Assembly (NCBI RefSeq): GCF_023008245.1
Contig: NZ_CP090145.1
Span: 1,550,001 to 1,614,000, forward strand
DNA from: Flavobacterium sediminilitoris
GTDB taxonomy: Bacteria; Bacteroidota; Bacteroidia; Flavobacteriales; Flavobacteriaceae
DNA: 64,000 nt
Direction of reading: 5' to 3'
Part shown: in pieces, positions 1 to 64,000 of the stretch
Layout of the letters: every line of letters starts with the position of its first letter
Position numbering within the stretch: position 1 is the stretch's first letter
Made by a program: the position numbers and the translations under genes
Notes under the pieces: model-generated
What the model saw: the letters and a program-made list of their open reading frames with translations, nothing else
Database searches by the model: none
What the model was told of the DNA's origin: nothing

Positions 1-2109
1 AAAAAAGAATTAGTAGCGAAAATATTTGATGCTCAAAATAATTTTTTTGAATTTTTCCCTTTTGAATTTGTTAAAGGAAGTTCAAATATTAAAAATCATG
101 ATAACACAAGTATATATCTTTCAGAAGAAGTTGCTGAAAGAATATTTGGTAATGATGATCCAATAGGAAAGCAAGTTCAGTATTCTGGAAGAACATTAGT
201 TGTAAGAGGTATTTATAAAATTGAAGAAAAATCATCAATTGCTCCAGAGGCAGTTACAAATATTATAGACAAGAAATTAGAAGAGAATAAAGATCAATGG
301 GGTAATTTTAATTTCGGATTATTGTTAAAATTAAAAGATCCATCTCAAAAGACAAAAGTTGAAAAAGCACTAAACTCTCTTTTTCTTAAATATAAAATGT
401 CTAAAGAAGCAGAAAGCGAAGGGATTTCAATAGAAGAATATCTAAAATTATATGGATCAATAAAAAATATTTTAGAACCACTTTCTACCTCAAGACTACA
501 TTCGAAAGCACATGGATATCCTGAAGGAAACGGGAATTATCAAATGTTATTAATTCTGATGGGATTATCTATTTTAATATTAATTCTGTCAGTAGTAAAC
601 TATATTAATTTAGCTACGGTTAATGCTGTTAAAAGAGCAAAAGAAGTAGGTATACGAAAAATAATAGGCGCTTCAAAAATGAATATCATTAAACAGTTTG
701 TTTTTGAAACCATAATAATGGTGCTATTGTCAATACTGTTGTCATTAGTAGTGGTAGAACTATCATTACCATATTACAATGAGTTTCTAGGAAAAGAATT
801 AGTTATATATGGAAGTCAGTTCTATCAACAGTTAATAGTTGTTTTTCTATTAACAGTCTTATTCGCAGGTATTTTTCCAGCTATTTATGTGTCTAATTTC
901 GAAACATTAAAAGTTTTAAAAGGCAATTTTGGACGTAGTAAAAGTGGTGTTTGGATTCGAAATGGGATGCTTATTCTTCAGTTCTCAATTGCTACATTTT
1001 TTATAATAGGATCATATATTGTATATGAACAAGTTCAATTTATGTTAAATAAAGATTTAGGATTTAAAGGCGAACAAGTATTAGAAATTTCGTATAGAAA
1101 TTCATATGATTATAAAGAAAGAGATTATAGGCAAAAACTTATTACGCGCTATAATACAGTAAAACAAGAAATTTCTAAAATTAAAGGAGTAAAGCAAGTT
1201 TCTACAGGAGCGTTTAAATTTGGAGATGGAGCATCATCATCATCAAGTTTTAGATATAATGATGCAAATATTCAAGGGCAAAACATGGCAATCGATTTTG
1301 GAATGTTAGAAATGATGAAAGTAAATGTAAAAGAAGGACGACTATTTTCTGAAAAATACGCATCAGACACTATAAATTCAATTATGATAAATGAAACAGC
1401 ATTGAAGATGATGAATGAAAAAAATCCGATTGGAAAAGAAATAGATTGGAATGGTAATAAACTTAAAATTGTAGGAGTGGTAAAAGATTTCCATTTATAT
1501 GGACCACAAGCAGAAATTCCACCAATGTCATTTTTTCATTTCAAAACAATAGATTGGATACTTCAAAATGTAAACACAATTTATGTGAAAGTAGATGCAA
1601 ATAATATGGAGCAAACTATTAATGATATTGAAAAATTTTGGGTAAATAAAGTAGACACAGAATATCCATTTGCGTATGATTTTGTAGATAAAAGCTATGC
1701 AAGAACTTTTGATCGTTTTGTTAAAATGAAAAACTTATTTTCATTGTTAAATATAGTCGTTATTCTCATAGCACTTTTCGGACTTTTCGCATTAGCATCT
1801 TATTCTATTCAAAGAAGAATGAAAGAAATTGCTATTAGAAAAACATTAGGAGCTAATACTAATACATTACTTAAAGAATTATCAAAACAATATATTACAT
1901 TCTGTGTTATAGGATTTTTAATAGCGCTTTTCCCTATTTATTATCTTTTAAATTTATGGCTAGAAGATTTTGCCTATAGAATAAGAATTACAGTGCTACC
2001 TTTTATAATCGGTTTTATTGTTCTATTGTTGTTAACATTAGGAATAGTGCTATCTAGAGCTTATCAAGGAACCAAAGTAGATGTTTTAAAATACTTAAAA
2101 TATGAATAA
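1..2109 (+). CDS. MacB/FtsX-type ABC transporter permease, 5' end outside the window
   Basis: The reading frame is open from the first base, so the gene begins left of the window; 702 codons are visible. The visible part starts inside a MacB-like periplasmic core domain (motifs such as VAERIFGNDDPIGKQV). It is followed by an FtsX domain with three membrane segments and the conserved signature KRAKEVGIRKIIGAS, then a second core domain and a second FtsX domain whose signature is RRMKEIAIRKTLGA. This duplicated layout is the long Bacteroidota form of macrolide or lipoprotein export permeases. Such permeases need a separate ATPase, not seen here. The stop codon overlaps the start of the TolC-like gene downstream, suggesting a tripartite efflux operon. 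Confidence 0.88.
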   Translation, partial: KKELVAKIFDAQNNFFEFFPFEFVKGSSNIKNHDNTSIYLSEEVAERIFGNDDPIGKQVQYSGRTLVVRGIYKIEEKSSIAPEAVTNIIDKKLEENKDQWGNFNFGLLLKLKDPSQKTKVEKALNSLFLKYKMSKEAESEGISIEEYLKLYGSIKNILEPLSTSRLHSKAHGYPEGNGNYQMLLILMGLSILILILSVVNYINLATVNAVKRAKEVGIRKIIGASKMNIIKQFVFETIIMVLLSILLSLVVVELSLPYYNEFLGKELVIYGSQFYQQLIVVFLLTVLFAGIFPAIYVSNFETLKVLKGNFGRSKSGVWIRNGMLILQFSIATFFIIGSYIVYEQVQFMLNKDLGFKGEQVLEISYRNSYDYKERDYRQKLITRYNTVKQEISKIKGVKQVSTGAFKFGDGASSSSSFRYNDANIQGQNMAIDFGMLEMMKVNVKEGRLFSEKYASDTINSIMINETALKMMNEKNPIGKEIDWNGNKLKIVGVVKDFHLYGPQAEIPPMSFFHFKTIDWILQNVNTIYVKVDANNMEQTINDIEKFWVNKVDTEYPFAYDFVDKSYARTFDRFVKMKNLFSLLNIVVILIALFGLFALASYSIQRRMKEIAIRKTLGANTNTLLKELSKQYITFCVIGFLIALFPIYYLLNLWLEDFAYRIRITVLPFIIGFIVLLLLTLGIVLSRAYQGTKVDVLKYLKYE

Positions 2110-3400
2110 GAAAATAATTGTATGTCTCTTTTTCATAACAATAAGCTTTTTTGTAAAAGGCCAAGAAAATACTTGGTCTTTGCAAAAATGTATAGATACT
2201 GCTTTGGAGAATAATATAGAAATAAAGATAAGACAATTAGAAATAAAAAGAACTCAGAAAGCAAGAAATTCAATGCTGAATGAAATATTGCCTGTTGTGA
2301 ATTTATTTGGAAGTCAGAGTTATAATTTTGGTTCCACAATTAACCCATCAACAAATGGAAGAGTAAGTTCAAACATTCAATATGATAACTTTTATTTAAA
2401 TGCACAAATGAACCTTCTCGATTTTAATGCTATTGTTAATTCAAAAAGGAATAAAATTAGTATTGAAATAGCTAAAGCAGAAAAAGAAATTATTGAAAAT
2501 GAATACAAATTACAAATTTTAGAAAGCTACTATCAAGCTCTTTTTACACAAGAGTTATTGAAAATTCAAAAAGAACAGCTTAAAAATACCATTTTTAATT
2601 TTGACAGAATATCTAAAGAAGTAAATACAGGAAGCAAACCTAAAAGCGATTTATATGATATTCAACTTAACTTGTCTCAAGAAGAAAAACAAGTTATCGA
2701 AACAGAACAATTATTTACAATACAGAAAACACAATTATTTCAATTGATGAATTATTCAAATATTATAATTGAAAATGTATCTTTAGAAAAAGCATTAACA
2801 AGTAATGTTGAAACTGAAAAAGAGATAAATAACCCAAAAATTATTTCAGCAAAACTCAATTATGAACGAGATTTAGAAGAAGTAAGTCTACAAAGATCAA
2901 ATAATTTACCTGTATTATCTGCTTTCTATCAAATATCATCGTTTTATTATAAGCCTTTAAATCAGCCCGACGTAATTGTAGATAGTTTTAATAATCAAAT
3001 TGGGAATAATAAAAACCAACAAGTAGGATTACAATTAAATATTCCCATTTTAAACGGTTTCAAGAACAATAGAAAAATTAACGTGGCTAAAATAGAAAGT
3101 GAAAAATCAAATTTAAAAATAGAACAAGAAAATCAAAAAGTAGCACAACAATTAGAAATAGAAGAAAAAAATAAACAAAACTATTTAGCGCTACAGAAAA
3201 AATTAGATGAAGTACTAGCATTTGCTCATGCCTCATTTATTACTACACAAGCAAAATTTGTAGTAGGCAAAGTAGATACTTTTATTTATTCGTCAGTTAA
3301 AAATAACGTACTCACATCAGAATATAATGTTTTAAAAAACGATTTACAATTACAATATATTAATTTCAAAATGAATTTAATACGCTCAAATAACCTGTAA
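2102..3400 (+). CDS. TolC-like outer membrane efflux protein
   Basis: A 432-residue protein with an N-terminal signal peptide (hydrophobic stretch ending near FVKGQ). Its body is long amphipathic helices and is divided into two similar halves, as in outer membrane efflux proteins of the TolC family. The repeat starts are visible as WSLQKCIDTALENNIEIK near residue 25 and QQVGLQLNIPILNGFKNN near residue 300. The gene starts 8 bp before the end of the permease gene and is therefore translationally coupled to it. It probably forms the outer membrane exit duct for the upstream permease. Confidence 0.88.
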   Translation: MNKKIIVCLFFITISFFVKGQENTWSLQKCIDTALENNIEIKIRQLEIKRTQKARNSMLNEILPVVNLFGSQSYNFGSTINPSTNGRVSSNIQYDNFYLNAQMNLLDFNAIVNSKRNKISIEIAKAEKEIIENEYKLQILESYYQALFTQELLKIQKEQLKNTIFNFDRISKEVNTGSKPKSDLYDIQLNLSQEEKQVIETEQLFTIQKTQLFQLMNYSNIIIENVSLEKALTSNVETEKEINNPKIISAKLNYERDLEEVSLQRSNNLPVLSAFYQISSFYYKPLNQPDVIVDSFNNQIGNNKNQQVGLQLNIPILNGFKNNRKINVAKIESEKSNLKIEQENQKVAQQLEIEEKNKQNYLALQKKLDEVLAFAHASFITTQAKFVVGKVDTFIYSSVKNNVLTSEYNVLKNDLQLQYINFKMNLIRSNNL

Positions 3401-3478
3401 GTAGCGATTATAATTTTTTTCTATCTTACTATTAACAAACTTTAAACATATAAACTTTTAAACTTTTAAACTTCTGCC

Positions 3479-3486
3479 TATCTTTG
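3479..3486 (+). promoter_or_regulatory. Bacteroidota -7 promoter box upstream of mrp
   Basis: The sequence TATCTTTG matches the Bacteroidota primary sigma -7 consensus TAnnTTTG. It lies about 100 bp before the mrp start in an AAACTTTT-repeat-rich intergenic stretch, so the mRNA would have a leader of about 95 nt. Assignment is by motif only. Confidence 0.5.
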
Positions 3487-3588
3487 CAATTCAGATTCAG
3501 TTTAAATAACGAAAAAATATTTAAACTTTTAAAAAATGACATCCTTGATAGCTTAGTTAAATAGTTAAAGGATTTAAACGTTAGTATA

Positions 3589-4731
3589 ATGAAATTAGAT
3601 AGAAAAGAAATTCTGGGAGCTTTAGAAACCATTTCTGTTGCAGGAGAAGGAAAAAATATGGTAGAAAGTGGAGCGGTTAAAAACGTAATTACATTTGGAG
3701 ATGAGGTGGTTGTAGACGTTGTTTTAACTACACCAGCATTACATATAAAGAAAAGAGCTGAAGTTGATATTATTAAAGTTATACACGAAAAAGTGTATGA
3801 AAAAGCAAAAGTAAAAGTTAATATTAAAGTAGAAGCTCCAGAAAAGCCAGAAAATCCAAATCAAATTAAAGGGAAAGCAATTCCAGGAATTAGTAATATT
3901 ATAGCAGTTTCATCAGGAAAAGGAGGAGTTGGAAAATCTACTATTACTGCAAACCTTGCAGTAACATTAGCAAAAATGGGCTTTAAAGTAGGAGTATTAG
4001 ATGCTGATATCTATGGTCCATCAATGCCAATAATGTTTGATGTTGAAAATGCAAAACCAGTTTCAGTAGAAGTAGAAGGAAAATCTAAAATGCAACCTGT
4101 CCAAAGCTATGGAGTTGAAATATTATCTATAGGGTTTTTTACAAAACCAGATCAAGCTGTAATATGGAGAGGACCAATGGCAGCAAAAGCTTTAAATCAA
4201 ATGATATTTGATGCTAATTGGGGAGAAATTGATTTCATGCTAATTGATTTGCCACCAGGAACAGGAGATATTCACTTATCAATTATGCAATCACTACCAA
4301 TTACTGGAGCAGTAGTGGTAAGTACGCCTCAAGCAGTAGCACTTGCAGATGCTAAAAAAGGAGTTTCTATGTTTGCAAATGAAAGTATCAATGTGCCTGT
4401 TTTAGGAATTATTGAAAACATGTCTTATTTTACACCAGAAGAACTACCAAACAATAAATATTATATCTTTGGAAAAGAAGGTGCTAGAAATTTAGCAATA
4501 GATTTACAAGTTCCATTCTTAGGAGAAATTCCATTAGTACAAAGTATTAGAGAAGCAGGTGATTATGGTCGTCCAGCGGCACTACAAACATCAACTCCTT
4601 TAGAAAAAGCTTTTGAAGATTTAGCTAGAAATGTAGTGCAAGAAACAGTAAGCAGAAATGAAAGTTTGCCTGCTACTGAAGCAATAAAAATAACGACAAT
4701 GGCAGGTTGTTCTGCTGTTAAAGGAAAATAA
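3589..4731 (+). CDS. apbC: Mrp/ApbC-family iron-sulfur cluster carrier ATPase
   Basis: A 380-residue protein with an N-terminal MIP18/DUF59 domain (residues 1-90) and a ParA/MinD-type P-loop ATPase domain. The deviant Walker A motif GKGGVGKST is at residues 110-118, followed by DADIYGPSMP and the DLPPGTGD motif. Family members bind and transfer [4Fe-4S] clusters to apo-enzymes in the cytoplasm. The CxxC pair found in many Mrp proteins after ENMSYF is absent here (TPEELPNNKYYIFG instead); only one Cys lies near the C terminus. The gene is followed after one base by an Nfu-type scaffold, which supports an Fe-S assembly role. Confidence 0.93.
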   Translation: MKLDRKEILGALETISVAGEGKNMVESGAVKNVITFGDEVVVDVVLTTPALHIKKRAEVDIIKVIHEKVYEKAKVKVNIKVEAPEKPENPNQIKGKAIPGISNIIAVSSGKGGVGKSTITANLAVTLAKMGFKVGVLDADIYGPSMPIMFDVENAKPVSVEVEGKSKMQPVQSYGVEILSIGFFTKPDQAVIWRGPMAAKALNQMIFDANWGEIDFMLIDLPPGTGDIHLSIMQSLPITGAVVVSTPQAVALADAKKGVSMFANESINVPVLGIIENMSYFTPEELPNNKYYIFGKEGARNLAIDLQVPFLGEIPLVQSIREAGDYGRPAALQTSTPLEKAFEDLARNVVQETVSRNESLPATEAIKITTMAGCSAVKGK

Positions 4732-4732
4732 G

Positions 4733-4972
4733 ATGAATAAAGAAGAAATAATAGTAAATATCGAAAAAGCATTAGATGAAATTCGCCCATTCTTAAATTC
4801 GGATGGAGGAGATATTTCTCTAGTTGAGGTAATCGATGAGAAGCATGTAAAAGTCCGTTTAGAAGGAGCGTGTACAAGTTGTAGTTTAAGTGTGAGTACT
4901 ATGAAAGCAGGTGTTGAAACTACAATTAAAAAATATGTTCCACAAATTGAAACGGTAGAAAATATTGCGTAA
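4733..4972 (+). CDS. NifU C-terminal (Nfu-type) Fe-S scaffold
   Basis: A 79-residue protein consisting only of the Nfu domain. The cluster-binding motif CTSC is at Cys47 and Cys50, inside the conserved context EGACTSC followed by STMKAGVE. Nfu domains dimerise to hold a [4Fe-4S] cluster for delivery to client enzymes. It starts one base after the mrp stop, so the two are almost certainly co-transcribed. Confidence 0.93.
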   Translation: MNKEEIIVNIEKALDEIRPFLNSDGGDISLVEVIDEKHVKVRLEGACTSCSLSVSTMKAGVETTIKKYVPQIETVENIA

Positions 4973-5162
4973 CTATTTCAAAAAAGATTAATTACAAACT
5001 AAATATTTATTAGTTGAGAATGCCTTTAAGGTTGGTTTTTGTTGTGTTTTTTATTTTAATAATAGAATATGTTTCTTCAACCTTTTTAAAATAGCTAAAA
5101 CTGATAAAAATCATATTAAAAATCAAAGTAACTTCGTTATTTTGTAGCTTACAATTATAAAC

Positions 5163-6221
5163 ATGATAGAAACTGATATATTAATAATAGGAGCTGGTCC
5201 TACAGGACTTTTTACTGTTTTTGAAGCAGGATTATTAAAATTAAAATGTCACATTATTGATGCCTTACCTCAGCCAGGAGGTCAATTAGCTGAATTATAT
5301 CCTAAAAAACCCATTTTCGATATTCCAGGTTATCCGGAAGTATTAGCAGGAGATTTGGTGACTAATTTGATGGAACAAATTAAGCAATTTCAACCTGGAT
5401 TTACTCTTGGTGAGACAGCCGAAACTATTGATAAGTTAGAAGATGGAACTTTTATTGTCACAACAAAAGAAGGAACGAAACATAAAGCAAAAGCAATTGC
5501 AATTGCTGGAGGATTAGGAACATTTGAACCTAGAAAACCTCTACTAAAAGATATAGAGTTCTATGAAAAAGAAGACAGAGGAGTTGATTATTTTGTAAAA
5601 GATCCTGAAAAATATCGTGGAAAAAATATCGTGATTGCTGGAGGAGGAGATTCTGCATTAGATTGGAGTATTTTCTTATCAAATGTAGCAAAATCAGTTA
5701 CTTTGGTACATAGAAGAAATGAATTTAGAGGTGCTTTAGATTCTGTTGAAAAAGTTCAGGCGCTGAAATCTGAAGATAAAATAAAATTAATTACACCAGC
5801 AGAAGTGGTTGGTTTTAAAGGGGATGAACGTATAGAGTCTATAGATATTGAGGTTAATGGAGCTCGTATGAATGTGGAAGCGGATTATTTTATTCCTCTT
5901 TTTGGATTAACACCTAAATTAGGACCTATTGCAAATTGGGGATTAGAGATTGAAAAAAATGCAATCAAAGTAAATAATGCACTAGATTACCAAACTAATA
6001 TTGAAGGAATCTATGCTATTGGTGACGTTAATATTTATCCTGGTAAGTTAAAATTAATTCTTTGTGGTTTTCACGAGGCAACCTTGATGTGCCAAAGTGT
6101 ATACAATAAGTTAAATCCTGGAAAACGATATGTATTGAAATATACAACAGTATCTGGTGTTGATGGTTTTGACGGTACACGAAAAGAAGCAGAAAAAGCA
6201 GTTGTAAAAGCTATAGACTAA
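5163..6221 (+). CDS. Ferredoxin--NADP reductase, thioredoxin-reductase-like type
   Basis: A 352-residue two-domain FAD/NAD(P)H oxidoreductase. The N-terminal FAD-binding motif GAGPTG is at residues 10-15, the second dinucleotide motif AGGGDSALDW is near residue 160, and the C-terminal FAD motif IYAIGDV is near residue 285. There is no redox CxxC between the domains, so it is not a thioredoxin reductase; the sequence fits the TrxR-like ferredoxin-NADP reductases of Bacillota, Chlorobi and Bacteroidota. Its stop overlaps the start of a [2Fe-2S] ferredoxin gene by one base, which is its likely electron partner. Confidence 0.9.
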   Translation: MIETDILIIGAGPTGLFTVFEAGLLKLKCHIIDALPQPGGQLAELYPKKPIFDIPGYPEVLAGDLVTNLMEQIKQFQPGFTLGETAETIDKLEDGTFIVTTKEGTKHKAKAIAIAGGLGTFEPRKPLLKDIEFYEKEDRGVDYFVKDPEKYRGKNIVIAGGGDSALDWSIFLSNVAKSVTLVHRRNEFRGALDSVEKVQALKSEDKIKLITPAEVVGFKGDERIESIDIEVNGARMNVEADYFIPLFGLTPKLGPIANWGLEIEKNAIKVNNALDYQTNIEGIYAIGDVNIYPGKLKLILCGFHEATLMCQSVYNKLNPGKRYVLKYTTVSGVDGFDGTRKEAEKAVVKAID

Positions 6222-6550
6222 TGACAGACATTACTATAAAGATTACAGATCGTAATGGTATAATTCATGAAGTACAAGCTCCAACAGACATGAACATGAA
6301 TGTTATGGAGCTTATTCGCTCTTATGAATTAGCAGAGGAAGGAACAGTAGGCGTTTGTGGAGGTATGGCAATGTGTGCTTCATGTCAATGTTATCTTTTA
6401 AATGACGTTTTGAAAACAGAACGGAATGACGATGAAGAAGCAATGCTTTCCGAAGCCTATCATGTTAAAGAAAATAGTAGATTAGGTTGTCAAATTCACC
6501 TTACTGAAGATTTAGATGGTCTTGAAATAGAAATTGCACCAGAGCAGTAA
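6221..6550 (+). CDS. [2Fe-2S] ferredoxin, adrenodoxin type
   Basis: A 109-residue ferredoxin. The cluster ligands follow the adrenodoxin/Isc pattern: Cys46, Cys52, Cys55 (C-x5-C-x2-C) and Cys90. Two further acidic stretches fit the reductase-docking helix of this class. The start codon overlaps the stop of the ferredoxin-NADP reductase gene (TAATG), so the pair forms a compact electron-transfer operon. The electron acceptor cannot be read from the sequence. Confidence 0.92.
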   Translation: MTDITIKITDRNGIIHEVQAPTDMNMNVMELIRSYELAEEGTVGVCGGMAMCASCQCYLLNDVLKTERNDDEEAMLSEAYHVKENSRLGCQIHLTEDLDGLEIEIAPEQ

Positions 6551-6551
6551 A

Positions 6552-6587
6552 AATAATAAAGCGAAGAATATTCTTCGCTTTATTATT
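6552..6587. terminator. Bidirectional terminator, perfect 36-bp palindrome
   Basis: A perfect palindrome (halves 6552-6569 and 6570-6587, core GCGAAGAAT/ATTCTTCGC) with A-rich and T-rich flanks. It lies exactly between the stops of two convergent genes, directly abutting the minus-strand stop codon. Confidence 0.85.
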
Positions 6588-7487
6588 TTATTTATAATCT
6601 TCCAAATTAGCCGGTCCTTCTAAGTATTCTTTCTTAATTTGTAATGTTCCATCTTCTTTAGTATCGATAAACCATTTTATTAAAGCAATTGCTCCATTTT
6701 CTATTTCGATGCCAGTTATGCTTCTAGGATGTACGCAACTTCCATCATTAAAATAGTGTAAGGCATTTTCACTAGGACTTGGAAAACGTGGTCTATGGGT
6801 ATGTCCAGTAATTGTTATTTTATTGTTATTTTCAGCAATCCATTTTTTGATTCTACGTTCTACCTTTATAAGTTCAATATAATTTTTAGCAGGACTTGTG
6901 GGGTCTTTTATTCCCCAAACTTGTAAAGGTTTCCAAAGAATTCTAACTAAAAAGCGATTAATTTTCCACCCGACATAATTCATAAAATCAGCTTGATGTC
7001 CGTGTGTTAAAAACAACTCTTGGTTATCATTATCTGCGTTTTTTAAGACAATTCCTTCGTGAAATTTAATATTTGGGAATAACGGTATTTTTTCTCCTTT
7101 TCGTTGATCAAAATATTCACTTAAAGTTTTTTTTACAACATTTTGATTACGATATACCATGTCATGATTTCCGTAAATCATATGTAACCTATTGTTGTTG
7201 AAAAATTGCTGAAGAAGCATATAAACATTCTTATTTGCTTCAAAAATATCTTTAAAGAATAAGTTTTCCCATAATTCATCTCCATCTCCAAGCTCTATAT
7301 ATGTAAAGCCTTCTTTGTAATAATGTTGGAGTGCATGAAAATAAATGTTTCTATTATTAGCAAAATCATCTGCAAAACTAGAATCACCTCTGTGACAATC
7401 ACTAAACAAAATAAATTTGTCCTTCTTTGTAAAGGATACTCTTTTAGCTTCTTTATATGCTTTTGTTAATCGAGTTTGTGAAGACAT
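6588..7487 (-). CDS. LpxH-like metallophosphoesterase
   Basis: A 299-residue calcineurin-like phosphoesterase. Five metal-site blocks are visible: DCH at residues 30-32, GDGDE at 67-71, GNHD at 106-109, HGHQAD near 160 and GHTHRP near 228. The layout resembles UDP-2,3-diacylglucosamine pyrophosphatases of lipid A synthesis, but the protein is longer than E. coli LpxH and many Bacteroidota encode several such paralogues. The exact substrate therefore stays open. Next to it, separated by 54 bp, is a DUF3050 gene on the same strand. Confidence 0.85.
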   Translation of the reverse strand: MSSQTRLTKAYKEAKRVSFTKKDKFILFSDCHRGDSSFADDFANNRNIYFHALQHYYKEGFTYIELGDGDELWENLFFKDIFEANKNVYMLLQQFFNNNRLHMIYGNHDMVYRNQNVVKKTLSEYFDQRKGEKIPLFPNIKFHEGIVLKNADNDNQELFLTHGHQADFMNYVGWKINRFLVRILWKPLQVWGIKDPTSPAKNYIELIKVERRIKKWIAENNNKITITGHTHRPRFPSPSENALHYFNDGSCVHPRSITGIEIENGAIALIKWFIDTKEDGTLQIKKEYLEGPANLEDYK

Positions 7488-7541
7488 TTAGCATTTGTTT
7501 GTTTTGTAAAGATAAACAAAAACCACTTTTGTATTGTTTTG

Positions 7542-8324
7542 TTACAATGCTAATTCTTTTTTTCGAATTTGTTCTTCAATGGCATCCCATAATTTAATTC
7601 TCTTTTGAAGCGCTAATATGGCTGTTTCTTCAACTTCTTGCCATTTTTTATCATCATTTTCACATAATTCCTCAATCATTTTCATTGCCATTGGTCCATG
7701 TTCATCTGCATCTAATTCAATATGACGTTCAAAATAATAGATTAATTCAGATAAATCTATTTCAGGGAAGTTTTGTTGAAATTTAGTAAGAATTGCTGAA
7801 AACATATCAGGAATAAGATCTTCTCTTCCAAAGGTGAAAGCAGAAGCTATTTGATGAGGTTTTCCTTCTTCGATTACTCTAAATGTAAAATCTAAGAAAG
7901 CTTTTATATCATCATGTAAATCACTTTGTTTAATACTTACAAATATATTTTTCGTAGTGACAACATCTTCTAAAAAGTTTTTTATTATAGCTGTATTTGC
8001 TCCACAAGTTGCCATTGCGTCAATATATAGCTCATAATGACTTTTTCTATTTCCATTTATATCAACATCGGTTTCTTCTGCAACAACTATCTCATTTATT
8101 AAGTAACGAATTTCAGGATTACCAACAGGTAGCCAAGGAGTTGTTGTACAAGTTAATTTGTTTTGTAAGGCTTTTAATAAAGACATAAAATCCCATACAG
8201 CAAACACATGATTTTCAAGAAAACAATGTAAATCTTCAATGTTTTTTATTTCATTGTATAAAGAGTGATTTAATAATTGGTCTTTATACGATTGAATTCT
8301 ACGGTTAATAGTTTGGGTTTTCAT
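7542..8324 (-). CDS. DUF3050 protein (haem-oxygenase-like helical fold)
   Basis: A 260-residue soluble protein recognised as DUF3050 from the N-terminal pattern LENHVFAVWDFMSLLKALQ and the downstream block TTPWLPVGNPEIRYLINEIV. The family is predicted to fold like haem oxygenase/TenA, with metal-ligand-type His and Glu residues such as YFERHIELDADEHGP near residue 195. No function is established. It may share a transcript with the phosphoesterase gene downstream. Confidence 0.8.
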   Translation of the reverse strand: MKTQTINRRIQSYKDQLLNHSLYNEIKNIEDLHCFLENHVFAVWDFMSLLKALQNKLTCTTTPWLPVGNPEIRYLINEIVVAEETDVDINGNRKSHYELYIDAMATCGANTAIIKNFLEDVVTTKNIFVSIKQSDLHDDIKAFLDFTFRVIEEGKPHQIASAFTFGREDLIPDMFSAILTKFQQNFPEIDLSELIYYFERHIELDADEHGPMAMKMIEELCENDDKKWQEVEETAILALQKRIKLWDAIEEQIRKKELAL

Positions 8325-8395
8325 AATATTTTGTTTTTAAAATTATTTACGAAATCTATCTAAATATAGTTTTAGCAAATAATGTTCCAAAAATA

Positions 8396-8425
8396 AAAAT
8401 GCTTCATCAAATAATGAAGCATTTT
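8396..8425 (-). terminator. Rho-independent terminator of the acyl-CoA dehydrogenase gene's upstream neighbourhood
   Basis: A 12-bp stem (AAAATGCTTCAT with ATGAAGCATTTT) and a 6-nt loop, followed on the minus strand by a T-rich run. It lies 25 bp beyond the stop of the minus-strand acyl-CoA dehydrogenase gene. Confidence 0.8.
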
Positions 8426-8449
8426 ATATTATTTTTATCTATTATGGTA

Positions 8450-9628
8450 TTATTTAAATGCTGAAAACCCAGTTACATCCATTCCAGTAATTAATAAATG
8501 TATATCGTGAGTTCCTTCATAGGTAATTACTGATTCTAAATTCATCATGTGGCGCATAATAGAATATTCCCCTGTTATACCCATTCCACCAAGCATTTGT
8601 CTGGCCTCACGAGCAATATGTATTGCCATATCTACATTATTACGTTTTGCCATAGAAATTTGAGCAGAAGTAGCTCTTCCTTCATTTCTTAAAACACCAA
8701 GTCTCCATGTTAATAATTGAGCTTTTGTAATTTCGGTAATCATTTCAGCTAGTTTCTTTTGTTGTAACTGAGTTGCACCAATAGGTTTGTCAAATTGTAT
8801 ACGCTCTTTAGAATATCTTAAAGCAGTATCATAACAATCCATTGCTGCTCCAATTGCTCCCCAAGCAATACCGTAACGAGCGGAATCTAAACATCCTAGC
8901 GGAGCTCCTAATCCAGATTTATTTGGTAATAAATTCTCTTTTGGAACTTTTACATTATCAAATATTAATTCTCCTGTTGCAGAAGCACGAAGTGACCATT
9001 TATTATGAGTTTCAGGAGTAGAAAATCCTTCCATTCCTCTTTCTACAATAAGACCATGAATTCTTCCTTCTTCATTTTTTGCCCAAACAACAGCAATGTC
9101 AGCAAATGGTGCATTTGAAATCCACATCTTTGCGCCATTTAAAAGATAGTGATCTCCCATGTCTTTATAGTTTGTTGTCATTCCTCCTGGATTTGAACCA
9201 TGATCAGGTTCGGTAAGTCCAAAACAACCTATAAATTCTCCAGAGGCTAATTTTGGTAGATATTTCATACGTTGTTCTTCATTTCCATATTTCCAAATAG
9301 GATACATAACTAATGAAGACTGAACAGATGATGTTGAACGAACACCGCTATCACCACGTTCAATTTCTTGCATAATCAAACCATACGAAATTTGATCTAA
9401 ACCCGCTCCTCCATATTCTACAGGAATGTATGGGCCAAAACCACCTATGTCGGCTAATCCTTTAATTATTTGTTTTGGGAATTCTGCTTTTTGAGCATAT
9501 TCTTCTATAATTGGAGAAACTTCTCTTTTTACCCATGCACGAGCTGCGTCTCTTACTAATTTGTGCTCATCTGATAATAAATCATCTAATTGATAATAAT
9601 CTGGAGCTTGAAATAAGTCTGGTTTCAT
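8450..9628 (-). CDS. Acyl-CoA dehydrogenase, glutaryl-CoA dehydrogenase type
   Basis: A 392-residue flavoprotein of the acyl-CoA dehydrogenase family. The signature GCFGLTEPDHGSNPG is in the middle domain, and the catalytic Glu near residue 371 lies in YEGTHDIH, the glutaryl-CoA dehydrogenase pattern. In glutaryl-CoA dehydrogenases this residue starts the oxidative decarboxylation of glutaryl-CoA to crotonyl-CoA in lysine and tryptophan breakdown. It is a single-gene unit with its own promoter box and terminator. Isovaleryl-type activity cannot be fully excluded by reading alone. Confidence 0.87.
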   Translation of the reverse strand: MKPDLFQAPDYYQLDDLLSDEHKLVRDAARAWVKREVSPIIEEYAQKAEFPKQIIKGLADIGGFGPYIPVEYGGAGLDQISYGLIMQEIERGDSGVRSTSSVQSSLVMYPIWKYGNEEQRMKYLPKLASGEFIGCFGLTEPDHGSNPGGMTTNYKDMGDHYLLNGAKMWISNAPFADIAVVWAKNEEGRIHGLIVERGMEGFSTPETHNKWSLRASATGELIFDNVKVPKENLLPNKSGLGAPLGCLDSARYGIAWGAIGAAMDCYDTALRYSKERIQFDKPIGATQLQQKKLAEMITEITKAQLLTWRLGVLRNEGRATSAQISMAKRNNVDMAIHIAREARQMLGGMGITGEYSIMRHMMNLESVITYEGTHDIHLLITGMDVTGFSAFK

Positions 9629-9683
9629 AATTATGTCATTGCAAGCAACGCAATTAAGCGAAGCATTTGGTTATATTTTCTAA

Positions 9684-9691
9684 CAAAAGTA
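9684..9691 (-). promoter_or_regulatory. Bacteroidota -7 box for the acyl-CoA dehydrogenase gene
   Basis: Read on the minus strand the sequence is TACTTTTG, a match to TAnnTTTG, about 56 bp upstream of the start codon. Confidence 0.5.
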
Positions 9692-10100
9692 GGTAAAGAT
9701 TTTTAACAAATCAATCCTAAAATGTTATAATTTTAAATTTTATATCATAAAATAATTATAATCTTTCTGATTGAATAATCCTTAATTTAAAAACTTAGAT
9801 GTAGGATTAATATTTGTCTTTGGTTTGATAAAATTATTTTGTGATTAAAAATAACAGAGGTTTTAATTATTAATAATATGTTAATTATTTTACAAAATTA
9901 ATTTTTGTAAAGAAGATATTTTATATTTTTAGGTTAAATTTTATTTATAATATAACATTTTTATTAGTAATATCGTATTTTAATGTAAGATATATTGATG
10001 ATAATTACTATTGTATTTTTTTAAATAGAGCAAATAAACAGACAAAAAATCCAAGTGTCTTTAAATGATTGGATATTAAACAATTTTTAAACCTAGTATT
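9692..10100. other. AT-rich intergenic region upstream of the peptide genes
   Basis: About 400 bp of very AT-rich DNA between divergent genes. I see no reading frame with coding character and no strong hairpin. A near-match to the -7 consensus (TTATTTTG near 9835) was noted but is not convincing. The region presumably carries the promoter of the two small peptide genes. Confidence 0.5.
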
Positions 10101-10286
10101 ATGTTAAAAAGTATCTTAGAATTAAAAGGAACTCAAAAGTTAAGTAAAAAAGAACAAAAAACAATTAGTGGTGGAATTGGACCAATTTATGAAGATAAAC
10201 GTTGTGGAGGAGACGGAAGCTTCATTTTTGTTAATGGAGTAAAAACATGTTGTTATATTCCTTCTCAGAATAATTATATCTGTTAA
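10101..10286 (+). CDS. Double-glycine leader peptide with Cys-rich core (bacteriocin-like), copy 1
   Basis: A 61-residue peptide. Residues 1-25 are a leader of the flavobacterial double-glycine type (LSKKEQKTISGG, cleavage expected after Gly25). The 36-residue core contains four Cys in the pattern C-x14-CC-x9-C, with the shared blocks CGGDGSFI and VNGVKTCCYIP. Leaders of this form are normally removed by peptidase-domain ABC exporters. The second copy 83 bp downstream keeps leader and core. No exporter is nearby. Role (bacteriocin, signal or enzyme substrate) is unknown. Confidence 0.8.
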   Translation: MLKSILELKGTQKLSKKEQKTISGGIGPIYEDKRCGGDGSFIFVNGVKTCCYIPSQNNYIC

Positions 10287-10369
10287 TTTATAGTTATAAG
10301 AATTTTAATAAGAACTAATTTAATTAAAAACCTCTCTATTTAGTAAATGGAGATAAATAAAAATAAACA

Positions 10370-10573
10370 ATGAAAAAATCAATTTTAAAATTAAAAGGAT
10401 CTCAAGAGCTAACTAAAAAAGAACAAAAAAGCATTAATGGAGGTATAAGAATTCCAATTCCTGGAGACCCAATAGAAGAGCCAAAAGCTTGCGGAGGTGA
10501 TGGAAGTTTTATATATGTAAATGGAGTAAAAACATGTTGTTATATTCCTTATAACAACACCTATTTCTGTTAA
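10370..10573 (+). CDS. Double-glycine leader peptide with Cys-rich core (bacteriocin-like), copy 2
   Basis: A 67-residue paralogue of the preceding gene. The leader (LTKKEQKSINGG) ends at Gly25; the 42-residue core has a Pro-rich N-terminal insertion (IPIPGDPIEEP) and then the same block CGGDGSFI, VNGVKTCCYIP and terminal YFC. All four Cys positions match copy 1, while the residues next to the leader differ. This suggests that the C-terminal 28 residues are the constrained part. The gene lies upstream of a LodA/LodB pair but two terminators stand between them. Confidence 0.82.
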   Translation: MKKSILKLKGSQELTKKEQKSINGGIRIPIPGDPIEEPKACGGDGSFIYVNGVKTCCYIPYNNTYFC

Positions 10574-10666
10574 TTAAAAAAATCAGTTTATTAAAAATAA
10601 TTTACTGAAAGCAAACTAAATAAAATGAAAGAATTACTCTTATTGTTGCAATAGGAGTTTTGTTTT

Positions 10667-10697
10667 AAGGCTATCTAATTTAAAAGATAGCCTTTTG
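10667..10697 (+). terminator. Terminator behind the peptide genes
   Basis: A 10-bp perfect stem (AAGGCTATCT with AGATAGCCTT), 8-nt loop and short T run. It ends the transcript of the two leader-peptide genes. Confidence 0.8.
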
Positions 10698-10720
10698 TGT
10701 ATAACTAATTTAAGTAAAGA

Positions 10721-10746
10721 AAACAGGTATAATTACCTGTTTTTTT
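10721..10746 (+). terminator. Second terminator in tandem, or attenuator
   Basis: A 9-bp stem (AAACAGGTA with TACCTGTTT), a 4-nt loop and a run of T residues, only 24 bp after the first terminator. Two strong terminators in a row insulate the oxidase operon from read-through from the peptide genes. Confidence 0.75.
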
Positions 10747-10761
10747 AATTCTCTATTTAGG

Positions 10762-10769
10762 TAATTTTG
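10762..10769 (+). promoter_or_regulatory. Bacteroidota -7 box for the lodA-like gene
   Basis: TAATTTTG matches TAnnTTTG and lies 23 bp before the start codon, directly after the second terminator, so the oxidase operon has its own promoter. Confidence 0.6.
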
Positions 10770-10792
10770 AAAAGAATCAAACAAACAAAAAG

Positions 10793-12688
10793 ATGGAAAA
10801 AGATCAAGTTATTCAAAGTGTAGCAATTTATCCACCACTAGGAATTGCTAGAATTGGAAATTCTTCGGAATATTATTTTGCTTCAGATTTATCAAATACT
10901 ATGGAAACACCAGATGGGGGATTTAAAGATAAAGAAGGGAAAGTTAAAAAGCAAGTTGCTCGGTTTAGAGTATACGGATTTAATGCTGCTGGAGAAGTTG
11001 TTAAAGAAATAGTAGCAAGTGAAGCACAAATAAATTGGAGAGTACATGTTGCCAATGTAAAATCAGCTTGGTATGAGTTCAATAATGCTTTAGATTTAGA
11101 AGGATATGCTATTCCTTCAACATATAGAAATGGAAATGTTAAAGGAGGTGATAGGGATGAATTGGTTATAAATCCAGGAGTCAAAAAGATAAATGGAATA
11201 AGTCAAAAAGATAAACCAGAATATGAGTTAACAGGAGGGAAGTTTTATGGGAAAGAAGTACCACTAGGAAAAATAGAAACAGATGATAAAGGAAGGCTTT
11301 TGTTTTTTGGTGGAGATGGAAACTCTGCTTCTTATGATAATAAACCAGCAACAACCTTTGCAAATAACGTAGGTTGGCATGATGATACTTCTGATGGTAC
11401 AATTAGGGCAACTATTGTTCTCAATGGCAAAACATTTGAAGCAGAACCAGCAATGGTTGCTGTAACTCCTCCAAATTTTGGACCAGGGTTATTTGGAGTT
11501 GTAACCATGTATGATGTAGTGTTGAATTTATTTATTGAAAAATTCAATTATCCAGATCCAACTTCTAATGGAGTAAATTTTTGGGAGCATATTTATCCAG
11601 TTTTAGAACGTATGACAAATACACAATGGGTAAATCATGGATTTTTTATGCTTTTTGGGAAAAACTCTCCTTCTGATTTCACTAATCCAGAGTTATTGAA
11701 TAAGTTGTCTGATCCTTCTGAATCTTCAAAAGAAGAAAGGGAAAGAATCTTTAATTGGTTAAGAAATCCAAATAGTAATGTAGCAGAACCTAAAAAAGTA
11801 CCTCCTTTTTATGGGGATGGTTTTGGAGATTATACAAATATTGCCTTAGATGATTTGCCAATTACAAATACACAATATAAATGGTTTGAAAAATGGGCGA
11901 AAGGAGATTTTAATAATGTCAAAGTAGATAAAATAAAATCTTTTAATGAATTATCTCTGGAAGAACAAATAGAGGCTTTAAATATAGCTCCATTTGAAGA
12001 ATGTTTAGGAGGTCCTTTTCATCCAGGAATTGAATTAACATGGCCAATGCGTAATGCTTTGATGTGGGAAAAACCTTTTAGATTGAAAGTATTGCCTGAA
12101 AATGAGATGCCAAATTTAGATTATGGAAGCTTATTAAGTCCTGCAATTGCTTTGTCTGAAGACGGACCATTGTCGGCAAGTGGACCAGGTTCTTTGACTA
12201 GATGGTTAGGTGTGCCTTGGCAAACAGATGAGGCAAGTTGCCTGTCTGGATATGATACTACAACTTATTTGCCTTTACCATCATTTTGGGCAGCAAGAGT
12301 GCCTAATCAAGTATTAAGTGAAGATAGTTATGGTAGAATGAGTGATACAAAAGTAAATATTGCACAGCGATTGAAACACTTTGATTATCGTCAAGATTGG
12401 TTACGTGAATTTGGTACACAATATTTACCAAAAATAAATAAAATGATTAGTGAATGGCATGATTTAGGAATTATTGCAGAGACAGAATATAAGAATCAAG
12501 AAAGTGATTTTTTACCAAATAGAGTTTGGAAGGAAACAAGAATGGCTTATACTTCAATTGATCCAACAATGGAACAAGTTCGTTATGCGGAAAGAGTAAC
12601 AGTAGATGAAAAAATGTTAAAAACAACATTTGCTGAATCTACTAAAATAGCTAAGAAAAGACCATTTTATGGTAGAAATGAAAGATAA
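10793..12688 (+). CDS. LodA/GoxA-family cysteine tryptophylquinone oxidase
   Basis: A 631-residue protein of the LodA-like family, recognised from the N-terminal block YPPLGIARIGNS, a central GPGLFG region, and the C-terminal block TRWLGVPWQTDEASCLSGY followed by FWAARVPNQV. Characterised members oxidise the epsilon-amino group of lysine or the amino group of glycine and release H2O2, using a cysteine tryptophylquinone cofactor made from the protein's own side chains. Cys483 is the likely cofactor Cys. The Trp partner is either Trp499 or Trp536; I cannot decide by reading. No signal peptide is visible; LodA-type proteins can be exported without one. The substrate is unknown. The next gene encodes the flavoprotein these enzymes need for maturation. 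Confidence 0.87.
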   Translation: MEKDQVIQSVAIYPPLGIARIGNSSEYYFASDLSNTMETPDGGFKDKEGKVKKQVARFRVYGFNAAGEVVKEIVASEAQINWRVHVANVKSAWYEFNNALDLEGYAIPSTYRNGNVKGGDRDELVINPGVKKINGISQKDKPEYELTGGKFYGKEVPLGKIETDDKGRLLFFGGDGNSASYDNKPATTFANNVGWHDDTSDGTIRATIVLNGKTFEAEPAMVAVTPPNFGPGLFGVVTMYDVVLNLFIEKFNYPDPTSNGVNFWEHIYPVLERMTNTQWVNHGFFMLFGKNSPSDFTNPELLNKLSDPSESSKEERERIFNWLRNPNSNVAEPKKVPPFYGDGFGDYTNIALDDLPITNTQYKWFEKWAKGDFNNVKVDKIKSFNELSLEEQIEALNIAPFEECLGGPFHPGIELTWPMRNALMWEKPFRLKVLPENEMPNLDYGSLLSPAIALSEDGPLSASGPGSLTRWLGVPWQTDEASCLSGYDTTTYLPLPSFWAARVPNQVLSEDSYGRMSDTKVNIAQRLKHFDYRQDWLREFGTQYLPKINKMISEWHDLGIIAETEYKNQESDFLPNRVWKETRMAYTSIDPTMEQVRYAERVTVDEKMLKTTFAESTKIAKKRPFYGRNER

Positions 12689-13769
12689 TAACTTTTTTAA
12701 TGTAATTATTATTGGAGGAGGTCCTGCTGGTATTGCAGCAGGATTAACTCTTAATTCTAGGAATATTTCAACTGTTATTGTTGAAGCAAATCAGTTAAGT
12801 AATCAAAAAGTAGGAGAATGTATTCCTCCTAACGCTTATCCATTATTTCAAAAAATGGGTTTAGAATCATTGCTTATAGATGAAAAACATCATTTGTATT
12901 ATGGGAATAAATCTGTTTGGGGAACGTCTATTTTGCATGAAAAATTATTTCTTTTTGATAGGTATAATAAAGGGATTCTTTTAAATAGAACTTATTTCGA
13001 AAAACAATTACAAGACATTTCTAAAAGAAATCAAATAAATTGGTTGGTAGATTATACATTATATACTATTAATAAAGAAAAGAATTTTACAAAAGTAGTC
13101 TTGAAATCGAAAACAGATGAGTTAACTCTTTTTTGTAATTATGTTGTAGATGCAACAGGAAGAAAAGCTTCTGTATGTAGAAAATTAGGAATAGAAAAGA
13201 AAACACTAGATCAGCTTGCATCATTAAGTTTTAAATGTCAAATTAAAACAACTATCCCGTTTTATGTTCATACAGAAAGTTTTGAGAATGGATGGATATA
13301 CGTGTCGCCATCAGAAGGGGATAATGTGATAGTCATGATTTTTACGGATTTAGATTTGATTCCGTCTAAGAATAAAGGAAAAGACTTTATTTTGGATATT
13401 ATGAATAATTCTCAATTAGGTCAAAAAGTATTTAAAACTAGATTAGAGGAAGATAATATTTTTGATATAACAACAAGAATAGCAAATACAACATATTTAG
13501 AAAAACCTTTTGGAGGAAATTGGTTAGCTATAGGAGATGCTGCTTATTCATTTGATCCATTGTCTTCTTATGGTATTACCTCGGCTCTTGCTTCAGGATA
13601 TTATGGCGGACATGCATTGGCAGATATACTCTTGAAAAAAGAAGAAGCATTAGATGTTTATCATTATATTATGAGAGATGCATTTGAAAACTATAAAGTT
13701 CAACTTCATGAACAATATGCTCTTGAGAGCAGATGGGCAAATTCAATTTTTTGGAGTAGAAGAAATTAA
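12669..13769 (+). CDS. LodB-like FAD-dependent maturation protein
   Basis: A 366-residue flavoprotein of the tryptophan-halogenase/geranylgeranyl-reductase-like group. The FAD motif GGGPAGIAAG is near the N terminus, a GECIPPNAYPLFQKMGL block follows, and the second FAD block IGDAAYSFDPLSSYGITSAL is near residue 285. In characterised systems LodB hydroxylates the Trp of LodA as the first step of cofactor formation. The gene overlaps lodA by 20 bp (ATG at 12669) or 11 bp (ATG at 12678). The overlap and family pairing make its role as the dedicated maturase for the upstream oxidase very likely. Confidence 0.87.
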   Translation: MVEMKDNNFFNVIIIGGGPAGIAAGLTLNSRNISTVIVEANQLSNQKVGECIPPNAYPLFQKMGLESLLIDEKHHLYYGNKSVWGTSILHEKLFLFDRYNKGILLNRTYFEKQLQDISKRNQINWLVDYTLYTINKEKNFTKVVLKSKTDELTLFCNYVVDATGRKASVCRKLGIEKKTLDQLASLSFKCQIKTTIPFYVHTESFENGWIYVSPSEGDNVIVMIFTDLDLIPSKNKGKDFILDIMNNSQLGQKVFKTRLEEDNIFDITTRIANTTYLEKPFGGNWLAIGDAAYSFDPLSSYGITSALASGYYGGHALADILLKKEEALDVYHYIMRDAFENYKVQLHEQYALESRWANSIFWSRRN

Positions 13770-13833
13770 TAAAACATTTTTGAGGTTATTATGTTTTGTT
13801 TATACAAAAATTATAGTTGAATTTAATGTATAA

Positions 13834-13863
13834 AAAAAATGAGGTTGTTAAACCTCATTTTTT
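13834..13863. terminator. Bidirectional terminator between lodB-like gene and the protease
   Basis: A 13-bp stem (AAAAAATGAGGTT with AACCTCATTTTTT) and a 4-nt loop, A-rich on one side and T-rich on the other, between two convergent genes. Confidence 0.85.
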
Positions 13864-13874
13864 ATTTATAGTTT

Positions 13875-16025
13875 TTAATCTAATCTTTCAAATTTTCCCT
13901 TTTTGTTTCTAGAGTAAACAACACTTCTGAAATCAAGTTTTTCAATATCGCTTAAAACATTTAAAGCTTCGTCAACATAGATATCTTTTTGAAGTTCTTC
14001 ATGCCAACGCTCTCTTTTCTCCTTTAAAATGTTGTCTTTTTGAGTAGCTTCAATTTCATAAGGAAGTGAATTGAACGTTAGATTGTTTTTATAATCAGCA
14101 AGTGATTTAAACTTTCTAAGTTTATTGTCAATAATCTCCATTTTTATTTCAAATTTTTCTAAGCTAAGTTCAAAATCATTATCATCTTTTCTTTCAAAAA
14201 TCCATTTTGCATTTTCATCAATCAACTTAAATTGTTCGTTATTAGCTATTCTATCATTGCTTTTAGAAATAATAGATTCAAATCCTGAAAAAATAGGTTT
14301 GTATGGAGCAGCGTCAATTTTGTCCCAAGGTAAAGAATTTTTCTCATCTCTTTCTCCCATATCTAAATAAGCAAAACGATCTGGTAAAATAATATCGCTT
14401 AATACACCTTCTCTTTGAGTTGATCCACCATTAATTCTATAGAATTTTTGAGTAGTAGTTTTTAATGCTCCTAAATCTCCATAAGAATTACTTCTTACGA
14501 ACTGATTTAAATCAATAAGGTTTTGAACTGTTCCCTTTCCATAAGTATGTTTACTACCTATAACAAGACCTCTTTTGTAATCTTGAATTGCTGCTGCGAA
14601 AATTTCAGAAGCAGAAGCAGAAAAATTATCAACCATTACTACAAGCGGGCCAGTCCATTGAACACCAGGATCTTTGTCGGATAAAATATCCTTTTTACTT
14701 CCGGATGATTTTACTTGTACTACCGGACCTTGTTCTATAAATAATCCCGTCATATTTACAACAGTTTCAAGAGAGCCTCCTCCGTTTCCTCTTAAATCCA
14801 TTATAATACCTTCAATGTTTTCTTTTTTAAGTCTCTCAATTTCAAGAGCAACATCTTTGTATGCATCTCTTTCGTCTTTGTTGTCAAAACTAATGTAGAA
14901 TTTTGGAAGGTAAATAATTCCGAATTTTTTACCATCTTTTTCAACTACAGAAGATTTAGCAAATGTTTCCTCTGTTTCTACTTCATCTCTAATGATAGAA
15001 ATTACAGAAATTGTACCATCTACTTTTTTAACGGTTAAACGAACTTCGGTTCCTTTTGCTCCTTTGATCTTTTTTACAACATCATCAAGTCTCATTCCTG
15101 CAATATCAAGAGGATCTTCACTTCCTTGAGCAACTTTTAATATTATATCTCCTGCTTCAAGTTCTTTTCCTCTCCATGCTGGTCCACCAGAAATTAATTC
15201 TGATATTTCAACTACTTCATTTTTCTTTTGAAGTTTTGCACCAATTCCTTCAAATTTTCCGCTCATACTAATGTCAAACTTGTCTTTTTCTTCAGGAGAA
15301 AAATAAAAAGTATGAGGATCAAATTGCTCAACAATTGAGTTTATAAATATTGAATACCAATCATTGCTATCAAGTTCTTTTTCAATAAAATCAAAATAAT
15401 CATTTAATGATTTTAAAGAGCTTTCACGTGCTTCTTTTTCAATTTCTGAAAAACGCTTTTTAGTATAATTAGGATCTTTTTCTTTTTTGTCTTTTTCTAA
15501 TTTTTCTTTATCAACGATAGTTGAAAGAACAGATAATTTTAATTGTCTACGCCATCTATTCTTTAATTCTTTATCATTTTTAGCATAAGGCTGTTTTTCA
15601 TAATCAGTATTGATAACTTCATCAATAGTGAAATCAAAAGGTTTAGATAATATAGATTTATAAATAGATTCCGATTCTTTAATACGTTTTAATAATCGCG
15701 TATTAGTTAAGTAAAAAAACGACAAGTCTTTATTTTTGATCATGTCATCAATTACTTGCTTATATTGATCGAATTCTTTTATATCAGATTCTAAAAAGAA
15801 GCGTTTTGTAGGATCAATTCCATTCAAATACTTATTGTACACTTGTTTTGAGAAGCTGTCATTAATTTCAACAGGGCTATAATGTCCTTTTTCCAAGACA
15901 TAAGTTAGTAGTTCCAAAAGTAATTTGTCTTTCTCTGGATCTTCGGTTTTTTTCGTAGGTATAAAACTCCATAGAACTGCTGATAAGGCAGTTATTAACA
16001 AAATAACCTTATAATTTCTTTTCAT
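13875..16025 (-). CDS. prc: Tail-specific protease Prc/CtpA (S41 family)
   Basis: A periplasmic serine protease that trims or degrades envelope proteins from the C terminus. I chose the ATG at 16025 because the protein then starts with MKRNYKVILLITALSAVL, a normal signal peptide; the frame also allows starts at 16046 and 16061. Order of parts: an N-terminal helical domain, a PDZ domain (ISGGPAWRGKELEAGDIILKV), the S41 catalytic domain with the Ser in DNFSASASE and the Lys in HTYGKGT about 25 residues later, and a C-terminal helical DUF3340-type domain. This is the long Prc form. It is a single gene between terminator and divergent surE. Confidence 0.92.
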   Translation of the reverse strand: MKRNYKVILLITALSAVLWSFIPTKKTEDPEKDKLLLELLTYVLEKGHYSPVEINDSFSKQVYNKYLNGIDPTKRFFLESDIKEFDQYKQVIDDMIKNKDLSFFYLTNTRLLKRIKESESIYKSILSKPFDFTIDEVINTDYEKQPYAKNDKELKNRWRRQLKLSVLSTIVDKEKLEKDKKEKDPNYTKKRFSEIEKEARESSLKSLNDYFDFIEKELDSNDWYSIFINSIVEQFDPHTFYFSPEEKDKFDISMSGKFEGIGAKLQKKNEVVEISELISGGPAWRGKELEAGDIILKVAQGSEDPLDIAGMRLDDVVKKIKGAKGTEVRLTVKKVDGTISVISIIRDEVETEETFAKSSVVEKDGKKFGIIYLPKFYISFDNKDERDAYKDVALEIERLKKENIEGIIMDLRGNGGGSLETVVNMTGLFIEQGPVVQVKSSGSKKDILSDKDPGVQWTGPLVVMVDNFSASASEIFAAAIQDYKRGLVIGSKHTYGKGTVQNLIDLNQFVRSNSYGDLGALKTTTQKFYRINGGSTQREGVLSDIILPDRFAYLDMGERDEKNSLPWDKIDAAPYKPIFSGFESIISKSNDRIANNEQFKLIDENAKWIFERKDDNDFELSLEKFEIKMEIIDNKLRKFKSLADYKNNLTFNSLPYEIEATQKDNILKEKRERWHEELQKDIYVDEALNVLSDIEKLDFRSVVYSRNKKGKFERLD

Positions 16026-16191
16026 AAAATTAACAATTTGGGTCATTAAAAAAATTTTCAACTAAATTACATAAAAAATCATGCCATATCTCGCAATTTA
16101 CGACAATTTTTTGTTAAAAATTAAAAACTTTATATTTATATTATTGAATTTGGTTTCCATTTAAATTATTTAAATTAGCAGAAAAAAATAA

Positions 16192-16962
16192 ATGAAAAAA
16201 CCACTTATACTTGTAACTAATGACGATAGTATAGTAGCACCTGGTATCCGTTTCTTAATTGATGTAATGAAAGAAATTGGAGAGGTAATAGTTGTAGCGC
16301 CTGATAGTCCTCAAAGTGGAATGGGACATGCGATAACAATAAATAATACACTACACATTGATAAAGTAAATTTAGATAAAGAAATTGAACATGAATATAG
16401 TTGTTCTGGAACACCAGTTGACTGTGTTAAAATGGCTGTTCATGAAATTTTAAAAAAGAAACCAGATTTATGTGTTTCTGGAATTAATCATGGATCAAAT
16501 TCTTCTATAAATGTTATTTATTCAGGTACAATGAGTGCTGCTGTTGAGGCAGGTATTGAAGGAATTCCAGCTATTGGTTTTTCACATTTAGACTATAGTT
16601 GGGAGACAAATTTTGAACCGACAAGAGAGTATGTTAAAAAAATAACACAAGAAGTTCTGAAAAATGGGTTACCTGAAGGTGTTGTTTTAAATGTTAATTT
16701 TCCTAAAGCTTCGAAAGGAGTAATAAATGGAATTAAAGTTTGTCGACAAGCAAAAGCAATGTGGGTTGAAGAATTTGATAAAAGAACAAACCCACAAGGA
16801 AAAGAATATTACTGGTTGACAGGGGAATTTGTAAATAAAGATGAAGGAGAAGATACAGATGAATGGGCTTTAGAAAATAATTATGTTTCTGTTGTACCAG
16901 TTCAATTTGATTTAACAGCTCATCAGGTAATAAAAACGCTAAATAATTGGGATTTAAAATGA
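16192..16962 (+). CDS. surE: 5'/3'-nucleotidase SurE
   Basis: A 256-residue member of the SurE family of metal-dependent nucleotidases, which remove phosphate from nucleoside monophosphates. The metal-site motif TNDDS is at the N terminus (Asp8 and Asp9), and SGINHGSNSSINVIYSGTMSAAVEG-like sequence forms the conserved core. It begins a same-strand run that continues through lpxB to comEC. In flavobacteria surE and lpxB commonly stand together. Confidence 0.94.
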   Translation: MKKPLILVTNDDSIVAPGIRFLIDVMKEIGEVIVVAPDSPQSGMGHAITINNTLHIDKVNLDKEIEHEYSCSGTPVDCVKMAVHEILKKKPDLCVSGINHGSNSSINVIYSGTMSAAVEAGIEGIPAIGFSHLDYSWETNFEPTREYVKKITQEVLKNGLPEGVVLNVNFPKASKGVINGIKVCRQAKAMWVEEFDKRTNPQGKEYYWLTGEFVNKDEGEDTDEWALENNYVSVVPVQFDLTAHQVIKTLNNWDLK

Positions 16963-17231
16963 AGAAAAAAGATTTATTCATAGGGTTAATAATTGGTTTA
17001 TTAGGAGCTTTAATAGGAACTTTTATAGCGCTTCAGTTTTTTACAGAACAAGGTTTTGTAGAAGGATTTAAAATAATGAAAAGTGCAGGAATGATAGGAA
17101 AAGTTATAACACTAGGTGCAATACCAAATGTTGTTGTTTTTTTCTTATTATTGAAAAAGAATAAAGATTTGATGGCAAGAGGAATTATCTTGGCAATGTT
17201 TATTATAACAATTACAACATTACTTTTATAA
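16959..17231 (+). CDS. Small membrane protein of unknown function
   Basis: A 90-residue protein with three predicted membrane segments (roughly residues 5-25, 40-62 and 70-88). I chose the ATG at 16959 because it overlaps the surE stop by 4 bp (ATGA) and gives a basic MKKKD start; a start 12 bp upstream is also open. No family is recognised. Its position between surE and lpxB suggests co-transcription only. Confidence 0.75.
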   Translation: MKKKDLFIGLIIGLLGALIGTFIALQFFTEQGFVEGFKIMKSAGMIGKVITLGAIPNVVVFFLLLKKNKDLMARGIILAMFIITITTLLL

Positions 17232-17233
17232 CA

Positions 17234-17764
17234 ATGAAAAATATTATTTTTTTACTTATTATTAATTTTTGCTTTGCAAGCTTAGTTCATTCGCAAAATA
17301 ATGTAAACTCTAAAGACTTTTCAAAAGAAAAGACGATAACAAAAATAATATTAGTTCGTCATGCTGAAAAAGAAAAGGACGGAACTAAAAATCCTGCTTT
17401 ATCAATAGAAGGAGAAGAAAGAGCAAAAAAGTTAGCGTTTATGCTTAATGATTTTTCTATTGACAGATTGTATGCAACACCTTATCTAAGAACGCAAAAA
17501 ACATTAGGAGTAATTTCAGATGAAAAGAAAATAGAAATTACTAATTATGATGCTAGAGATGTTGAATTTGCTAAGAATATAGTAAAGAAAGAACAAGGAA
17601 AAATCATAGTAATAGCAGGACATTCAAATACAATTCCTGCTTTGGTTAATCAATTTATAGGAAGTTACAAATATAAAGAGTTGAGCGAAGAAGAGTATGG
17701 CAAGTTGTGGATTATAACTTTTGTAAATAACGAATTAGTAGATTGTAGCTTATTTAATTATTAG
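17234..17764 (+). CDS. Exported histidine-phosphatase (phosphoglycerate mutase-like) protein
   Basis: A 176-residue protein with an N-terminal signal peptide (to about residue 20). The RHG-family catalytic motif appears as VRHAEKE (Arg42, His43) and the second histidine as AGHSNTIP (His130). These enzymes pass phosphate through the first His. The signal peptide places it in the periplasm or on the surface. The short length resembles SixA-type or bacterial AP-like members; the substrate is not known. It starts 2 bp after the upstream gene. Confidence 0.82.
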   Translation: MKNIIFLLIINFCFASLVHSQNNVNSKDFSKEKTITKIILVRHAEKEKDGTKNPALSIEGEERAKKLAFMLNDFSIDRLYATPYLRTQKTLGVISDEKKIEITNYDARDVEFAKNIVKKEQGKIIVIAGHSNTIPALVNQFIGSYKYKELSEEEYGKLWIITFVNNELVDCSLFNY

Positions 17765-17773
17765 AATTAAAGA

Positions 17774-18889
17774 ATGAAATATTACATAATTGCAGGTGAA
17801 GCATCCGGAGATTTGCACGGTTCTAATCTGATGAAATCTATTTTTAAAGAAGACCCAAATGCCGAAATTCGTTTTTGGGGTGGAGATTTAATGCAAAAAA
17901 CAGGAGGAACATTAGTAAAACACTATCGTGATCTTGCTTTTATGGGATTTATAGAAGTAGTAATGAATTTGCAAACGATTTTGAATAACATCAAAGTATG
18001 TAAAAAAGACATCGAACAATTTCAACCAGATGCTATAATTTTTATCGATTATCCAGGTTTTAATATGAGAATTGCTACTTGGGCAAAGGAGAGAAAAATA
18101 CCAACACACTACTACATTTCACCTCAAATATGGGCTTGGAAAGAAAATAGAATTAAAGCTATAAAACGAGACGTGGATTTTATGTACGTAATTCTTCCGT
18201 TTGAAAAAGACTTTTATGAGAAGAAGCATCATTTTCTGGTGAAATTTGTAGGTCATCCATTAATTGATGCCATACATAATAGAACAGAAGTAAATGAAGT
18301 TAATTTTCGAAAGGAAAATAACTTAGATGATAAACCTATAATTGCACTTTTGCCAGGTAGTAGAAAGCAAGAAATTACAAAAATGCTTTCAGGAATGTTA
18401 TCAATAGTAAAAGATTTTCCAGATTATCAATTTGTCATTGCAGGAGCTCCTAGTCAAGAATATTCTTTCTATCAAACGTTTTTAAAGAATGAGAATGTTC
18501 ATTTTATATCAAACAAAACGTATGATTTATTGAGTGTTTCTCGTGCTGCATTAGTTACTTCTGGAACAGCAACATTAGAAACGGCACTTTTTAAAGTCCC
18601 TGAAGTAGTTTGTTATAAAGGAAGTTGGGTGTCATATCAAATTGCAAAACGTATTATCACTTTGAAATACATTTCTTTAGTTAATTTAATTATGGATAAA
18701 GAAGTTGTTACTGAGCTTATTCAAGATAAATTTAATTCCAAAAACTTAAAGAAAGAATTGAGTAAAATTCTTGATGAAAAAGGCAGAAAGAAAATGATTG
18801 AAGCGTACTCTGTTTTAGAAGAAAAGTTAGGAGGAACAGGCGCTAGTGATAAAACTGCTCAATTAATTGTTTCCTCATTAAAGAAATAA
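17774..18889 (+). CDS. lpxB: Lipid-A-disaccharide synthase
   Basis: A 371-residue GT19 glycosyltransferase. The N-terminal motif IAGEASGDLHGSNLM, the FIDYPGFNMRIA block and the donor-binding motif LLPGSRKQEI are all clear. The enzyme joins UDP-diacylglucosamine with lipid X at the inner face of the cytoplasmic membrane to form the lipid A disaccharide. The gene lies in the surE-lpxB run and starts 9 bp after the phosphatase gene. Confidence 0.95.
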   Translation: MKYYIIAGEASGDLHGSNLMKSIFKEDPNAEIRFWGGDLMQKTGGTLVKHYRDLAFMGFIEVVMNLQTILNNIKVCKKDIEQFQPDAIIFIDYPGFNMRIATWAKERKIPTHYYISPQIWAWKENRIKAIKRDVDFMYVILPFEKDFYEKKHHFLVKFVGHPLIDAIHNRTEVNEVNFRKENNLDDKPIIALLPGSRKQEITKMLSGMLSIVKDFPDYQFVIAGAPSQEYSFYQTFLKNENVHFISNKTYDLLSVSRAALVTSGTATLETALFKVPEVVCYKGSWVSYQIAKRIITLKYISLVNLIMDKEVVTELIQDKFNSKNLKKELSKILDEKGRKKMIEAYSVLEEKLGGTGASDKTAQLIVSSLKK

Positions 18890-18920
18890 TCTTTATTTTA
18901 GCAAAAATACACACTTAGGT

Positions 18921-19565
18921 TTGAAAAAAGGATTACTATTATTATGCTGCTTGTTTATTATTAGTGGAAAAGCACAATCTGTTTTAACAGATAAAACTGC
19001 TGATAATGAGATTAAAAAAGTAGTTGTTTTTGATGATTATTTAGGTTTATTAAATCCTAAAAATAATATCAAAGCAGATAAGTCTGCCGTTAAAACCGAA
19101 AAATCATTTTTTCTAAAAAAACGATTTAAAGAAAAAGAGAAAAAAAGATTCGCAGAAGTTGTAAAAGATATTGACATTTTTCTTACTCGTATTAAAATTA
19201 TAGATAGCGCAAGAGTTTATATTGGAACTCCATATCATTATGGTGGAATGAGTAAAGACGGAATAGATTGTTCTGCTTTGATTTATAAAGCCTATAAAAA
19301 GAATAATTTTTTACTTCCAAGAACATCTATAGAGCAAAGCAAATTAGGTGAAAAAATTAAAAGAGAAAAAGCAGATATAGGAGATTTAATTTTCTTTAAA
19401 ACCAATAGGAGAAGAAGTATTTCACATGTAGGAATAGTAATTGAAAATTGTAAAGGTGATATTAGATTTATCCATGCGTCTTCAAGTAAAGGTGTTATGA
19501 TTTCATCACTGATGGAAACCTATTTCAAGAAAAAATTCGTAAAAATTAAAAGATTAATATTATAA
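18921..19565 (+). CDS. NlpC/P60 (C40) cell-wall hydrolase, secreted
   Basis: A 214-residue protein starting at TTG, which gives a typical signal peptide (KKGLLLLCCLFIISGKAQ). The C-terminal NlpC/P60 domain has the catalytic set Cys117 (DCSAL), His169 (SISHVGIV) and His185 (FIHASS). Family members cut the D-glutamyl-diaminopimelate link in peptidoglycan stem peptides. A second member follows after 6 bp, so the two arose by tandem duplication or work as a pair. Confidence 0.87.
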   Translation: MKKGLLLLCCLFIISGKAQSVLTDKTADNEIKKVVVFDDYLGLLNPKNNIKADKSAVKTEKSFFLKKRFKEKEKKRFAEVVKDIDIFLTRIKIIDSARVYIGTPYHYGGMSKDGIDCSALIYKAYKKNNFLLPRTSIEQSKLGEKIKREKADIGDLIFFKTNRRRSISHVGIVIENCKGDIRFIHASSSKGVMISSLMETYFKKKFVKIKRLIL

Positions 19566-19571
19566 TATATT

Positions 19572-20189
19572 TTGAAAAAAATACTCGTTTTTATCGTTTT
19601 AATTAGCATTGTAAGTTGTAAAACGCAATCAAATATTATTACTTCAAAAAAAGAAGCAAAAGAAAAAGGGATTTATAGTTATTCTGAAGATGGAAGAACT
19701 AAAACTGTAAAATCAAACAGAACTAAATCATCAGAAAAGAGAGAGAATGAAGAGATTGTTGATAAAGATGACAAAGGAAGAAAGCTAGAAAAAAGAGCTA
19801 CAAATTCTTTAGCGAATAAAATTATTAATGATGCATTAGATAATTTAGGTGTTAAATATAGAACTGGAGGAACAACAAAAACAGGGATGGATTGCTCAGG
19901 ACTTGTTTTTAGTACTTATGGGAATTATGATATTTCTTTGCCAAGAACATCTATTGATATGTCTAGACATGGTCAAAAAATTAAAAAAAATGAAGCACAA
20001 CCTGGTGATTTAATTTTTTTCAAAACAAATGGAAGAAGCGTTATTAACCATGTAGGAATTATTACAGAAATTGTAAATGATGAAATTAAATTCATCCATT
20101 CATCTACAAAAAGAGGTGTTATTGTTTCTTCAACTTTGGATGCATATTATTCTAAAACATTTGCTCAAATAAATCGTGTTTTAGACTAA
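19572..20189 (+). CDS. NlpC/P60 (C40) cell-wall hydrolase, lipoprotein
   Basis: A 205-residue protein, again with a TTG start. The N terminus ends in a lipobox (ISIVSC, Cys16), so unlike its neighbour it is predicted to be lipid-anchored. A charged linker (residues 25-78) precedes the NlpC/P60 domain with Cys108, His160 and His176. The two adjacent paralogues differ mainly in anchoring. Function: peptidoglycan stem-peptide cleavage by family inference. Confidence 0.88.
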   Translation: MKKILVFIVLISIVSCKTQSNIITSKKEAKEKGIYSYSEDGRTKTVKSNRTKSSEKRENEEIVDKDDKGRKLEKRATNSLANKIINDALDNLGVKYRTGGTTKTGMDCSGLVFSTYGNYDISLPRTSIDMSRHGQKIKKNEAQPGDLIFFKTNGRSVINHVGIITEIVNDEIKFIHSSTKRGVIVSSTLDAYYSKTFAQINRVLD

Positions 20190-20194
20190 TAAAG

Positions 20195-22210
20195 ATGAAG
20201 CTACTTAAGTTCCCAATAATAACAATTACGGTCAGCTTTGTATTAGGAATTTTAGCAAATCATTTTTTAAGGTTACCATTTTTAGTAATCTTAATTTTTC
20301 TTTCAATCTCTTTTTTAGTTTTTGTTTATGCCTTTCTAAGAGCAAAAAAACAACTTTTTCAAAACATATTATTTGGAATTTGTTGTTATTCATTTGTAAT
20401 CTCCTTAGGAGTGTTTTCTCATTATTTACATGAAGAAATACATTATAAAAATCATTATTCTAAGATAATGAAAAGTGAAAATAATGAATTGAGAGGTACT
20501 ATCACTTCTGTAATAAAACCAAATAGTAAATACAATAAATATCTTTTAAAAATAAACCAGTGTAATAAAACAGAAGCATTAGGTAAAATTCTTTTATATT
20601 ATTCAAAAGAAAACAAAGAACAACTCAGTGTAGGTCAGGAAATATGGATTAATAAAAAGATTCAACCGATACAAAAATCTCGTAATCCATATCAATTTGA
20701 TTATTCAGAATATTTAGAAAAGCAAAACATATTTCACCAAGTATTTTGTAATAAAGGAGAGATTGTGAAAATTAAACTCACTAAGAACTTTGATTATTAT
20801 ATACAAAATTTAAGATTAAACTTAAGGAATAGTTTCACTGATCACAAATATGATGAAACTATAAGATCAATATTAGATGCTTTATTATTAGGACAACGAA
20901 GTTATATGGATAAAGAAACTATTGATAAATATTCTAAGGCTGGAGTTATACATATTTTAGCTATTTCTGGACTTCATATAGGTATTCTTTATTTCTTTCT
21001 AGCGTTTGTTCTAAAACCGATTGAGAAGATTAAATATGGGAAAACCCTCAAAATGATAGCTATTTTAAGTTTTTTGTGGCTATTTGCTTTTTTAACAGGT
21101 TTACCAGCTTCGGTAACAAGAGCAGTTACTTTGTTTACATTTGTTAGTATTGGGGATTATTATAATCAACAAAATAATGTTTACAATGCAGTAGCGGTTT
21201 CAGCTTTGATATTACTCATTTTTAATCCAAATTTTGTTTTTGATATAGGATTTCAATTAAGTTATGCTGCTGTAATATCTATACTTTTGTTTCAACCATT
21301 TTATAAGAGATGTTATTTTACAAAGAATAAAATAGGAATTTATTTTATAGATATTATTCTAGTTTCATTAGCTGCTCAAATAGGTGTTTTGCCACTAAGT
21401 TTGTATTATTTTAATCAATTACCATTATTGTTTTTAGTAGCAAATATTGTTGTTATTCCTTTGGCCAGTTGTATACTAATTTTTGGAAGTTTCACATTGT
21501 TGTTGAATTTTATTTTTAAGCCATTTGCATTGCTTTGCGGTAAATTACTTGTCATTTTTATATCTATAATGAATAGTTATATTACCATGATTTCAAAAAT
21601 AAAGAATGGAATTGTGGAAAATATTTCATTTTCAGCATTTTCAACAGTTTTATTATATTTATTTATTGGGACTTTGATTTATTGGATATATAACCCAAAA
21701 TGGAATACTTTTAGGAATTGTGCTTTTGCAATTTTAATTTTTCAATTGTCTTTCATTTTTATAAAAACAGAAGAGAACAAGGCTGATGAATTATTAGTTT
21801 TTAATAGTAAGAAAAGTTTAATATCTATAAAAGAAGGAAACAAAATAAATGTGTTTACTAATTCTATAGAAGAAAATAAGGGATTAATAAACGATTATTC
21901 TCGTGGAACATTTACAGATAGTGTTCATATAATTCCATTACAAAATGTATTAAATTATAATGAAGAAAGGATATTAATTATTGATAGCATGTCTATTTAT
22001 AAAACAAAATTGAAACCAGATGTAATTGTTTTAATTCAAAGTCCAAAAATTAATTTAAGAAGATTAATTAAAGAGGTAAAACCAAAGGTAATTATTGCAG
22101 ATAATAGTAATCCTTTTTACAAAATGAAGAAATGGAAAGAAACATGTGAACAAGAAAAAATCCCTTTTCATACAACAGTAGAAAAGGGATTTTATAGGTT
22201 ATTAAAATGA
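20195..22210 (+). CDS. ComEC/Rec2-family DNA uptake membrane protein
   Basis: A 671-residue polytopic membrane protein. The N-terminal soluble DUF4131/OB-like part spans about residues 25-190. The Competence core (about 225-490) contains AGVIHILAISGLHIGILY and LTGLPASVTRAVTLF. The C-terminal region (from about 530) is short and lacks the HxHxDH metal motif of the metallo-beta-lactamase domain found in long ComEC forms, as in many Bacteroidota. ComEC forms the inner membrane channel for single-stranded DNA during transformation. Confidence 0.9.
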   Translation: MKLLKFPIITITVSFVLGILANHFLRLPFLVILIFLSISFLVFVYAFLRAKKQLFQNILFGICCYSFVISLGVFSHYLHEEIHYKNHYSKIMKSENNELRGTITSVIKPNSKYNKYLLKINQCNKTEALGKILLYYSKENKEQLSVGQEIWINKKIQPIQKSRNPYQFDYSEYLEKQNIFHQVFCNKGEIVKIKLTKNFDYYIQNLRLNLRNSFTDHKYDETIRSILDALLLGQRSYMDKETIDKYSKAGVIHILAISGLHIGILYFFLAFVLKPIEKIKYGKTLKMIAILSFLWLFAFLTGLPASVTRAVTLFTFVSIGDYYNQQNNVYNAVAVSALILLIFNPNFVFDIGFQLSYAAVISILLFQPFYKRCYFTKNKIGIYFIDIILVSLAAQIGVLPLSLYYFNQLPLLFLVANIVVIPLASCILIFGSFTLLLNFIFKPFALLCGKLLVIFISIMNSYITMISKIKNGIVENISFSAFSTVLLYLFIGTLIYWIYNPKWNTFRNCAFAILIFQLSFIFIKTEENKADELLVFNSKKSLISIKEGNKINVFTNSIEENKGLINDYSRGTFTDSVHIIPLQNVLNYNEERILIIDSMSIYKTKLKPDVIVLIQSPKINLRRLIKEVKPKVIIADNSNPFYKMKKWKETCEQEKIPFHTTVEKGFYRLLK

Positions 22211-22214
22211 TAGA

Positions 22215-22688
22215 TTATTTTTCTTCTGTTTTAGAAACAATTCCTTTTGCCACAGTTAACCATTTTTCTGGTCCTCCAGCAACATAGCCAGTATTTCCAA
22301 GACCGCTTAAGTTCATTTTTCCTTCCTTTTTTTCAGGAGTAACAAACCAAACAGTAGGATAGCCTCTTACTTGAAACATATTTTGTAGTTGATGGTTTTG
22401 AGCTTTAATTGTTTCATCTTGAGGTGTTCTTTTTGGAAAATCTAGTTCTACTAAAACTACATTTTCTTTTGCCCATTTTTCAAATTCGGTCGTTTTTAAA
22501 ACCTCTTTCTGTAAACGAATACACCAACCACACCAATCTGAACCAGTAAAAAACAAGAGCATAGGTTTTTTCTCTTTGATTGCTAATTCAGATGCTTTAC
22601 TCATATCAGTATGCCATGTTAATTCTTGAGCATTGCTAATACTGAAACTTATAAAAAAGAGTATTAAGAGTATTTTTTTCATAATCAT
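22215..22688 (-). CDS. Exported thioredoxin-like protein
   Basis: A 157-residue protein with a signal peptide and a thioredoxin fold. The active site is WCGWC (Cys53 and Cys56) in the context FTGSDWCGWCIRL. The family (thioredoxin_7-like, DUF255-related) serves periplasmic disulfide exchange in Bacteroidota. It starts at MIMKK; the third residue may be the true start (22682). It is the only minus-strand gene between comEC and the POT cluster, with its own promoter box. Confidence 0.85.
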   Translation of the reverse strand: MIMKKILLILFFISFSISNAQELTWHTDMSKASELAIKEKKPMLLFFTGSDWCGWCIRLQKEVLKTTEFEKWAKENVVLVELDFPKRTPQDETIKAQNHQLQNMFQVRGYPTVWFVTPEKKEGKMNLSGLGNTGYVAGGPEKWLTVAKGIVSKTEEK

Positions 22689-22702
22689 TTAATTTATTAT
22701 AA

Positions 22703-22710
22703 CAAAATTA
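22703..22710 (-). promoter_or_regulatory. Bacteroidota -7 box for the thioredoxin-like gene
   Basis: On the minus strand the sequence reads TAATTTTG, matching TAnnTTTG, 14 bp before the first possible start codon. Confidence 0.55.
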
Positions 22711-22737
22711 GACAAAAAAGATGCCAAATTTTGTTTG

Positions 22738-24543
22738 TTATCTAACACCGTGCATTAGTTTTTTGATAACTGGCGTCATTAATATTGACAAAGCAGCCAT
22801 TACTAAAGAAATTATTGTTAACATCCAGAAGAAAGAACTTAACCCTGATTCATTAGCAATTTTATCAATTTTTTCTCCAAACATACCCGCACCTTTCATA
22901 CCAATTGCTACAGCTAAATACCAAACACCAAACATAAAAGCAATCATTCTAGCTGGAACTAATTTACTCACGTAAGACAATCCTACAGGAGAAATACACA
23001 GCTCACCCATTGTATGGAATAAATATACTAAAATTAACCAAATCATACTTACAGAAGCCGTTTTAGCACCTGGCTCAATTCCTGTTGCTCCAATTGCAAC
23101 ACAAGCCATTCCTAATGCTAATAATCCCATTCCAATACCATATTTCATATTTGCATTTGGATTGTATTTACTTTCCCACCATTTAGAAAATAATGGAGCT
23201 AATGAAATAATGAACAAAGAGTTTAATGTTGAAAACCATGTTGCAGGAACTTCTGTAATTGCTTTTGTAACTTTTTCAATTTTTAGCATCTCTAAAGTTG
23301 AATCTGACAATGTTATAAACCCTGCGGTGTAAAAATCTTTAATCAACATCCAAATTGCGATTGTCCAAATAATAACAAAACTGGTAGCTAAAATAATATT
23401 TGCAATTGCGTAATTTTTGAATGTTTGTTTGAATAATAAATATAAAACCCACGTTATAATTGCTAAAGGGACAATTGTAATTAATGTGTTAATAAATAGA
23501 AAGAATGTACTCCAATTACCTTCTAATACTCTATCTGTATAATCACTAGCAAAGATTGTTAATGAGTTTGGAGATTGTTCGAAAATTGCCCAAAAGAAAA
23601 TGGTTAAAAAAGCAAAGAAAGTTACTGCAATTAATTTTTCTCTTGTAATTTGAGAATACTTCATTAAACGAGTCACTAATAAGTAAATAAATAATAATAG
23701 TGCTGTTACTATAGCAATGTTGTTTCCATTTTCTCCTAAAAATCCGAATATATTTACAGCTCCACCAGAAATTTTAGAAGCAGGATCGTTAATGATCCAT
23801 AATAGACCTAATATTGAACAAACAGCAATAATACCTAATTCTAACTTAGTGAATGGGTTTCTTGCATCTGTGTCAGCAGCTTCAGATTTTGCTTTACTTT
23901 CTGCTGTTGGTTTTAATCCAATGTCTCCAAAGATGTTTTGAGATAACCAAAATTGTAACATTCCAAAGAACATAAAAATTCCAGCTAAACCGAAACCATA
24001 ACTCCAACCTACTTTTTCACCTAAATAACCACAAAGTAGAATCCCAAAGAATGCACCAGCATTTACACCCATATAGAATAATGTGTAAGCACCATCTTTC
24101 TTTTCTGGTCTGTCTTTGTACATTTCAGAAATTATTGAAGTCATATTTGGTTTAAAGAAACCATTTCCGAAAACTAATAAAATAAGTCCTAAATAAATTG
24201 AAAATTCCGTTTCAACAGCCATAGAAGCATGTCCTAAAGTCATTAAAACAGCACCAACTACAACAGCCCATCTAAAACCAATAATTTTATCAGCAAAATA
24301 TCCACCTAACATGGTTGATAGGTAAACTAAACCTACATAAGAACCAAAAAGTGCAGACGCATTTTCTCTTGTCCATTCCCAGCCACCACTAGTAAAAGAA
24401 GCTGTTAAAAATAATATTAATAGTGAACGCATTCCATAAAAAGAAAAACGTTCCCACATTTCTGTGAAAAATAATACAAATAGCCCTGCTGGATGTCCTA
24501 GGACAGGATTTTTAAAAAATTGATCTGTTGAATTTTGACTCAT
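22738..24543 (-). CDS. POT-family proton-dependent oligopeptide transporter (third in cluster)
   Basis: A 601-residue transporter of the major facilitator superfamily, POT/PTR2 family. Signature 1 (EMWERFSFYGMRSLLILFL) and signature 2 (FYMGVNAGAFFG) are clear. Family members import di- and tripeptides with protons. It is longer than its two neighbours, with extra sequence between the halves. It starts 4 bp after the stop of the preceding POT gene, so the cluster is an operon. Confidence 0.93.
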   Translation of the reverse strand: MSQNSTDQFFKNPVLGHPAGLFVLFFTEMWERFSFYGMRSLLILFLTASFTSGGWEWTRENASALFGSYVGLVYLSTMLGGYFADKIIGFRWAVVVGAVLMTLGHASMAVETEFSIYLGLILLVFGNGFFKPNMTSIISEMYKDRPEKKDGAYTLFYMGVNAGAFFGILLCGYLGEKVGWSYGFGLAGIFMFFGMLQFWLSQNIFGDIGLKPTAESKAKSEAADTDARNPFTKLELGIIAVCSILGLLWIINDPASKISGGAVNIFGFLGENGNNIAIVTALLLFIYLLVTRLMKYSQITREKLIAVTFFAFLTIFFWAIFEQSPNSLTIFASDYTDRVLEGNWSTFFLFINTLITIVPLAIITWVLYLLFKQTFKNYAIANIILATSFVIIWTIAIWMLIKDFYTAGFITLSDSTLEMLKIEKVTKAITEVPATWFSTLNSLFIISLAPLFSKWWESKYNPNANMKYGIGMGLLALGMACVAIGATGIEPGAKTASVSMIWLILVYLFHTMGELCISPVGLSYVSKLVPARMIAFMFGVWYLAVAIGMKGAGMFGEKIDKIANESGLSSFFWMLTIISLVMAALSILMTPVIKKLMHGVR

Positions 24544-24547
24544 AATA

Positions 24548-26092
24548 TTAATTGTTTAATTCTTTATCTACTCCGTGCATTAATTTTTTGATAACTGGAG
24601 AAAGAGCTAGTAATAAAACTCCAAATCCAAGCCCTGTATAAAATAAATATTCAAATAGTTTCAAATAACTTTGTTTTGCTAAATTTAAATCTGGTGCGGT
24701 TCCGTTTGTAGTATCTACAGAAGCTATGTTTGCTAATACAGAAGCTATAAATTCTGAACTAGCAGTTGCTAAGAACCAAACTCCCATCATGAAACCAACA
24801 ATTTTTACTGGGGATAATTTAGTAACCGCAGAAAGTCCAACAGGTGATAAACTTAATTCTCCACATGTATGTAAAAGGTAAGCTAAGATTAACCATATAG
24901 CAGCTACTTTTCCTAATCCAGAGACATTGATTCCCATTACTAAAGCGCCAAAACCTAATCCTACTAACATTAATGCTAATGAAAATTTAACGGCTGTATT
25001 TGGGTTATATTTTCCTAATTTTACCCATAACCAAGCAAAAACAGGTGCTAATGAAATTATGAATAAGGAATTGAAACTCAGGAATTGTCCTGCTGATAAT
25101 TCAAAACCAAAGATATGTCGATCTAAAATTCTATCAGCAAAAAGGTTCATAGAAGTATAGGCTTGCTCAAACAGAGCCCAAAAGACAATAGTGAAAATGA
25201 TTAAAATAGTTAATGCTATTAATTGTTCACGAGCTTTTCCGTCTAATTTTGTTGCAGCATAATATACAATATATAAAAATGAAACAGCACCAGCGACTTG
25301 TAAAGCTATTGAAACAGCATCATGATTTTGTACCATTTGCCAAAATATTAATGTAGATAAAATACTTCCAATATAAATTAACCACTCGTTTTTAAGTCCA
25401 AATGATTTTTGTTCTAAAAAGGCTGGATTGTTAGATTCTCCTTTACCCATTAATAATTTCTTACCTGAGATAAAGGTTAATAATCCGAAAAACATTCCAA
25501 TTCCAGCAGCACCAAATCCATAACTCCAACCATAAGCTTCTCCTAACCATACACAAACAATTGTTGCTAAGAGAGAACCTAGATTTATACCCATGTAGAA
25601 TAGTGTGAACCCAGAGTCTCGTCGTTTATCTCCAACAGTATATAATTCTCCTACTAAAGAAGAGATATTAGCTTTTAGAAACCCTACACCTAAAATAATT
25701 AAGGCTAGTGAAAAGTAAAAAATTTGTAAGGCCGTGTTATCTCTTGTAATTTCTCCTGTAATAGATTGTGTGGCAGCATTTCCCTCATAAGCCATTCCTA
25801 AATGTCCTAAAACAAGCATAATTCCACCAAAAACAATAGCTTTTCTAAAACCTAAATATTTATCTGCAATAAATCCTCCAATAACAGGAACTGCATAAAC
25901 TAATGCTGCATAACTTCCAATCAATAAATTTCCAGAATCATCAGAAAATAAGTGATACTTTGTTAGGTAAAAAATTAATAAAGCTTTCATTCCGTAAAAT
26001 GAGAATCGCTCCCACATCTCTGTAAAAAATAAGATGAATAAAGCTCTGGGATGTCCAAAAAAAGTTTTCTCTTTTATTGTTGTATTGGTCAT
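24548..26092 (-). CDS. POT-family proton-dependent oligopeptide transporter (second in cluster)
   Basis: A 514-residue POT transporter with the signature EMWERFSFYGMKALLIFYL and a second signature FYMGINLGSL. About twelve to fourteen membrane helices are expected. It ends with the motif PVIKKLMHGVD, nearly identical to the C terminus of the next paralogue, which shows recent common origin of the C-terminal ends. It is co-oriented with a DPP-IV-type peptidase that would supply its peptide substrates. Confidence 0.93.
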   Translation of the reverse strand: MTNTTIKEKTFFGHPRALFILFFTEMWERFSFYGMKALLIFYLTKYHLFSDDSGNLLIGSYAALVYAVPVIGGFIADKYLGFRKAIVFGGIMLVLGHLGMAYEGNAATQSITGEITRDNTALQIFYFSLALIILGVGFLKANISSLVGELYTVGDKRRDSGFTLFYMGINLGSLLATIVCVWLGEAYGWSYGFGAAGIGMFFGLLTFISGKKLLMGKGESNNPAFLEQKSFGLKNEWLIYIGSILSTLIFWQMVQNHDAVSIALQVAGAVSFLYIVYYAATKLDGKAREQLIALTILIIFTIVFWALFEQAYTSMNLFADRILDRHIFGFELSAGQFLSFNSLFIISLAPVFAWLWVKLGKYNPNTAVKFSLALMLVGLGFGALVMGINVSGLGKVAAIWLILAYLLHTCGELSLSPVGLSAVTKLSPVKIVGFMMGVWFLATASSEFIASVLANIASVDTTNGTAPDLNLAKQSYLKLFEYLFYTGLGFGVLLLALSPVIKKLMHGVDKELNN

Positions 26093-26127
26093 ATTATGGT
26101 TTTTCTGGTTAAATTGTAGTTGTTTGA

Positions 26128-27657
26128 TTAATGAACATTGCCCATTAATTTTTTCATTAATGGTGAAAAGATAAGGACTAATAATCCAGCTCCAAGAGAA
26201 TATTTTGCTATTAAATCAAATCCATTAGTATAAATAGAAAGTGTTTCTAATCCTCCTACGTTAATATCTGTACTTTCAACAGCTAGTTGTTTTGAAATAA
26301 ATCCTACAATTTGAAATGCGTAGGCAGAAGATAGAAACCAAATTCCCATCATGAAAGCGACAATGCGTTTTGGTGATAAATCGGTTATTTTGGATAGTCC
26401 AACAGGAGACATGAATAATTCTCCAATTGAAATTATAAAATACATTATTAAAAGGTATGAGAAAGGAACCATTCCATTCTCATCTGCACTTGCGCCACTT
26501 AATGAAAGAATATAGAAACTTAATCCAGCTAAGATTAGTCCAAAGCCAAATTTATAAGGTGTTCTAGGATTAAGGTTTTTCTTAGATAGATAAGCCCAAA
26601 GTAGTGAAATTGGAATAGAGAGGGCTATAATAACTAATGAGTTTAATGAATTTGTTTGACTAGCATTCATGATGCCATTTAAATTTACATTTCTGTCTGC
26701 AAATAGAGTGATTACACTTCCAGACAACTCATGGAATCCCCAAAAAAGAGTCATGAAAAATGTAATTAAGATAGCCATGATTAATTTTTTTCTTTCTTCT
26801 ATACTTGAATTCTTAAGAATAATGAATAGGTAAATAAAAATTAATACTCCAATAACTTTAAATAAGATATTTACGATATTTTGGTCTCCTAAAAAAGAAT
26901 CTTCTTTTCCAATAGATTTATAACTAGCTAATAAAAATGCTATTATAGGTGCGCATAAAAAAGCAACGATTGGGATAAATGTTTTTTGAGGAATTCCTAA
27001 AATTTTCTTTTCATAGATTTCTTTATTTGGTGGTAATCCTTTGTCTCCAAAAACATTCTTTTTTATTCCGCTCCAAAAGAAAAGTAATCCAGTAAGCATT
27101 CCTAATCCTGCTAAACCAAAACCATAATGCCAGCCATACGTTTGTCCTAGCCAACCACATAGTAGTGGTGCAGCAAATCCTCCAATGTTAATTCCCATAT
27201 AAAAAATGGTAAATCCAGAATCTTTTCTTCTGTCTCCATCTTCGTATAATGAACCAACGAAAGTTGAAATGTTTGGTTTAAAAAAGCCATTTCCTACAAC
27301 AATGAATGCTAATGCAAGGAAAAAAGCAATGTCATTTTCAATTGCTAAGACAAAATGACCTAGAGACATTAAAATTCCACCAAGAAAAATAGAGCTACGC
27401 ATTCCTAAAATTTTATCAGAAATACGACCACCTATAACAGTTGAAGCGTAAACTAGTGAGCCATATGAAGCATAAACAGCAGCAGCAGCTACATCTCTTT
27501 CGGCTAAAGCTTTAAAGATTTCGTTAACCATGTAAAGCATTAGTAATGCTCTCATTCCATAAAAACTAAATCTTTCCCAAAGTTCTGCGAAGAACAAATA
27601 AAATAAACCTTTAGGATGTCCAAATAATTCAGGCTGTTTATCAGTAATACTGTTCAT
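26128..27657 (-). CDS. POT-family proton-dependent oligopeptide transporter (first in cluster)
   Basis: A 509-residue POT transporter with the signature ELWERFSFYGMRALLMLYM and second signature FYMGINIGGF. It begins 1 bp after the stop of the dipeptidyl peptidase gene, implying tight coupling: the peptidase releases dipeptides and the transporter imports them. The C-terminal motif SPLMKKLMGNVH resembles that of its paralogues. Confidence 0.93.
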   Translation of the reverse strand: MNSITDKQPELFGHPKGLFYLFFAELWERFSFYGMRALLMLYMVNEIFKALAERDVAAAAVYASYGSLVYASTVIGGRISDKILGMRSSIFLGGILMSLGHFVLAIENDIAFFLALAFIVVGNGFFKPNISTFVGSLYEDGDRRKDSGFTIFYMGINIGGFAAPLLCGWLGQTYGWHYGFGLAGLGMLTGLLFFWSGIKKNVFGDKGLPPNKEIYEKKILGIPQKTFIPIVAFLCAPIIAFLLASYKSIGKEDSFLGDQNIVNILFKVIGVLIFIYLFIILKNSSIEERKKLIMAILITFFMTLFWGFHELSGSVITLFADRNVNLNGIMNASQTNSLNSLVIIALSIPISLLWAYLSKKNLNPRTPYKFGFGLILAGLSFYILSLSGASADENGMVPFSYLLIMYFIISIGELFMSPVGLSKITDLSPKRIVAFMMGIWFLSSAYAFQIVGFISKQLAVESTDINVGGLETLSIYTNGFDLIAKYSLGAGLLVLIFSPLMKKLMGNVH

Positions 27658-27658
27658 G

Positions 27659-29830
27659 TTATAGCTTTTCTAAGATAAAGTTAGTCATTTTTGTATATAG
27701 TTGAAGTCTAGTTTTTCCACCATAAATTCCATGGTTTTTATCAGGATATATAGCCCAGTCAAATTGTTTATTTGCTTGTACTAAAGCTTCAATCATTTTC
27801 ATGGTATTTTGTACATGTACATTGTCATCCGCAGTTCCATGAATTAATAGATAATTTCCTTTTAGTTTTTCAACATGATTAATAGGGGAATTGTCGTCAT
27901 AACCACTTGCGTTTTCTTGAGGAGTTTGCATGTATCTTTCTGTGTAAACACTATCATAATATCTCCAACTAGTAACTGGAGCAACAGCAATTGCTGTTTT
28001 AAATACATCATTTCCTTTTAATATACAATTACTACTCATAAAACCACCATAACTCCAGCCAAAAATACCAATTCTTGATTTGTCCACGTATGAATAGTTT
28101 CCAATTATTTTCGCAGCGTCAATTTGATCTTCTACTTCATATTTGCCTAATTCTTTATACGTAACTTTTTTAAATTCGGCTCCTTTGTAACCAGTACCTC
28201 TTCCATCTACGCAAACTACTATGTATCCTTTTTGGGCTAACATGTAATACCAATAATCATTTGATGAATTCCATTGATTCGCTACAGATTGTGATCCTGG
28301 TCCTGAATATTGATACATAAATACTGGATATTTTTTTGAAGTATCAAAGTTTTTAGGTTTAATCATCCATGCATTTAATTCATTTCCTTTAGAAGTAGTT
28401 AGAGTGAAAAATTCTTTTGGAGCAATATTGTATTGCGCTAGTTTTTCTTCTATTTCATTGTTTATTACAATTTGCTTTATTAATGCTCCTGTTTTTGATT
28501 CATTTAAAGTAAATGTAGGGGCATTTATTGCGCTAGAATAAGTATTTATGAAATATTGAAAATTAGGGCTAAAAATGGCATTGTTTGTCCCTGTTTTAGA
28601 AGATAATCTTGTTTTAGATTTTCCATTTATTTTAATGGAATAAACATCGCGATTAATTGATCCATTTTCAACGGATTGATAATAAATAGTTTTGTTTTTT
28701 TCGTCAAAACCATAATAATTGGTTACTTCCCAGTTTCCAGAAGTAATTTGTTTTTTTAGTTTTCCATTTTTATCATAATGATAAATGTGGTTATATCCAT
28801 CTTTTTCAGAAGTCCAGATGAAACTATTATCTTCTAAGAAAGTAAGATTGTCAGTAACGTCTATATATGCTTTATCCTTTTCGTTTAGAATTATCTGAGT
28901 ATTTCCAGAATTTGCATCAACAAAATGTAAATCTAGGTTGTTTTGATGGCGATTCATCACATGAACGCTTAGAGTATTATTGTCATTTGTCCATTTAATT
29001 CTTGGAATATAAAAGTCTGTATAATTTCCTAAATTAATTTTTTTAGTTGTATTTGTTTTTAAATCATAAATGTGTAGTGAAACAATTGCGTTTTTTTCTC
29101 CTGCTTTAGGATATTTGAAAACAGATTGCGTAGGATATAGTCCTTCGTTGTATAAATCCATTGAGAATTCAGGAACATTTGTTTCATCAAATCGAATAAA
29201 TGCAATTTTTTCACCTGAAGTATTCCAGTCATAAGCTTTTACAAAAGCAAATTCTTCTTCATAAACCCAATCAGTTATACCATTGATAATAGCATTTTTC
29301 TTGCCATCATTTGTGATTTGTAAATGGGTTTGAGAAATTACATCATAAACATATAAGTTGTTTTCAAATGCATAAGCTATTTTTGAACCATCAGAAGAAA
29401 AAGTAGGCTCTTGAATTTTTTTATCAGTAAATTTTGTTAGTTTTTTTGATGAAATATCATACACAAAATAATCAGCGGTAAAAGAATGTCTAAAAATTGG
29501 ATTAGAATTTGTAGCAATAAGAATTTTATTCTCTGTCTTATCAAAAGTGTAACTATCTATAGATTGAAGTTCTTTGTGGTTTTTTGTGTCAATTATGTTG
29601 TTTACTTTTTCAAGAGTTCCAAAATCATATAAATCTATTTGCATCGACCTTGAACTTCTATCAAAATTTAAGATTGTATATTGGTTTGTGTTTTTCATTG
29701 CATGAAGTTCATCCATCCCTTTTGTTCTAAAGGCTCCAGACCAAATTTCTTCAAGCGTAATGTTTTGTTGTGCAACAATTGAAAACGAAGCGACTAACAA
29801 TAAAAAAGTAGTAATTTTCCTTAATGACAT
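27659..29830 (-). CDS. S9-family dipeptidyl peptidase IV-like enzyme
   Basis: A 723-residue exported serine peptidase. A signal peptide (to about residue 20) is followed by an eight-bladed propeller domain and a C-terminal alpha/beta hydrolase domain. The catalytic Ser593 lies in GWSYGGFMS, with the Asp in GTADDNVH and the His in DKNHGIYG. The propeller carries the DWVYEEEF motif, whose Glu pair anchors the substrate N terminus in DPP-IV enzymes. It removes N-terminal dipeptides, often after Pro. It heads an operon with three POT transporters. Confidence 0.92.
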   Translation of the reverse strand: MSLRKITTFLLLVASFSIVAQQNITLEEIWSGAFRTKGMDELHAMKNTNQYTILNFDRSSRSMQIDLYDFGTLEKVNNIIDTKNHKELQSIDSYTFDKTENKILIATNSNPIFRHSFTADYFVYDISSKKLTKFTDKKIQEPTFSSDGSKIAYAFENNLYVYDVISQTHLQITNDGKKNAIINGITDWVYEEEFAFVKAYDWNTSGEKIAFIRFDETNVPEFSMDLYNEGLYPTQSVFKYPKAGEKNAIVSLHIYDLKTNTTKKINLGNYTDFYIPRIKWTNDNNTLSVHVMNRHQNNLDLHFVDANSGNTQIILNEKDKAYIDVTDNLTFLEDNSFIWTSEKDGYNHIYHYDKNGKLKKQITSGNWEVTNYYGFDEKNKTIYYQSVENGSINRDVYSIKINGKSKTRLSSKTGTNNAIFSPNFQYFINTYSSAINAPTFTLNESKTGALIKQIVINNEIEEKLAQYNIAPKEFFTLTTSKGNELNAWMIKPKNFDTSKKYPVFMYQYSGPGSQSVANQWNSSNDYWYYMLAQKGYIVVCVDGRGTGYKGAEFKKVTYKELGKYEVEDQIDAAKIIGNYSYVDKSRIGIFGWSYGGFMSSNCILKGNDVFKTAIAVAPVTSWRYYDSVYTERYMQTPQENASGYDDNSPINHVEKLKGNYLLIHGTADDNVHVQNTMKMIEALVQANKQFDWAIYPDKNHGIYGGKTRLQLYTKMTNFILEKL

Positions 29831-29963
29831 ATTAAATCTTTTATTAAAAAACCCCCAATAATAGGGATTTTTTATGACATATGCATGAAATTTAACTTAT
29901 TTTGGTGTCTATGCTTTTTTTTTATACTTTTATAGAGTTAACTGCCCCTACTATTTTCCAAAT

Positions 29964-32900
29964 ATGATTAAACTTTACCATTTAATTTTATTTTCATTTT
30001 TTTTGCTTTCTTGCCCTATACAAAGTCAGCAATATAATTTTGAAATAATTAATCAAGAGAAAGGATTTCCTTCTTCTTCTGTCAACAAAATATTTAAGAG
30101 TAGTGATGGGCTTTTTTGGTATGGAACCGAAGGAGCAGGATTAATACGTTATGATGGTAACCAATTTGTAAATTATAATAAATTTAAAGGCTTAGAAAAT
30201 TTTTTCATTACAGATATAATTGAAAGTGATGACAAGAATTTAATACTTACCACAAAGTTTAGAGGGTTGTTGGTTTTTAATGGAAAAAAAATTATAAAAG
30301 GAATCAAATATCCTAGTTATAATGGTAGGTTAGATGTATTTAAAAAAATTATAAAAACAGATACTAAAATATATGGTATTACAACTAATCGTATTTATGA
30401 AATTGATGAAAATCTAAGAATTCATCCAATAATCGATATTGTTGATAAAAAAATATCTAGTATAAATACAGTAACACAATTAGACGAGAATAATCTTCTT
30501 GTTGCTACTAATAATGGACTCTATCAATTTTCAGACAGTAAATTTTTTATTTTAGATTTTAAAGATAACGATGTTTGTATTTCAGGAAATAAAAATACAT
30601 TTTATTATTTAGGAGATAATAAAGGAAATGTTTTTATAATTCAATTTGATAAGGGGAAATATAGATATAAACATAAGATTACAACAGTTAAGAAAGCAGA
30701 TAATTCTAATTTTTATATTAATAATATTTATAAGACTAATTCTGGTGATATATGGGTATCAGGTAAAAACCTAGGAGGAATAGGGATTGTCTATGGAAAA
30801 GATAGTTATTTAATTATTGATGAAGAAAAGGGGTTTCCACAATCTGAAGTAAATACCATTTTTGAAGATAATGGGTGTTTGTTTTTAGGATCAAATTATT
30901 TAGGCGTAATTCAGTTTAGTGATCAGACATTTGTAAAATACAACCATCATTCTGGATTAAGTTCAAAGTCAATATTTGCAATTACGGAAAAGGGAAATGA
31001 TTTATTTGTTTATAGCAGAGAAAATGGATTAAATATATTTACAGAAGAAAACACCTCTACATTAAAACATAAGAAGAAAATAGAATTTAATGAAAGGGTA
31101 AGTGTTTTAAAAAAGACTAAAAATGATGTAATCCTTATAGGGGCTGAAAACGGATTATATAAATATCATGACAATAAAGTTGTATCGCTTATTCCAAAAA
31201 TTAATGTATTAGCAATTACTCAAGATAATCAAGATCGATTTTGGATTGCAACAAATGGAGATGGATTATTAATTGTTGATTCAAAATTTAATCTAGTTGC
31301 AAAATTATTTAAAAATTCAAAAGGAAGTGTTTGTTATAATTCAATTCAAATTGGAGACAATTCATGGCTGGTTTCTACATCATTAGGTCTTTGCGAAGTA
31401 AGTTATGATAAAAAACATTTTAAAGTTAAAAAAAAAATTATACATGATTTATTGTTTTTAGTAACAAAAGACAAATACAATACAATATGGTTTAGTGGTA
31501 CAAATAAAGTTTATTCATATAATAATGGCGTTGTAAAATCATTTGGAACAAATGACGGATTATCATCTACATTAATATATACTTTAACAGCAATTGAAGA
31601 TAATGTATTGATTGGTTCTAATTTAGGATTAGAAAGAATTATTGCGGATAAAAACGGGAACATTCTTAATATAGAAAATTTGAGTTCAAGCAATATGTTT
31701 GATGGTATCGAAACGAATACAAAATCAGATTTTATAGATAAAAATGGGAATGTCTATTTAGGAACAGTAAAAGGGCTTTATAAGTATTATTTTAAAAACA
31801 GAAAATCTAAAAGAGCAACACCAATTTTTATCACAAATTTATTAGTTAATAATAAAGATTACGTTGCTGAAGAAAATAAATACTTTAACGTTCCTAGAGA
31901 GAATATTAGTTTTACTCATAAAGAAAACACACTTTCTTTTCAAATAGGACAAATAAATAACTCTTTAGCAGAGAATAATTATTATTCGTATAGGCTAAAG
32001 GGATTAAATAAAATATGGACAAAACCAACAAAAAGCAAAGAAATTAACTATCATAATCTTCAACCAGGGAACTATACTTTTTATGTAAAAGAAGTTGATG
32101 CTCTAGGAAATGATTTAGGAAATAAAACATCTTACACTTTTAATATTACACCACCTTTTTATACTTCTTGGTGGTTTGTTTTTCTTTTATGCTCATTAAC
32201 AATAATTGCTTTTAATTATTTGATAAAAGATTCATCAAAATACAATAAAGATTTTGTTAAGAATATTTCTGAAAACGAGATGCAGTTCGACTTAAAAAGT
32301 TATTTTTTATATTTTGGAATTATTATAATTTTCACTCAAATTGCATATTATATATTTGAAACATATGATGAAAAAGAATTAATTGTTAAAACAATTTTAG
32401 GGTTCATATCGTTGTTTATTTACTTTCTTTCATCAATAAAAATAGTTAAAGGAAATCTAGATAAAATATTCACTTTCTTTTTTATAGCAATAACAGTTAT
32501 TGTATTTAATAATCTAATTTATTCAGAAATCTCATTTGTCAACTTTTCAGAGTTTCTGTTGTTAGTGTTCTTTTCATACAATGTCTTTAAAAAATTCAGG
32601 AACTATATTATTTACATTCTTATTGTTTTGGCAACTCTATTGTGTTTTTTTATTATTGAAACAGAAAATAAAGGAGTTTACATTCAACTAATAAGTGCTA
32701 CATTCATAATTGTAATAATTAATTTTTCTAGACGAATTAATTTTTTAAATACGTATGATAAATTAGTTTTTACAAACGATATTATTAATCAATCAAACTT
32801 TATTACCATAGCTTGTGATAAGTTTGGGAATGTTGTTTTTTGTAGTGATTCAATTATTAAGGTATTAGGTTATCAAATTGAAGAAGTAATGGGAAAAGGC

Positions 32901-35900
32901 TTCTGGAGTCTAACAAAGGATAGTGATTTTGAAGATGTCGACTATAATATAAAATATATTCCTAATTCTGTTTATACAAGAAAACTTAGAGCAAAATCAG
33001 GAGATTATAAATATATTCAATGGAGCGATTTTAAGTATTCTAGTAATTTATTTATTGCCACAGGACTCGATGTTACTCAGAAAATTATAGCAGAAAAAGA
33101 ATACCAAACATTAATTGAAAATGCACCTGATATAATATATGATGCCAATAAAGAAGGAATTATTACGCTGATTAATGATGCTTCAAAAAGAGTTTTAGGC
33201 TATGATCAAAGTGAAATTGTAGGAAGGCATTTTGCAGAATTTTTATCTCCAAAGGAAAAAAAGAAAGTACAAGAGTTCTATAGACAAAAATTAGACAATC
33301 AAACAGATTTTGATTCTTATGTAATTCCTATAAGAAATAAAGACAAAGAGCTTTTATGGTTTTCGCAAAAAGTGAGAATTAAATATGATTTAGAAAACAA
33401 AGTATCTGGTTTTTCATGTGTTTTAAGAGATATTACAAAAACAAGAAAATTAGAAGATAGAATTATTTATAAAAACAATATTCTAACACAATTATCGCGA
33501 TATACGAATAAATTAATTCAAAAAGAAAGTATAGATGATATTTTTGATGAATCATTAGGAAGTTTAACAAAAGCTATAAATGCAGATAGAATATGCTTCT
33601 ACAAATATGAGCAAATAAATAATGTAGTGAATCAAAAATTTGAATGGTTTGTAAAAGGTAATGTTTTAAATTTAAACAATCCCGATTTTCAAAATTTTCA
33701 GGCAGATGAGTATGCAGATATGTTTAATACATTATTGGAAAACAAATCATTTAAAATTATTACAAGTAAATTAGAGAATACACTTTTGAAAGAAAGATTA
33801 AGAAAAAGAGGTATTCAATCAGTTCTATTAGTTCCTGTGTTTCATGTTGATGGGTTAATAGGTTATTTAGGTCTTGATAATTTTCATATAGATAGAAACT
33901 GGGATGATGAGGAAATCACAATTTTGGAAACATTGGCAAATAATATTGCAACAACGATAATAAGAATTAATAACGAAAAAGCGCTACAAGAAAGCGAAGA
34001 AAAATTTAAACTATTAGCGAATAATATCCCAGGAGCAGTTTATTTAGTAAAATTTGACAAAAACCGATCTAAAGTATATTTAAACAAAGAAATTGAAAAA
34101 TTAACAGGCTACTCAATGGCTGATTTTTTTGAAGGAGATGTTAAACTTTTAGACTTATATCATCCAGAAGATAGAGAAAAGGCTATAAAAGAAATTGATG
34201 TCGCAGTAAAAAACCAAAAAGCCTTTTTAGTAACATCAAGATTAATTAAAAAAGATGGTACAATAATATGGGTTGAAGAACACGGAGAAGCCATTCTAAT
34301 AGATAATAAAATTGAATATCTAGAAGGAGTATTAATAGATGTTACAGAACGGAAAAAAGCAGAAGAAGCCATTTTAGCCAAAGAGTTGGCAGAAACTTCA
34401 AATAAAGCAAAATCAGAATTCTTGGCAAATATGAGTCATGAAATACGAACCCCTTTAAACGGAATAATAGGGTTTAGTAAATTATTGCTTAATACAAATA
34501 TAACAGAAATACAAAGTCAATATTTGCAAACAGTAAATCAATCTGCCGAATCATTATTAGATGTTGTTAATGATGTGTTAGACTTGTCAAAAATAGAAGC
34601 AGGAAAACTAACATTAGATGAGAGTAAAACAAATCTGTATAATATAATTAATCAGTCTGTAGACATGGTTAAATTTACAGCACATCAAAAAAATATTGAA
34701 ATAATTGTAAATGTAGAAGAGAATATTCAGTGCGTAATTTGGACAGATGAAGTTAGGTTAAAACAAATATTACAAAACTTATTAAGTAATGCTGTTAAGT
34801 TCACATTAAAAGGCCAAATAGAATTAAATGTAACAGCACAAAAAACAGAAAATGATACTTCAATTATCAATTTTCAGGTAAAAGACACAGGGATAGGAAT
34901 AAAACCTGAAAATAAAGATAAAATATTAGAAGCGTTTTCTCAAGAAGATAGTTCTACAACAAGAAATTTTGGAGGAACAGGATTGGGTCTTTCAATCACA
35001 AATAGTTTGTTAAAATTAATGAATTCTCAACTACAAATAGAAAGCGATATTAAGAAAGGAAGTACTTTTAATTTTGAAGTAGAATTAAAAACAGAACTTT
35101 GTGAAAATCATACCATATTATACAACAATAGATTTAAAAATGCACTTGTTGTAGAAGATAATAGATTAGTATGCGATGTTATTAAGAGAATGTTCAAAAG
35201 TTTAGATATACCATGCAAAACAATATCCACAAAAAGTAATGCTGTAGAAATAATAAGAGAAGGAAAAGAATACGATTTAATCTTAGTTGATTATGAGTTT
35301 TTGTCAAGAAAAACCATTCTGGAAATTATAGATATTGTTAACCTTAGAAAGAAAACACATCTGTTGATAATGCAAAATTCAACATCAGACTTTATTGCAA
35401 GTAAAAACTTTAATAATATTCAAAATATAATAAAGCCATTAAAAATTCATGTTCTTCAAAATTATTTAAATAAAATAAATAACCCAATTAGAAGGAACGT
35501 TAAAGAAAAGCTAATAAACAAAGAATCATTAATAAACAAAATAAGCATCCTAGTTGTAGAAGACAACAAAGTTAATATGCTGCTTACAAAAACGTTAATC
35601 AACAGAAACTTTTCAAACATAATAATACACGAAGCAAACAACGGTTTAGAAGCAATAGAAATTTTTAAAAATACAAGTCCTGAAATTATCTTAATGGATA
35701 TTCAAATGCCAGTGATGAATGGATATGAAACAACAGAAGAAATAAGAAAAATAAATTCTGAAGTAATTATTATTGCACTTACAGCCGGAGTCATAACAGG
35801 AGAAAAAGAAAAATGTTTAGATATAGGAATGAACGATTTTATACTAAAACCAATAGATAAAGAGCTTTTTGAAAACACATTAATAAAATGGATAAATACA

Positions 35901-35921
35901 TTACAAAAAATATCCATTTAG
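29964..35921 (+). CDS. Giant hybrid two-component system sensor kinase
   Basis: A 1985-residue one-piece two-component system. Parts in order: signal peptide; two-component-regulator beta-propeller repeats (to about 620) with motifs such as DGLFWYGTEGAGLIRYDG; a Y_Y_Y domain (about 640-745); one membrane helix; a separate block of five or six membrane helices (about 785-920); PAS domains (about 935-1165); a GAF domain (about 1180-1335); a further PAS (about 1345-1460); HisKA with His1492 in MSHEIRTPLNG; HATPase; and two receiver domains with Asp1776 (LVDYEF) and Asp1912 (LMDIQMP). There is no DNA-binding domain, so output must pass to another protein. Classic propeller hybrids of polysaccharide loci have one membrane helix and an AraC domain; this one differs in both points. 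Confidence 0.9.
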   Translation: MIKLYHLILFSFFLLSCPIQSQQYNFEIINQEKGFPSSSVNKIFKSSDGLFWYGTEGAGLIRYDGNQFVNYNKFKGLENFFITDIIESDDKNLILTTKFRGLLVFNGKKIIKGIKYPSYNGRLDVFKKIIKTDTKIYGITTNRIYEIDENLRIHPIIDIVDKKISSINTVTQLDENNLLVATNNGLYQFSDSKFFILDFKDNDVCISGNKNTFYYLGDNKGNVFIIQFDKGKYRYKHKITTVKKADNSNFYINNIYKTNSGDIWVSGKNLGGIGIVYGKDSYLIIDEEKGFPQSEVNTIFEDNGCLFLGSNYLGVIQFSDQTFVKYNHHSGLSSKSIFAITEKGNDLFVYSRENGLNIFTEENTSTLKHKKKIEFNERVSVLKKTKNDVILIGAENGLYKYHDNKVVSLIPKINVLAITQDNQDRFWIATNGDGLLIVDSKFNLVAKLFKNSKGSVCYNSIQIGDNSWLVSTSLGLCEVSYDKKHFKVKKKIIHDLLFLVTKDKYNTIWFSGTNKVYSYNNGVVKSFGTNDGLSSTLIYTLTAIEDNVLIGSNLGLERIIADKNGNILNIENLSSSNMFDGIETNTKSDFIDKNGNVYLGTVKGLYKYYFKNRKSKRATPIFITNLLVNNKDYVAEENKYFNVPRENISFTHKENTLSFQIGQINNSLAENNYYSYRLKGLNKIWTKPTKSKEINYHNLQPGNYTFYVKEVDALGNDLGNKTSYTFNITPPFYTSWWFVFLLCSLTIIAFNYLIKDSSKYNKDFVKNISENEMQFDLKSYFLYFGIIIIFTQIAYYIFETYDEKELIVKTILGFISLFIYFLSSIKIVKGNLDKIFTFFFIAITVIVFNNLIYSEISFVNFSEFLLLVFFSYNVFKKFRNYIIYILIVLATLLCFFIIETENKGVYIQLISATFIIVIINFSRRINFLNTYDKLVFTNDIINQSNFITIACDKFGNVVFCSDSIIKVLGYQIEEVMGKGFWSLTKDSDFEDVDYNIKYIPNSVYTRKLRAKSGDYKYIQWSDFKYSSNLFIATGLDVTQKIIAEKEYQTLIENAPDIIYDANKEGIITLINDASKRVLGYDQSEIVGRHFAEFLSPKEKKKVQEFYRQKLDNQTDFDSYVIPIRNKDKELLWFSQKVRIKYDLENKVSGFSCVLRDITKTRKLEDRIIYKNNILTQLSRYTNKLIQKESIDDIFDESLGSLTKAINADRICFYKYEQINNVVNQKFEWFVKGNVLNLNNPDFQNFQADEYADMFNTLLENKSFKIITSKLENTLLKERLRKRGIQSVLLVPVFHVDGLIGYLGLDNFHIDRNWDDEEITILETLANNIATTIIRINNEKALQESEEKFKLLANNIPGAVYLVKFDKNRSKVYLNKEIEKLTGYSMADFFEGDVKLLDLYHPEDREKAIKEIDVAVKNQKAFLVTSRLIKKDGTIIWVEEHGEAILIDNKIEYLEGVLIDVTERKKAEEAILAKELAETSNKAKSEFLANMSHEIRTPLNGIIGFSKLLLNTNITEIQSQYLQTVNQSAESLLDVVNDVLDLSKIEAGKLTLDESKTNLYNIINQSVDMVKFTAHQKNIEIIVNVEENIQCVIWTDEVRLKQILQNLLSNAVKFTLKGQIELNVTAQKTENDTSIINFQVKDTGIGIKPENKDKILEAFSQEDSSTTRNFGGTGLGLSITNSLLKLMNSQLQIESDIKKGSTFNFEVELKTELCENHTILYNNRFKNALVVEDNRLVCDVIKRMFKSLDIPCKTISTKSNAVEIIREGKEYDLILVDYEFLSRKTILEIIDIVNLRKKTHLLIMQNSTSDFIASKNFNNIQNIIKPLKIHVLQNYLNKINNPIRRNVKEKLINKESLINKISILVVEDNKVNMLLTKTLINRNFSNIIIHEANNGLEAIEIFKNTSPEIILMDIQMPVMNGYETTEEIRKINSEVIIIALTAGVITGEKEKCLDIGMNDFILKPIDKELFENTLIKWINTLQKISI

Positions 35922-35929
35922 TATCTTTG
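35922..35929 (+). promoter_or_regulatory. Bacteroidota -7 box for the HMG-CoA reductase gene
   Basis: TATCTTTG matches TAnnTTTG and starts on the base after the sensor kinase stop codon, 25 bp before the next gene's ATG. Confidence 0.6.
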
Positions 35930-35953
35930 CAGTTATATTAAGAATATAAATTT

Positions 35954-37270
35954 ATGACTCAAAATATAAAAGGGTTTTCAAAACTATCAAAAGAAGAGAA
36001 AATAAATTGGATAGTAGAAACCTATTTCTCAAATCCAGAAGAATCTAAAAAACTCGTAAAACAATATTGGAATACAAGTGAAAACTTGCAAAAACTACAC
36101 GATGAATTTATAGAAAACACCATAACAAATTTTTATTTGCCTTATGGAGTAGCTCCAAACTTCATTATTAATGGGAAACATTATACAGTTCCTATGGCTA
36201 TTGAAGAAAGTTCAGTTGTGGCAGCCGCATCAAAAGCAGCTAAATTCTGGGGAGAAAGAGGCGGTTTTAAAGCTACAGTTATAAATACAGAAAAAATAGG
36301 TCAAGTGCACTTCTTATTTAAAGGAAGTGTAGAAAAATTACAAGATTTCTTTACTGAAATAAAACCAAAATTCTTTTTATATACTGAAAGTTTTACTAAG
36401 AATATGCAAAAACGAGGAGGTGGAATTTTGGATATTCAATTAATTGATAAAACATCAGAACTAGAGAATTATTATCAATTACATGCTACATTCAATACAA
36501 AAGATAGTATGGGAGCAAATTTCATCAATACCTGTCTTGAGCAATTTGCAAAAACATTAGAAAACGAAGCGCAAAACTTCGTTAGCTTCAATGAAGACGA
36601 AAAAAATATTCAAGTAATAATGAGTATTCTAAGTAACTATGTTCCTAATTGTCTTGTAAGAGCAGAAGTATCTTGTTTAGTAGAAAACATGAGTGAAGAC
36701 GAGTTGATAGACTCTAAAGAATTTGCAGAGAAGTTTGTAAATGCTGTTAAAATAGCAGAAATAGAACCTTATAGAGCAGTGACACATAATAAAGGAATTA
36801 TGAACGGAATCGATGCAGTGGTTCTTGCTACAGGTAACGATTTTAGAGCTATTGAAGCAGGAGTTCATGCTTATGCAAGTAAAACAGGACAATATAGAAG
36901 CTTATCTCATGCAGAAATAGAAAATGGAATTTTTAGATTTTGGATAGATATCCCATTAGCACTAGGAACTGTTGGAGGATTAACATCATTGCATCCATTA
37001 GTGAAATTTTCACTAGAAATGTTAGGAAATCCTAGTGCTGAAGAATTAATGAAGATTGTAGCAGTTACAGGATTGGCTCAAAATTTTGCAGCAGTTCGTT
37101 CCTTAACTACAACAGGAATTCAACAAGGACACATGAAAATGCATATCAATAACATTTTAAATCAACATCAAGCAACAAAAGAAGAAAAAACACAAGTGTT
37201 AGATTATTTTAAAAACACAGCTATTTCTCATAGCTTAGTGGTGGATTATTTAGATAATCTAAGAAAATAA
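35954..37270 (+). CDS. Hydroxymethylglutaryl-CoA reductase, class II
   Basis: A 438-residue class II (degradative-type) HMG-CoA reductase. Recognisable blocks are PMAIEESSVVAAASKAAKFW with the catalytic Glu, HNKGIMNGIDAVVLATGND, and TTTGIQQGHMKMH with the catalytic His. In Bacteroidota that use the mevalonate pathway the class II enzyme works in the biosynthetic direction, producing mevalonate for isoprenoids such as menaquinone. A GHMP kinase follows on the same strand, supporting that role. Confidence 0.92.
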   Translation: MTQNIKGFSKLSKEEKINWIVETYFSNPEESKKLVKQYWNTSENLQKLHDEFIENTITNFYLPYGVAPNFIINGKHYTVPMAIEESSVVAAASKAAKFWGERGGFKATVINTEKIGQVHFLFKGSVEKLQDFFTEIKPKFFLYTESFTKNMQKRGGGILDIQLIDKTSELENYYQLHATFNTKDSMGANFINTCLEQFAKTLENEAQNFVSFNEDEKNIQVIMSILSNYVPNCLVRAEVSCLVENMSEDELIDSKEFAEKFVNAVKIAEIEPYRAVTHNKGIMNGIDAVVLATGNDFRAIEAGVHAYASKTGQYRSLSHAEIENGIFRFWIDIPLALGTVGGLTSLHPLVKFSLEMLGNPSAEELMKIVAVTGLAQNFAAVRSLTTTGIQQGHMKMHINNILNQHQATKEEKTQVLDYFKNTAISHSLVVDYLDNLRK

Positions 37271-37377
37271 AATATTTTTTAAGAAGCTTTTCCTGCTGTA
37301 CGCTATATCTTTTTTATTTTAAATACATTTAATATAAAAAAGGATGTCGCTTCCATCAGGACTAAAACATAAAAGTA

Positions 37378-38295
37378 ATGCAAGAACAAATTTTTTATAG
37401 TAATGGAAAGCTGTTATTAACAGGAGAATATGTCGTTTTAGATGGAGCTCAAGCATTAGCAGTACCAACAAAATTTGGACAAAATCTAATTATTAATCAA
37501 GGAAAAAATAAGCAAATTAATTGGAAAAGCTATGATTCAGACAAGAGTATATGGTTTGAAGATGTTTTAAGTTTTAAAGAAATAACAAACAAACAAACTC
37601 AAGAAACCAATTCAAAAATAAAAAATACATTATTAGAAATTTTATATCAAGCTTATGTCCAAAATCCTACTTTTATTGAAAAATCAAGTGGATACGAAAT
37701 AAAAACGCATCTCACTTTTCCAAGGCTTTGGGGATTAGGAACGTCATCAACGTTAATTAATAACATAGCGCATTGGTTACAAATAGATGCTTTTCAATTA
37801 ATAAAGGAAAGCTTTGGAGGTAGTGGATATGATGTTGCTTGTGCACAAAATAATAAGCCTATTATTTATGCTATAGAAGCAAATAAACCAAAATATGAAA
37901 TTGTAGATTTCAATCCTTTATTTAAAGAAAATATACATTTTGTTTATCTGAATCAGAAACAAAGTAGTAAATCAGCAATATCAAACTATATTACGAAACA
38001 ACATAAAGTAGATAAAGTAATTTCTAAAATAAATAATATTACACAAGAAGCCTTAAAAGTAACAGAAGGAAGAGATTTTGCGTTACTAATGGAGAAACAT
38101 CAAGCAATAATGAGTGATGTTTTAGAAACAGAAACAGTAAAAGAAATGCTGTTTCCAGATTTTAAAGGAGTTGTGAAAAGTTTAGGTGCTTGGGGAGGCG
38201 ATTTTGTAATGGTGTTGTCTAAAGACAACCCTAAAGATTACTTTATTCAAAAAGGATATACTACTATTTTAACTTATGAAGAAATGGTGTTGTAA
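37378..38295 (+). CDS. GHMP-family kinase, mevalonate pathway
   Basis: A 305-residue GHMP kinase. The N-terminal YSNGKLLLTGEYVVLDGAQ motif and the phosphate-binding loop PRLWGLGTSST are visible, and the C-terminal part ends with the LGAWGGDFVMV motif (GHMP motif 3). It lies 107 bp behind HMG-CoA reductase. It is most likely mevalonate kinase or phosphomevalonate kinase; the sequence does not tell which. It is the last host gene before the prophage junction. Confidence 0.87.
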   Translation: MQEQIFYSNGKLLLTGEYVVLDGAQALAVPTKFGQNLIINQGKNKQINWKSYDSDKSIWFEDVLSFKEITNKQTQETNSKIKNTLLEILYQAYVQNPTFIEKSSGYEIKTHLTFPRLWGLGTSSTLINNIAHWLQIDAFQLIKESFGGSGYDVACAQNNKPIIYAIEANKPKYEIVDFNPLFKENIHFVYLNQKQSSKSAISNYITKQHKVDKVISKINNITQEALKVTEGRDFALLMEKHQAIMSDVLETETVKEMLFPDFKGVVKSLGAWGGDFVMVLSKDNPKDYFIQKGYTTILTYEEMVL

Positions 38296-38300
38296 TTCAA

Positions 38301-38340
38301 AAAAAAGTCTTGATTTCATTTATTAAATCAAGACTTTTTT
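38301..38340. terminator. Strong terminator at the host/prophage junction
   Basis: A 16-bp perfect stem (AAAAAAGTCTTGATTT with its complement) and an 8-nt loop with A- and T-runs on either side. It would end both the GHMP kinase transcript and a convergent tRNA gene transcript from the right, which fits the tRNA-derived junction that follows directly. Confidence 0.88.
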
Positions 38341-38353
38341 GTGGTACCTCCAG
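38341..38353 (-). other. Putative attL: 3' end of a tRNA gene
   Basis: The 13 bases GTGGTACCTCCAG are the complement of CTGGAGGTACCAC, which has the form of the last T-arm and acceptor bases of a tRNA gene. It resembles the end of Bacteroidota tRNA-Phe as I remember it. The rest of the tRNA is missing here and the sequence changes into phage DNA. Integration into a tRNA 3' end would leave the complete tRNA at the other junction, beyond the right edge of the window. This is inference from motif and position. Confidence 0.5.
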
Positions 38354-38390
38354 TAAATTTGCACACAAACTAACTAGTTGTTTTTCAATA

Positions 38391-38774
38391 TTATTGTTTT
38401 TTTTGTGTCTCACTTTTGTTCAAAAAAATCTGATTTATATTTTTTAAATCTAATTTTTTATCAATTTTTTCCAGCTTTGCATATATCATTTCGTTAGTTA
38501 TATGCGTGGTTTTTTTATAGTTTGATGTAGGTTCTGAAACGTAATTAGAGTTATTTTTTAGTAACCAATTCAGATCCAAATCAGGAAAAATATCCATTAA
38601 AATATCGATAATTTTTATACCTAAATTTTGAGTTCCTGATATGTAGGCACTCCATTGTTTATAATTAAGATTATTATCCTCACAAAACATTACGACATAA
38701 GACTTTTCTGGGTAGTTTCTTGCTGCCCCATAATTACTTATTAGCTGTTTAATTTTCTCACCTTCTATGTTCAT
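38391..38774 (-). CDS. Phage repressor-like helix-turn-helix protein
   Basis: A 127-residue protein, the only minus-strand gene of the prophage. The block NNLNYKQWSAYISGTQNLGIKIIDILMDIFPDLDLNWLL follows the XRE-type repressor pattern in which the recognition helix is followed by ILMDIFPDLNxxWLL. The C-terminal third is polar and probably serves oligomerisation. It is divergent from the early gene at 38870, with a 95-bp gap holding operator-like repeats. It is the likely lysogeny repressor. Confidence 0.75.
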   Translation of the reverse strand: MNIEGEKIKQLISNYGAARNYPEKSYVVMFCEDNNLNYKQWSAYISGTQNLGIKIIDILMDIFPDLDLNWLLKNNSNYVSEPTSNYKKTTHITNEMIYAKLEKIDKKLDLKNINQIFLNKSETQKKQ

Positions 38775-38797
38775 AATTAAAAAAAATAAAAAAAAGT

Positions 38798-38827
38798 TCC
38801 ATTAATTTATAGATTTATCCATTAATT
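38798..38827. promoter_or_regulatory. Candidate repressor operators (two TCCATTAATT direct repeats)
   Basis: TCCATTAATT occurs at 38798-38807 and again at 38818-38827, spaced exactly 20 bp start to start, close to two helical turns. The second copy ends in the palindrome ATTAATTAAT. Both lie between the divergent repressor and early gene. A near-copy (9 of 10) is at 50079-50088. Confidence 0.55.
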
Positions 38828-38831
38828 AATA

Positions 38832-38839
38832 TATATTTG
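38832..38839 (+). promoter_or_regulatory. Early promoter -7 box
   Basis: TATATTTG matches TAnnTTTG, 30 bp before the ATG of the first early gene, one base after ATTAATTAAT. The same arrangement occurs at 50082-50100. Confidence 0.65.
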
Positions 38840-38869
38840 CTTTATCAATGTGCAACTAATATAAAACTA

Positions 38870-39172
38870 ATGCAACACAAAAGTACAACAAATTCAGGAA
38901 CAAAAATCAGTGCATTTACCCCAAGTGATGTAAAAACTGCTTTGAAGCACATTCCTTACAATTACATTTTAAAAGTTCAAGATGTGCTGAATGAAAAAAT
39001 TAACCAAGGGTTAATCGAAAAAAATTTTTCCAAAACCTATATAGCTGAAGTAAGAAAAGGAGAAAAATTCAATGCAGAAATTATGGAAGCTCTTGTCGAA
39101 GTAGGTCTTAAAGCTCACGCAGAGAAAAAACAATTTGGTTTTAAAAATAAAAAAACCTCTTCAACTAATTAA
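38870..39172 (+). CDS. Small early phage protein, possibly Cro-like or DNA-binding
   Basis: A 100-residue basic protein. I chose the ATG at 38870 because it lies 30 bp after the -7 box; an upstream TTG at 38837 would overlap that box. The middle (YNYILKVQDVLNEKINQGLIEKNFSKTYIAEVRKGEKFNAEIMEALVEVG) looks helical with a possible helix-turn-helix around residues 45-65. Its place as the first gene opposite the repressor is where Cro-type regulators stand. No family was recognised. Confidence 0.65.
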   Translation: MQHKSTTNSGTKISAFTPSDVKTALKHIPYNYILKVQDVLNEKINQGLIEKNFSKTYIAEVRKGEKFNAEIMEALVEVGLKAHAEKKQFGFKNKKTSSTN

Positions 39173-39201
39173 AGCTTCAGAGGTTCTAAAATTTTTTTTC
39201 T

Positions 39202-39783
39202 ATGACAAATATACAAATACCATCAGGACTTTTAGACAGTAATGTCGAATTTTTTTCTCACAATGGTGAGCCAATGGCAACTCATGAAGGGAAAGTCAAA
39301 TCACTTTTTGAACTGCCAAGTAATATACTTAAAGCTATTCAAAAGGATTTAGACGCTAATTATTCAGTTTCTATCGCCTTAGAATTGGCTGGATTTAAAA
39401 CTTCATCTGAAAAATTAAAAAAATATACTGTATGTCGATTTGGTAATTATGATAATGATCCAGATTATAAAGATGGACAATTAAAAACTGTTGAATACTT
39501 TAATTGTGGCCATAGAGGCACTTGTCCTATGGAAGGGATAGTTTGTGATCACCTATGGGTTAATGAACGTGTTATTTCTCCTTTTGAAATTAGCATGATT
39601 CAGCAATTAGCTACAGAAAAGACTATTCCAGTAATTGCTGAAGAATTGAAAGTATCTATTAACACGCTCGAATCTCGTAAGAAAGTGTTATTTGATAAAC
39701 TAGGAGTTTTTTCAAGAGCTCGTATGGTATCAAGATCTTATGAATTAAGAATATTAAATCCAAGCTATGTTCATTGTAGATAA
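39202..39783 (+). CDS. LuxR-type HTH regulator with Cys-rich N-terminal motif
   Basis: A 193-residue protein. The C-terminal part (about 129-176) is a LuxR/GerE helix-turn-helix (ISPFEISMIQQLATEKTIPVIAEEL, then STNTLESRKKVLFDKLG-like sequence). The N-terminal half carries Cys78, Cys102, Cys108 and Cys115 in the block NCGHRGTCPMEGIVC, spacing that suggests a bound metal or Fe-S cluster. It lacks a receiver domain. It may switch the phage between early and late programmes. Related proteins occur in other Bacteroidota prophages as far as I recall. Confidence 0.72.
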   Translation: MTNIQIPSGLLDSNVEFFSHNGEPMATHEGKVKSLFELPSNILKAIQKDLDANYSVSIALELAGFKTSSEKLKKYTVCRFGNYDNDPDYKDGQLKTVEYFNCGHRGTCPMEGIVCDHLWVNERVISPFEISMIQQLATEKTIPVIAEELKVSINTLESRKKVLFDKLGVFSRARMVSRSYELRILNPSYVHCR

Positions 39784-39907
39784 AGAAGATCAGGTTTCTC
39801 TATTTAAAATTAGAATAGAAGAAATCGAAAATAATAAAAAAATTACTCTATCAGATAAAAAACAATTAACCAGGTTTTTTAAAAAAAAACTGAAAGAGAT
39901 CGAATAG
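39767..39907 (+). CDS. Small basic/acidic ORF, 46 residues
   Basis: A 46-residue highly charged helical ORF (MFIVDKEDQVSLFKIR..., ending KKKLKEIE). It overlaps the regulator gene by 17 bp and ends 100 bp before the next gene. Its charge pattern resembles a short coiled coil. No family was recognised and it could be non-coding, but the overlap and continuous frame fit a compact phage operon. Confidence 0.45.
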   Translation: MFIVDKEDQVSLFKIRIEEIENNKKITLSDKKQLTRFFKKKLKEIE

Positions 39908-39968
39908 TCTATTAACAATACGTTCTTACCCTTTTTAAGAAGCTGTGCGCTTCAAGTATTTAACCAAC

Positions 39969-39989
39969 AGCCCATCGTAATGGTGGGCT
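39969..39989 (+). terminator. Weak terminator-like hairpin
   Basis: An 8-bp stem with one G-T pair (AGCCCATC with GGTGGGCT) and a 5-nt loop followed by TTAATAAAAATT, in the 98-bp gap between early genes. Confidence 0.5.
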
Positions 39990-40005
39990 TTAATAAAAAT
40001 TATAT

Positions 40006-40296
40006 ATGAGTAATTCAACGTATCAAGCCATAAATAAGCAGATTTTATCCGATATAAATAGGGTAAAAGCGCAAATTAAACAATTAAATGAATCGGATTT
40101 ATTTTCTCAAGAAGATAGAGATCGTTTGAATCCTATTTATCTAAAACAACTCCAAGAATTAGAAGAAAAAGCCTCTAAGCCTTTAGGGTATGATGTAATT
40201 ACTGAAAAATTTCATTTTCATGATGGTGTTTCAGATGTCAAAGGATTTCACAAGAGTATAAACGAAATAGAAGTTATTGATCCTGAATTCTTATAA
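40006..40296 (+). CDS. Phage protein of unknown function
   Basis: A 96-residue protein with a helical N-terminal half (residues 5-60, coiled-coil-like, rich in Lys, Glu and Gln) and a C-terminal tail. It lies 8 bp before the primase-helicase gene and is probably co-transcribed with it. No family was recognised. Confidence 0.65.
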   Translation: MSNSTYQAINKQILSDINRVKAQIKQLNESDLFSQEDRDRLNPIYLKQLQELEEKASKPLGYDVITEKFHFHDGVSDVKGFHKSINEIEVIDPEFL

Positions 40297-40304
40297 AATA
40301 ATCT

Positions 40305-43300
40305 ATGAAATTTATAAAACAATCCTCTATTGATACTGTACTCGATGAAGCTTTAGTGTATGATGTAGTAAGTGCTACTGAAATATTAAAAAAACAAGGC
40401 GCAAACTTCTTTTGCTTATCACCTTTTACTTCAGAAAACACACCATCATTTGCCGTGAATCCTGTTAAAAATTACTTTTACGACAATTCAGCCGGCTTTG
40501 GAGGAAATGCTATTACTTTTTTAATGAAAAAGTATCCATCGATTTCATTTTTTGAAGCTATCGAAAAAGCTGCTGAAATCTGTGGAATTACTTTAGAATA
40601 TGAAGAACGTTCTGCTGATCAAAAGAGACTTGATGATGAAGATCAAGCTATGAAAAAGTTTGTTGAATTCGCAAACAAGGAATATCAAAAAGCCTTTAAG
40701 AATTTAGCAGATGATTCTTGGGCTAAGACAATGATTTTTAAAGAAAGAAACTATACTTCTGAAATTGTAGAAGCTTTCATGATCGGTTTTGCTCCTGAAG
40801 AACCTAAAAGTTATATTTCTACTCCAGCAATTAATCAAGGGATGTTTGAGCTTTCTAAAACTTTAGGTTTTACAAATACTTCGAACAATATTTCTTATGA
40901 CTTCTTCAGAAATAGAATTATGTTTCCCATCCACAACGATAAAGGAATCGTAGTAGGTTTTGGAGGTCGAAAATCTAATGATGAATCAAATAAAAAGTAT
41001 GCTAAATATTTAAATTCTAAGGAAAGTAAGATCTATTTCAAAGACAAACTTCTTTATGGCTTGTATCAGGCTAAGAAATCAATAATAGTAGCCGAAAAAG
41101 CTGTTTTAATGGAAGGTTATACCGATGTAATTGCATCGCATCAGGCAGGACTTACAATTTCAGTTGCCACTTGCGGAACTGCTCTTTCTGAATTTCATGC
41201 AAAATTATTATCTAGATTTTCTAAACACATTATTTTATTTCGTGATGGTGATAAAGCTGGCCTAAGAGCTGTACATCGTGATATTGATATTCTTTTAAAA
41301 TTTGGAATAAAAGTTGAAGTTGTTATTTGTCCTGAAGGAGAAGATCCAGATAGTTTATCAAAACAATGTAATCTAGTGGATTTTGTCGAAAAAAACAGAC
41401 AAGATGCAATTACATGGAAAGCAAAATTTTTAAAGGAAGATTCTAAAAATCCAGAGATACCAAATCTGATTAAAGAATTAGAATTTCTTCAAAATAAAGA
41501 AATTGGAGAAATATATGAGAAGATAGTTCCTGACACGAACGAAGCTTACAAGAATGCTAATGCCGTTGAAAAAAGGATGATCAAGAAAGACAATGATCTT
41601 CTTTTTAAACAAATCTCTGAAATAGAAAGAGATTATAAAGCTCAAATCGAAGAGCTGCCAAAATTTGAACCTGAGCTAGTTGCTCAATCTGTAGAGAGTA
41701 TGGCCACTACTCTTTCATTAATACCTAATGAAATAGTGCTGCAGCATTATATAAAATTAGTTTCCAAAATTCTAGATCAGAAGCCTCAAATAATTACAGG
41801 AGTAATTCAATCTAAAAAGGAAGAAGCTCAAAAAAAGAAATCGGACCAGGAGAAAGAAACTGATGCAAAAGAGAGTAAACTTTTAAAACTTCCTGAAGGA
41901 GCAAAAAAGGATCAGTTCTTAGAAGACCGTTTCTGTGAGATTGGAGAGACTTATTATTTCATGGGTAAGAGTGGAGAGTTCTTTATCGGTACAAATTTCA
42001 CCGTAATACCATTATTCCATATCGACGGAAATCAAGAAAATAAACGTCTATGTGAAGTAAAAAACGTGAACGGTGCAAAACGATTAATTGACTTTGATTC
42101 AACAGACATTATCAACTTTACAAAATTCAAAGAGCGTCTGATCAAGGAGGGTAACTTTTTTTGGGAACCAGGAGCAACTAACGAAAATTTTCTCCTGGTC
42201 TCGAGAAAACTTGTAAACGAATTTATAACAGCTTCAGAAATCAAAACACTAGGACATCAGCAAAAGGAGGGATTTTTTGCCTTTGCAGATGGTATTTTCC
42301 ACAACGATCAATTTTTAAAAGTCAACAAATATGGAATTGTTCATGTGGAAGGCCTAGAAAAATCGAGTTCAGAATACAAAGCAGATGTTTGTCATTATTA
42401 TTCTCCAGCTTATTCTGAAATATACAAGTCAGCTCGTGAAGATGATGATCCATACGAGAATGATAGACACTTCATTTATAAGATTGCTCCTATCTCATTA
42501 GATCAGTGGATGATGCAGCTTGTTAAAGTTTTTGGAGATAAAGGAAAGCTAGGCCTGGCCTTTTGCATCGCTGCCAATTTTAGAGATTTATTTTTAGCAA
42601 ACTGGAAATATTTTCCCTTAATGGGAGGTTTTGGCCAGCGAGATTCAGGAAAATCAGGTTTTGGAAATTGTCTACAATCTTTCTTTTATTTCAATATCCC
42701 TCCTCTGGAACTAAACACTTCTACACTTGTAGGTATCTCAAGAAGATTAAGCAGAGTAAAAAATACAGTTGTTTTCTTTGATGAATATAGAGATGATATC
42801 GATGAGGATAAGCATCAACAATTAAAAGGTGGATGGAACGGCATTGGCCGTGAAAAAGGGAAAGGTGCAGAAACGAATAGAACCTCCAGTGATAAAATTA
42901 ATTCGGCTATTTATTATGCAGGCCAATATTTGCCAACAAAAGATGATGGAGCTCTTCCGTCACGCTCAATAATTCTAAATTTTGAACAAAAAGAACGTTC
43001 AATTGAAGAAAAAGAAGAGTACAATAAATTGATGAATTGGAACAAAACAGGAATTTCCTCTTTTGTACTGGATGTCCTAAAATATAGAAAATATGTTGCT
43101 GACAATATAATTAAAACTTACTCTGAAGTTCTGAAGGACTTAAAAAATTCATTGAAAGAAGAAGAAAACATTCAAAATAGAATTTTAGAGAACTACTTGG
43201 CCATTTTAGTAATTATGAAATTACTCCAGGACAAATTTACCTTTCCTTTTACTTATCAGGAATACTTTGATTTAACAAGAAGATCAATTATTGATAACTC

Positions 43301-43754
43301 CGATACGATATCTGATTCAGATGGTTTAGCCGCTTTCTGGAGAGTCATTGAATACTTGTCTACTCCTGGTCACCAGCGACAAATAAAAGAAGGTGAAGAT
43401 TACATAATTATAACAGATTCAATTGTGAATTATGTACCTAAAAAAGGAGAAAAAGCACAATGGAAAAACGAAAATAAGGACAAAGTATTATATCTCGCAT
43501 TTTCAAAGGTGCATCAAGATTATCACAAAGAAGTAACTAAGAGACAAGGTGAAGAAGTAATTCACGAAACGACAATTCGTAATTACTTAAAATCGAAAAA
43601 ATATTTCATTGGATTGTTTGCGAGCAAACGAATGGGGGATAGAACTCCTAGTGGGTACGCCTTTAATTATTCAATGATGCAACGCCTAGGAATTGTCAAT
43701 TTACATGACTCCAGCGATGATCAAACTGAAATTGATCTTCCTGAATCCTTTTAA
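40305..43754 (+). CDS. Primase-helicase fusion with degenerate CHC2 domain
   Basis: A 1149-residue replication protein. The N-terminal CHC2-like fold (residues 20-95) keeps the shape (FFCLSPFTSENTPSF then GFGGNAITFL) but the four zinc ligands of bacterial DnaG are replaced. A DnaG catalytic core follows with a TOPRIM domain: Glu270 in EGYTDV and the DGD pair Asp314 and Asp316. A linker with coiled coil leads to a C-terminal P-loop ATPase, Walker A GQRDSGKSG at 777-785 and Walker B VFFDEY with Asp826 and Glu827, probably a helicase. Primer synthesis and unwinding would thus be one polypeptide, as in T7 gp4 but with an unrelated-looking helicase part. Confidence 0.85.
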   Translation: MKFIKQSSIDTVLDEALVYDVVSATEILKKQGANFFCLSPFTSENTPSFAVNPVKNYFYDNSAGFGGNAITFLMKKYPSISFFEAIEKAAEICGITLEYEERSADQKRLDDEDQAMKKFVEFANKEYQKAFKNLADDSWAKTMIFKERNYTSEIVEAFMIGFAPEEPKSYISTPAINQGMFELSKTLGFTNTSNNISYDFFRNRIMFPIHNDKGIVVGFGGRKSNDESNKKYAKYLNSKESKIYFKDKLLYGLYQAKKSIIVAEKAVLMEGYTDVIASHQAGLTISVATCGTALSEFHAKLLSRFSKHIILFRDGDKAGLRAVHRDIDILLKFGIKVEVVICPEGEDPDSLSKQCNLVDFVEKNRQDAITWKAKFLKEDSKNPEIPNLIKELEFLQNKEIGEIYEKIVPDTNEAYKNANAVEKRMIKKDNDLLFKQISEIERDYKAQIEELPKFEPELVAQSVESMATTLSLIPNEIVLQHYIKLVSKILDQKPQIITGVIQSKKEEAQKKKSDQEKETDAKESKLLKLPEGAKKDQFLEDRFCEIGETYYFMGKSGEFFIGTNFTVIPLFHIDGNQENKRLCEVKNVNGAKRLIDFDSTDIINFTKFKERLIKEGNFFWEPGATNENFLLVSRKLVNEFITASEIKTLGHQQKEGFFAFADGIFHNDQFLKVNKYGIVHVEGLEKSSSEYKADVCHYYSPAYSEIYKSAREDDDPYENDRHFIYKIAPISLDQWMMQLVKVFGDKGKLGLAFCIAANFRDLFLANWKYFPLMGGFGQRDSGKSGFGNCLQSFFYFNIPPLELNTSTLVGISRRLSRVKNTVVFFDEYRDDIDEDKHQQLKGGWNGIGREKGKGAETNRTSSDKINSAIYYAGQYLPTKDDGALPSRSIILNFEQKERSIEEKEEYNKLMNWNKTGISSFVLDVLKYRKYVADNIIKTYSEVLKDLKNSLKEEENIQNRILENYLAILVIMKLLQDKFTFPFTYQEYFDLTRRSIIDNSDTISDSDGLAAFWRVIEYLSTPGHQRQIKEGEDYIIITDSIVNYVPKKGEKAQWKNENKDKVLYLAFSKVHQDYHKEVTKRQGEEVIHETTIRNYLKSKKYFIGLFASKRMGDRTPSGYAFNYSMMQRLGIVNLHDSSDDQTEIDLPESF

Positions 43755-43765
43755 AAGTTAAAAAT

Positions 43766-44056
43766 ATGGATCAGAAAGAAGCTTACATCTATAAAAAGTG
43801 GTGTTTGGAAAATAAAATTACCATATATCCTAAACCAGTTACGAATAATGGTAGCCGTTGCAAAATTGTCATTAATCGAAATGGCAAAGAAAAGATAGGA
43901 TCTGAAATCTATGAAGTTCAAAAAACATTTAAAGAAGTTGAAATTCAAACGCCTTCAGGAATGAAAAAAGTGAAACAAGTTATTCCCCCACTTTACGAAA
44001 AAATAGAACAGCTGTACAAAGACACGTATTTCAAAAATCAAAATAAAATAGAATGA
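43766..44056 (+). CDS. Phage protein of unknown function
   Basis: A 96-residue basic protein, 11 bp after the primase gene and overlapping the next gene by 4 bp (ATGA). The C-terminal half contains a repetitive Lys/Glu pattern (EVQKTFKEVEIQTPSGMKKVKQV). No family was recognised; the position suggests a replication or recombination accessory. Confidence 0.65.
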   Translation: MDQKEAYIYKKWCLENKITIYPKPVTNNGSRCKIVINRNGKEKIGSEIYEVQKTFKEVEIQTPSGMKKVKQVIPPLYEKIEQLYKDTYFKNQNKIE

Positions 44057-44469
44057 GAAGAGGTGTCCCAAAATACAGATTGATACAGTCTCACCTGGAT
44101 GAATTAGGAATTATGACAACTATTCATAAAACTGGTAAAAATGAATACTCCTTTATGATCAATGGAGTTATTGTGAAAATTTACAAGAAACGTGAGAATG
44201 CTAATAAGAAGTTGCTCAAATTAATTAAAGAAAATGCAACTCGACCCATTGGCCTATATGGCTGCTATTGTCATCCTTTTAAAGATTGGCCAGAACACGA
44301 CAAATTCTTTACTCAAAAATTAACTGCAGGGAAAAAAGTAAAAGTGAGATGTTGTGGAACCGTAGCAGAATTGGTTAAAAAATTACCTAATGGATTTTGG
44401 CAATTAAAAACGGACCAGGAAGAATTAATAAAAGAACACACACAAAATTTAATAACAATTAAAAATTAA
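44053..44469 (+). CDS. Phage protein of unknown function
   Basis: A 138-residue basic protein. The segment YGCYCHPFKDWPEHDKF near residue 75 contains two Cys, two His and further Cys at about residue 98 (RCCG), which could be a metal site. It overlaps the preceding gene by 4 bp and is followed by another unknown gene after 5 bp. No family was recognised. Confidence 0.62.
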   Translation: MRRGVPKYRLIQSHLDELGIMTTIHKTGKNEYSFMINGVIVKIYKKRENANKKLLKLIKENATRPIGLYGCYCHPFKDWPEHDKFFTQKLTAGKKVKVRCCGTVAELVKKLPNGFWQLKTDQEELIKEHTQNLITIKN

Positions 44470-44474
44470 CACAA

Positions 44475-44846
44475 ATGGAATGGATTATTCAACAACACAA
44501 AAGAGGCAATAGACAGCAAGAAATACAGGTGTCTATATTGGTTAAATCGCTTAATAATTTTTACGCTTATAATGCTCAATCATGGATTGATCATTTTCAT
44601 AATCGTTTAAAAGAAATACCACGTTCTAATAGCTTTTCTGCTGAATATGGCTATAAGGCAACTCCAAGAAATGAAAACAGCCTAGAAGTTTGGAAAATGA
44701 AAATGAATGGAGATTATAATTATAAAAGTAAAGATGATCAAATCAAAAAAATTGAAAATACTTCAAATATGCTTAAAATTTTAACCAATATAACAGCTTT
44801 CAATTTTGGAAACTTAATGAATTGTCAGAACGTTTCGATAAACTAA
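44475..44846 (+). CDS. Phage protein of unknown function
   Basis: A 123-residue protein without recognised domains. The region SILVKSLNNFYAYNAQSWIDHFHNRLKEIPRSN is helical and rich in aromatic residues. It belongs to the same early operon, 5 bp after the upstream gene. Confidence 0.6.
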   Translation: MEWIIQQHKRGNRQQEIQVSILVKSLNNFYAYNAQSWIDHFHNRLKEIPRSNSFSAEYGYKATPRNENSLEVWKMKMNGDYNYKSKDDQIKKIENTSNMLKILTNITAFNFGNLMNCQNVSIN

Positions 44847-44877
44847 CTGGTGCAAAGCACTTTTAAAAAATAATAAC

Positions 44878-45045
44878 ATGAGCAAATTTGAACAAAAATG
44901 GGATTTTACTTATGATAATAAACCCCTAAATCCTTACAATGCTAAAAATTCCAGAAGTTTTATCATAGCCCTCACGATTGGAGCTCTTATAGGCTCTATA
45001 ATTACAGCGATATTATTAATGACTTATTCAGTTTTTTTCTTATGA
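44878..45045 (+). CDS. Small single-pass membrane protein
   Basis: A 55-residue ORF. A polar N-terminal half (MSKFEQKWDFTYDNKPLNP) precedes one predicted membrane helix (about residues 30-52). Its stop overlaps the start of the ASCH-like gene by 4 bp (ATGA), which supports translation. No family was recognised; possible roles include membrane anchoring of phage replication or superinfection exclusion. Confidence 0.6.
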   Translation: MSKFEQKWDFTYDNKPLNPYNAKNSRSFIIALTIGALIGSIITAILLMTYSVFFL

Positions 45046-45668
45046 AAGCAAAACCAATAATTTTTAGTACAGAAATGGTACAAGCTATCCTGGAAGTAAG
45101 AAAATCACAAACTCGTAGAATGAATGGATTAAAAAAAATCAATGAATATCCAAATGATTGGGTTTTTGAAGATTTTGATTTTACAGGGAATTTTATTTTC
45201 TATAATAAAAGTGGTGATAAAATTTCTATAAAACCTCCTTATGAAGCTTCAGATGTATTGTGGGTTCGAGAGACTTTCGTGGAATTTGAAACCTGGAACG
45301 AATTAGAACAGATTTTTAGTTATCATTATAAAGCAGATTTTTATGATTATACACTGAAATATCGACCTTCAATTTATATGCCAAAAGAAGCCTGTAGGTT
45401 GTTTCTGAAAATTAAAAATATAAGAATTGAAAGGTTAAATGATATAAGTGAAACTGATGCAATTGCTGAAGGAGTTGAAAAGATAGCAGATTATGGAACT
45501 ACAGGATATAAACTTTACACAGAACCAGATGCAGCATATTCTGATATTGATGCCGTTTATTCTTTTGAATCTTTATGGGAAAGTATAAAAGGTAAGAAAT
45601 CATGGAGCTCTAATCCTTGGGTTTGGGTTATCGATTTTGAACAATGCAAGAAACCAAAAAACTTTTAA
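45042..45668 (+). CDS. ASCH-like phage protein
   Basis: A 208-residue protein matching a phage-borne ASCH-like family: N-terminal KPIIFSTEMVQAILEVRKSQTRR, the block SDVLWVRETF, RPSIYMPKEACRLFLKIKNIRIERLNDISETDAIAEG, and C-terminal NPWVWVIDF. ASCH folds are PUA-related and may bind modified or structured RNA or nucleosides; the role in phages is not known. It overlaps the small membrane protein gene. Confidence 0.8.
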   Translation: MKAKPIIFSTEMVQAILEVRKSQTRRMNGLKKINEYPNDWVFEDFDFTGNFIFYNKSGDKISIKPPYEASDVLWVRETFVEFETWNELEQIFSYHYKADFYDYTLKYRPSIYMPKEACRLFLKIKNIRIERLNDISETDAIAEGVEKIADYGTTGYKLYTEPDAAYSDIDAVYSFESLWESIKGKKSWSSNPWVWVIDFEQCKKPKNF

Positions 45669-45670
45669 TA

Positions 45671-45784
45671 ATGGAAAACGAAACATTCTTAAGAAAAGGG
45701 TCTTTTATTGTCGGATTTGTATCTGGAGTAATTGTAACCTTAAGCTGCTGCTTAATTATCCTTTACATATTTGTCTATCAATAA
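45671..45784 (+). CDS. Small membrane peptide, 37 residues
   Basis: A 37-residue ORF starting 2 bp after the ASCH-like gene. A short polar start (MENETFLRKG) is followed by one hydrophobic helix (FIVGFVSGVIVTLSCCLIIL). The close spacing and the start right after the upstream stop support translation. Function unknown; small hydrophobic proteins of this kind are common in phage early regions. Confidence 0.5.
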   Translation: MENETFLRKGSFIVGFVSGVIVTLSCCLIILYIFVYQ

Positions 45785-45800
45785 AAAAATAACTAATAGG

Positions 45801-45832
45801 AATTATCGGAATTTATCGGAATTCCAATAATT
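45801..45832. repeat. Imperfect inverted repeat with TATCGGAATT units
   Basis: AATTATCGGAATT (45801-45813) and its near-complement (45820-45832, one mismatch). TATCGGAATT occurs twice in direct orientation. A perfect version of the same hairpin is at 46105-46136, so the gene between them is flanked by related elements. Confidence 0.65.
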
Positions 45833-45850
45833 CCAAAAAATACAAAAATT

Positions 45851-46078
45851 ATGAAAAAATATATTTTAAGATATGCACTAACATTTTTCTCAGGTAGAAT
45901 TAAAGTAGGTCATATTGAATTTCTAGCAGAAAATTTAGAAAGTGCAAGATCAAAATCATTTGAAGTACTCTATGAGTGTTTAAAGGAAAAATCCATTAAT
46001 AATGGCGACAACGAATTATATTATTTTGAAAATTTAAAGAGTTTAAAAATAGTAGTTGCTGAAAATAACGATCAATAA
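45851..46078 (+). CDS. Small phage protein of unknown function
   Basis: A 75-residue protein (MKKYILRYALTFFSGRIKVGHIEFLAENLESARSKSFEVLYECLKE...) with an alpha/beta pattern. No family was recognised. It lies between two related TATCGG hairpins. Its last codons overlap a 31-bp sequence that recurs inside the gene at 50622. Confidence 0.6.
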   Translation: MKKYILRYALTFFSGRIKVGHIEFLAENLESARSKSFEVLYECLKEKSINNGDNELYYFENLKSLKIVVAENNDQ

Positions 46079-46093
46079 TCAAAAATCAATTAC
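46063..46093. repeat. 31-bp exact repeat, copy 1 (copy 2 at 50842-50872)
   Basis: The 31 bases at 46063-46093 are identical to 50842-50872. Here the copy spans the stop codon of the small gene; in the other copy it is coding, in a different frame. It ends 3 bp before the possible left boundary of the cassette array (GTTAACA at 46096). Confidence 0.8.
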
Positions 46094-46104
46094 AGGTTAA
46101 CAAT

Positions 46105-46136
46105 AATTATCGGAATTCTGAAAAATTCCGATAATT
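46105..46136. repeat. Perfect TATCGG hairpin
   Basis: A 13-bp perfect stem (AATTATCGGAATT with AATTCCGATAATT) and a 6-nt loop. It lies between two small genes and repeats the element at 45801-45832. It lacks a T run, so protein binding or RNA processing is more likely than termination. Confidence 0.65.
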
Positions 46137-46150
46137 CCTAAAAATATGAT

Positions 46151-46315
46151 ATGTACACAAAGTTAGAAATAGCTACAATTTTAAAAAATTGTAAATCAGT
46201 TGGAGAAGTCTTAAGCATAAGTAGAAGCATTCGCTTCCTTCATGAAATACATGATCAGGAATTGTATAATATTTCATATTTAATTGTAATACGAATTAAA
46301 AATTTTAAAAGATGA
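46151..46315 (+). CDS. Small ORF, 54 residues
   Basis: A 54-residue ORF (MYTKLEIATILKNC, then SVGEVLSISRSIRFLHEIHDQ). It is 15 bp after the TATCGG hairpin. The sequence is helical with no recognised family. Codon use is like the neighbours. Whether it is expressed cannot be judged. Confidence 0.45.
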   Translation: MYTKLEIATILKNCKSVGEVLSISRSIRFLHEIHDQELYNISYLIVIRIKNFKR

Positions 46316-46353
46316 TTACAGCGATTAAAGGTTTAAGATTATTAATAATTTAA

Positions 46354-46587
46354 ATGATAAATATGACAACAGATAAATATATTTCGGAAAACAGAACAGG
46401 GAGCTTTAAAAAAGGAGATAAAGTTGTAATGCACACTTGTGCTGAAGCCAATTATTATAAAGGTAAAATATGGACTTGTTTGACTGATAGCTTTTTAGAC
46501 AGAGGAAAACAAGAAGTTGTGTTCCTTGAAAATTTTAGCGGATGTTTTTCCGTTAGTTTTCTAGCTATTACACAAGCTGATCGTTAA
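46354..46587 (+). CDS. Cassette 1 gene: small protein of unknown function
   Basis: A 77-residue protein, possibly starting at the second Met (46363). The block GSFKKGDKVVMHTCAEANYYKGKIWTC suggests a small SH3-like or KOW-like beta barrel. Its stop codon TAA lies inside the right-hand core site of its attC-like element (CGTTAAC). No family was recognised. Confidence 0.6.
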   Translation: MINMTTDKYISENRTGSFKKGDKVVMHTCAEANYYKGKIWTCLTDSFLDRGKQEVVFLENFSGCFSVSFLAITQADR

Positions 46588-46655
46588 CGTTGAGTTTTAA
46601 AACAAACATTAAATTAAACCCAAAGCCGAAAATCATCGCAAAACACTTGTTATCG
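46582..46655 (+). repeat. attC-like site 1
   Basis: A 74-bp element with the outer cores CGTTAAC (46582-46588) and GTTATCG (46649-46655). Inner arm pairing (around GTTTT/AAAAC) is weaker than in the other sites. The GTTATCG core is the left boundary of cassette 2. Confidence 0.6.
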
Positions 46656-46681
46656 TTTCGGTTTTTTAAAATCTAAAACTT

Positions 46682-47095
46682 ATGAGTTGGAATCCTAAAT
46701 TTTTTATTATTTATCCAAGGAAAATAATAGCCGAAATTGAAAAATGTAGTACAGAATATCTTTGTGCTGGAAATTTAAGCGATAAATTAAAAGAAGTTTT
46801 AAACGTGAAGTCAATAGGTTCTGAATTAAAAATTATTTGGAACAACAATCATAAATGGCAATTGATTAAAGATTACGATTTAGAGATAATAGATTTAGAA
46901 GATTACGTAAAATCTGACTGTAGCATTCTCACGTTTAAAACAGAATTTTTAATGAAAAAATCAGTGAAGGCTTTGCGAAAATTAGGTGTAAAATCAGAAA
47001 TGATTTGCACTGATAATTATAGAGATGTTATTATTCAGCAAGCGTTTTACAAAAGGAATGGCGTTTTTTTCCACTCCAACGAAGCTGAACGATAA
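46682..47095 (+). CDS. Cassette 2 gene: protein of unknown function
   Basis: A 137-residue protein with mixed alpha/beta content and several Cys (IEKCSTEYLCAGNLSDKLKEVL). No family was recognised. The gene starts 27 bp after the cassette boundary and its TAA stop is inside the right core CGATAAC. Cassette span is about 46650-47095. Confidence 0.62.
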   Translation: MSWNPKFFIIYPRKIIAEIEKCSTEYLCAGNLSDKLKEVLNVKSIGSELKIIWNNNHKWQLIKDYDLEIIDLEDYVKSDCSILTFKTEFLMKKSVKALRKLGVKSEMICTDNYRDVIIQQAFYKRNGVFFHSNEAER

Positions 47096-47218
47096 CGGCT
47101 CGGATAAGATACGTTGCGATTTAATACACTAATTTTCGATAATAAATAAAACTTTATAAAATGAAAACACTTTTAAATTACCTACTAAATAAGCAATGGA
47201 TTTTATCTATTGTTATGT
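47090..47218 (+). repeat. attC-like site 2
   Basis: A 129-bp element with outer cores CGATAAC (47090-47096) and GTTATGT (47212-47218). The inner arm after the left core (GGATAAGATACGTTGC) is complementary in 12 of 16 positions to the arm before the right core. The long central part contains the first ATG (47161) of the next ORF. Confidence 0.7.
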
Positions 47219-47421
47219 GCTTTTTAAGCGATGACAAAAAAGAGCAAATATACATAGCACGATTCAGAGCTGAATTAGCATTTTGGGGACATGATGTTTC
47301 TGATATGACTGATGAAGAAATAAAGGAAGGTATTAATAAAATGAGTGAAATGGTTGCAAAATGCGGAATGACAACAAATGAAGTTACAGAAGCATTTAAA
47401 GCGTTGGCAAATTGCACATAA
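47161..47421 (+). CDS. Cassette 3 gene: small helical protein of unknown function
   Basis: An 86-residue frame from ATG 47161, but the cassette itself begins at 47212, where GTTATGTGC contains an in-frame ATG (47215). Starting there gives 68 residues (MCFLSDDKKEQIYIARFRAELAFWG...), fully contained in the cassette. The upstream 18 codons belong to the attC site of cassette 2. The protein is helical and acidic (DMTDEEIKEGINKMSEMVAKCG). No family was recognised. The TAA stop is inside the right core ACATAAC. Confidence 0.58.
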   Translation: MKTLLNYLLNKQWILSIVMCFLSDDKKEQIYIARFRAELAFWGHDVSDMTDEEIKEGINKMSEMVAKCGMTTNEVTEAFKALANCT

Positions 47422-47551
47422 CGAGTTGCCAGCTTCATTTCAGTTGCGTAATTCAAGACTGAACAAACCAAATAATCACTTAATAAAAATTCAAAAATGA
47501 ACAATTCAGATACAAACAAAACCGAGCAATTGAATGAAACTGCTGTTAAAT
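47416..47551 (+). repeat. attC-like site 3
   Basis: A 136-bp element with outer cores ACATAAC (47416-47422) and GTTAAAT (47545-47551). The left inner arm AGCTTCATTTCAGTTGC and the complement of the right arm AGCAGTTTCATTCAATTGC align with small gaps, so the site folds into a long imperfect hairpin. Confidence 0.75.
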
Positions 47552-47937
47552 GCAGGTTTTTTGCTCAATACTTAGGAAAAACTTTCATAAATGGGTTGGG
47601 TGGAAGTTCAATATTATGCCCTATTGATTTGGTACACATTCACGCTGATACAATTTCTGCTACAATGAAATTAAAACCGATTGACCACATTGAAGATGAA
47701 GATGCAATTGAAGTAGCTAAAATGTTTATCAAAAAGGAAGAAATAAGAGAGGAACTTATTTTTTGTGGACGAATATTCGCTACTTGTATTTTTGATAATC
47801 AAGATATAGAAGAAACTCAACTTTATAATGAGCATTGCAAAGCAACTGATTATTTACGCTCAAAAGGTTATGCTTTACCATTTATGGAATACACCGTTGA
47901 TGATTTAGTAAAAATGGATTGGGTACAGTTGGGTTAA
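47497..47937 (+). CDS. Cassette 4 gene: protein of unknown function
   Basis: A 146-residue protein. The first 16 codons (MNNSDTNKTEQLNETA) lie in the attC-like site of the preceding cassette; the frame then passes through the core GTTAAATGC (residues V-K-C). No in-frame ATG occurs near the cassette start, so this gene seems to depend on a start codon supplied by its neighbour. The rest (residues 18-146, for example LVHIHADTISATMKLKPIDHIEDEDAIEVAKMF) is a compact alpha/beta domain that I do not recognise. Confidence 0.6.
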   Translation: MNNSDTNKTEQLNETAVKCRFFAQYLGKTFINGLGGSSILCPIDLVHIHADTISATMKLKPIDHIEDEDAIEVAKMFIKKEEIREELIFCGRIFATCIFDNQDIEETQLYNEHCKATDYLRSKGYALPFMEYTVDDLVKMDWVQLG

Positions 47938-47943
47938 ACTTGC

Positions 47944-47997
47944 ATTTAACGTATGGTGGTATGGCATCGTTTTAATGTGCTATACCACGTGTTGTAC
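47944..47997 (+). repeat. attC-like site 4
   Basis: A short 54-bp element. Outer cores are ATTTAAC (47944-47950) and GTTGTAC (47991-47997); the inner arms GTGGTATGGCA and TGCTATACCAC pair with one G-T; the loop TCGTTTTAATG (47967-47977) is identical to that of site 6. Confidence 0.8.
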
Positions 47998-48034
47998 ATC
48001 TGTATTGCGGTTTTAAAGCACTAAATTTTGAATT

Positions 48035-49186
48035 ATGAACGAACATAGTAATAACATTTTTGAGCGTGGGCAAATTGCTGACGTAGGAAGCAAAGGAATA
48101 AACGTACTTTCTTTATTTAACGGAATGAGTACAGGACATACTGCACTTGATAATGTAGGAATAAAAGTAAATAAGTATTACAGTTCTGAATTAAAGCCTT
48201 ATGCAATAGAATTAACACAATATCACTATCCAGAAACCATACAATTAGGTGATGTAAATAATTGGCGAGAATGGGATATTGATTGGAAAAGTATTGATTT
48301 ACTTTTAAGCGGTAGCCCTTGTAAAGATTTATCTATTGCAGGAAAAAGAAAAGGGATAAACGGAAGTAATAGTGGTTTGTTTTGGAAGTTTATTGAAATA
48401 TACGAACATATTAAACAATTAAACCATAATGTAATATTCTTTCAAGAAAACGTTGGATCTGCACCTAAAGAAGACATTGGAATTATGAGTAGAGCAATGG
48501 GTGTTTATCCTGTAAGATTCAATAGCAGTTTGGTTACTGCTCAATTAAGAGATAGATACTATTGGACTAATGCAAAAACTAAACCCTTTGGAATGTTTGG
48601 CGATTTAGTTACAGATATTCCAGAACCAAAAGACAGAAATATAAAACTTTTTGATGTTATTACAGATGGTTGGACTAATAAAGAAAAAGCAAACTGCATT
48701 TTAGAAAGCGAAAGCAGAATGGCAACAAGCCAGGAAAGTCTAAAAAAACGATACGTTAAATATTTTAATACTATTGTCTATTTGGTTGAAGATGAAGTGA
48801 GAGTAAAGACAAATACTGTGAAAGGCTATGATGTTTTAACAGAAGAAGATTGTTTGAATTTATCTTTCCCAAGTAGCACAACGAGACGAGGAAGAGTAAC
48901 AAAAGGTAAAGCACCTTGTTTGTTGCAAGGAAACGAACCTTTGTATGTATTAAAAGATAAGCAAGTAAGAATGTTGAATAAGATTGAACTTTGTAGATTA
49001 CAAGGATTTCCAGATAACCATTGCGATATATTGAGTAGAAATAAAGCAGCAAGTCTTTTAGGTGATGGTTGGACTTTACCAATTATAGAACACATCTTCC
49101 AATATTTACCTTTTAAAAAAGCGAGGGAAGAAAAAAATGTTATTACGGAATATAAGCACAAACCTTTGAATAAAACAGGAACGTAG
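48035..49186 (+). CDS. Cassette 5 gene: orphan DNA (cytosine-5) methyltransferase
   Basis: A 383-residue C5-methyltransferase. Motif I is LSLFNGMSTG (residues 25-34), the catalytic Cys96 is in GSPCKDLSIAG (motif IV), ENV is at 138-140 (motif VI) and QLRDR at 170-174 (motif VIII); the C-terminal motif IX/X block is KIELCRLQGFPDNHCD. No restriction enzyme gene is adjacent. The GSPCKDLS variant is typical of phage-borne members. Such enzymes protect phage DNA from host nucleases. The gene is a complete cassette bounded by GTTGTACA and TGTACAAC. Confidence 0.9.
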   Translation: MNEHSNNIFERGQIADVGSKGINVLSLFNGMSTGHTALDNVGIKVNKYYSSELKPYAIELTQYHYPETIQLGDVNNWREWDIDWKSIDLLLSGSPCKDLSIAGKRKGINGSNSGLFWKFIEIYEHIKQLNHNVIFFQENVGSAPKEDIGIMSRAMGVYPVRFNSSLVTAQLRDRYYWTNAKTKPFGMFGDLVTDIPEPKDRNIKLFDVITDGWTNKEKANCILESESRMATSQESLKKRYVKYFNTIVYLVEDEVRVKTNTVKGYDVLTEEDCLNLSFPSSTTRRGRVTKGKAPCLLQGNEPLYVLKDKQVRMLNKIELCRLQGFPDNHCDILSRNKAASLLGDGWTLPIIEHIFQYLPFKKAREEKNVITEYKHKPLNKTGT

Positions 49187-49195
49187 CAATATTGT

Positions 49196-49329
49196 GTACA
49201 ACGTTCTCCAGTTTGCACGACGTTGCGTGCCTAAACACAGATGAACACAAAAATTAATAAACTTTAAATTTAAAAATTATGTTTACAAACAAAAACTTAT
49301 TTAGCAATGCGTGCAAACTGGTGTTATGC
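49196..49329 (+). repeat. attC-like site 5
   Basis: A 134-bp element with outer cores GTACAAC (49196-49202) and GTTATGC (49323-49329). The inner arms CCAGTTTGCACG (49208-49219) and CGTGCAAACTGG (49310-49321) are a perfect 12-bp inverted repeat, extended by GTTGC/GCAAT. The start codon and first 15 codons of the next gene lie within the element. Confidence 0.85.
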
Positions 49330-49521
49330 ACTGTTTTATTATTAACATTTACTTCTTGCGATGATGTTTTTCCAAGTTCAAATAAATTTATAATTACTCA
49401 TAGTTCAAGTTATGGTAAAAACACAAAATATATGGTAAAAGGAATTGATGGAAGAACATCATTTTTCTTTGAAAGCGATGAATTTTATAGAGTAGGAGAT
49501 ACATTACGTTTATCTAAATAG
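49279..49521 (+). CDS. Cassette 6 gene: small lipoprotein
   Basis: An 80-residue protein with a lipoprotein signal (KLVLCTVLLLTFTSC, lipobox Cys about residue 28) and a short polar mature part. The positively charged start of the signal (MFTNKNLFSNACK) is encoded within the attC-like site of cassette 5; only from LVLCT on does the sequence belong to its own cassette. A GTG at 49321 would be the only start at the cassette boundary. Function unknown. Confidence 0.65.
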   Translation: MFTNKNLFSNACKLVLCTVLLLTFTSCDDVFPSSNKFIITHSSSYGKNTKYMVKGIDGRTSFFFESDEFYRVGDTLRLSK

Positions 49522-49522
49522 T

Positions 49523-49574
49523 GCATAACACCAAAATAAGCAATCGTTTTAATGTTGCTTATTGACTGTTACGA
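49523..49574 (+). repeat. attC-like site 6
   Basis: A 52-bp element with outer cores GCATAAC (49523-49529) and GTTACGA (49568-49574), a 9-bp perfect inner stem (AATAAGCAA with TTGCTTATT) and the loop TCGTTTTAATG (49544-49554), shared with site 4. No cassette ending in TCGTAAC follows, so it closes the array. Confidence 0.8.
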
Positions 49575-49591
49575 CACGTTTCAATGTGTCG
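49572..49591. repeat. Hairpin at the right edge of the array
   Basis: CGACAC and GTGTCG flank the loop GTTTCAAT. The loop is close to that of attC-like sites 4 and 6, and GTTATTC follows at 49595, so this may be a decayed further attC half-site. Confidence 0.45.
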
Positions 49592-49609
49592 CTTAGTTAT
49601 TCCACACAG

Positions 49610-49657
49610 TCATCGGCTTTGCCGATGATGAAAAAACTTAAAGCCCGCTAGGGCTTT
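49610..49657. terminator. Two consecutive hairpins, the second terminator-like
   Basis: TCATCGGC-TTT-GCCGATGA (49610-49628) is followed by AAAGCCC-GCTA-GGGCTTT (49640-49657) with a T run. They separate the cassette array from the iteron block. Confidence 0.65.
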
Positions 49658-49680
49658 TCCTATTTCCTTCTTCCCCGCAC

Positions 49681-50063
49681 CCCATCATCTATAATAGTAT
49701 GGTCAAGAAGTTGAGCCGTTGAGCCGTTGACCCTAATTTGCGAAGCAAATTACTATAAATTAAGCTTCTGAAAGAAGCGTTCCTATTCTATTATTAAACA
49801 CCCCCGCACCCCCAATTAAAAAAAGCTTATAAGGAATAAGGTAGCAAAGACCTTAGTAAACGGTTCAACAGTTCAACGGTTCAACAGTATATGTATAACT
49901 GTTTGATATATATATAATTAAATCTATATATATATAATTAAATCGTGTTGAACTTGTTGAACTATTTTTAGTCGGTTCCTACAAAATCGGCTAAGTTCAA
50001 CGTGTTCAACGCACAATTTTTTATTAAGTGTTTGATTTTAAAATAGTTGAACTGTTGAACCTA
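49681..50063. other. Candidate phage replication origin: iterons and AT-rich tandem repeat
   Basis: A stretch without coding frames. GTTCAAC or its complement GTTGAAC occurs nine times in pairs or triples at 8-9 bp spacing: 49863, 49871, 49879; 49947, 49956; 49995, 50004; 50046, 50054; three related GTTGAGC/GTTGACC units stand at 49710, 49718 and 49726. Cluster orientation alternates. A 20-bp unit is repeated in tandem at 49905-49924 and 49925-49944 (19 of 20 identical, almost pure AT). Small hairpins with GAA loops are at 49735-49751 and 49764-49778. This resembles iterons beside an unwinding element. Confidence 0.6.
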
Positions 50064-50081
50064 TTTTACTGAAAAATGTCT

Positions 50082-50100
50082 ATTAATTAATGTATATTTG
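50082..50100 (+). promoter_or_regulatory. Promoter/operator module of the late region
   Basis: ATTAATTAATGTATATTTG: the same palindrome, spacer length and -7 box (TATATTTG) as at 38821-38839, with one differing base. It lies 27 bp before the first gene of the downstream block, so repressor or a shared activator may control both. Confidence 0.65.
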
Positions 50101-50127
50101 AATTTTAAAAATTAATCTTTTTTTAAA

Positions 50128-50565
50128 ATGAGTGAAAAAGCAATCATAACTGTATATTTTCCTGTAAAGCCACATGTTTACAAATTCCTGCAAAAAAAAG
50201 TAGGTGAAAAAATGGTGGTAACTAAAAACAATTTTTATGGTAATCTTGTTCTTGATGTTCTTTCTAAGAAGTACAGTGTTCTCGAAGCTGTAACAGATGA
50301 TCTTGTTTTTCCAGTTGATATTTCATTACGATACATTACTAATTATGGTGTGTTTATCGATCAGAATATCATTAGAAAATTTAATGCACAAATTGATAAG
50401 CAATTTAGAGAAGAACTTCGTTCCTATGTCTCAATTAATGCTAGCGCAAATAATTTACCAAAGAATGAAGCTATACGACAATTCATTTTTCATTATAATA
50501 TTACTGAAGAAGATATTAAAATGGAAACTTTAATTAAAGACATTGTTAGAAATGTTGTTTTGTAA
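50128..50565 (+). CDS. Phage protein of unknown function
   Basis: A 145-residue basic protein (MSEKAIITVYFPVKPHVYKFLQKKVGEKMVV...). The C-terminal half is helical with a possible helix-turn-helix at LPKNEAIRQFIFHYNITEEDI. It directly follows the second copy of the shared promoter module and the iteron block, so it could be an iteron-binding initiator or late regulator; no family was recognised. Confidence 0.62.
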   Translation: MSEKAIITVYFPVKPHVYKFLQKKVGEKMVVTKNNFYGNLVLDVLSKKYSVLEAVTDDLVFPVDISLRYITNYGVFIDQNIIRKFNAQIDKQFREELRSYVSINASANNLPKNEAIRQFIFHYNITEEDIKMETLIKDIVRNVVL

Positions 50566-50621
50566 GGACAAAATTATTTTTACACGATTTGTCCATTAAA
50601 AAATAGATAAAATTTAAAGTC

Positions 50622-51071
50622 ATGATAGATAATTTTTCACCAGACAATTATAAAAATATAACTAAGATTTCCATATTAGATGCAAAGAAAGTTTTTTATC
50701 CGTTAAAATATGTTCTAGAGAAAAGAGATATTTTAATTGATGAAGATTATTCACTGATCATTATACCTTTACCTGAAGATATAAAGTATCCTTCAAATAC
50801 TAAAATGACTGATGCAGGCATGATCTGGAATTATAAGGTAGAAATAACGATCAATAATCAAAAATCAATTACTGAGGCTAAGCTGTTAGAATTTGTAAAT
50901 AAAAAAGTAATTGTTGTTTTCCATCATAATGATGGAAAAATAATTATAGGTTGTAACGAGATGCCTCTCCAGTACATCTATGGAGATGACAATACAACTA
51001 ATCCAGCTGCGCATTGTGGTTATTCTGTAGAATGCCGTGGAAACTCCTATTTTTCAAAGGTTTCAACTTAA
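50622..51071 (+). CDS. Phage protein of unknown function
   Basis: A 149-residue protein of mixed alpha/beta character. It contains copy 2 of the 31-bp repeat as coding sequence (VEITINNQKSIT, residues about 74-85). No family was recognised; in position it stands before the prohead protease, where minor structural or head-assembly genes are usual. Confidence 0.62.
   Translation: MIDNFSPDNYKNITKISILDAKKVFYPLKYVLEKRDILIDEDYSLIIIPLPEDIKYPSNTKMTDAGMIWNYKVEITINNQKSITEAKLLEFVNKKVIVVFHHNDGKIIIGCNEMPLQYIYGDDNTTNPAAHCGYSVECRGNSYFSKVST
50842..50872. repeat. 31-bp exact repeat, copy 2 (copy 1 at 46063-46093)
   Basis: Identical to 46063-46093 over 31 bases, here in frame within the gene at 50622. The two copies enclose the whole cassette array and the iteron block. 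Confidence 0.8.
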
Positions 51072-51100
51072 TTAACTGTCCTTTTAAAGGCTTCTTATTC

Positions 51101-51147
51101 ATAGTAAAATTGTATCGTAAATAATACTAACGATACAATTTTACTAT
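51101..51147 (+). promoter_or_regulatory. 18-bp perfect hairpin directly before a TTG start
   Basis: The arms 51101-51118 and 51130-51147 are perfect complements (ATAGTAAAATTGTATCGT) with an 11-nt loop. The hairpin ends one base before the TTG start at 51149 and would hide the ribosome entry region. Only a short T run follows, so it may either terminate the upstream transcript or damp translation of the protease. Confidence 0.65.
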
Positions 51148-51148
51148 T

Positions 51149-52504
51149 TTGGCTAAACAAATTCATAATTTCTTTCAAGGTAGTCTTTATATTCAAGAAG
51201 CATATTTAGATGCTTTGATTCCTCTTTATTTCAAGTCGATAACATCTTCTGATGATTCTGATAATGGTAAAACAATTGAAGAATTAGAGAAATCTCAAAT
51301 TTCGTTTATAAATTCTTCTTCTTCCGATATTAACACTACTGAAAGTGCTGTTAAAGTAGTTCTTATTAATCTAATTGGTCCAGTTATAAAATATTACGAC
51401 TGGTGGTATGATATGTTAGGAACTCAAGAATACATGCAAATTTTAAATCGTTACAAAAATGATCCTTCAATTGCTGGAGTAGTTTTCAATATGGATACAG
51501 GAGGTGGTCAGAAATATGGAACTCCTGAATTTTTCGATTTTATTGCAGACTTTATTAAAGTAAAACCTTTGGTAATTTATACTAATGGTTTACTCTGTTC
51601 TGGTGGATATTACATTGCATGTCCTGCATCATATATAATTGCGAATAAGAGAGCTGATGCAATTGGATCAATTGGTATCTACACTGAAATATTTGACATA
51701 AATGGATATTATGAAAGTCTAGGTTTAAAGGTTCATACGATTTACTCTAATTTATCTTCTGAAAAAAATAAATCTTATAGAGATGTTATTGATGGAATTG
51801 ATAAGAATTATGAGAACTACAAAAAGAAAGAGCTTGATCCAGATGGTCAAATTTTTATTGACGATATGAAAAAATCAAGACCACAAATTAAAGAAGAAGT
51901 TTTTAAAGGTGGTGCATGGAATGGTGAAGAAGCTGTAAAAATGGGATTAGTAGACGCTAATGGTAGTCTTCAAGATGCTATTAATAAAGTACTAGAACTT
52001 GCACAGTCTAATCCAAAATCAAATTCAAATAATAATAAAAATTCTAAAAAAACGAGTATGTCTAAAAAAACGAAAAACTTCCCATTAATACAAAGTCTAA
52101 TTGGTGTTGAAGGTGAAGGTGTTGATACAATTTCAACCATAACAGGTAAAAAAGGAGTTCAACTAACAGAAGAACAGTTAGAGATAGTGGAAACTGCTCT
52201 ATCTGGAAATGAAGCAGCTCTTACTGCTGAAAAAGGCAAAGTGACTACTGCTCAAGAACAAGTTACTTCATTAGAAACAGCTGTAAATACGGCTATTGAA
52301 ACTGCAGGGTTAACAGCTTCAGTAGCTGCAGCTGCTTCTATTGAAGATAAAATTACTTTATTAGGAAGTAAAGTTGTTGAATTTGGAAAACAACCAGGAA
52401 AAAAAATCACTAATCCAAAATCAGAGGGTGATTCTTTTGAAGAAGAAAATTCGATTGTAGATGCAAATGCAGATCACAATAAGATCTACAATCAATTACC
52501 TTAA
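51149..52504 (+). CDS. Prohead protease (S49/SppA-like) fused to a scaffold-like C terminus
   Basis: A 451-residue protein starting at TTG; an in-frame stop at 51128 leaves no earlier ATG and the S49 domain needs this N terminus. The protease part (about 60-290) has the SppA/ClpP-like core IAGVVFNMDTGGGQ and the nucleophile Ser151 in LLCSGGYYIA; the Lys partner is probably in SSEKNKSY. The C-terminal part (about 325-430), rich in Ala, Glu and Thr, is a predicted coiled coil like scaffolding proteins. The protease probably matures the capsid encoded next. Confidence 0.85.
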   Translation: MAKQIHNFFQGSLYIQEAYLDALIPLYFKSITSSDDSDNGKTIEELEKSQISFINSSSSDINTTESAVKVVLINLIGPVIKYYDWWYDMLGTQEYMQILNRYKNDPSIAGVVFNMDTGGGQKYGTPEFFDFIADFIKVKPLVIYTNGLLCSGGYYIACPASYIIANKRADAIGSIGIYTEIFDINGYYESLGLKVHTIYSNLSSEKNKSYRDVIDGIDKNYENYKKKELDPDGQIFIDDMKKSRPQIKEEVFKGGAWNGEEAVKMGLVDANGSLQDAINKVLELAQSNPKSNSNNNKNSKKTSMSKKTKNFPLIQSLIGVEGEGVDTISTITGKKGVQLTEEQLEIVETALSGNEAALTAEKGKVTTAQEQVTSLETAVNTAIETAGLTASVAAAASIEDKITLLGSKVVEFGKQPGKKITNPKSEGDSFEEENSIVDANADHNKIYNQLP

Positions 52505-52537
52505 ATAAATTTTTAATCAATTAATAAATAATAGACT

Positions 52538-53533
52538 ATGTCAGTAAATATCGATCAGGTATTGGAAGAAACCAAAAAGTTTGCGGCTCAAAATCCGACA
52601 ATCTTAATGGGAAATATCATGTCTAATTCAATTCTATTGAACAAATATGCTAAGCTTATCCCTAAAGTTAGAGGTGAGTACGCTACTGTTCATAGTCTTA
52701 TAGGGCATGTGGTTCAGGCTTTTCAGCCTACATGGACAGAAATGGCCGATGTGCAATTTCGTGGCAAACAAATGAAGGATTATCATCAAAAAGTGAATTT
52801 TGGCTTCGTTCCTGCAGAAATTTTAGGATCATGGATTGAACAAAAATATGATGAAGGAGTAGACTTGAAAGATAAAAGTATTTCTAAACACGTTATGACT
52901 GTGTTAGGAAATAAAATCATTTCTGACGTAAACTACTTGTCGGTTAAAGCAGTTTACAATGCTGCAACTCCAACAGTTTTTGGAGCTTCAATGAACGGTT
53001 TGAATAAAATTCACACTGATTTGATGGCAAATACGGTAAATCCTTGTTTCAAAATTCCTACGAATGCTTTGTCAAGCACAAACATTCTTGATGAAGTTTT
53101 GAAATTCGAAAGAGGAATTCCAGAAGTGTACAAGCCGTTTATAAAAGAAATAAAAATGTCTGTTACAAACGCTGAAAACTATCTTCTATTGTATGAAGAC
53201 ACGTTTGGAAAAAACACAGACTATTCAATGGCAAAAGGTTTGAAAACTCGTTTAGGAGGTAGAACTATTGTACCAGTTCCAATGATGGACAACGCTGTTT
53301 TATCAGCAACAATTGATGGGAATTTTGCAAGAATGATCGATGTAATCGAAAATCCTGCAACTATTACAGATGTACAAAAACTTGATTATAAAATTAAAGT
53401 TTTTGCAGAGTTCACTCTTGGTTATGACTATGCAGTTAATGAATTAGTATTCATGAATGATCCTGTAGGAGTTGTAAGAGGTTTAGGTGATGCAGGTTTA
53501 AACGCATTGTACTATCCTGAAGAATCATTATAA
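52538..53533 (+). CDS. Major capsid protein
   Basis: A 331-residue protein. The length, the position right after the protease-scaffold gene and the high Asn/Ala/Val content fit an HK97-type major capsid protein of Bacteroidota phages. Blocks such as GEYATVHSLIGHVVQAFQPTW and the C-terminal FAEFTLGYDYAVNELVFMND occur in the E-loop and P-domain regions by analogy. The identification rests mainly on gene order. Confidence 0.75.
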   Translation: MSVNIDQVLEETKKFAAQNPTILMGNIMSNSILLNKYAKLIPKVRGEYATVHSLIGHVVQAFQPTWTEMADVQFRGKQMKDYHQKVNFGFVPAEILGSWIEQKYDEGVDLKDKSISKHVMTVLGNKIISDVNYLSVKAVYNAATPTVFGASMNGLNKIHTDLMANTVNPCFKIPTNALSSTNILDEVLKFERGIPEVYKPFIKEIKMSVTNAENYLLLYEDTFGKNTDYSMAKGLKTRLGGRTIVPVPMMDNAVLSATIDGNFARMIDVIENPATITDVQKLDYKIKVFAEFTLGYDYAVNELVFMNDPVGVVRGLGDAGLNALYYPEESL

Positions 53534-53542
53534 ATCTACATT

Positions 53543-54118
53543 ATGGCAAACGAAAAAATAATCAAAAAAGCTAAAGAGTTAGGTATTGAAAATGCTGAAG
53601 CTCTTAATGAAACTCAATTAGAAAAAGCAATCAAGCAAACTGAGGCTTCTAGTAAAGAGAGAAATACTCTTTTAAAAAGGGCGAAAGAATTAGGATTTGA
53701 TGAGGAATTGTTTAAAGACTTCTCTAATGAAGATTTAAAAAAATCGCTTTCAGAAGCTGAAGAAGAGAGAGCTTTAGAACAATTAAACGAAGATAAAGCG
53801 GAATTGATATCTGAATTTTTAGGATTGGATGTGACAGAGTGTTCTTTGAAAGATCTTAAAAATTATTTAGATTCTAAAATAAAAGAATTATCAGCAACAC
53901 CTTCACTGGAAGAAAAGAAAGAAGTTGTTCCTGAAGGTAAGACAGACAAACCGTTTAAAGCTAAAAATGGTATGGAATATGTATTTACATCTGATGCTCC
54001 TGAAAAATTCAGATTTGCAGATGTTGTAAAAACTCAAAAGGAGTGGTTGGAAGATTCAGAATCTTATCAGTTAATGATAGATTCAGGCGTTTCTTATGTA
54101 AAAATTTTAAAAAAATAA
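53543..54118 (+). CDS. Phage head-associated protein with three HeH/LEM-like repeats
   Basis: A 191-residue protein. Three similar helix-extended-loop-helix units are visible: KKAKELGIENAEALNETQLEKAI (about 7-29), KRAKELGFDEELFKDFSNEDLKKSL (about 44-68) and SEFLGLDVTECSLKDLKNYL (about 90-110). HeH folds related to the Rho N-terminal/SAP group often bind DNA. The C-terminal part (about 140-191) is a separate domain. It lies 9 bp after the capsid gene, so it may be a head decoration or DNA-binding head protein. Confidence 0.65.
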   Translation: MANEKIIKKAKELGIENAEALNETQLEKAIKQTEASSKERNTLLKRAKELGFDEELFKDFSNEDLKKSLSEAEEERALEQLNEDKAELISEFLGLDVTECSLKDLKNYLDSKIKELSATPSLEEKKEVVPEGKTDKPFKAKNGMEYVFTSDAPEKFRFADVVKTQKEWLEDSESYQLMIDSGVSYVKILKK

Positions 54119-54121
54119 GAT

Positions 54122-54688
54122 ATGGCAAATTGTTATGATGATGTCGTAAATGAAAATTTAGATGCATGCATCAATTCTGAAATTCAAGCAGGAGTTTCAG
54201 AAGTAGGAGTTTATTATGGCGTGCATTCACAAATTACAACTTTCCCAATGCCTCTGAGTCCTGGTGATGTTGGATATACTTTTGAGACTGCAGTTACAGT
54301 AACTGAGGACATTGTATTCGCTGCAGGAAAAGGATTCGGGAAAATTACTGTGCAGTCAGATATGGGAGAGGTGAAAGTTTCTGCTCCTGGGAACAAGGGA
54401 AATAAAAAATCAAAATCATCATTTGATTTTTATATTCCAGGAAACTCCAAAAAATTATTAGGATTTATTAGAACATTTAAAAATGTTCCAATGGTATATT
54501 GTGTTACTGAAAGAGATGGTCAAAAAAGGCTGATTGGTGATAAATTTAACCCAGCTTATATGAGCGAGGTTGAAGGAACTACAGGTAAAGGTGGTGAAGA
54601 TGACAAAGGAATTCAATTCACGATTGAGGCTTATTCTTTACCGATAGTTTATGAAGGAGTTATTCAGGAACCAGTTGTAGTTCCTTAA
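54122..54688 (+). CDS. Putative tail tube or structural protein
   Basis: A 188-residue beta-rich protein. Segments such as GYTFETAVTVTEDIVFAAGKGFGKITVQSDMGEVKV and GIQFTIEAYSLPIVYEG suggest a beta-sandwich. Its position behind the head genes is where major tail proteins or head-completion proteins are found. No signature was recognised, so the call is tentative. Confidence 0.5.
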   Translation: MANCYDDVVNENLDACINSEIQAGVSEVGVYYGVHSQITTFPMPLSPGDVGYTFETAVTVTEDIVFAAGKGFGKITVQSDMGEVKVSAPGNKGNKKSKSSFDFYIPGNSKKLLGFIRTFKNVPMVYCVTERDGQKRLIGDKFNPAYMSEVEGTTGKGGEDDKGIQFTIEAYSLPIVYEGVIQEPVVVP

Positions 54689-54689
54689 A

Positions 54690-55001
54690 ATGAAAAAGTA
54701 TTTTGAAATAGTAAATCTACAAATACCTTGTTCCTTCATCTTGAATGATGGAACAAGGTTTGATTTGCGAACTGGAATTCCTAATAATGCATTAGTCGTT
54801 TATAAACAAGGCTTTAAAAATTTAGGATTAAAAGAAGGAGCTGAAGAGTTATTTAAGAAAGAAAAAATTAATGATTTAATTGCTCTTATTAGAAAAGCTC
54901 GGAGAATTGAAGATGTTAAAGTCTTAGCAGCTGCCAAAGCAGATAACGAAAAAATTAAAGAAGAAGCTGAAGCTAGAATTAAGGCTTTACAATCTAGTTA
55001 G
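54690..55001 (+). CDS. Phage protein of unknown function
   Basis: A 103-residue protein with a beta-type N-terminal half and an alpha-helical, charged C-terminal half (KADNEKIKEEAEARIKALQ). It starts 1 bp after the preceding stop and ends before a strong terminator, closing the capsid operon. Small proteins here often act as tail assembly chaperones, which is speculative. Confidence 0.55.
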   Translation: MKKYFEIVNLQIPCSFILNDGTRFDLRTGIPNNALVVYKQGFKNLGLKEGAEELFKKEKINDLIALIRKARRIEDVKVLAAAKADNEKIKEEAEARIKALQSS

Positions 55002-55023
55002 TGTTGGATTTGTGTTTGTATTT

Positions 55024-55051
55024 AAAGCCAGTCTTCGGATTGGCTTTTTTT
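55024..55051 (+). terminator. Terminator with UUCG tetraloop
   Basis: Stem AAAGCCAGTC with GATTGGCTTT (one G-T pair) closed by the extra-stable cUUCGg loop, followed by a T run. It ends the capsid transcript. Confidence 0.88.
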
Positions 55052-55069
55052 ATACTTTATTAAATTAAT

Positions 55070-55804
55070 ATGGATATACAAAAATGGTTTGATGGACCAG
55101 GCACTTATAAAGAGGGATTGCAATTATATGCTTCTTTGCCTAATAAAAGTAATTTATTTCTTAAAAGCATTCAAAAGGAAAATGTTTATAATTTGTTGAA
55201 GTTGAAATACGAGCTTAAAAAAGCTTTAAATAATAATTCTGAAGTAACTATACAATTAAGTAAAAACGTTCCAACAGAATTACCTATAGTGGCTAAAAAA
55301 GAGCCGTTTCAACAGATCATTAATGAATCGGCTGTTCTTCTTCAGAAAGAAACAATGGCTAGTTATCCTATGGGGTTGCACTCTGTTTATAGAGATCGTA
55401 TTTCTAACTTTTACAATGCTTGTGAATTGAAATTCAAATTAAATGCATTACCTGCAGATGACGAAGAAGAGGCGTTTGATTTAATTATTCAGCTGGAGGA
55501 ACTTTGGGAAAGAATAGATCGAGCTTGGTTTGTCTTAAATCATTGGAAAGACTATGGGCGAATAATGCCTTTTGATACTTCAGAAGATTTCAAAAAAATG
55601 AATGCCATTCAATTAGTTAAACGAAGGGATCAGCTTCAAACTTCAATTTCCAAAAGAAATAAAACGTTGGAAAAAATAATTCAAGAAGTAGAATCTTCTC
55701 CAGAAGATCGTGTAAAGTTGAATTTACTTAATAGAAAAAAAGAACAGCTTCAGCAATTAATAATCGATTTAGAAACTATTAGAAATTTATTAAAAAATGA
55801 GTGA
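55070..55804 (+). CDS. Phage protein of unknown function
   Basis: A 244-residue protein, mostly alpha-helical, with a C-terminal coiled-coil region (about 175-244: LQTSISKRNKTLEKIIQEVE... QLQQLIIDLETIRNLL). The start MDIQKWFDGPGTYKEGLQLYASLP is distinctive. It overlaps the methylase gene by 8 bp. No family was recognised. Confidence 0.62.
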   Translation: MDIQKWFDGPGTYKEGLQLYASLPNKSNLFLKSIQKENVYNLLKLKYELKKALNNNSEVTIQLSKNVPTELPIVAKKEPFQQIINESAVLLQKETMASYPMGLHSVYRDRISNFYNACELKFKLNALPADDEEEAFDLIIQLEELWERIDRAWFVLNHWKDYGRIMPFDTSEDFKKMNAIQLVKRRDQLQTSISKRNKTLEKIIQEVESSPEDRVKLNLLNRKKEQLQQLIIDLETIRNLLKNE

Positions 55805-57092
55805 TTTATTATTAGCTCCATTGGAGTGGACAACTGAAAAAAGGAAAGTTTCTGATTTAATTCCTTATGAGTATAATCCTAGGAGGTTAACTGAAGATAA
55901 AAAGGAAAAATTGAAAGCAAGTTTAGAACGTTTCAATTTGGCCGAAATTCCTGCAATTAATACTGATAACAAAATTATTGCAGGCCATCAAAGAATTGTA
56001 GTTCTTCTTGAGCTTGGCCGTGGTGATGATTTTATCGATGTTAGAGTTCCTAATAGAACACTTACTGAAGAGGAATTTAAAACTTACAACATTAGTTCTA
56101 ACGTTCCTACAGGAGAATGGGATGTTGACATTCTAAATGCAATTTTTGCTGATATTGATCTGATGGGATTAGGATTAGATGTTAGTGCAATACCTCTTCC
56201 GGATTCAGATGTTCCTCCAGAACTTTTTAACGAAGAAGAAGATGAGTTTGAATTTGTATTGCCTGTTGATCCAATTAGTGTAACTGGAGATCTTTATGAG
56301 TTTAGAAGTTTGCAAAAAAAATTAACGCATAAGATTATCTGTGGAGATAGTAGAGATGTTTCGGTTTATGATAAATTACTCCAGGGCGAATTGTTTCGAC
56401 TTATTTTAACAGATCCGCCTTATAATGTCGATTATGAAGGAGGTACTAAAGACCGCTTGAAAATTCAAAATGACAAAATGAAAACCGATGACTTCTATAC
56501 TTTTTTATTAGAATTCTATACTGCAGCTTTTTCTAAAGCTTCAAAAGGTTGTCCTATTTATGTTTTTCATGCTGATACTGAAGGCGTAAATTTTCGTAAA
56601 GCTCTTAAAGATGCTGGGTTCAAATTATCACAGTGTTTAATTTGGTTGAAAAACTCTATTGTGATGGGTAGACAGGATTATCACTGGAAGCATGAACCTT
56701 GTCTTTATGCATGGAAAGAAGGCGAAGCTCATCCATGGTATTCAGATCGAAAACAAACTACAATTTTAGAATTTGACAGACCAACAAAAAGCGAAGATCA
56801 TCCGACAATGAAGCCTGTGCCTTTATTTGTTTACATCATTAAAAATAGCTCTAAGCAAAGGGAAATTATAGGAGATTGCTTTACTGGATCTGGAACGACA
56901 ATTATAGCATCTGAGCAAAGTTGGAGACAAGCTAGATGTTTAGAACTTGAACCAGGCTTTATTGATCTAACGGTAAAACGTTGGGTAAAATATATGCGAG
57001 ATAATCATTTGGAACATGAAGTTTATAAAAATGGACAAATTTTGTCCAAAACAGAACTTGACAAATACTTCGATAAAATAGAGCCACTGTAA
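55797..57092 (+). CDS. ParB-like nuclease domain fused to DNA methyltransferase
   Basis: A 431-residue protein. The N-terminal ParB/Srx-like domain (about 15-85) has IPYEYNPRRLTEDKKEKL and AGHQRIVVLLELG. The methylase part carries DPPYNV (Asp206) before FTGSGT (Phe362), the motif order of beta-class adenine-N6 or cytosine-N4 enzymes. Such ParB-methylase fusions are common in phages and mobile elements and work without a restriction partner. It sits directly before the terminase genes; methylation may mark or protect DNA to be packaged. Confidence 0.87.
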   Translation: MSDLLLAPLEWTTEKRKVSDLIPYEYNPRRLTEDKKEKLKASLERFNLAEIPAINTDNKIIAGHQRIVVLLELGRGDDFIDVRVPNRTLTEEEFKTYNISSNVPTGEWDVDILNAIFADIDLMGLGLDVSAIPLPDSDVPPELFNEEEDEFEFVLPVDPISVTGDLYEFRSLQKKLTHKIICGDSRDVSVYDKLLQGELFRLILTDPPYNVDYEGGTKDRLKIQNDKMKTDDFYTFLLEFYTAAFSKASKGCPIYVFHADTEGVNFRKALKDAGFKLSQCLIWLKNSIVMGRQDYHWKHEPCLYAWKEGEAHPWYSDRKQTTILEFDRPTKSEDHPTMKPVPLFVYIIKNSSKQREIIGDCFTGSGTTIIASEQSWRQARCLELEPGFIDLTVKRWVKYMRDNHLEHEVYKNGQILSKTELDKYFDKIEPL

Positions 57093-57157
57093 TAGTGGCT
57101 TTGTTTTGTCCTTTTTATACACTTTCCCTTTCAGCAACTTGCATAAAAAATAATAAA

Positions 57158-57733
57158 ATGAGTGAAGGATTGATCTTAAGAAAAAAAATCACGACTCTAG
57201 ATAAAATACGTAAATATTATCTCAAGGGGGCTGATAAAGTTACTCTTACGGCTAAGCAAGAAGAAATACGTATAAAAATATATAAGTCTTGGAATCTGCT
57301 GTGTAATTATCATTCGAAAGAACAAGCTATGAGTGTCTTAGTGAACGATGGTTCTTCACGAGCTCAGGCGTATAGATATGTTTCTGATGCACTTTCCATT
57401 TTTGGAGATATATTGAAAAATCACAAAGAAGCAAAACGATATCTTATTGAAGAAGATCTTATGCGTTTGCAACAACGAGCAATCAAAAATGGTGATGGTG
57501 ATCTTGAGCTTCGTGTGATTGCACAACGAATTAAGATATCAGGTATTAATAAGGACGATGATTTGAAATTCAATCCAGAGAAATTGGCAGCGCAAACTTA
57601 TATCATAAAAGCTGATCCTGCAGTATTAAAAATGATAGAATTGCATAAAAATGGAGGAGCTTATGATTTTAACATGGTTGATACTGAAGAAATTACTTTC
57701 CAAGAATTAAAAACTGATGATGATGACGAATAG
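57158..57733 (+). CDS. Terminase small subunit
   Basis: A 191-residue helical protein. I chose the ATG at 57158 (MSEGLILRKKITTLDKI) rather than the first in-frame ATG at 57095, whose extra residues look non-coding. The YHSKEQAMSVLVNDGSSRAQAYRYVSDALSIFGD region is helix-turn-helix-like, as in terminase small subunits that bind the packaging site. It overlaps the large subunit gene by 17 bp, which is the main support. Confidence 0.75.
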   Translation: MSEGLILRKKITTLDKIRKYYLKGADKVTLTAKQEEIRIKIYKSWNLLCNYHSKEQAMSVLVNDGSSRAQAYRYVSDALSIFGDILKNHKEAKRYLIEEDLMRLQQRAIKNGDGDLELRVIAQRIKISGINKDDDLKFNPEKLAAQTYIIKADPAVLKMIELHKNGGAYDFNMVDTEEITFQELKTDDDDE

Positions 57734-59300
57734 AGAAATTAAACTCAATCTTCCTCAATTTGCAGTCGTTAATTTATCTCGAGAAAAAGTATATAACCCA
57801 AAGACACAAACTGATGAGTATGTAAAAACGATAGTTCTTGAGTGGGCTCGTGGTACAGGAAAATCAACTATTCTAGGATGGTACATGAAAGAGGCTGTTA
57901 TTCAGATGCCTCGAGCTACTGGAGTTCTCGTTGGAGAAACGTATCAACAGATTTTATCCAGGACTCTACCTTCTACAAAAGAAGGTTTGGAAATGTTCGG
58001 ATTATATGAGCATATCGATTATGTAGTTGGTCGAAGCGGAAAGAATCTTGGTTATGAGATGCCTTTTCAATCTCCTTCACGCTGGGATAATGTAATTCAT
58101 TTTTCGAATGGTTTTATATTTATTATGGTCTCGAATGACATGCCTAATGCAGGGCGTGGAATTAATTCAAGTATTGTAATTGGAGATGAAGCAGTATTGT
58201 TAGATGCTGAACGTTTATATAATAATGTTCAAACTACCAACCGTTCAACTTGTGGAGGTCTTTATGAAGATAAGCCTCTTTGTAATGCAGAAATATATGC
58301 TTCCTCTGTAGCCATGACTCAAAAAGGGCAATGGTTTACTGATTTGGAGAAAGTGGCTATAAAAGAACCGTGGAAGGTTGTTTTCGTAAAAGCGAACGCA
58401 TTTGCCAATAAACATAACTTATCTAAGGATTGGTTTGAACGTATGCGAGATAAAGCACCATCAGATATACATTATGATGCTGAGATTAAGAATATAAGAC
58501 CAAAGAAAACAACTAAAGGATTCTATCCTTCTTTAGATCCTAAGAAACACTATTATCGATATGCTTATGATAATGTTTATCTTCAGGAGGTTGGTGTTAA
58601 GGCGACTAAGAAAGACTTTACCTGCAGACAGGACACTGATTACATGAAGAGTAAACCTTTAATTGTTACTATTGACTGGGGTAACATCATGACCATGACA
58701 GTATCTCAAGACCAGGGCGAACGATACAGATGTCTAAAAACCTTTTATGTGATCAGTCCAAAGATTATTGATGATCTAATTGATGAGGAGTTTGCTCCAT
58801 ACTATGAGCCATTAAAGAAAGGTAATAATGTAATTGAGTTCTATTATGATCGTAATGGTAACAGTAAAACACCTAATTCTAAGCTGACCTTTGCTGAACA
58901 GGCTGGAGCTGCATTCAAACGTAATGGATGGAAAGTCTTATATAAAACTAGGAAACATGAGAACCCACCACACAATGAGAAGTTTATAGTACTTAATTAT
59001 ATCTTGAAATATGGAGGGGTTAATGGTCTACCTCTTATCGAGATAAACGAAAACAATTGTCCTGATCTGATTGTATCGTTAGAGAATGCTCCAGCAATGG
59101 AAGGTAACCAACCTAACACTATCGTTAAAGATAAACGAAGTGAGAAGTCTAAGACTACGCCTCAAGAGCATGCCACTCACTTTAGTGACACGTTCGACAT
59201 TCCTCTTTACTGGAGGTATCATAAACAAGTGCAGCGATTGCTTGCTGACAATCAAGACAAAGGCACGATTCCTTTATTTAAAGGTCAAACAATGAAATGA
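57717..59300 (+). CDS. terL: Terminase large subunit
   Basis: A 527-residue packaging motor. Walker A ARGTGKST is at about residues 44-51 and Walker B SIVIGDEAV near 150. The C-terminal nuclease domain has an Asp in VTIDWGN (about 323) and further acidic residues in FYYDRNGN. The protein pumps DNA into the prohead and cuts concatemers. Three Met codons in a row mark the start. It lies downstream of the capsid genes, unlike the usual order. Confidence 0.9.
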   Translation: MMMTNREIKLNLPQFAVVNLSREKVYNPKTQTDEYVKTIVLEWARGTGKSTILGWYMKEAVIQMPRATGVLVGETYQQILSRTLPSTKEGLEMFGLYEHIDYVVGRSGKNLGYEMPFQSPSRWDNVIHFSNGFIFIMVSNDMPNAGRGINSSIVIGDEAVLLDAERLYNNVQTTNRSTCGGLYEDKPLCNAEIYASSVAMTQKGQWFTDLEKVAIKEPWKVVFVKANAFANKHNLSKDWFERMRDKAPSDIHYDAEIKNIRPKKTTKGFYPSLDPKKHYYRYAYDNVYLQEVGVKATKKDFTCRQDTDYMKSKPLIVTIDWGNIMTMTVSQDQGERYRCLKTFYVISPKIIDDLIDEEFAPYYEPLKKGNNVIEFYYDRNGNSKTPNSKLTFAEQAGAAFKRNGWKVLYKTRKHENPPHNEKFIVLNYILKYGGVNGLPLIEINENNCPDLIVSLENAPAMEGNQPNTIVKDKRSEKSKTTPQEHATHFSDTFDIPLYWRYHKQVQRLLADNQDKGTIPLFKGQTMK

Positions 59301-59313
59301 AATTAATCAAAAT

Positions 59314-59335
59314 TCAGCTCTCAGCTGAGAGCTGA
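59314..59335. repeat. 22-bp perfect palindrome behind terL
   Basis: Each half is TCAGCTCTCAG and its exact complement follows without spacer. It lies 14 bp after the terL stop. The 247-bp gap to the next gene also has a GC-rich patch (AGGGGCAGGCCGGCAG, about 59379-59394) and no coding frame. Confidence 0.75.
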
Positions 59336-59547
59336 GCATATTTCGCTCAATTTGAAAAAGGAAAGTGTAGATGTAGAACAGGGGCAGGCCGGCAGAATTG
59401 CGAAATTTGAGAAAATAAAAAATAATTTTTATGCTTAAAAATTTGAATATTAAATAGTTATGTTTTTTATAATGATACTGAAGGAACAATTACACTCATT
59501 TTTTTTATGTCCTTTTAATAAAAACTTGGTAACCCGAATTTTGAATT

Positions 59548-59889
59548 ATGGAAAAACATATTTTTTTGAGACAGGTTCTTGAAATGATGAAAACTAAAAA
59601 TGCGTTTGGCCAGCCAATTGCTTTTGATTTAGAAGTTCGAACATTTAATAAAAACAATAAACGTGGAGGCGTTTTGATGATCTATAAAAATGCTAAGTTG
59701 TTAATGGGTGATAAATTAAAAGGGAAACCCTTTATCGAAGCTTCTCATTTTTATAGAAAAACTAGATCCAGAACTAATCCTAATCATTGGGATAATCTAA
59801 CAAGAAATATTGAGCTTCCATCTGGTCAGATTAAAAAAATAAAAATTCGGTACATAACTAAATTTAACGAAATGCAAGTAGTTTATTAA
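59548..59889 (+). CDS. Phage protein of unknown function
   Basis: A 113-residue basic protein with beta-strand-rich middle (GGVLMIYKNAKLLMG) and a C-terminal RNIELPSGQIKKIKIRYI block. It is 1 bp before the portal gene start. No family was recognised. Confidence 0.62.
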   Translation: MEKHIFLRQVLEMMKTKNAFGQPIAFDLEVRTFNKNNKRGGVLMIYKNAKLLMGDKLKGKPFIEASHFYRKTRSRTNPNHWDNLTRNIELPSGQIKKIKIRYITKFNEMQVVY

Positions 59890-59890
59890 T

Positions 59891-61219
59891 ATGAAACATT
59901 TTAATTCAATAGGCGTACATATAGGAAAGTCTACAATAGCAATGACAAATTTGAAAACTGAATTTGTCAAGCCTAAATCAATACTTATTGATAATGCTAA
60001 TCAAGAAGTCAAAGGTGAAATTATTCCTTGGGGTTCTGATAATTTATATCCTCAAACCTTTTACAATAAAAAATATTTAAAAAACGGATCAGCTGTTGGA
60101 GGTGTCGGTGCTTTGCAAAATGCACACTATGGTAGTGGATTTCAACTGCAGTTAGAATCTGCAGATGAAAATGGAGCTTCAGTAAAAAAGACTGTTCCTT
60201 TTTTAAGTTATCCTGAAATTCAGTCGTTTTATAAAAATTCAAAACTGAATAAGTTCTGGTATGAAATCGTATCAGATCAAACGCTGTTCAGTATTGGTTT
60301 TGCTTCATTCATTGTCTCACAAGATTTTAAAAAAATAACTTCAGTTAGAAGAAGAAAAGCTGCATGGTGTCGCTTCGAGAAAATGGGAGATGATGGTGTT
60401 ATCAAAAATGTATGGATCAATTCTGACTGGAGTAATGAAAATTTAAAATATTCAATGCCTATTCCTGTTGTAGATCCATATATGACAGCTGAAGAAGTAA
60501 GGCTTTGGTGTCAAGAGAGCAAAATATATGAATTTATATATCCTTCTTATTATCCTCTAATAGATGAATCTTATTATCCTAAACCAGGTTGGCACGCTGT
60601 TGATCGTAATGGATGGATGGATGTTGCGAATTCAGTTCCTGAATTGAAGCAAGCAATTTTTGCGCAACAAGCGCATATAAAATATGTGATCTATGTTTCA
60701 GAAATGTACTTCGAGAATTATTACAAGGAAGAATGGGATGATTTTGATTCTGATAAACGTCAGAAATTAAGAAGTGATCTTGTTACAGCTATCGATGATC
60801 ACATGAGTGGTAATTCTGCAGGAGGTCGCTCTTTAATTTCTCCCATTTTTGAAGAAAACGGAAAGTTTGTCGAAGGGATTAAAGTTGTTCCCATCGATAA
60901 TAATCTACAGGAAGGGTCATATTTGCCAGATTCATCCGCTGCCAATTCTGAAATTCTTTTTGCTTTAGGAGTTGATCCTTGTATTATCGGTTTAGGTATT
61001 CCTGGAGGGAAAAATCTATCAGGTTCTGGTTCTGATAAAAGAGAAGCTTACAACATTCTTTGCGCTAATCTTAAACCTCGTAGAGAAATCACGCTCGAAA
61101 TATGGGATTTAATTAGAGATTTTAATTTGTGGGATCCTAACCTTGAAGGTTGTTTTCCAAATATGATTCTAACAACGCTCGACAAAGATAAGTCTGGCCA
61201 AAATACAATAGTAAACTAA
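59891..61219 (+). CDS. Portal-like protein
   Basis: A 442-residue protein resembling portal proteins of Bacteroidota phages: IIPWGSDNLYPQTFYNKKYLKNGSAVGGVGALQNAHYGSGFQ near residue 40 and a C-terminal SSAANSEILFALGVDPCIIGLG block. The portal is the ring at the head vertex through which DNA enters and leaves. It overlaps the downstream gene by one base. It stands just after the terminase, its functional partner. Confidence 0.75.
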   Translation: MKHFNSIGVHIGKSTIAMTNLKTEFVKPKSILIDNANQEVKGEIIPWGSDNLYPQTFYNKKYLKNGSAVGGVGALQNAHYGSGFQLQLESADENGASVKKTVPFLSYPEIQSFYKNSKLNKFWYEIVSDQTLFSIGFASFIVSQDFKKITSVRRRKAAWCRFEKMGDDGVIKNVWINSDWSNENLKYSMPIPVVDPYMTAEEVRLWCQESKIYEFIYPSYYPLIDESYYPKPGWHAVDRNGWMDVANSVPELKQAIFAQQAHIKYVIYVSEMYFENYYKEEWDDFDSDKRQKLRSDLVTAIDDHMSGNSAGGRSLISPIFEENGKFVEGIKVVPIDNNLQEGSYLPDSSAANSEILFALGVDPCIIGLGIPGGKNLSGSGSDKREAYNILCANLKPRREITLEIWDLIRDFNLWDPNLEGCFPNMILTTLDKDKSGQNTIVN

Positions 61220-62175
61220 TGGCACAGTTAATTAACACAATAGAAGATTTAAAAAAGCATATAGTTGTATCTGCTTCGTTTGACTTTAAAAAAGTCCTTC
61301 CTTATACTAAAAGAGCTGAGAGAAAATATATCATTTCCTTAATTGGCCGTGAACAGTATGACTCAATTATAATTCATCCTTACGATGAAGACAGTGATGC
61401 TCCTATAAATTTAGTTAAATTATTAATTGCTGAAGCTGCGGCACATTTTTCTTTATTATTAGCTCTTCCAGTAATAAACTTACAGATCACTAATCACGGT
61501 TTGAAGACTACAGAAAACAAAGATGCTTCTCCAGCTGACTGGAAAGATGTTCGTGATTTAAAACGATCACTTATAGAAACAGCAAACGAAGCTCTTGATT
61601 CTGCTTTTGAGATCATGGAAGAAAATACAGCTGATTTTTCAGAATGGGTTGCTAGTGATCATTACACAATTTTCAAAGAAGGAATTGTACGACATACAAA
61701 AACTTTCAACGACTTATTCAATATCGGAAACTCAAGAAAAACATTCCTGGCATTAAAGCCATATATGACAGAAGTTGAAGAACGTTTTATTCTTACTATG
61801 CTAGGCCAATGTACACTTGATTTTTTGAAAACTTCATCAACTGATTCTGTCGTTTTAAGATCTCAAAAATTACTGCAGATGGCCGTTGTTTCATTTACAA
61901 TTTCTAAAGCAGCTGTTGCTGGAACTTTTTCCGTAACTCAAAGCTCTTTAGTCGTCTCTTCAGAAGAATTGCCTTGGGAAAGAAATAAAATGGAACTCGA
62001 TGAAGCAAAGCTCGAGCGTTTAAGAAAAGACAGGGAAAATTCTGGAAACGAATATCTCAAGAAACTTAAAAAAATAATTGTAGACAATCCTACAATCTTT
62101 GTCTGTTATGAAGATAAGACAGAAGTTGGATTGGCAAATAAGATCCAAAAATTAAAAACTGGACTAGCTCTGTAA
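61219..62175 (+). CDS. Head-tail connector-like protein with internal duplication (DUF6712-like)
   Basis: A 318-residue helical protein. Its two halves are similar: KKVLPYTKRAERKYIISLIGREQYDSI (about 24-50) and LALKPYMTEVEERFILTMLGQCTLDFL (about 177-203). This looks like the DUF6712-type proteins of Bacteroidota prophages. Its place after the portal suggests a neck or connector component. Function is inferred from position. Confidence 0.6.
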   Translation: MAQLINTIEDLKKHIVVSASFDFKKVLPYTKRAERKYIISLIGREQYDSIIIHPYDEDSDAPINLVKLLIAEAAAHFSLLLALPVINLQITNHGLKTTENKDASPADWKDVRDLKRSLIETANEALDSAFEIMEENTADFSEWVASDHYTIFKEGIVRHTKTFNDLFNIGNSRKTFLALKPYMTEVEERFILTMLGQCTLDFLKTSSTDSVVLRSQKLLQMAVVSFTISKAAVAGTFSVTQSSLVVSSEELPWERNKMELDEAKLERLRKDRENSGNEYLKKLKKIIVDNPTIFVCYEDKTEVGLANKIQKLKTGLAL

Positions 62176-62225
62176 TGTCCTTTTTAAAAAATGAAAACCG
62201 AAATAGTTTTATAAAAAAATAAAAA

Positions 62226-62777
62226 ATGCGTGTAGTTAGAATTGCAACTCCAAACGGAATAGATGATATAAAGTTAATCGCTGAAGATAGTTCAGAGGCG
62301 GTTTTCATTAAACAACTTGCAGAAGCTGGAACATTGTCTTCTTTAAGTTCAAACGCTTCTTCTAGCGTTGTTTTTAGACCTATATCGGTTCAAGGTGTCG
62401 ATCAATCATTTAATGATCAATTAATCTCGAGAGGGACTATAGGTAAATATGATTTCTCAGTTAGACAAAATCAAGATCATAATGTAGATTTATCTTTCAT
62501 TAAAAATGAATTGCCACTCGATCTTACATTATACACTAGTATTAAACTACAGGTTAAACCAAGTAAACAATCATCTGCAATCATTTCTTTAGATACAGTT
62601 TCAGGACTTACCATTTCAGGATCCGACAACAACGTTTTGGCCGTTGCATTTACAGCTGCTCAAACAAAAGAACTATGTAACGAGACTTATTATTATGATA
62701 TCCTTTTTGTAGGAGCTGCTAATAATAATTACTATCTAGAAGGAAAAATCACAGTTAAAAAATCAGCAACACGATGA
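62226..62777 (+). CDS. Phage tail/baseplate-like protein
   Basis: A 183-residue protein. The C-terminal half (DFSVRQNQDHNVDLSFIKNELPLDLTLYTSIKLQVKP) has the look of N-terminal BppU-like baseplate or fibre-attachment domains. It overlaps the following long structural gene by 4 bp (ATGA). Assignment is by pattern only. Confidence 0.5.
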   Translation: MRVVRIATPNGIDDIKLIAEDSSEAVFIKQLAEAGTLSSLSSNASSSVVFRPISVQGVDQSFNDQLISRGTIGKYDFSVRQNQDHNVDLSFIKNELPLDLTLYTSIKLQVKPSKQSSAIISLDTVSGLTISGSDNNVLAVAFTAAQTKELCNETYYYDILFVGAANNNYYLEGKITVKKSATR

Positions 62778-64000
62778 GCAATAATTTCGAAGTAAATATT
62801 CAAGAAGCCATTATTCCTGAGTTAATTGAAGTTCGTGTCGATGAGAATTCTGCGCAAACTGCTCAAGATGCAGCAGCACTAGCCGCTGATATATTAACAC
62901 AGATTCAATCTGCAATTACTGGAATAGATACCAGGAATACTATTATTGACGATAATGGATTTACAAAAGTAGATGAAGTCTTTACAGCTGCAGCTGCATC
63001 TGTTTGGGACATCTCTGGAATTGAATATACAAATCCTGCAGAAGTAATTATTAATATTCCTTTGGCAGTATCTGGCATGCAAAGATGGGATAGAATAGTT
63101 TTAAATACATCAAACACTTTTCAAAGAATTGCTGGAGTCGAAGCTTCAGAAAATCCTGCTATTGATCCAGTTCCTGATAATACATTAGATTATACCTTTT
63201 TCTTAGTTACTGATTCTGAAGTAGGAGATGCTACACCTCCTTTAGTTGGTGGTCAATTTGTAAAAAAAATTTTTTCAAATAGCTATGCTTATCCTGCTTC
63301 AGGATCTAATGCTGTTATAGAATTACGTCCAGATGGAAGCTCTTACTATACTTTGACGAATTCTTCTTTGGTGTCGTTATCTGGATTTAAAAAAACTCTC
63401 ATAACTGGCGTTTTTTCCGCCGAAGAGCCTTACAACAATAAAGAAATCACAATTTTCAATAAAACAGGAGTGGCGTTTACCATTAATAATTTAGAAGATT
63501 CTGCTGGTAATATTCCTTTTTTTTTAAAAGGAGGAGTAGATTTAGTTTTTCCTCCAAATGAAAACATCACATTTTTATATAGTGATTCAGGGATAAACGA
63601 AAAATTTAGAAGTTGGGTAACTTCTACAAATGTTGATGTCGAAAATTTATTTAAAGCAAAAGGAGATTTATACATGTGCCAAGTAACTGGTAGTTCTTTC
63701 TCTAATATTGGATACCCATTAAATCCATCAACTATAGGTACTCCTGCTTATTTGACTGCAAATTTAAGTGCAGATTATAATACTTCTCCTTATTCAACTT
63801 GGAATTTAAGGCGATCAATATGTGCTAATGTAGCTGGAAATACAGCATCATTCGTCTGGCCGTGGAAAAATGTTTCTGTGGGGTTGGGATTCTACGTTTC
63901 AGCGAAAGTAAATGTTAATTTGTCTCTAAACGGTAGATTCTTTTTTGGATTAACAGATAGTACTTCGTCTATTGGGAATGTCAATCCAAGTTCTTTGACT
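62774..64000 (+). CDS. Large receptor-binding or tail-fibre-type protein, 3' end outside the window
   Basis: An open frame from ATG 62774 to the edge (409 codons visible). The N-terminal part (MSNNFEVNIQEAIIPELIEVRVDE, AQTAQDAAALAADILTQIQ) is a helical attachment region; the rest is beta-rich and repetitive with Thr, Ser, Asn and Gly (for example NPAIDPVPDNTLDYTFFLVTDSEVGDATPP), as in tail fibres or tail-tip proteins. The continuing frame, the ATGA overlap and the beta-rich composition support a real long gene; exact role is inferred. Confidence 0.7.
   Translation, partial: MSNNFEVNIQEAIIPELIEVRVDENSAQTAQDAAALAADILTQIQSAITGIDTRNTIIDDNGFTKVDEVFTAAAASVWDISGIEYTNPAEVIINIPLAVSGMQRWDRIVLNTSNTFQRIAGVEASENPAIDPVPDNTLDYTFFLVTDSEVGDATPPLVGGQFVKKIFSNSYAYPASGSNAVIELRPDGSSYYTLTNSSLVSLSGFKKTLITGVFSAEEPYNNKEITIFNKTGVAFTINNLEDSAGNIPFFLKGGVDLVFPPNENITFLYSDSGINEKFRSWVTSTNVDVENLFKAKGDLYMCQVTGSSFSNIGYPLNPSTIGTPAYLTANLSADYNTSPYSTWNLRRSICANVAGNTASFVWPWKNVSVGLGFYVSAKVNVNLSLNGRFFFGLTDSTSSIGNVNPSSLT

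Follow-up and report, generated by a model that had tools for sequence, protein, structure and literature searches.

At positions 46354..49574 of the window, i.e., the whole 64,000-nucleotide stretch of Flavobacterium sediminilitoris DNA analysed here, lies a segment that we read as five integron-type prophage cassettes, in which the unit is likely a hairpin, a gene and a core ending in TAAC, and the predicted mover is a short tyrosine recombinase of Xer-like type, which this copy lacks. We put the probability of this reading at roughly 80%.

The first-pass annotation of this DNA had described cassettes whose two ends are exact complements of each other, and the five pairs are indeed present, matching over 8-10 bases each between 46649 and 49529 (Table 1). 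The chain that they form scores 21 compared with a best of 14 in 2000 dinucleotide-preserving shuffles of 45501-50200 (0/2000 reach it), and window tiles clear of the array region score at most 7; under a looser earlier scoring the value was 21 and the highest of 200 shuffles 18. Single cores recur in the window (GTTATCG three times); the chain itself is unique. Junctions at G/TTRRRY, as first proposed, had to be abandoned, since just one of the five window cores (GTTAAAT) fits GTTRRRY / RYYYAAC, with GTT and AAC constant. The description of six genes each with an attC element stands for the five matched cassettes with hairpins between them and is weaker at the edges, where the first element is half degraded and the last hairpin has no matched cassette. 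The former is probably the 5' hairpin belonging to the next gene, and the latter is likely the remnant of a lost next unit.

Table 1. Array elements and flanking phage landmarks in the window (positions of the 64-kb window)
Feature	Position	Strand	Details
77-aa phage ORF, array left edge	46354..46587	+	PHROG 32066; without matched core pair; cassette status unproven
First hairpin element	46588..46648	+	Right half recognisable, left degraded; right half resembles a piece of phage contig L027 (blastn 83.6% over 55)
Cassette 2	46649..47096	+	Cores GTTATCGTT / AACGATAAC, 9 matched bases; 137-aa ORF 46682-47095
Long attC-type hairpin	47097..47211	+	Model match 78.9 bits; holds first ATG of next ORF (47161)
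Cassette 3	47212..47422	+	Cores GTTATGTGC / GCACATAAC, 9 matched bases; 86-aa ORF 47161-47421
Long attC-type hairpin	47423..47544	+	Model match 49 bits; holds first ATG of next ORF (47497)
Cassette 4	47545..47950	+	Cores GTTAAATGCA / TGCATTTAAC, 10 matched bases; 146-aa ORF 47497-47937
Short attC-type hairpin	47951..47990	+	Loop CGTTTTAATG; model E 0.2
Cassette 5	47991..49202	+	Cores GTTGTACA / TGTACAAC, 8 matched bases; 383-aa ORF 48035-49186
Long attC-type hairpin	49203..49322	+	Model match 45.8 bits, E 6.5e-8; holds first ATG of next ORF (49279)
Cassette 6	49323..49529	+	Cores GTTATGCACT / AGTGCATAAC, 10 matched bases; 80-aa ORF 49279-49521
Short hairpin, array right end	49530..49574	+	Seen in sequence; no matched cassette after it
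Phage DNA primase, left landmark common with sister prophage	40305..43754	+	PHROG 6444; 39% identity to L263 732-4085
Phage head maturation protease, right landmark common with sister prophage	51149..52504	+	PHROG 53; 29% identity to L263 11390-12730

Little inside the array was named by Pfam or PHROGs apart from the product of cassette 5, a C5-cytosine DNA methyltransferase (Pfam PF00145, 1.7e-26). The cassette 6 ORF looks lipoprotein-like (named by eye), and no homologue of cassette 4 was found in the 198 other genomes of the family searched or in the viral-contig scan. The ORF of cassette 3 has a second, in-frame ATG at the core (47215). Three distant contigs were recovered for the head protease, and a low-stringency Rfam search of 45000-51000 gave four matches only, all far under their gathering scores.

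The stems of the window hairpins score 45.5, 29.0, 20.5 (the short one) and 33.5. Over 99 sites the median is 35.0 versus 22.5 with swapped arms, 37 of the 99 stems not being clear of their swapped arms, and 17 of 24 pairs within the hairpins covary. The excess of G.T over A.C in the stems (269 vs 108; more G.T in 75 sites, more A.C in 9, equal in 15) indicates that the gene-sense strand is kept foldable. The polar strand choice typical of attC sites is present, yet it falls on the + strand of the gene and not on the bottom strand. The attC covariance search proposed at the outset, run with our own model (28 sites from other loci, none from the window) instead of IntegronFinder, recovered five of the six window elements genome-wide, where 150 of 9615 candidates were scored. 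The match at 47090-47218 (78.9 bits) was the top one among the 55 listed at E<=1, and the others lay at 47416-47551, 49196-49329, 46533-46655 (31.9 bits, E 0.005) and 47944-47997 (E 0.2). On the window alone with default filters 49196-49329 was the sole report, and the last hairpin (49530-49574) was missed by both scans. Called from the first ATG, three window ORFs begin within their 5' hairpin. Within a class, hairpins from different arrays agree at about 87-98%.

Arrays of the window type sit directly upstream of a tyrosine recombinase of 263-287 aa in most of 80 IMG/VR loci, in cultured Polaribacter phages and in a sister prophage; the loci are contigs, several of them >200 kb, whose viral status rests on the IMG/VR call. 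By a permissive criterion, the matched cassette chain ends 10-260 bases upstream of the recombinase in 66 of the 80 loci, and 14 have no chain. Between the last cassette and the recombinase gene there is a recurring site, AAC with a TATATA-rich block, whose motif occurs within 130 bases in 53 of the 61 full-length loci kept versus 27 of 2364 control windows; as written it is missing in the other 8, and the cultured phages carry a variant. In 40 of the 53 loci with the motif the last core has its matched partner there, compared with 571/8269 for random AAC. Nearly all cassettes with an ORF of at least 50 aa (192/196) have their longest ORF on the + strand, toward the recombinase.

The best sequence and fold matches of the array recombinases are NCBIfam NF040815 (173-182 bits, not reaching the cut-off of 220) and PDB 4a8e and 5hxy. 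Three of them scanned against TIGR02249 scored 140-151 bits, under the 265-bit cut-off, and one enzyme (L009) has 32 residues at the place where IntI4 has about 80, the IntI-specific insertion being absent. In the tree, a split separates the array recombinases and their Bacteroidia relatives (91/91) from IntI (100/100) and Xer (98/99); this tree, with few IntI and Xer rows, does not rank either as the nearer, and an earlier tree agrees with it. The array recombinases are also separate from host XerC/XerD in trees. Judged by these sequence comparisons, the array recombinase is Xer-like and outside the IntI clade.

The view that the array itself contains no integron integrase was confirmed, and the search for an IntI elsewhere, also suggested by the first-pass annotation, yielded none above the TIGR02249 cut-off (265 bits) among all 15 candidates scored in the genome; none was found in 38 viral records. 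The recombinase profile has no match anywhere in the six-frame translated window, and the attI-like site expected right of 49574 is absent from this copy. Calling the array a CALIN is partly right: there are at least two attC and no integrase nearby, but in related phages and the sister prophage the 3' end of this array type is occupied by a recombinase of its own. That the window copy is such an array minus the enzyme is therefore more likely than that it strayed from an IntI integron.

The borders of the mobile unit can be seen where different arrays share sequence. Twelve pairs of shared stretches were found, four of which begin at the TAAC before the unit and end at the TAAC of the gene itself (L110/L120, 100%; L112/L171, 99%; L128/L135, 99%; L138/L182, 98%), and in the first two of these one side meets the site after the shared unit and the other a new hairpin. 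Three further pairs, including window/L020, have the 3' border only, four the 5' border only, and one (L020/L021) neither. The latter share a 90% identical gene with different cores altered as a matched pair, for which simple unit transfer does not account. Cassette 5 recurs in L020 at 91% identity with other neighbours and neither hairpin conserved with the gene, and the polarity is taken from the exact unit borders in L110/L120 and in Freya rather than from this case. The mobile unit is therefore likely a hairpin, a gene and TAAC, with the 5' hairpin travelling with the gene, which is the reverse of classical cassettes and of the initial assignment of the 3' hairpin to each gene.

The cultured phages show such differences between close relatives. 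Freya_1-10 have seven array states with flanks identical in the parts compared; the differences are whole units, all six breakpoints are at AAC, and in Freya_6/7 a 472-base stretch lies exactly at the site. The sequences to the right of the breakpoints are unlike each other, and the borders are still exact. In all five Danklef phages (Danklef_1-5) the recombinase match is confined to residues 96-271, and one 781-base unit with its border at AAC is present in two and missing from three. Danklef is thus not a clean natural recombinase-minus control; either activity in cis is unneeded or the change predates the truncation. Polaribacter phage P12002L carries arrays of the window type with three model matches and matched cassette ends, and no array-type recombinase was among the matches listed. 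Its cassettes are already in print as a CALIN in a Bacteroidota phage (PMC9892861), a kind of case that the first-pass annotation did not know of.

The comparison with a related prophage is provided by the same genome, where three matched cassettes and a 267-aa recombinase occupy the place in the sister prophage that is equivalent to the window array. Cassette 5 and its counterpart there are 80-83% alike at the ends, and the proteins are about 22% identical. The same chromosome holds large arrays with classical ORF direction and the same attC type. Longer recombinase relatives had seemed array-less from their 1.5-kb flanks; a model scan found attC beside 8 of 27. Phage cassettes and chromosomal-array ORFs share one weak pair only, the L020 methyltransferase and a G290 ORF (27% over 118). 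We lean slightly toward the idea that Bacteroidota own an integron lineage with Xer-like enzymes outside the IntI clade. Its chromosomal branch would have arrays of superintegron size, with enzymes of ~350-400 aa whose genes face the array. Its phage branch would be inside out: the enzymes are short, the genes have the opposite orientation to the recombining core, and DNA-modification and other accessory genes are shuffled. Both would act on one hairpin type, so that cassettes could cross between phage and chromosome.

Movement of the units by the recombinase is what we infer from sequence, and no second copy of the window array shows movement. The enzyme would cut the folded + strand at AA/C, and the excised units would be re-inserted at the site beside its gene. 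The window array may have lost both gene and site and could still be movable in trans, e.g., by the sister prophage's recombinase of 267 aa. Because the genes point toward the recombinase, a site promoter directed away from it could not serve the cassettes, which are likely transcribed from the phage operon or from their own promoters. The DNA methyltransferases among the larger cassettes suggest that phages exchange means of protection against host restriction.

Some whole-unit differences could come from homologous recombination between similar hairpins. A broader proposal, that accessory genes are swapped in this way at repeated hairpins with no site-specific enzyme at all, we consider improbable: the likeness of hairpins within a class suffices for such exchange, cassette 5 and its sister counterpart are alike chiefly at their ends, and both the varying Danklef unit and the differing L020/L021 cores fit it, but the Freya borders are exact between unlike right-hand sequences, the cassette-specific core pairs indicate circularisation, and the recombinase is tightly linked to the arrays. 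Equally improbable is that this recombinase is a lysogeny integrase beside which the array lies by the coincidence of an accessory region. It is annotated as an integrase and taken as a sign of a temperate lifestyle in the paper on Freya, Leef and Ingeline, whose table lists a single integrase each for Freya and Danklef, which leaves room for such a role, and two for Leef and Ingeline, which speaks against it (PMC8776804). The window prophage region moreover has a separate 399-aa integrase to its right (L017 15498-16697), the same kind of array-end site recurs in 53 of the 61 loci, and the whole-unit differences in Freya fall precisely on that site.

A slightly better, still poor, chance goes to a classical CALIN, i.e., cassettes captured from an IntI integron, with the hairpin 3' of the gene, and maintained in the prophage with no enzyme of their own. 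Matched ends are compatible with either polarity, phage CALINs are known and IntI1 recombined one of the two P12002L attC tested (PMC9892861), and the chromosome's large, classically directed arrays have the same attC type. The shared units carrying their 5' hairpin, the non-IntI recombinase and recurring site adjoining such arrays, the lack of an above-cut-off IntI in the genome and the 38 viral records, and the three ORFs that, called from the first ATG, start inside 5' hairpins all weigh against it.

Integron surveys search for IntI and attC. For Bacteroidetes proper, the available text of the IntegronFinder 2.0 paper gives a single complete integron, that of Salinibacter ruber. If our reading is true, a major phylum of bacteria and the phages that infect it have a cassette-shuffling system that has been overlooked, and the phages own a dedicated device to swap anti-restriction genes one cassette at a time. 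Integron function would also be separable from the IntI-specific insertion, described as essential (PMC8138268). The short recombinase, the inverted polarity and the chromosomal link were not found in the literature searched, a scope that leaves out bioRxiv and most subscription journals. The Freya isolates and their Polaribacter host permit direct testing.

Like IntI/attI/attC integrons, the phage arrays have tandem one-gene cassettes, matched cores and hairpins with covarying arms, and in related phages a tyrosine recombinase gene adjoins a site at which whole units vary. Unlike in them, the recombinase lacks the IntI insertion and lies outside the IntI clade, the cores are other than GTTRRRY, and the genes, set in inverse orientation to the recombining core, have the hairpin on their 5' side and are read toward the recombinase. 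With the phage CALINs of Qi et al. 2023 they share phage-borne cassettes and DNA methyltransferase cargo; those were treated as integron components, with attC of divergent direction in P12002L, and the available text reports no phage-encoded recombinase of the array kind (PMC9892861). In Treponema-type integrons intI is described as transcribed toward attI and the cassettes (PMC3607928), whereas in the phage arrays the recombinase gene follows the cassettes and its transcription leads away from the site. Closest to it in sequence and fold are the simple Xer-like recombinases (XerA, XerC/D), from which it differs in falling under the NF040815 cut-off and in its association with arrays.

The window holds five consecutive segments, each of which starts with GTT plus 5-7 bases and ends in the exact reverse complement of its own start. 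This chain scores 21, against a maximum of 14 in 2000 dinucleotide-preserving shuffles and at most 7 in window tiles away from the region, which bears out the five cassettes with exactly complementary ends described in the first-pass annotation. Judged from sequence, the array is real and part of an integron-type system that would function like an integron. Hairpins measuring 40 or 115-122 bases from core to core separate the cassettes, whose genes lie on the plus strand. Three of the five ORFs, called from the first ATG (47161, 47497, 49279), begin in the upstream hairpin, ahead of their own GTT core; the ORF with first ATG 47161 has a second in-frame ATG at the core, hence a possible alternative start. 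The only clearly nameable product is a 383-aa cytosine methyltransferase. Across loci 253 cassettes were counted, a total that takes in duplicates, chance pairs and those of the window and L020; 196 of them contain an ORF of at least 50 aa, the longest being on the plus strand in 192. In a scan of the ten largest cassette proteins, five proved to be DNA methyltransferases.

Locations of the features discussed (G000:C1, chromosome contig of the host genome; L###, loci compared)
Feature	Location	Remark
Phage primase	window 40305-43754	left of array
Matched cassettes	window 46649-49529	
Methyltransferase cassettes	window 47991-49202; L263 6147-7373	L263, sister prophage
Non-coding, short-repeat-rich stretch	window 49700-50060; L009 3120-3420	between array and head genes in both prophages; sequences differ
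Head maturation protease	window 51149-52504	right of array
ParB-like domain fused to DNA methyltransferase	window 55797-57092	in head gene cluster (PHROGs)
267-aa recombinase	G000:C1:2243291-2244094	sister prophage
Near-identical methyltransferase genes	L020 3957-5168; L021 3959-5166	
Cassette groups of phage P12002L	L227, minus strand, near 29237 and 37263	
Chromosomal attC cluster, same attC type, superintegron size	G000:C1:2529926-2552155	R1 (within L241-L245)
Chromosomal attC cluster, same attC type, superintegron size	G000:C1:2920334-2937591	R1 (within L241-L245)
Decayed recombinase with stops	G000:C1:2940151-2941849	L018, L013
Array and longer enzyme of a same-genus genome	G290:C1:109950-147633	L249-L250; sites 109950-145039, enzyme 146590-147633

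The window corresponds to positions 1550001-1614000 in a complete genome of 3.9 Mb; within 17 kb past its end lie genes for a tape-measure protein and for a phage integrase of 399 aa. In 20 kb of a sister prophage of the same genome, 10 of the 31 window proteins tested have homologues in fully preserved order (identity 39% for the primase, 29% for the head protease and 46% for a 527-aa protein). There, three matched cassettes (8, 9 and 8 bases) are followed by the 267-aa recombinase, where the window has the array alone; no trace of this protein was found in the window, whose array most likely lacks it through loss. The methyltransferase cassettes of the two prophages resemble each other mainly over 85-88 bases at either end (80-83%) and their proteins share about 22% identity; it looks as if the enzyme body had been exchanged within a constant frame.

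The best 80 of 83 loci were taken from an IMG/VR search with the 267-aa protein as query, and in 66 of these 80 a matched cassette chain (up to 12 in that test) ends 10-260 bases upstream of the recombinase. In a stricter set 61 loci were kept and 19 removed: nine were taken for near-duplicates, a call that has a thin basis for L151, and the others had cut-off genes or short upstream sequence. A site of AAC followed by [AT]TATAT lies no more than 130 bases from the start codon in 53 of the 61, compared with 27 of 2364 downstream control windows, and the last cassette's complementary core is present upstream in 40 of these 53 versus 571 of 8269 random AAC. The array recombinases counted have 263-287 residues, and their catalytic set (R133, K158, H217, R220, H243 and Y252, L027 numbering) is complete and invariant in alignment A2; the role of each residue is assigned by analogy with the recombinase family. 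The three array recombinases scanned reached 173-182 bits with the XerA profile (cut-off 220) and 140-151 with IntI (cut-off 265). The L009 enzyme aligned with solved IntI4 in two pieces, with about 50 residues missing, and an AlphaFold model of an array recombinase (mean pLDDT 88, pTM 0.64) was closest to XerA and IntI4. In trees the array recombinases group with Bacteroidia recombinases, apart from IntI and host XerC/D, the cultured-phage enzymes being on long branches; with no more than seven or four IntI and two Xer sequences in these trees, any sister group read from them is tentative. The short enzyme is predicted to cut the folded plus strand at AA/C.

Classical cassettes carry the hairpin 3' of the gene and recombine through the bottom strand, as is generally known and stated in sections of PMC9892861. 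Loci L110 and L120 share 390 identical bases running from TAAC through hairpin and gene to the gene's own TAAC, beyond which L110 has an attI-like site and L120 another hairpin. The shared stretch is bounded by both TAAC in four of the 12 pairs examined (L110/L120, L112/L171, L128/L135, L138/L182), only the 3' border is common in three (window cassette 5/L020, L161/L168, L153/L177), and four have only the 5' border in common, together with the hairpin or a portion of the gene. The last pair, L020/L021, has neither border in common, the gene being 90% identical while the cores differ as a matched pair (GTTGTACA/TGTACAAC vs GTTACCTA/TAGGTAAC), which does not fit simple unit transfer. Because a 3' hairpin is shared along with the gene in none of the 12, we assign the 5' hairpin to the gene's unit. 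The first-pass annotation had placed a hairpin after each gene; hairpins do stand between matched cassettes, but in pairs with shared units it is the 5' one that belongs to the gene. Stems contain 269 G.T against 108 A.C (G.T ahead at 75 sites, A.C at 9, equal at 15), and the gene-sense strand is therefore the one kept foldable. The G.T-rich stems and the pairs of the model alignment, with G.T at two positions (28/28 and 25/28) and compensatory change in 17 of 24 pairs, agree with the 5'-hairpin polarity.

Cultured Polaribacter phages differ at such units. Freya_1-10 come from a single host strain and were published as a single species, genome sizes being 44.0-48.9 kb (PMC8776804); the main text of that paper uses neither "integron" nor "cassette". 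Seven isolates are identical around the recombinase save for stretches of 842, 902, 2891, 307 and 472 bases, each consisting of one or more units and bordered by AAC in 6/6. On the right they end at the site that precedes the recombinase, AAC/ACCCCTATAAC, except in Freya_8, where an inner stretch is absent; the 472-base stretch of Freya_6 and Freya_7 lies exactly at this site. In the parts compared Freya_3 and Freya_4 equal Freya_2, and Freya_7 equals Freya_6, giving seven states among ten isolates. Danklef_1-5 are sister phages whose recombinase match is confined to residues 96-271 in all five isolates; a 781-base methyltransferase unit bordered by AAC is nevertheless present in two of them and absent from three, which speaks against a simple action in cis. 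In Leef_1 matched cassettes run up to the site AAC/GCCCCTATATA; in Ingeline_1 the recombinase is there and a clear array was not found.

The attC covariance model R1, built from 28 sites, none in the window, gave 55 matches at E<=1 in the host genome (150 of 9615 candidates scored). ORFs oppose the model strand in 26 of 28 cases in the first chromosomal cluster and 18 of 23 in the second, so both run in the classical direction. In a Phage_integrase search no match turned up next to the first cluster, and the one match near the second is decayed; it lies about 2.5 kb from the array end and matches the IntI profile over positions 204-315. Longer relatives, of 294-524 aa and mostly 340-415, were compared at 27 loci, and at eight of these an attC lies no farther than 1.5 kb away, on the 3' side. 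Such Xer-like recombinases, read toward the array, stand at the ends of Bacteroidia chromosomal attC arrays in G290 and on contigs in G643, G735, G949, G820 and G760. The G290 array has 18 sites, 26 of its 36 ORFs share the enzyme's direction, and its matched-end chain is slightly above 30 shuffles (32 vs 27); the first ORF past the recombinase, named by eye, resembles a reverse transcriptase. R1 matched in all ten genomes chosen for a recombinase match, eight of them picked after a site beside the recombinase had already been seen, in five of ten same-class genomes without one (22 matches in all), and in neither of two IntI genomes from other classes.

The first-pass annotation was unaware of any CALIN, an attC cluster without integron integrase, in a Bacteroidota prophage; phage CALINs are in fact published, including that of Polaribacter phage P12002L with methyltransferases, of which IntI1 recombined one of two attC tested (sections of PMC9892861). 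P12002L carries attC of the same type as the window and related phage arrays. Two of its cassette groups end in identical 40-odd bases right after AAC, which look like two attI copies in a phage without recombinase. No paper on such a phage recombinase or on inverted polarity was found in the literature searched; integrons of atypical direction are treated in a portion of PMC3607928. Of 395 genomes of the phylum, 105 have IntI above cut-off, with one same-class carrier among those listed. IntI-specific insertion is treated as a defining trait in PMC9668308, and by four tested features the window-type system is outside the IntI family.
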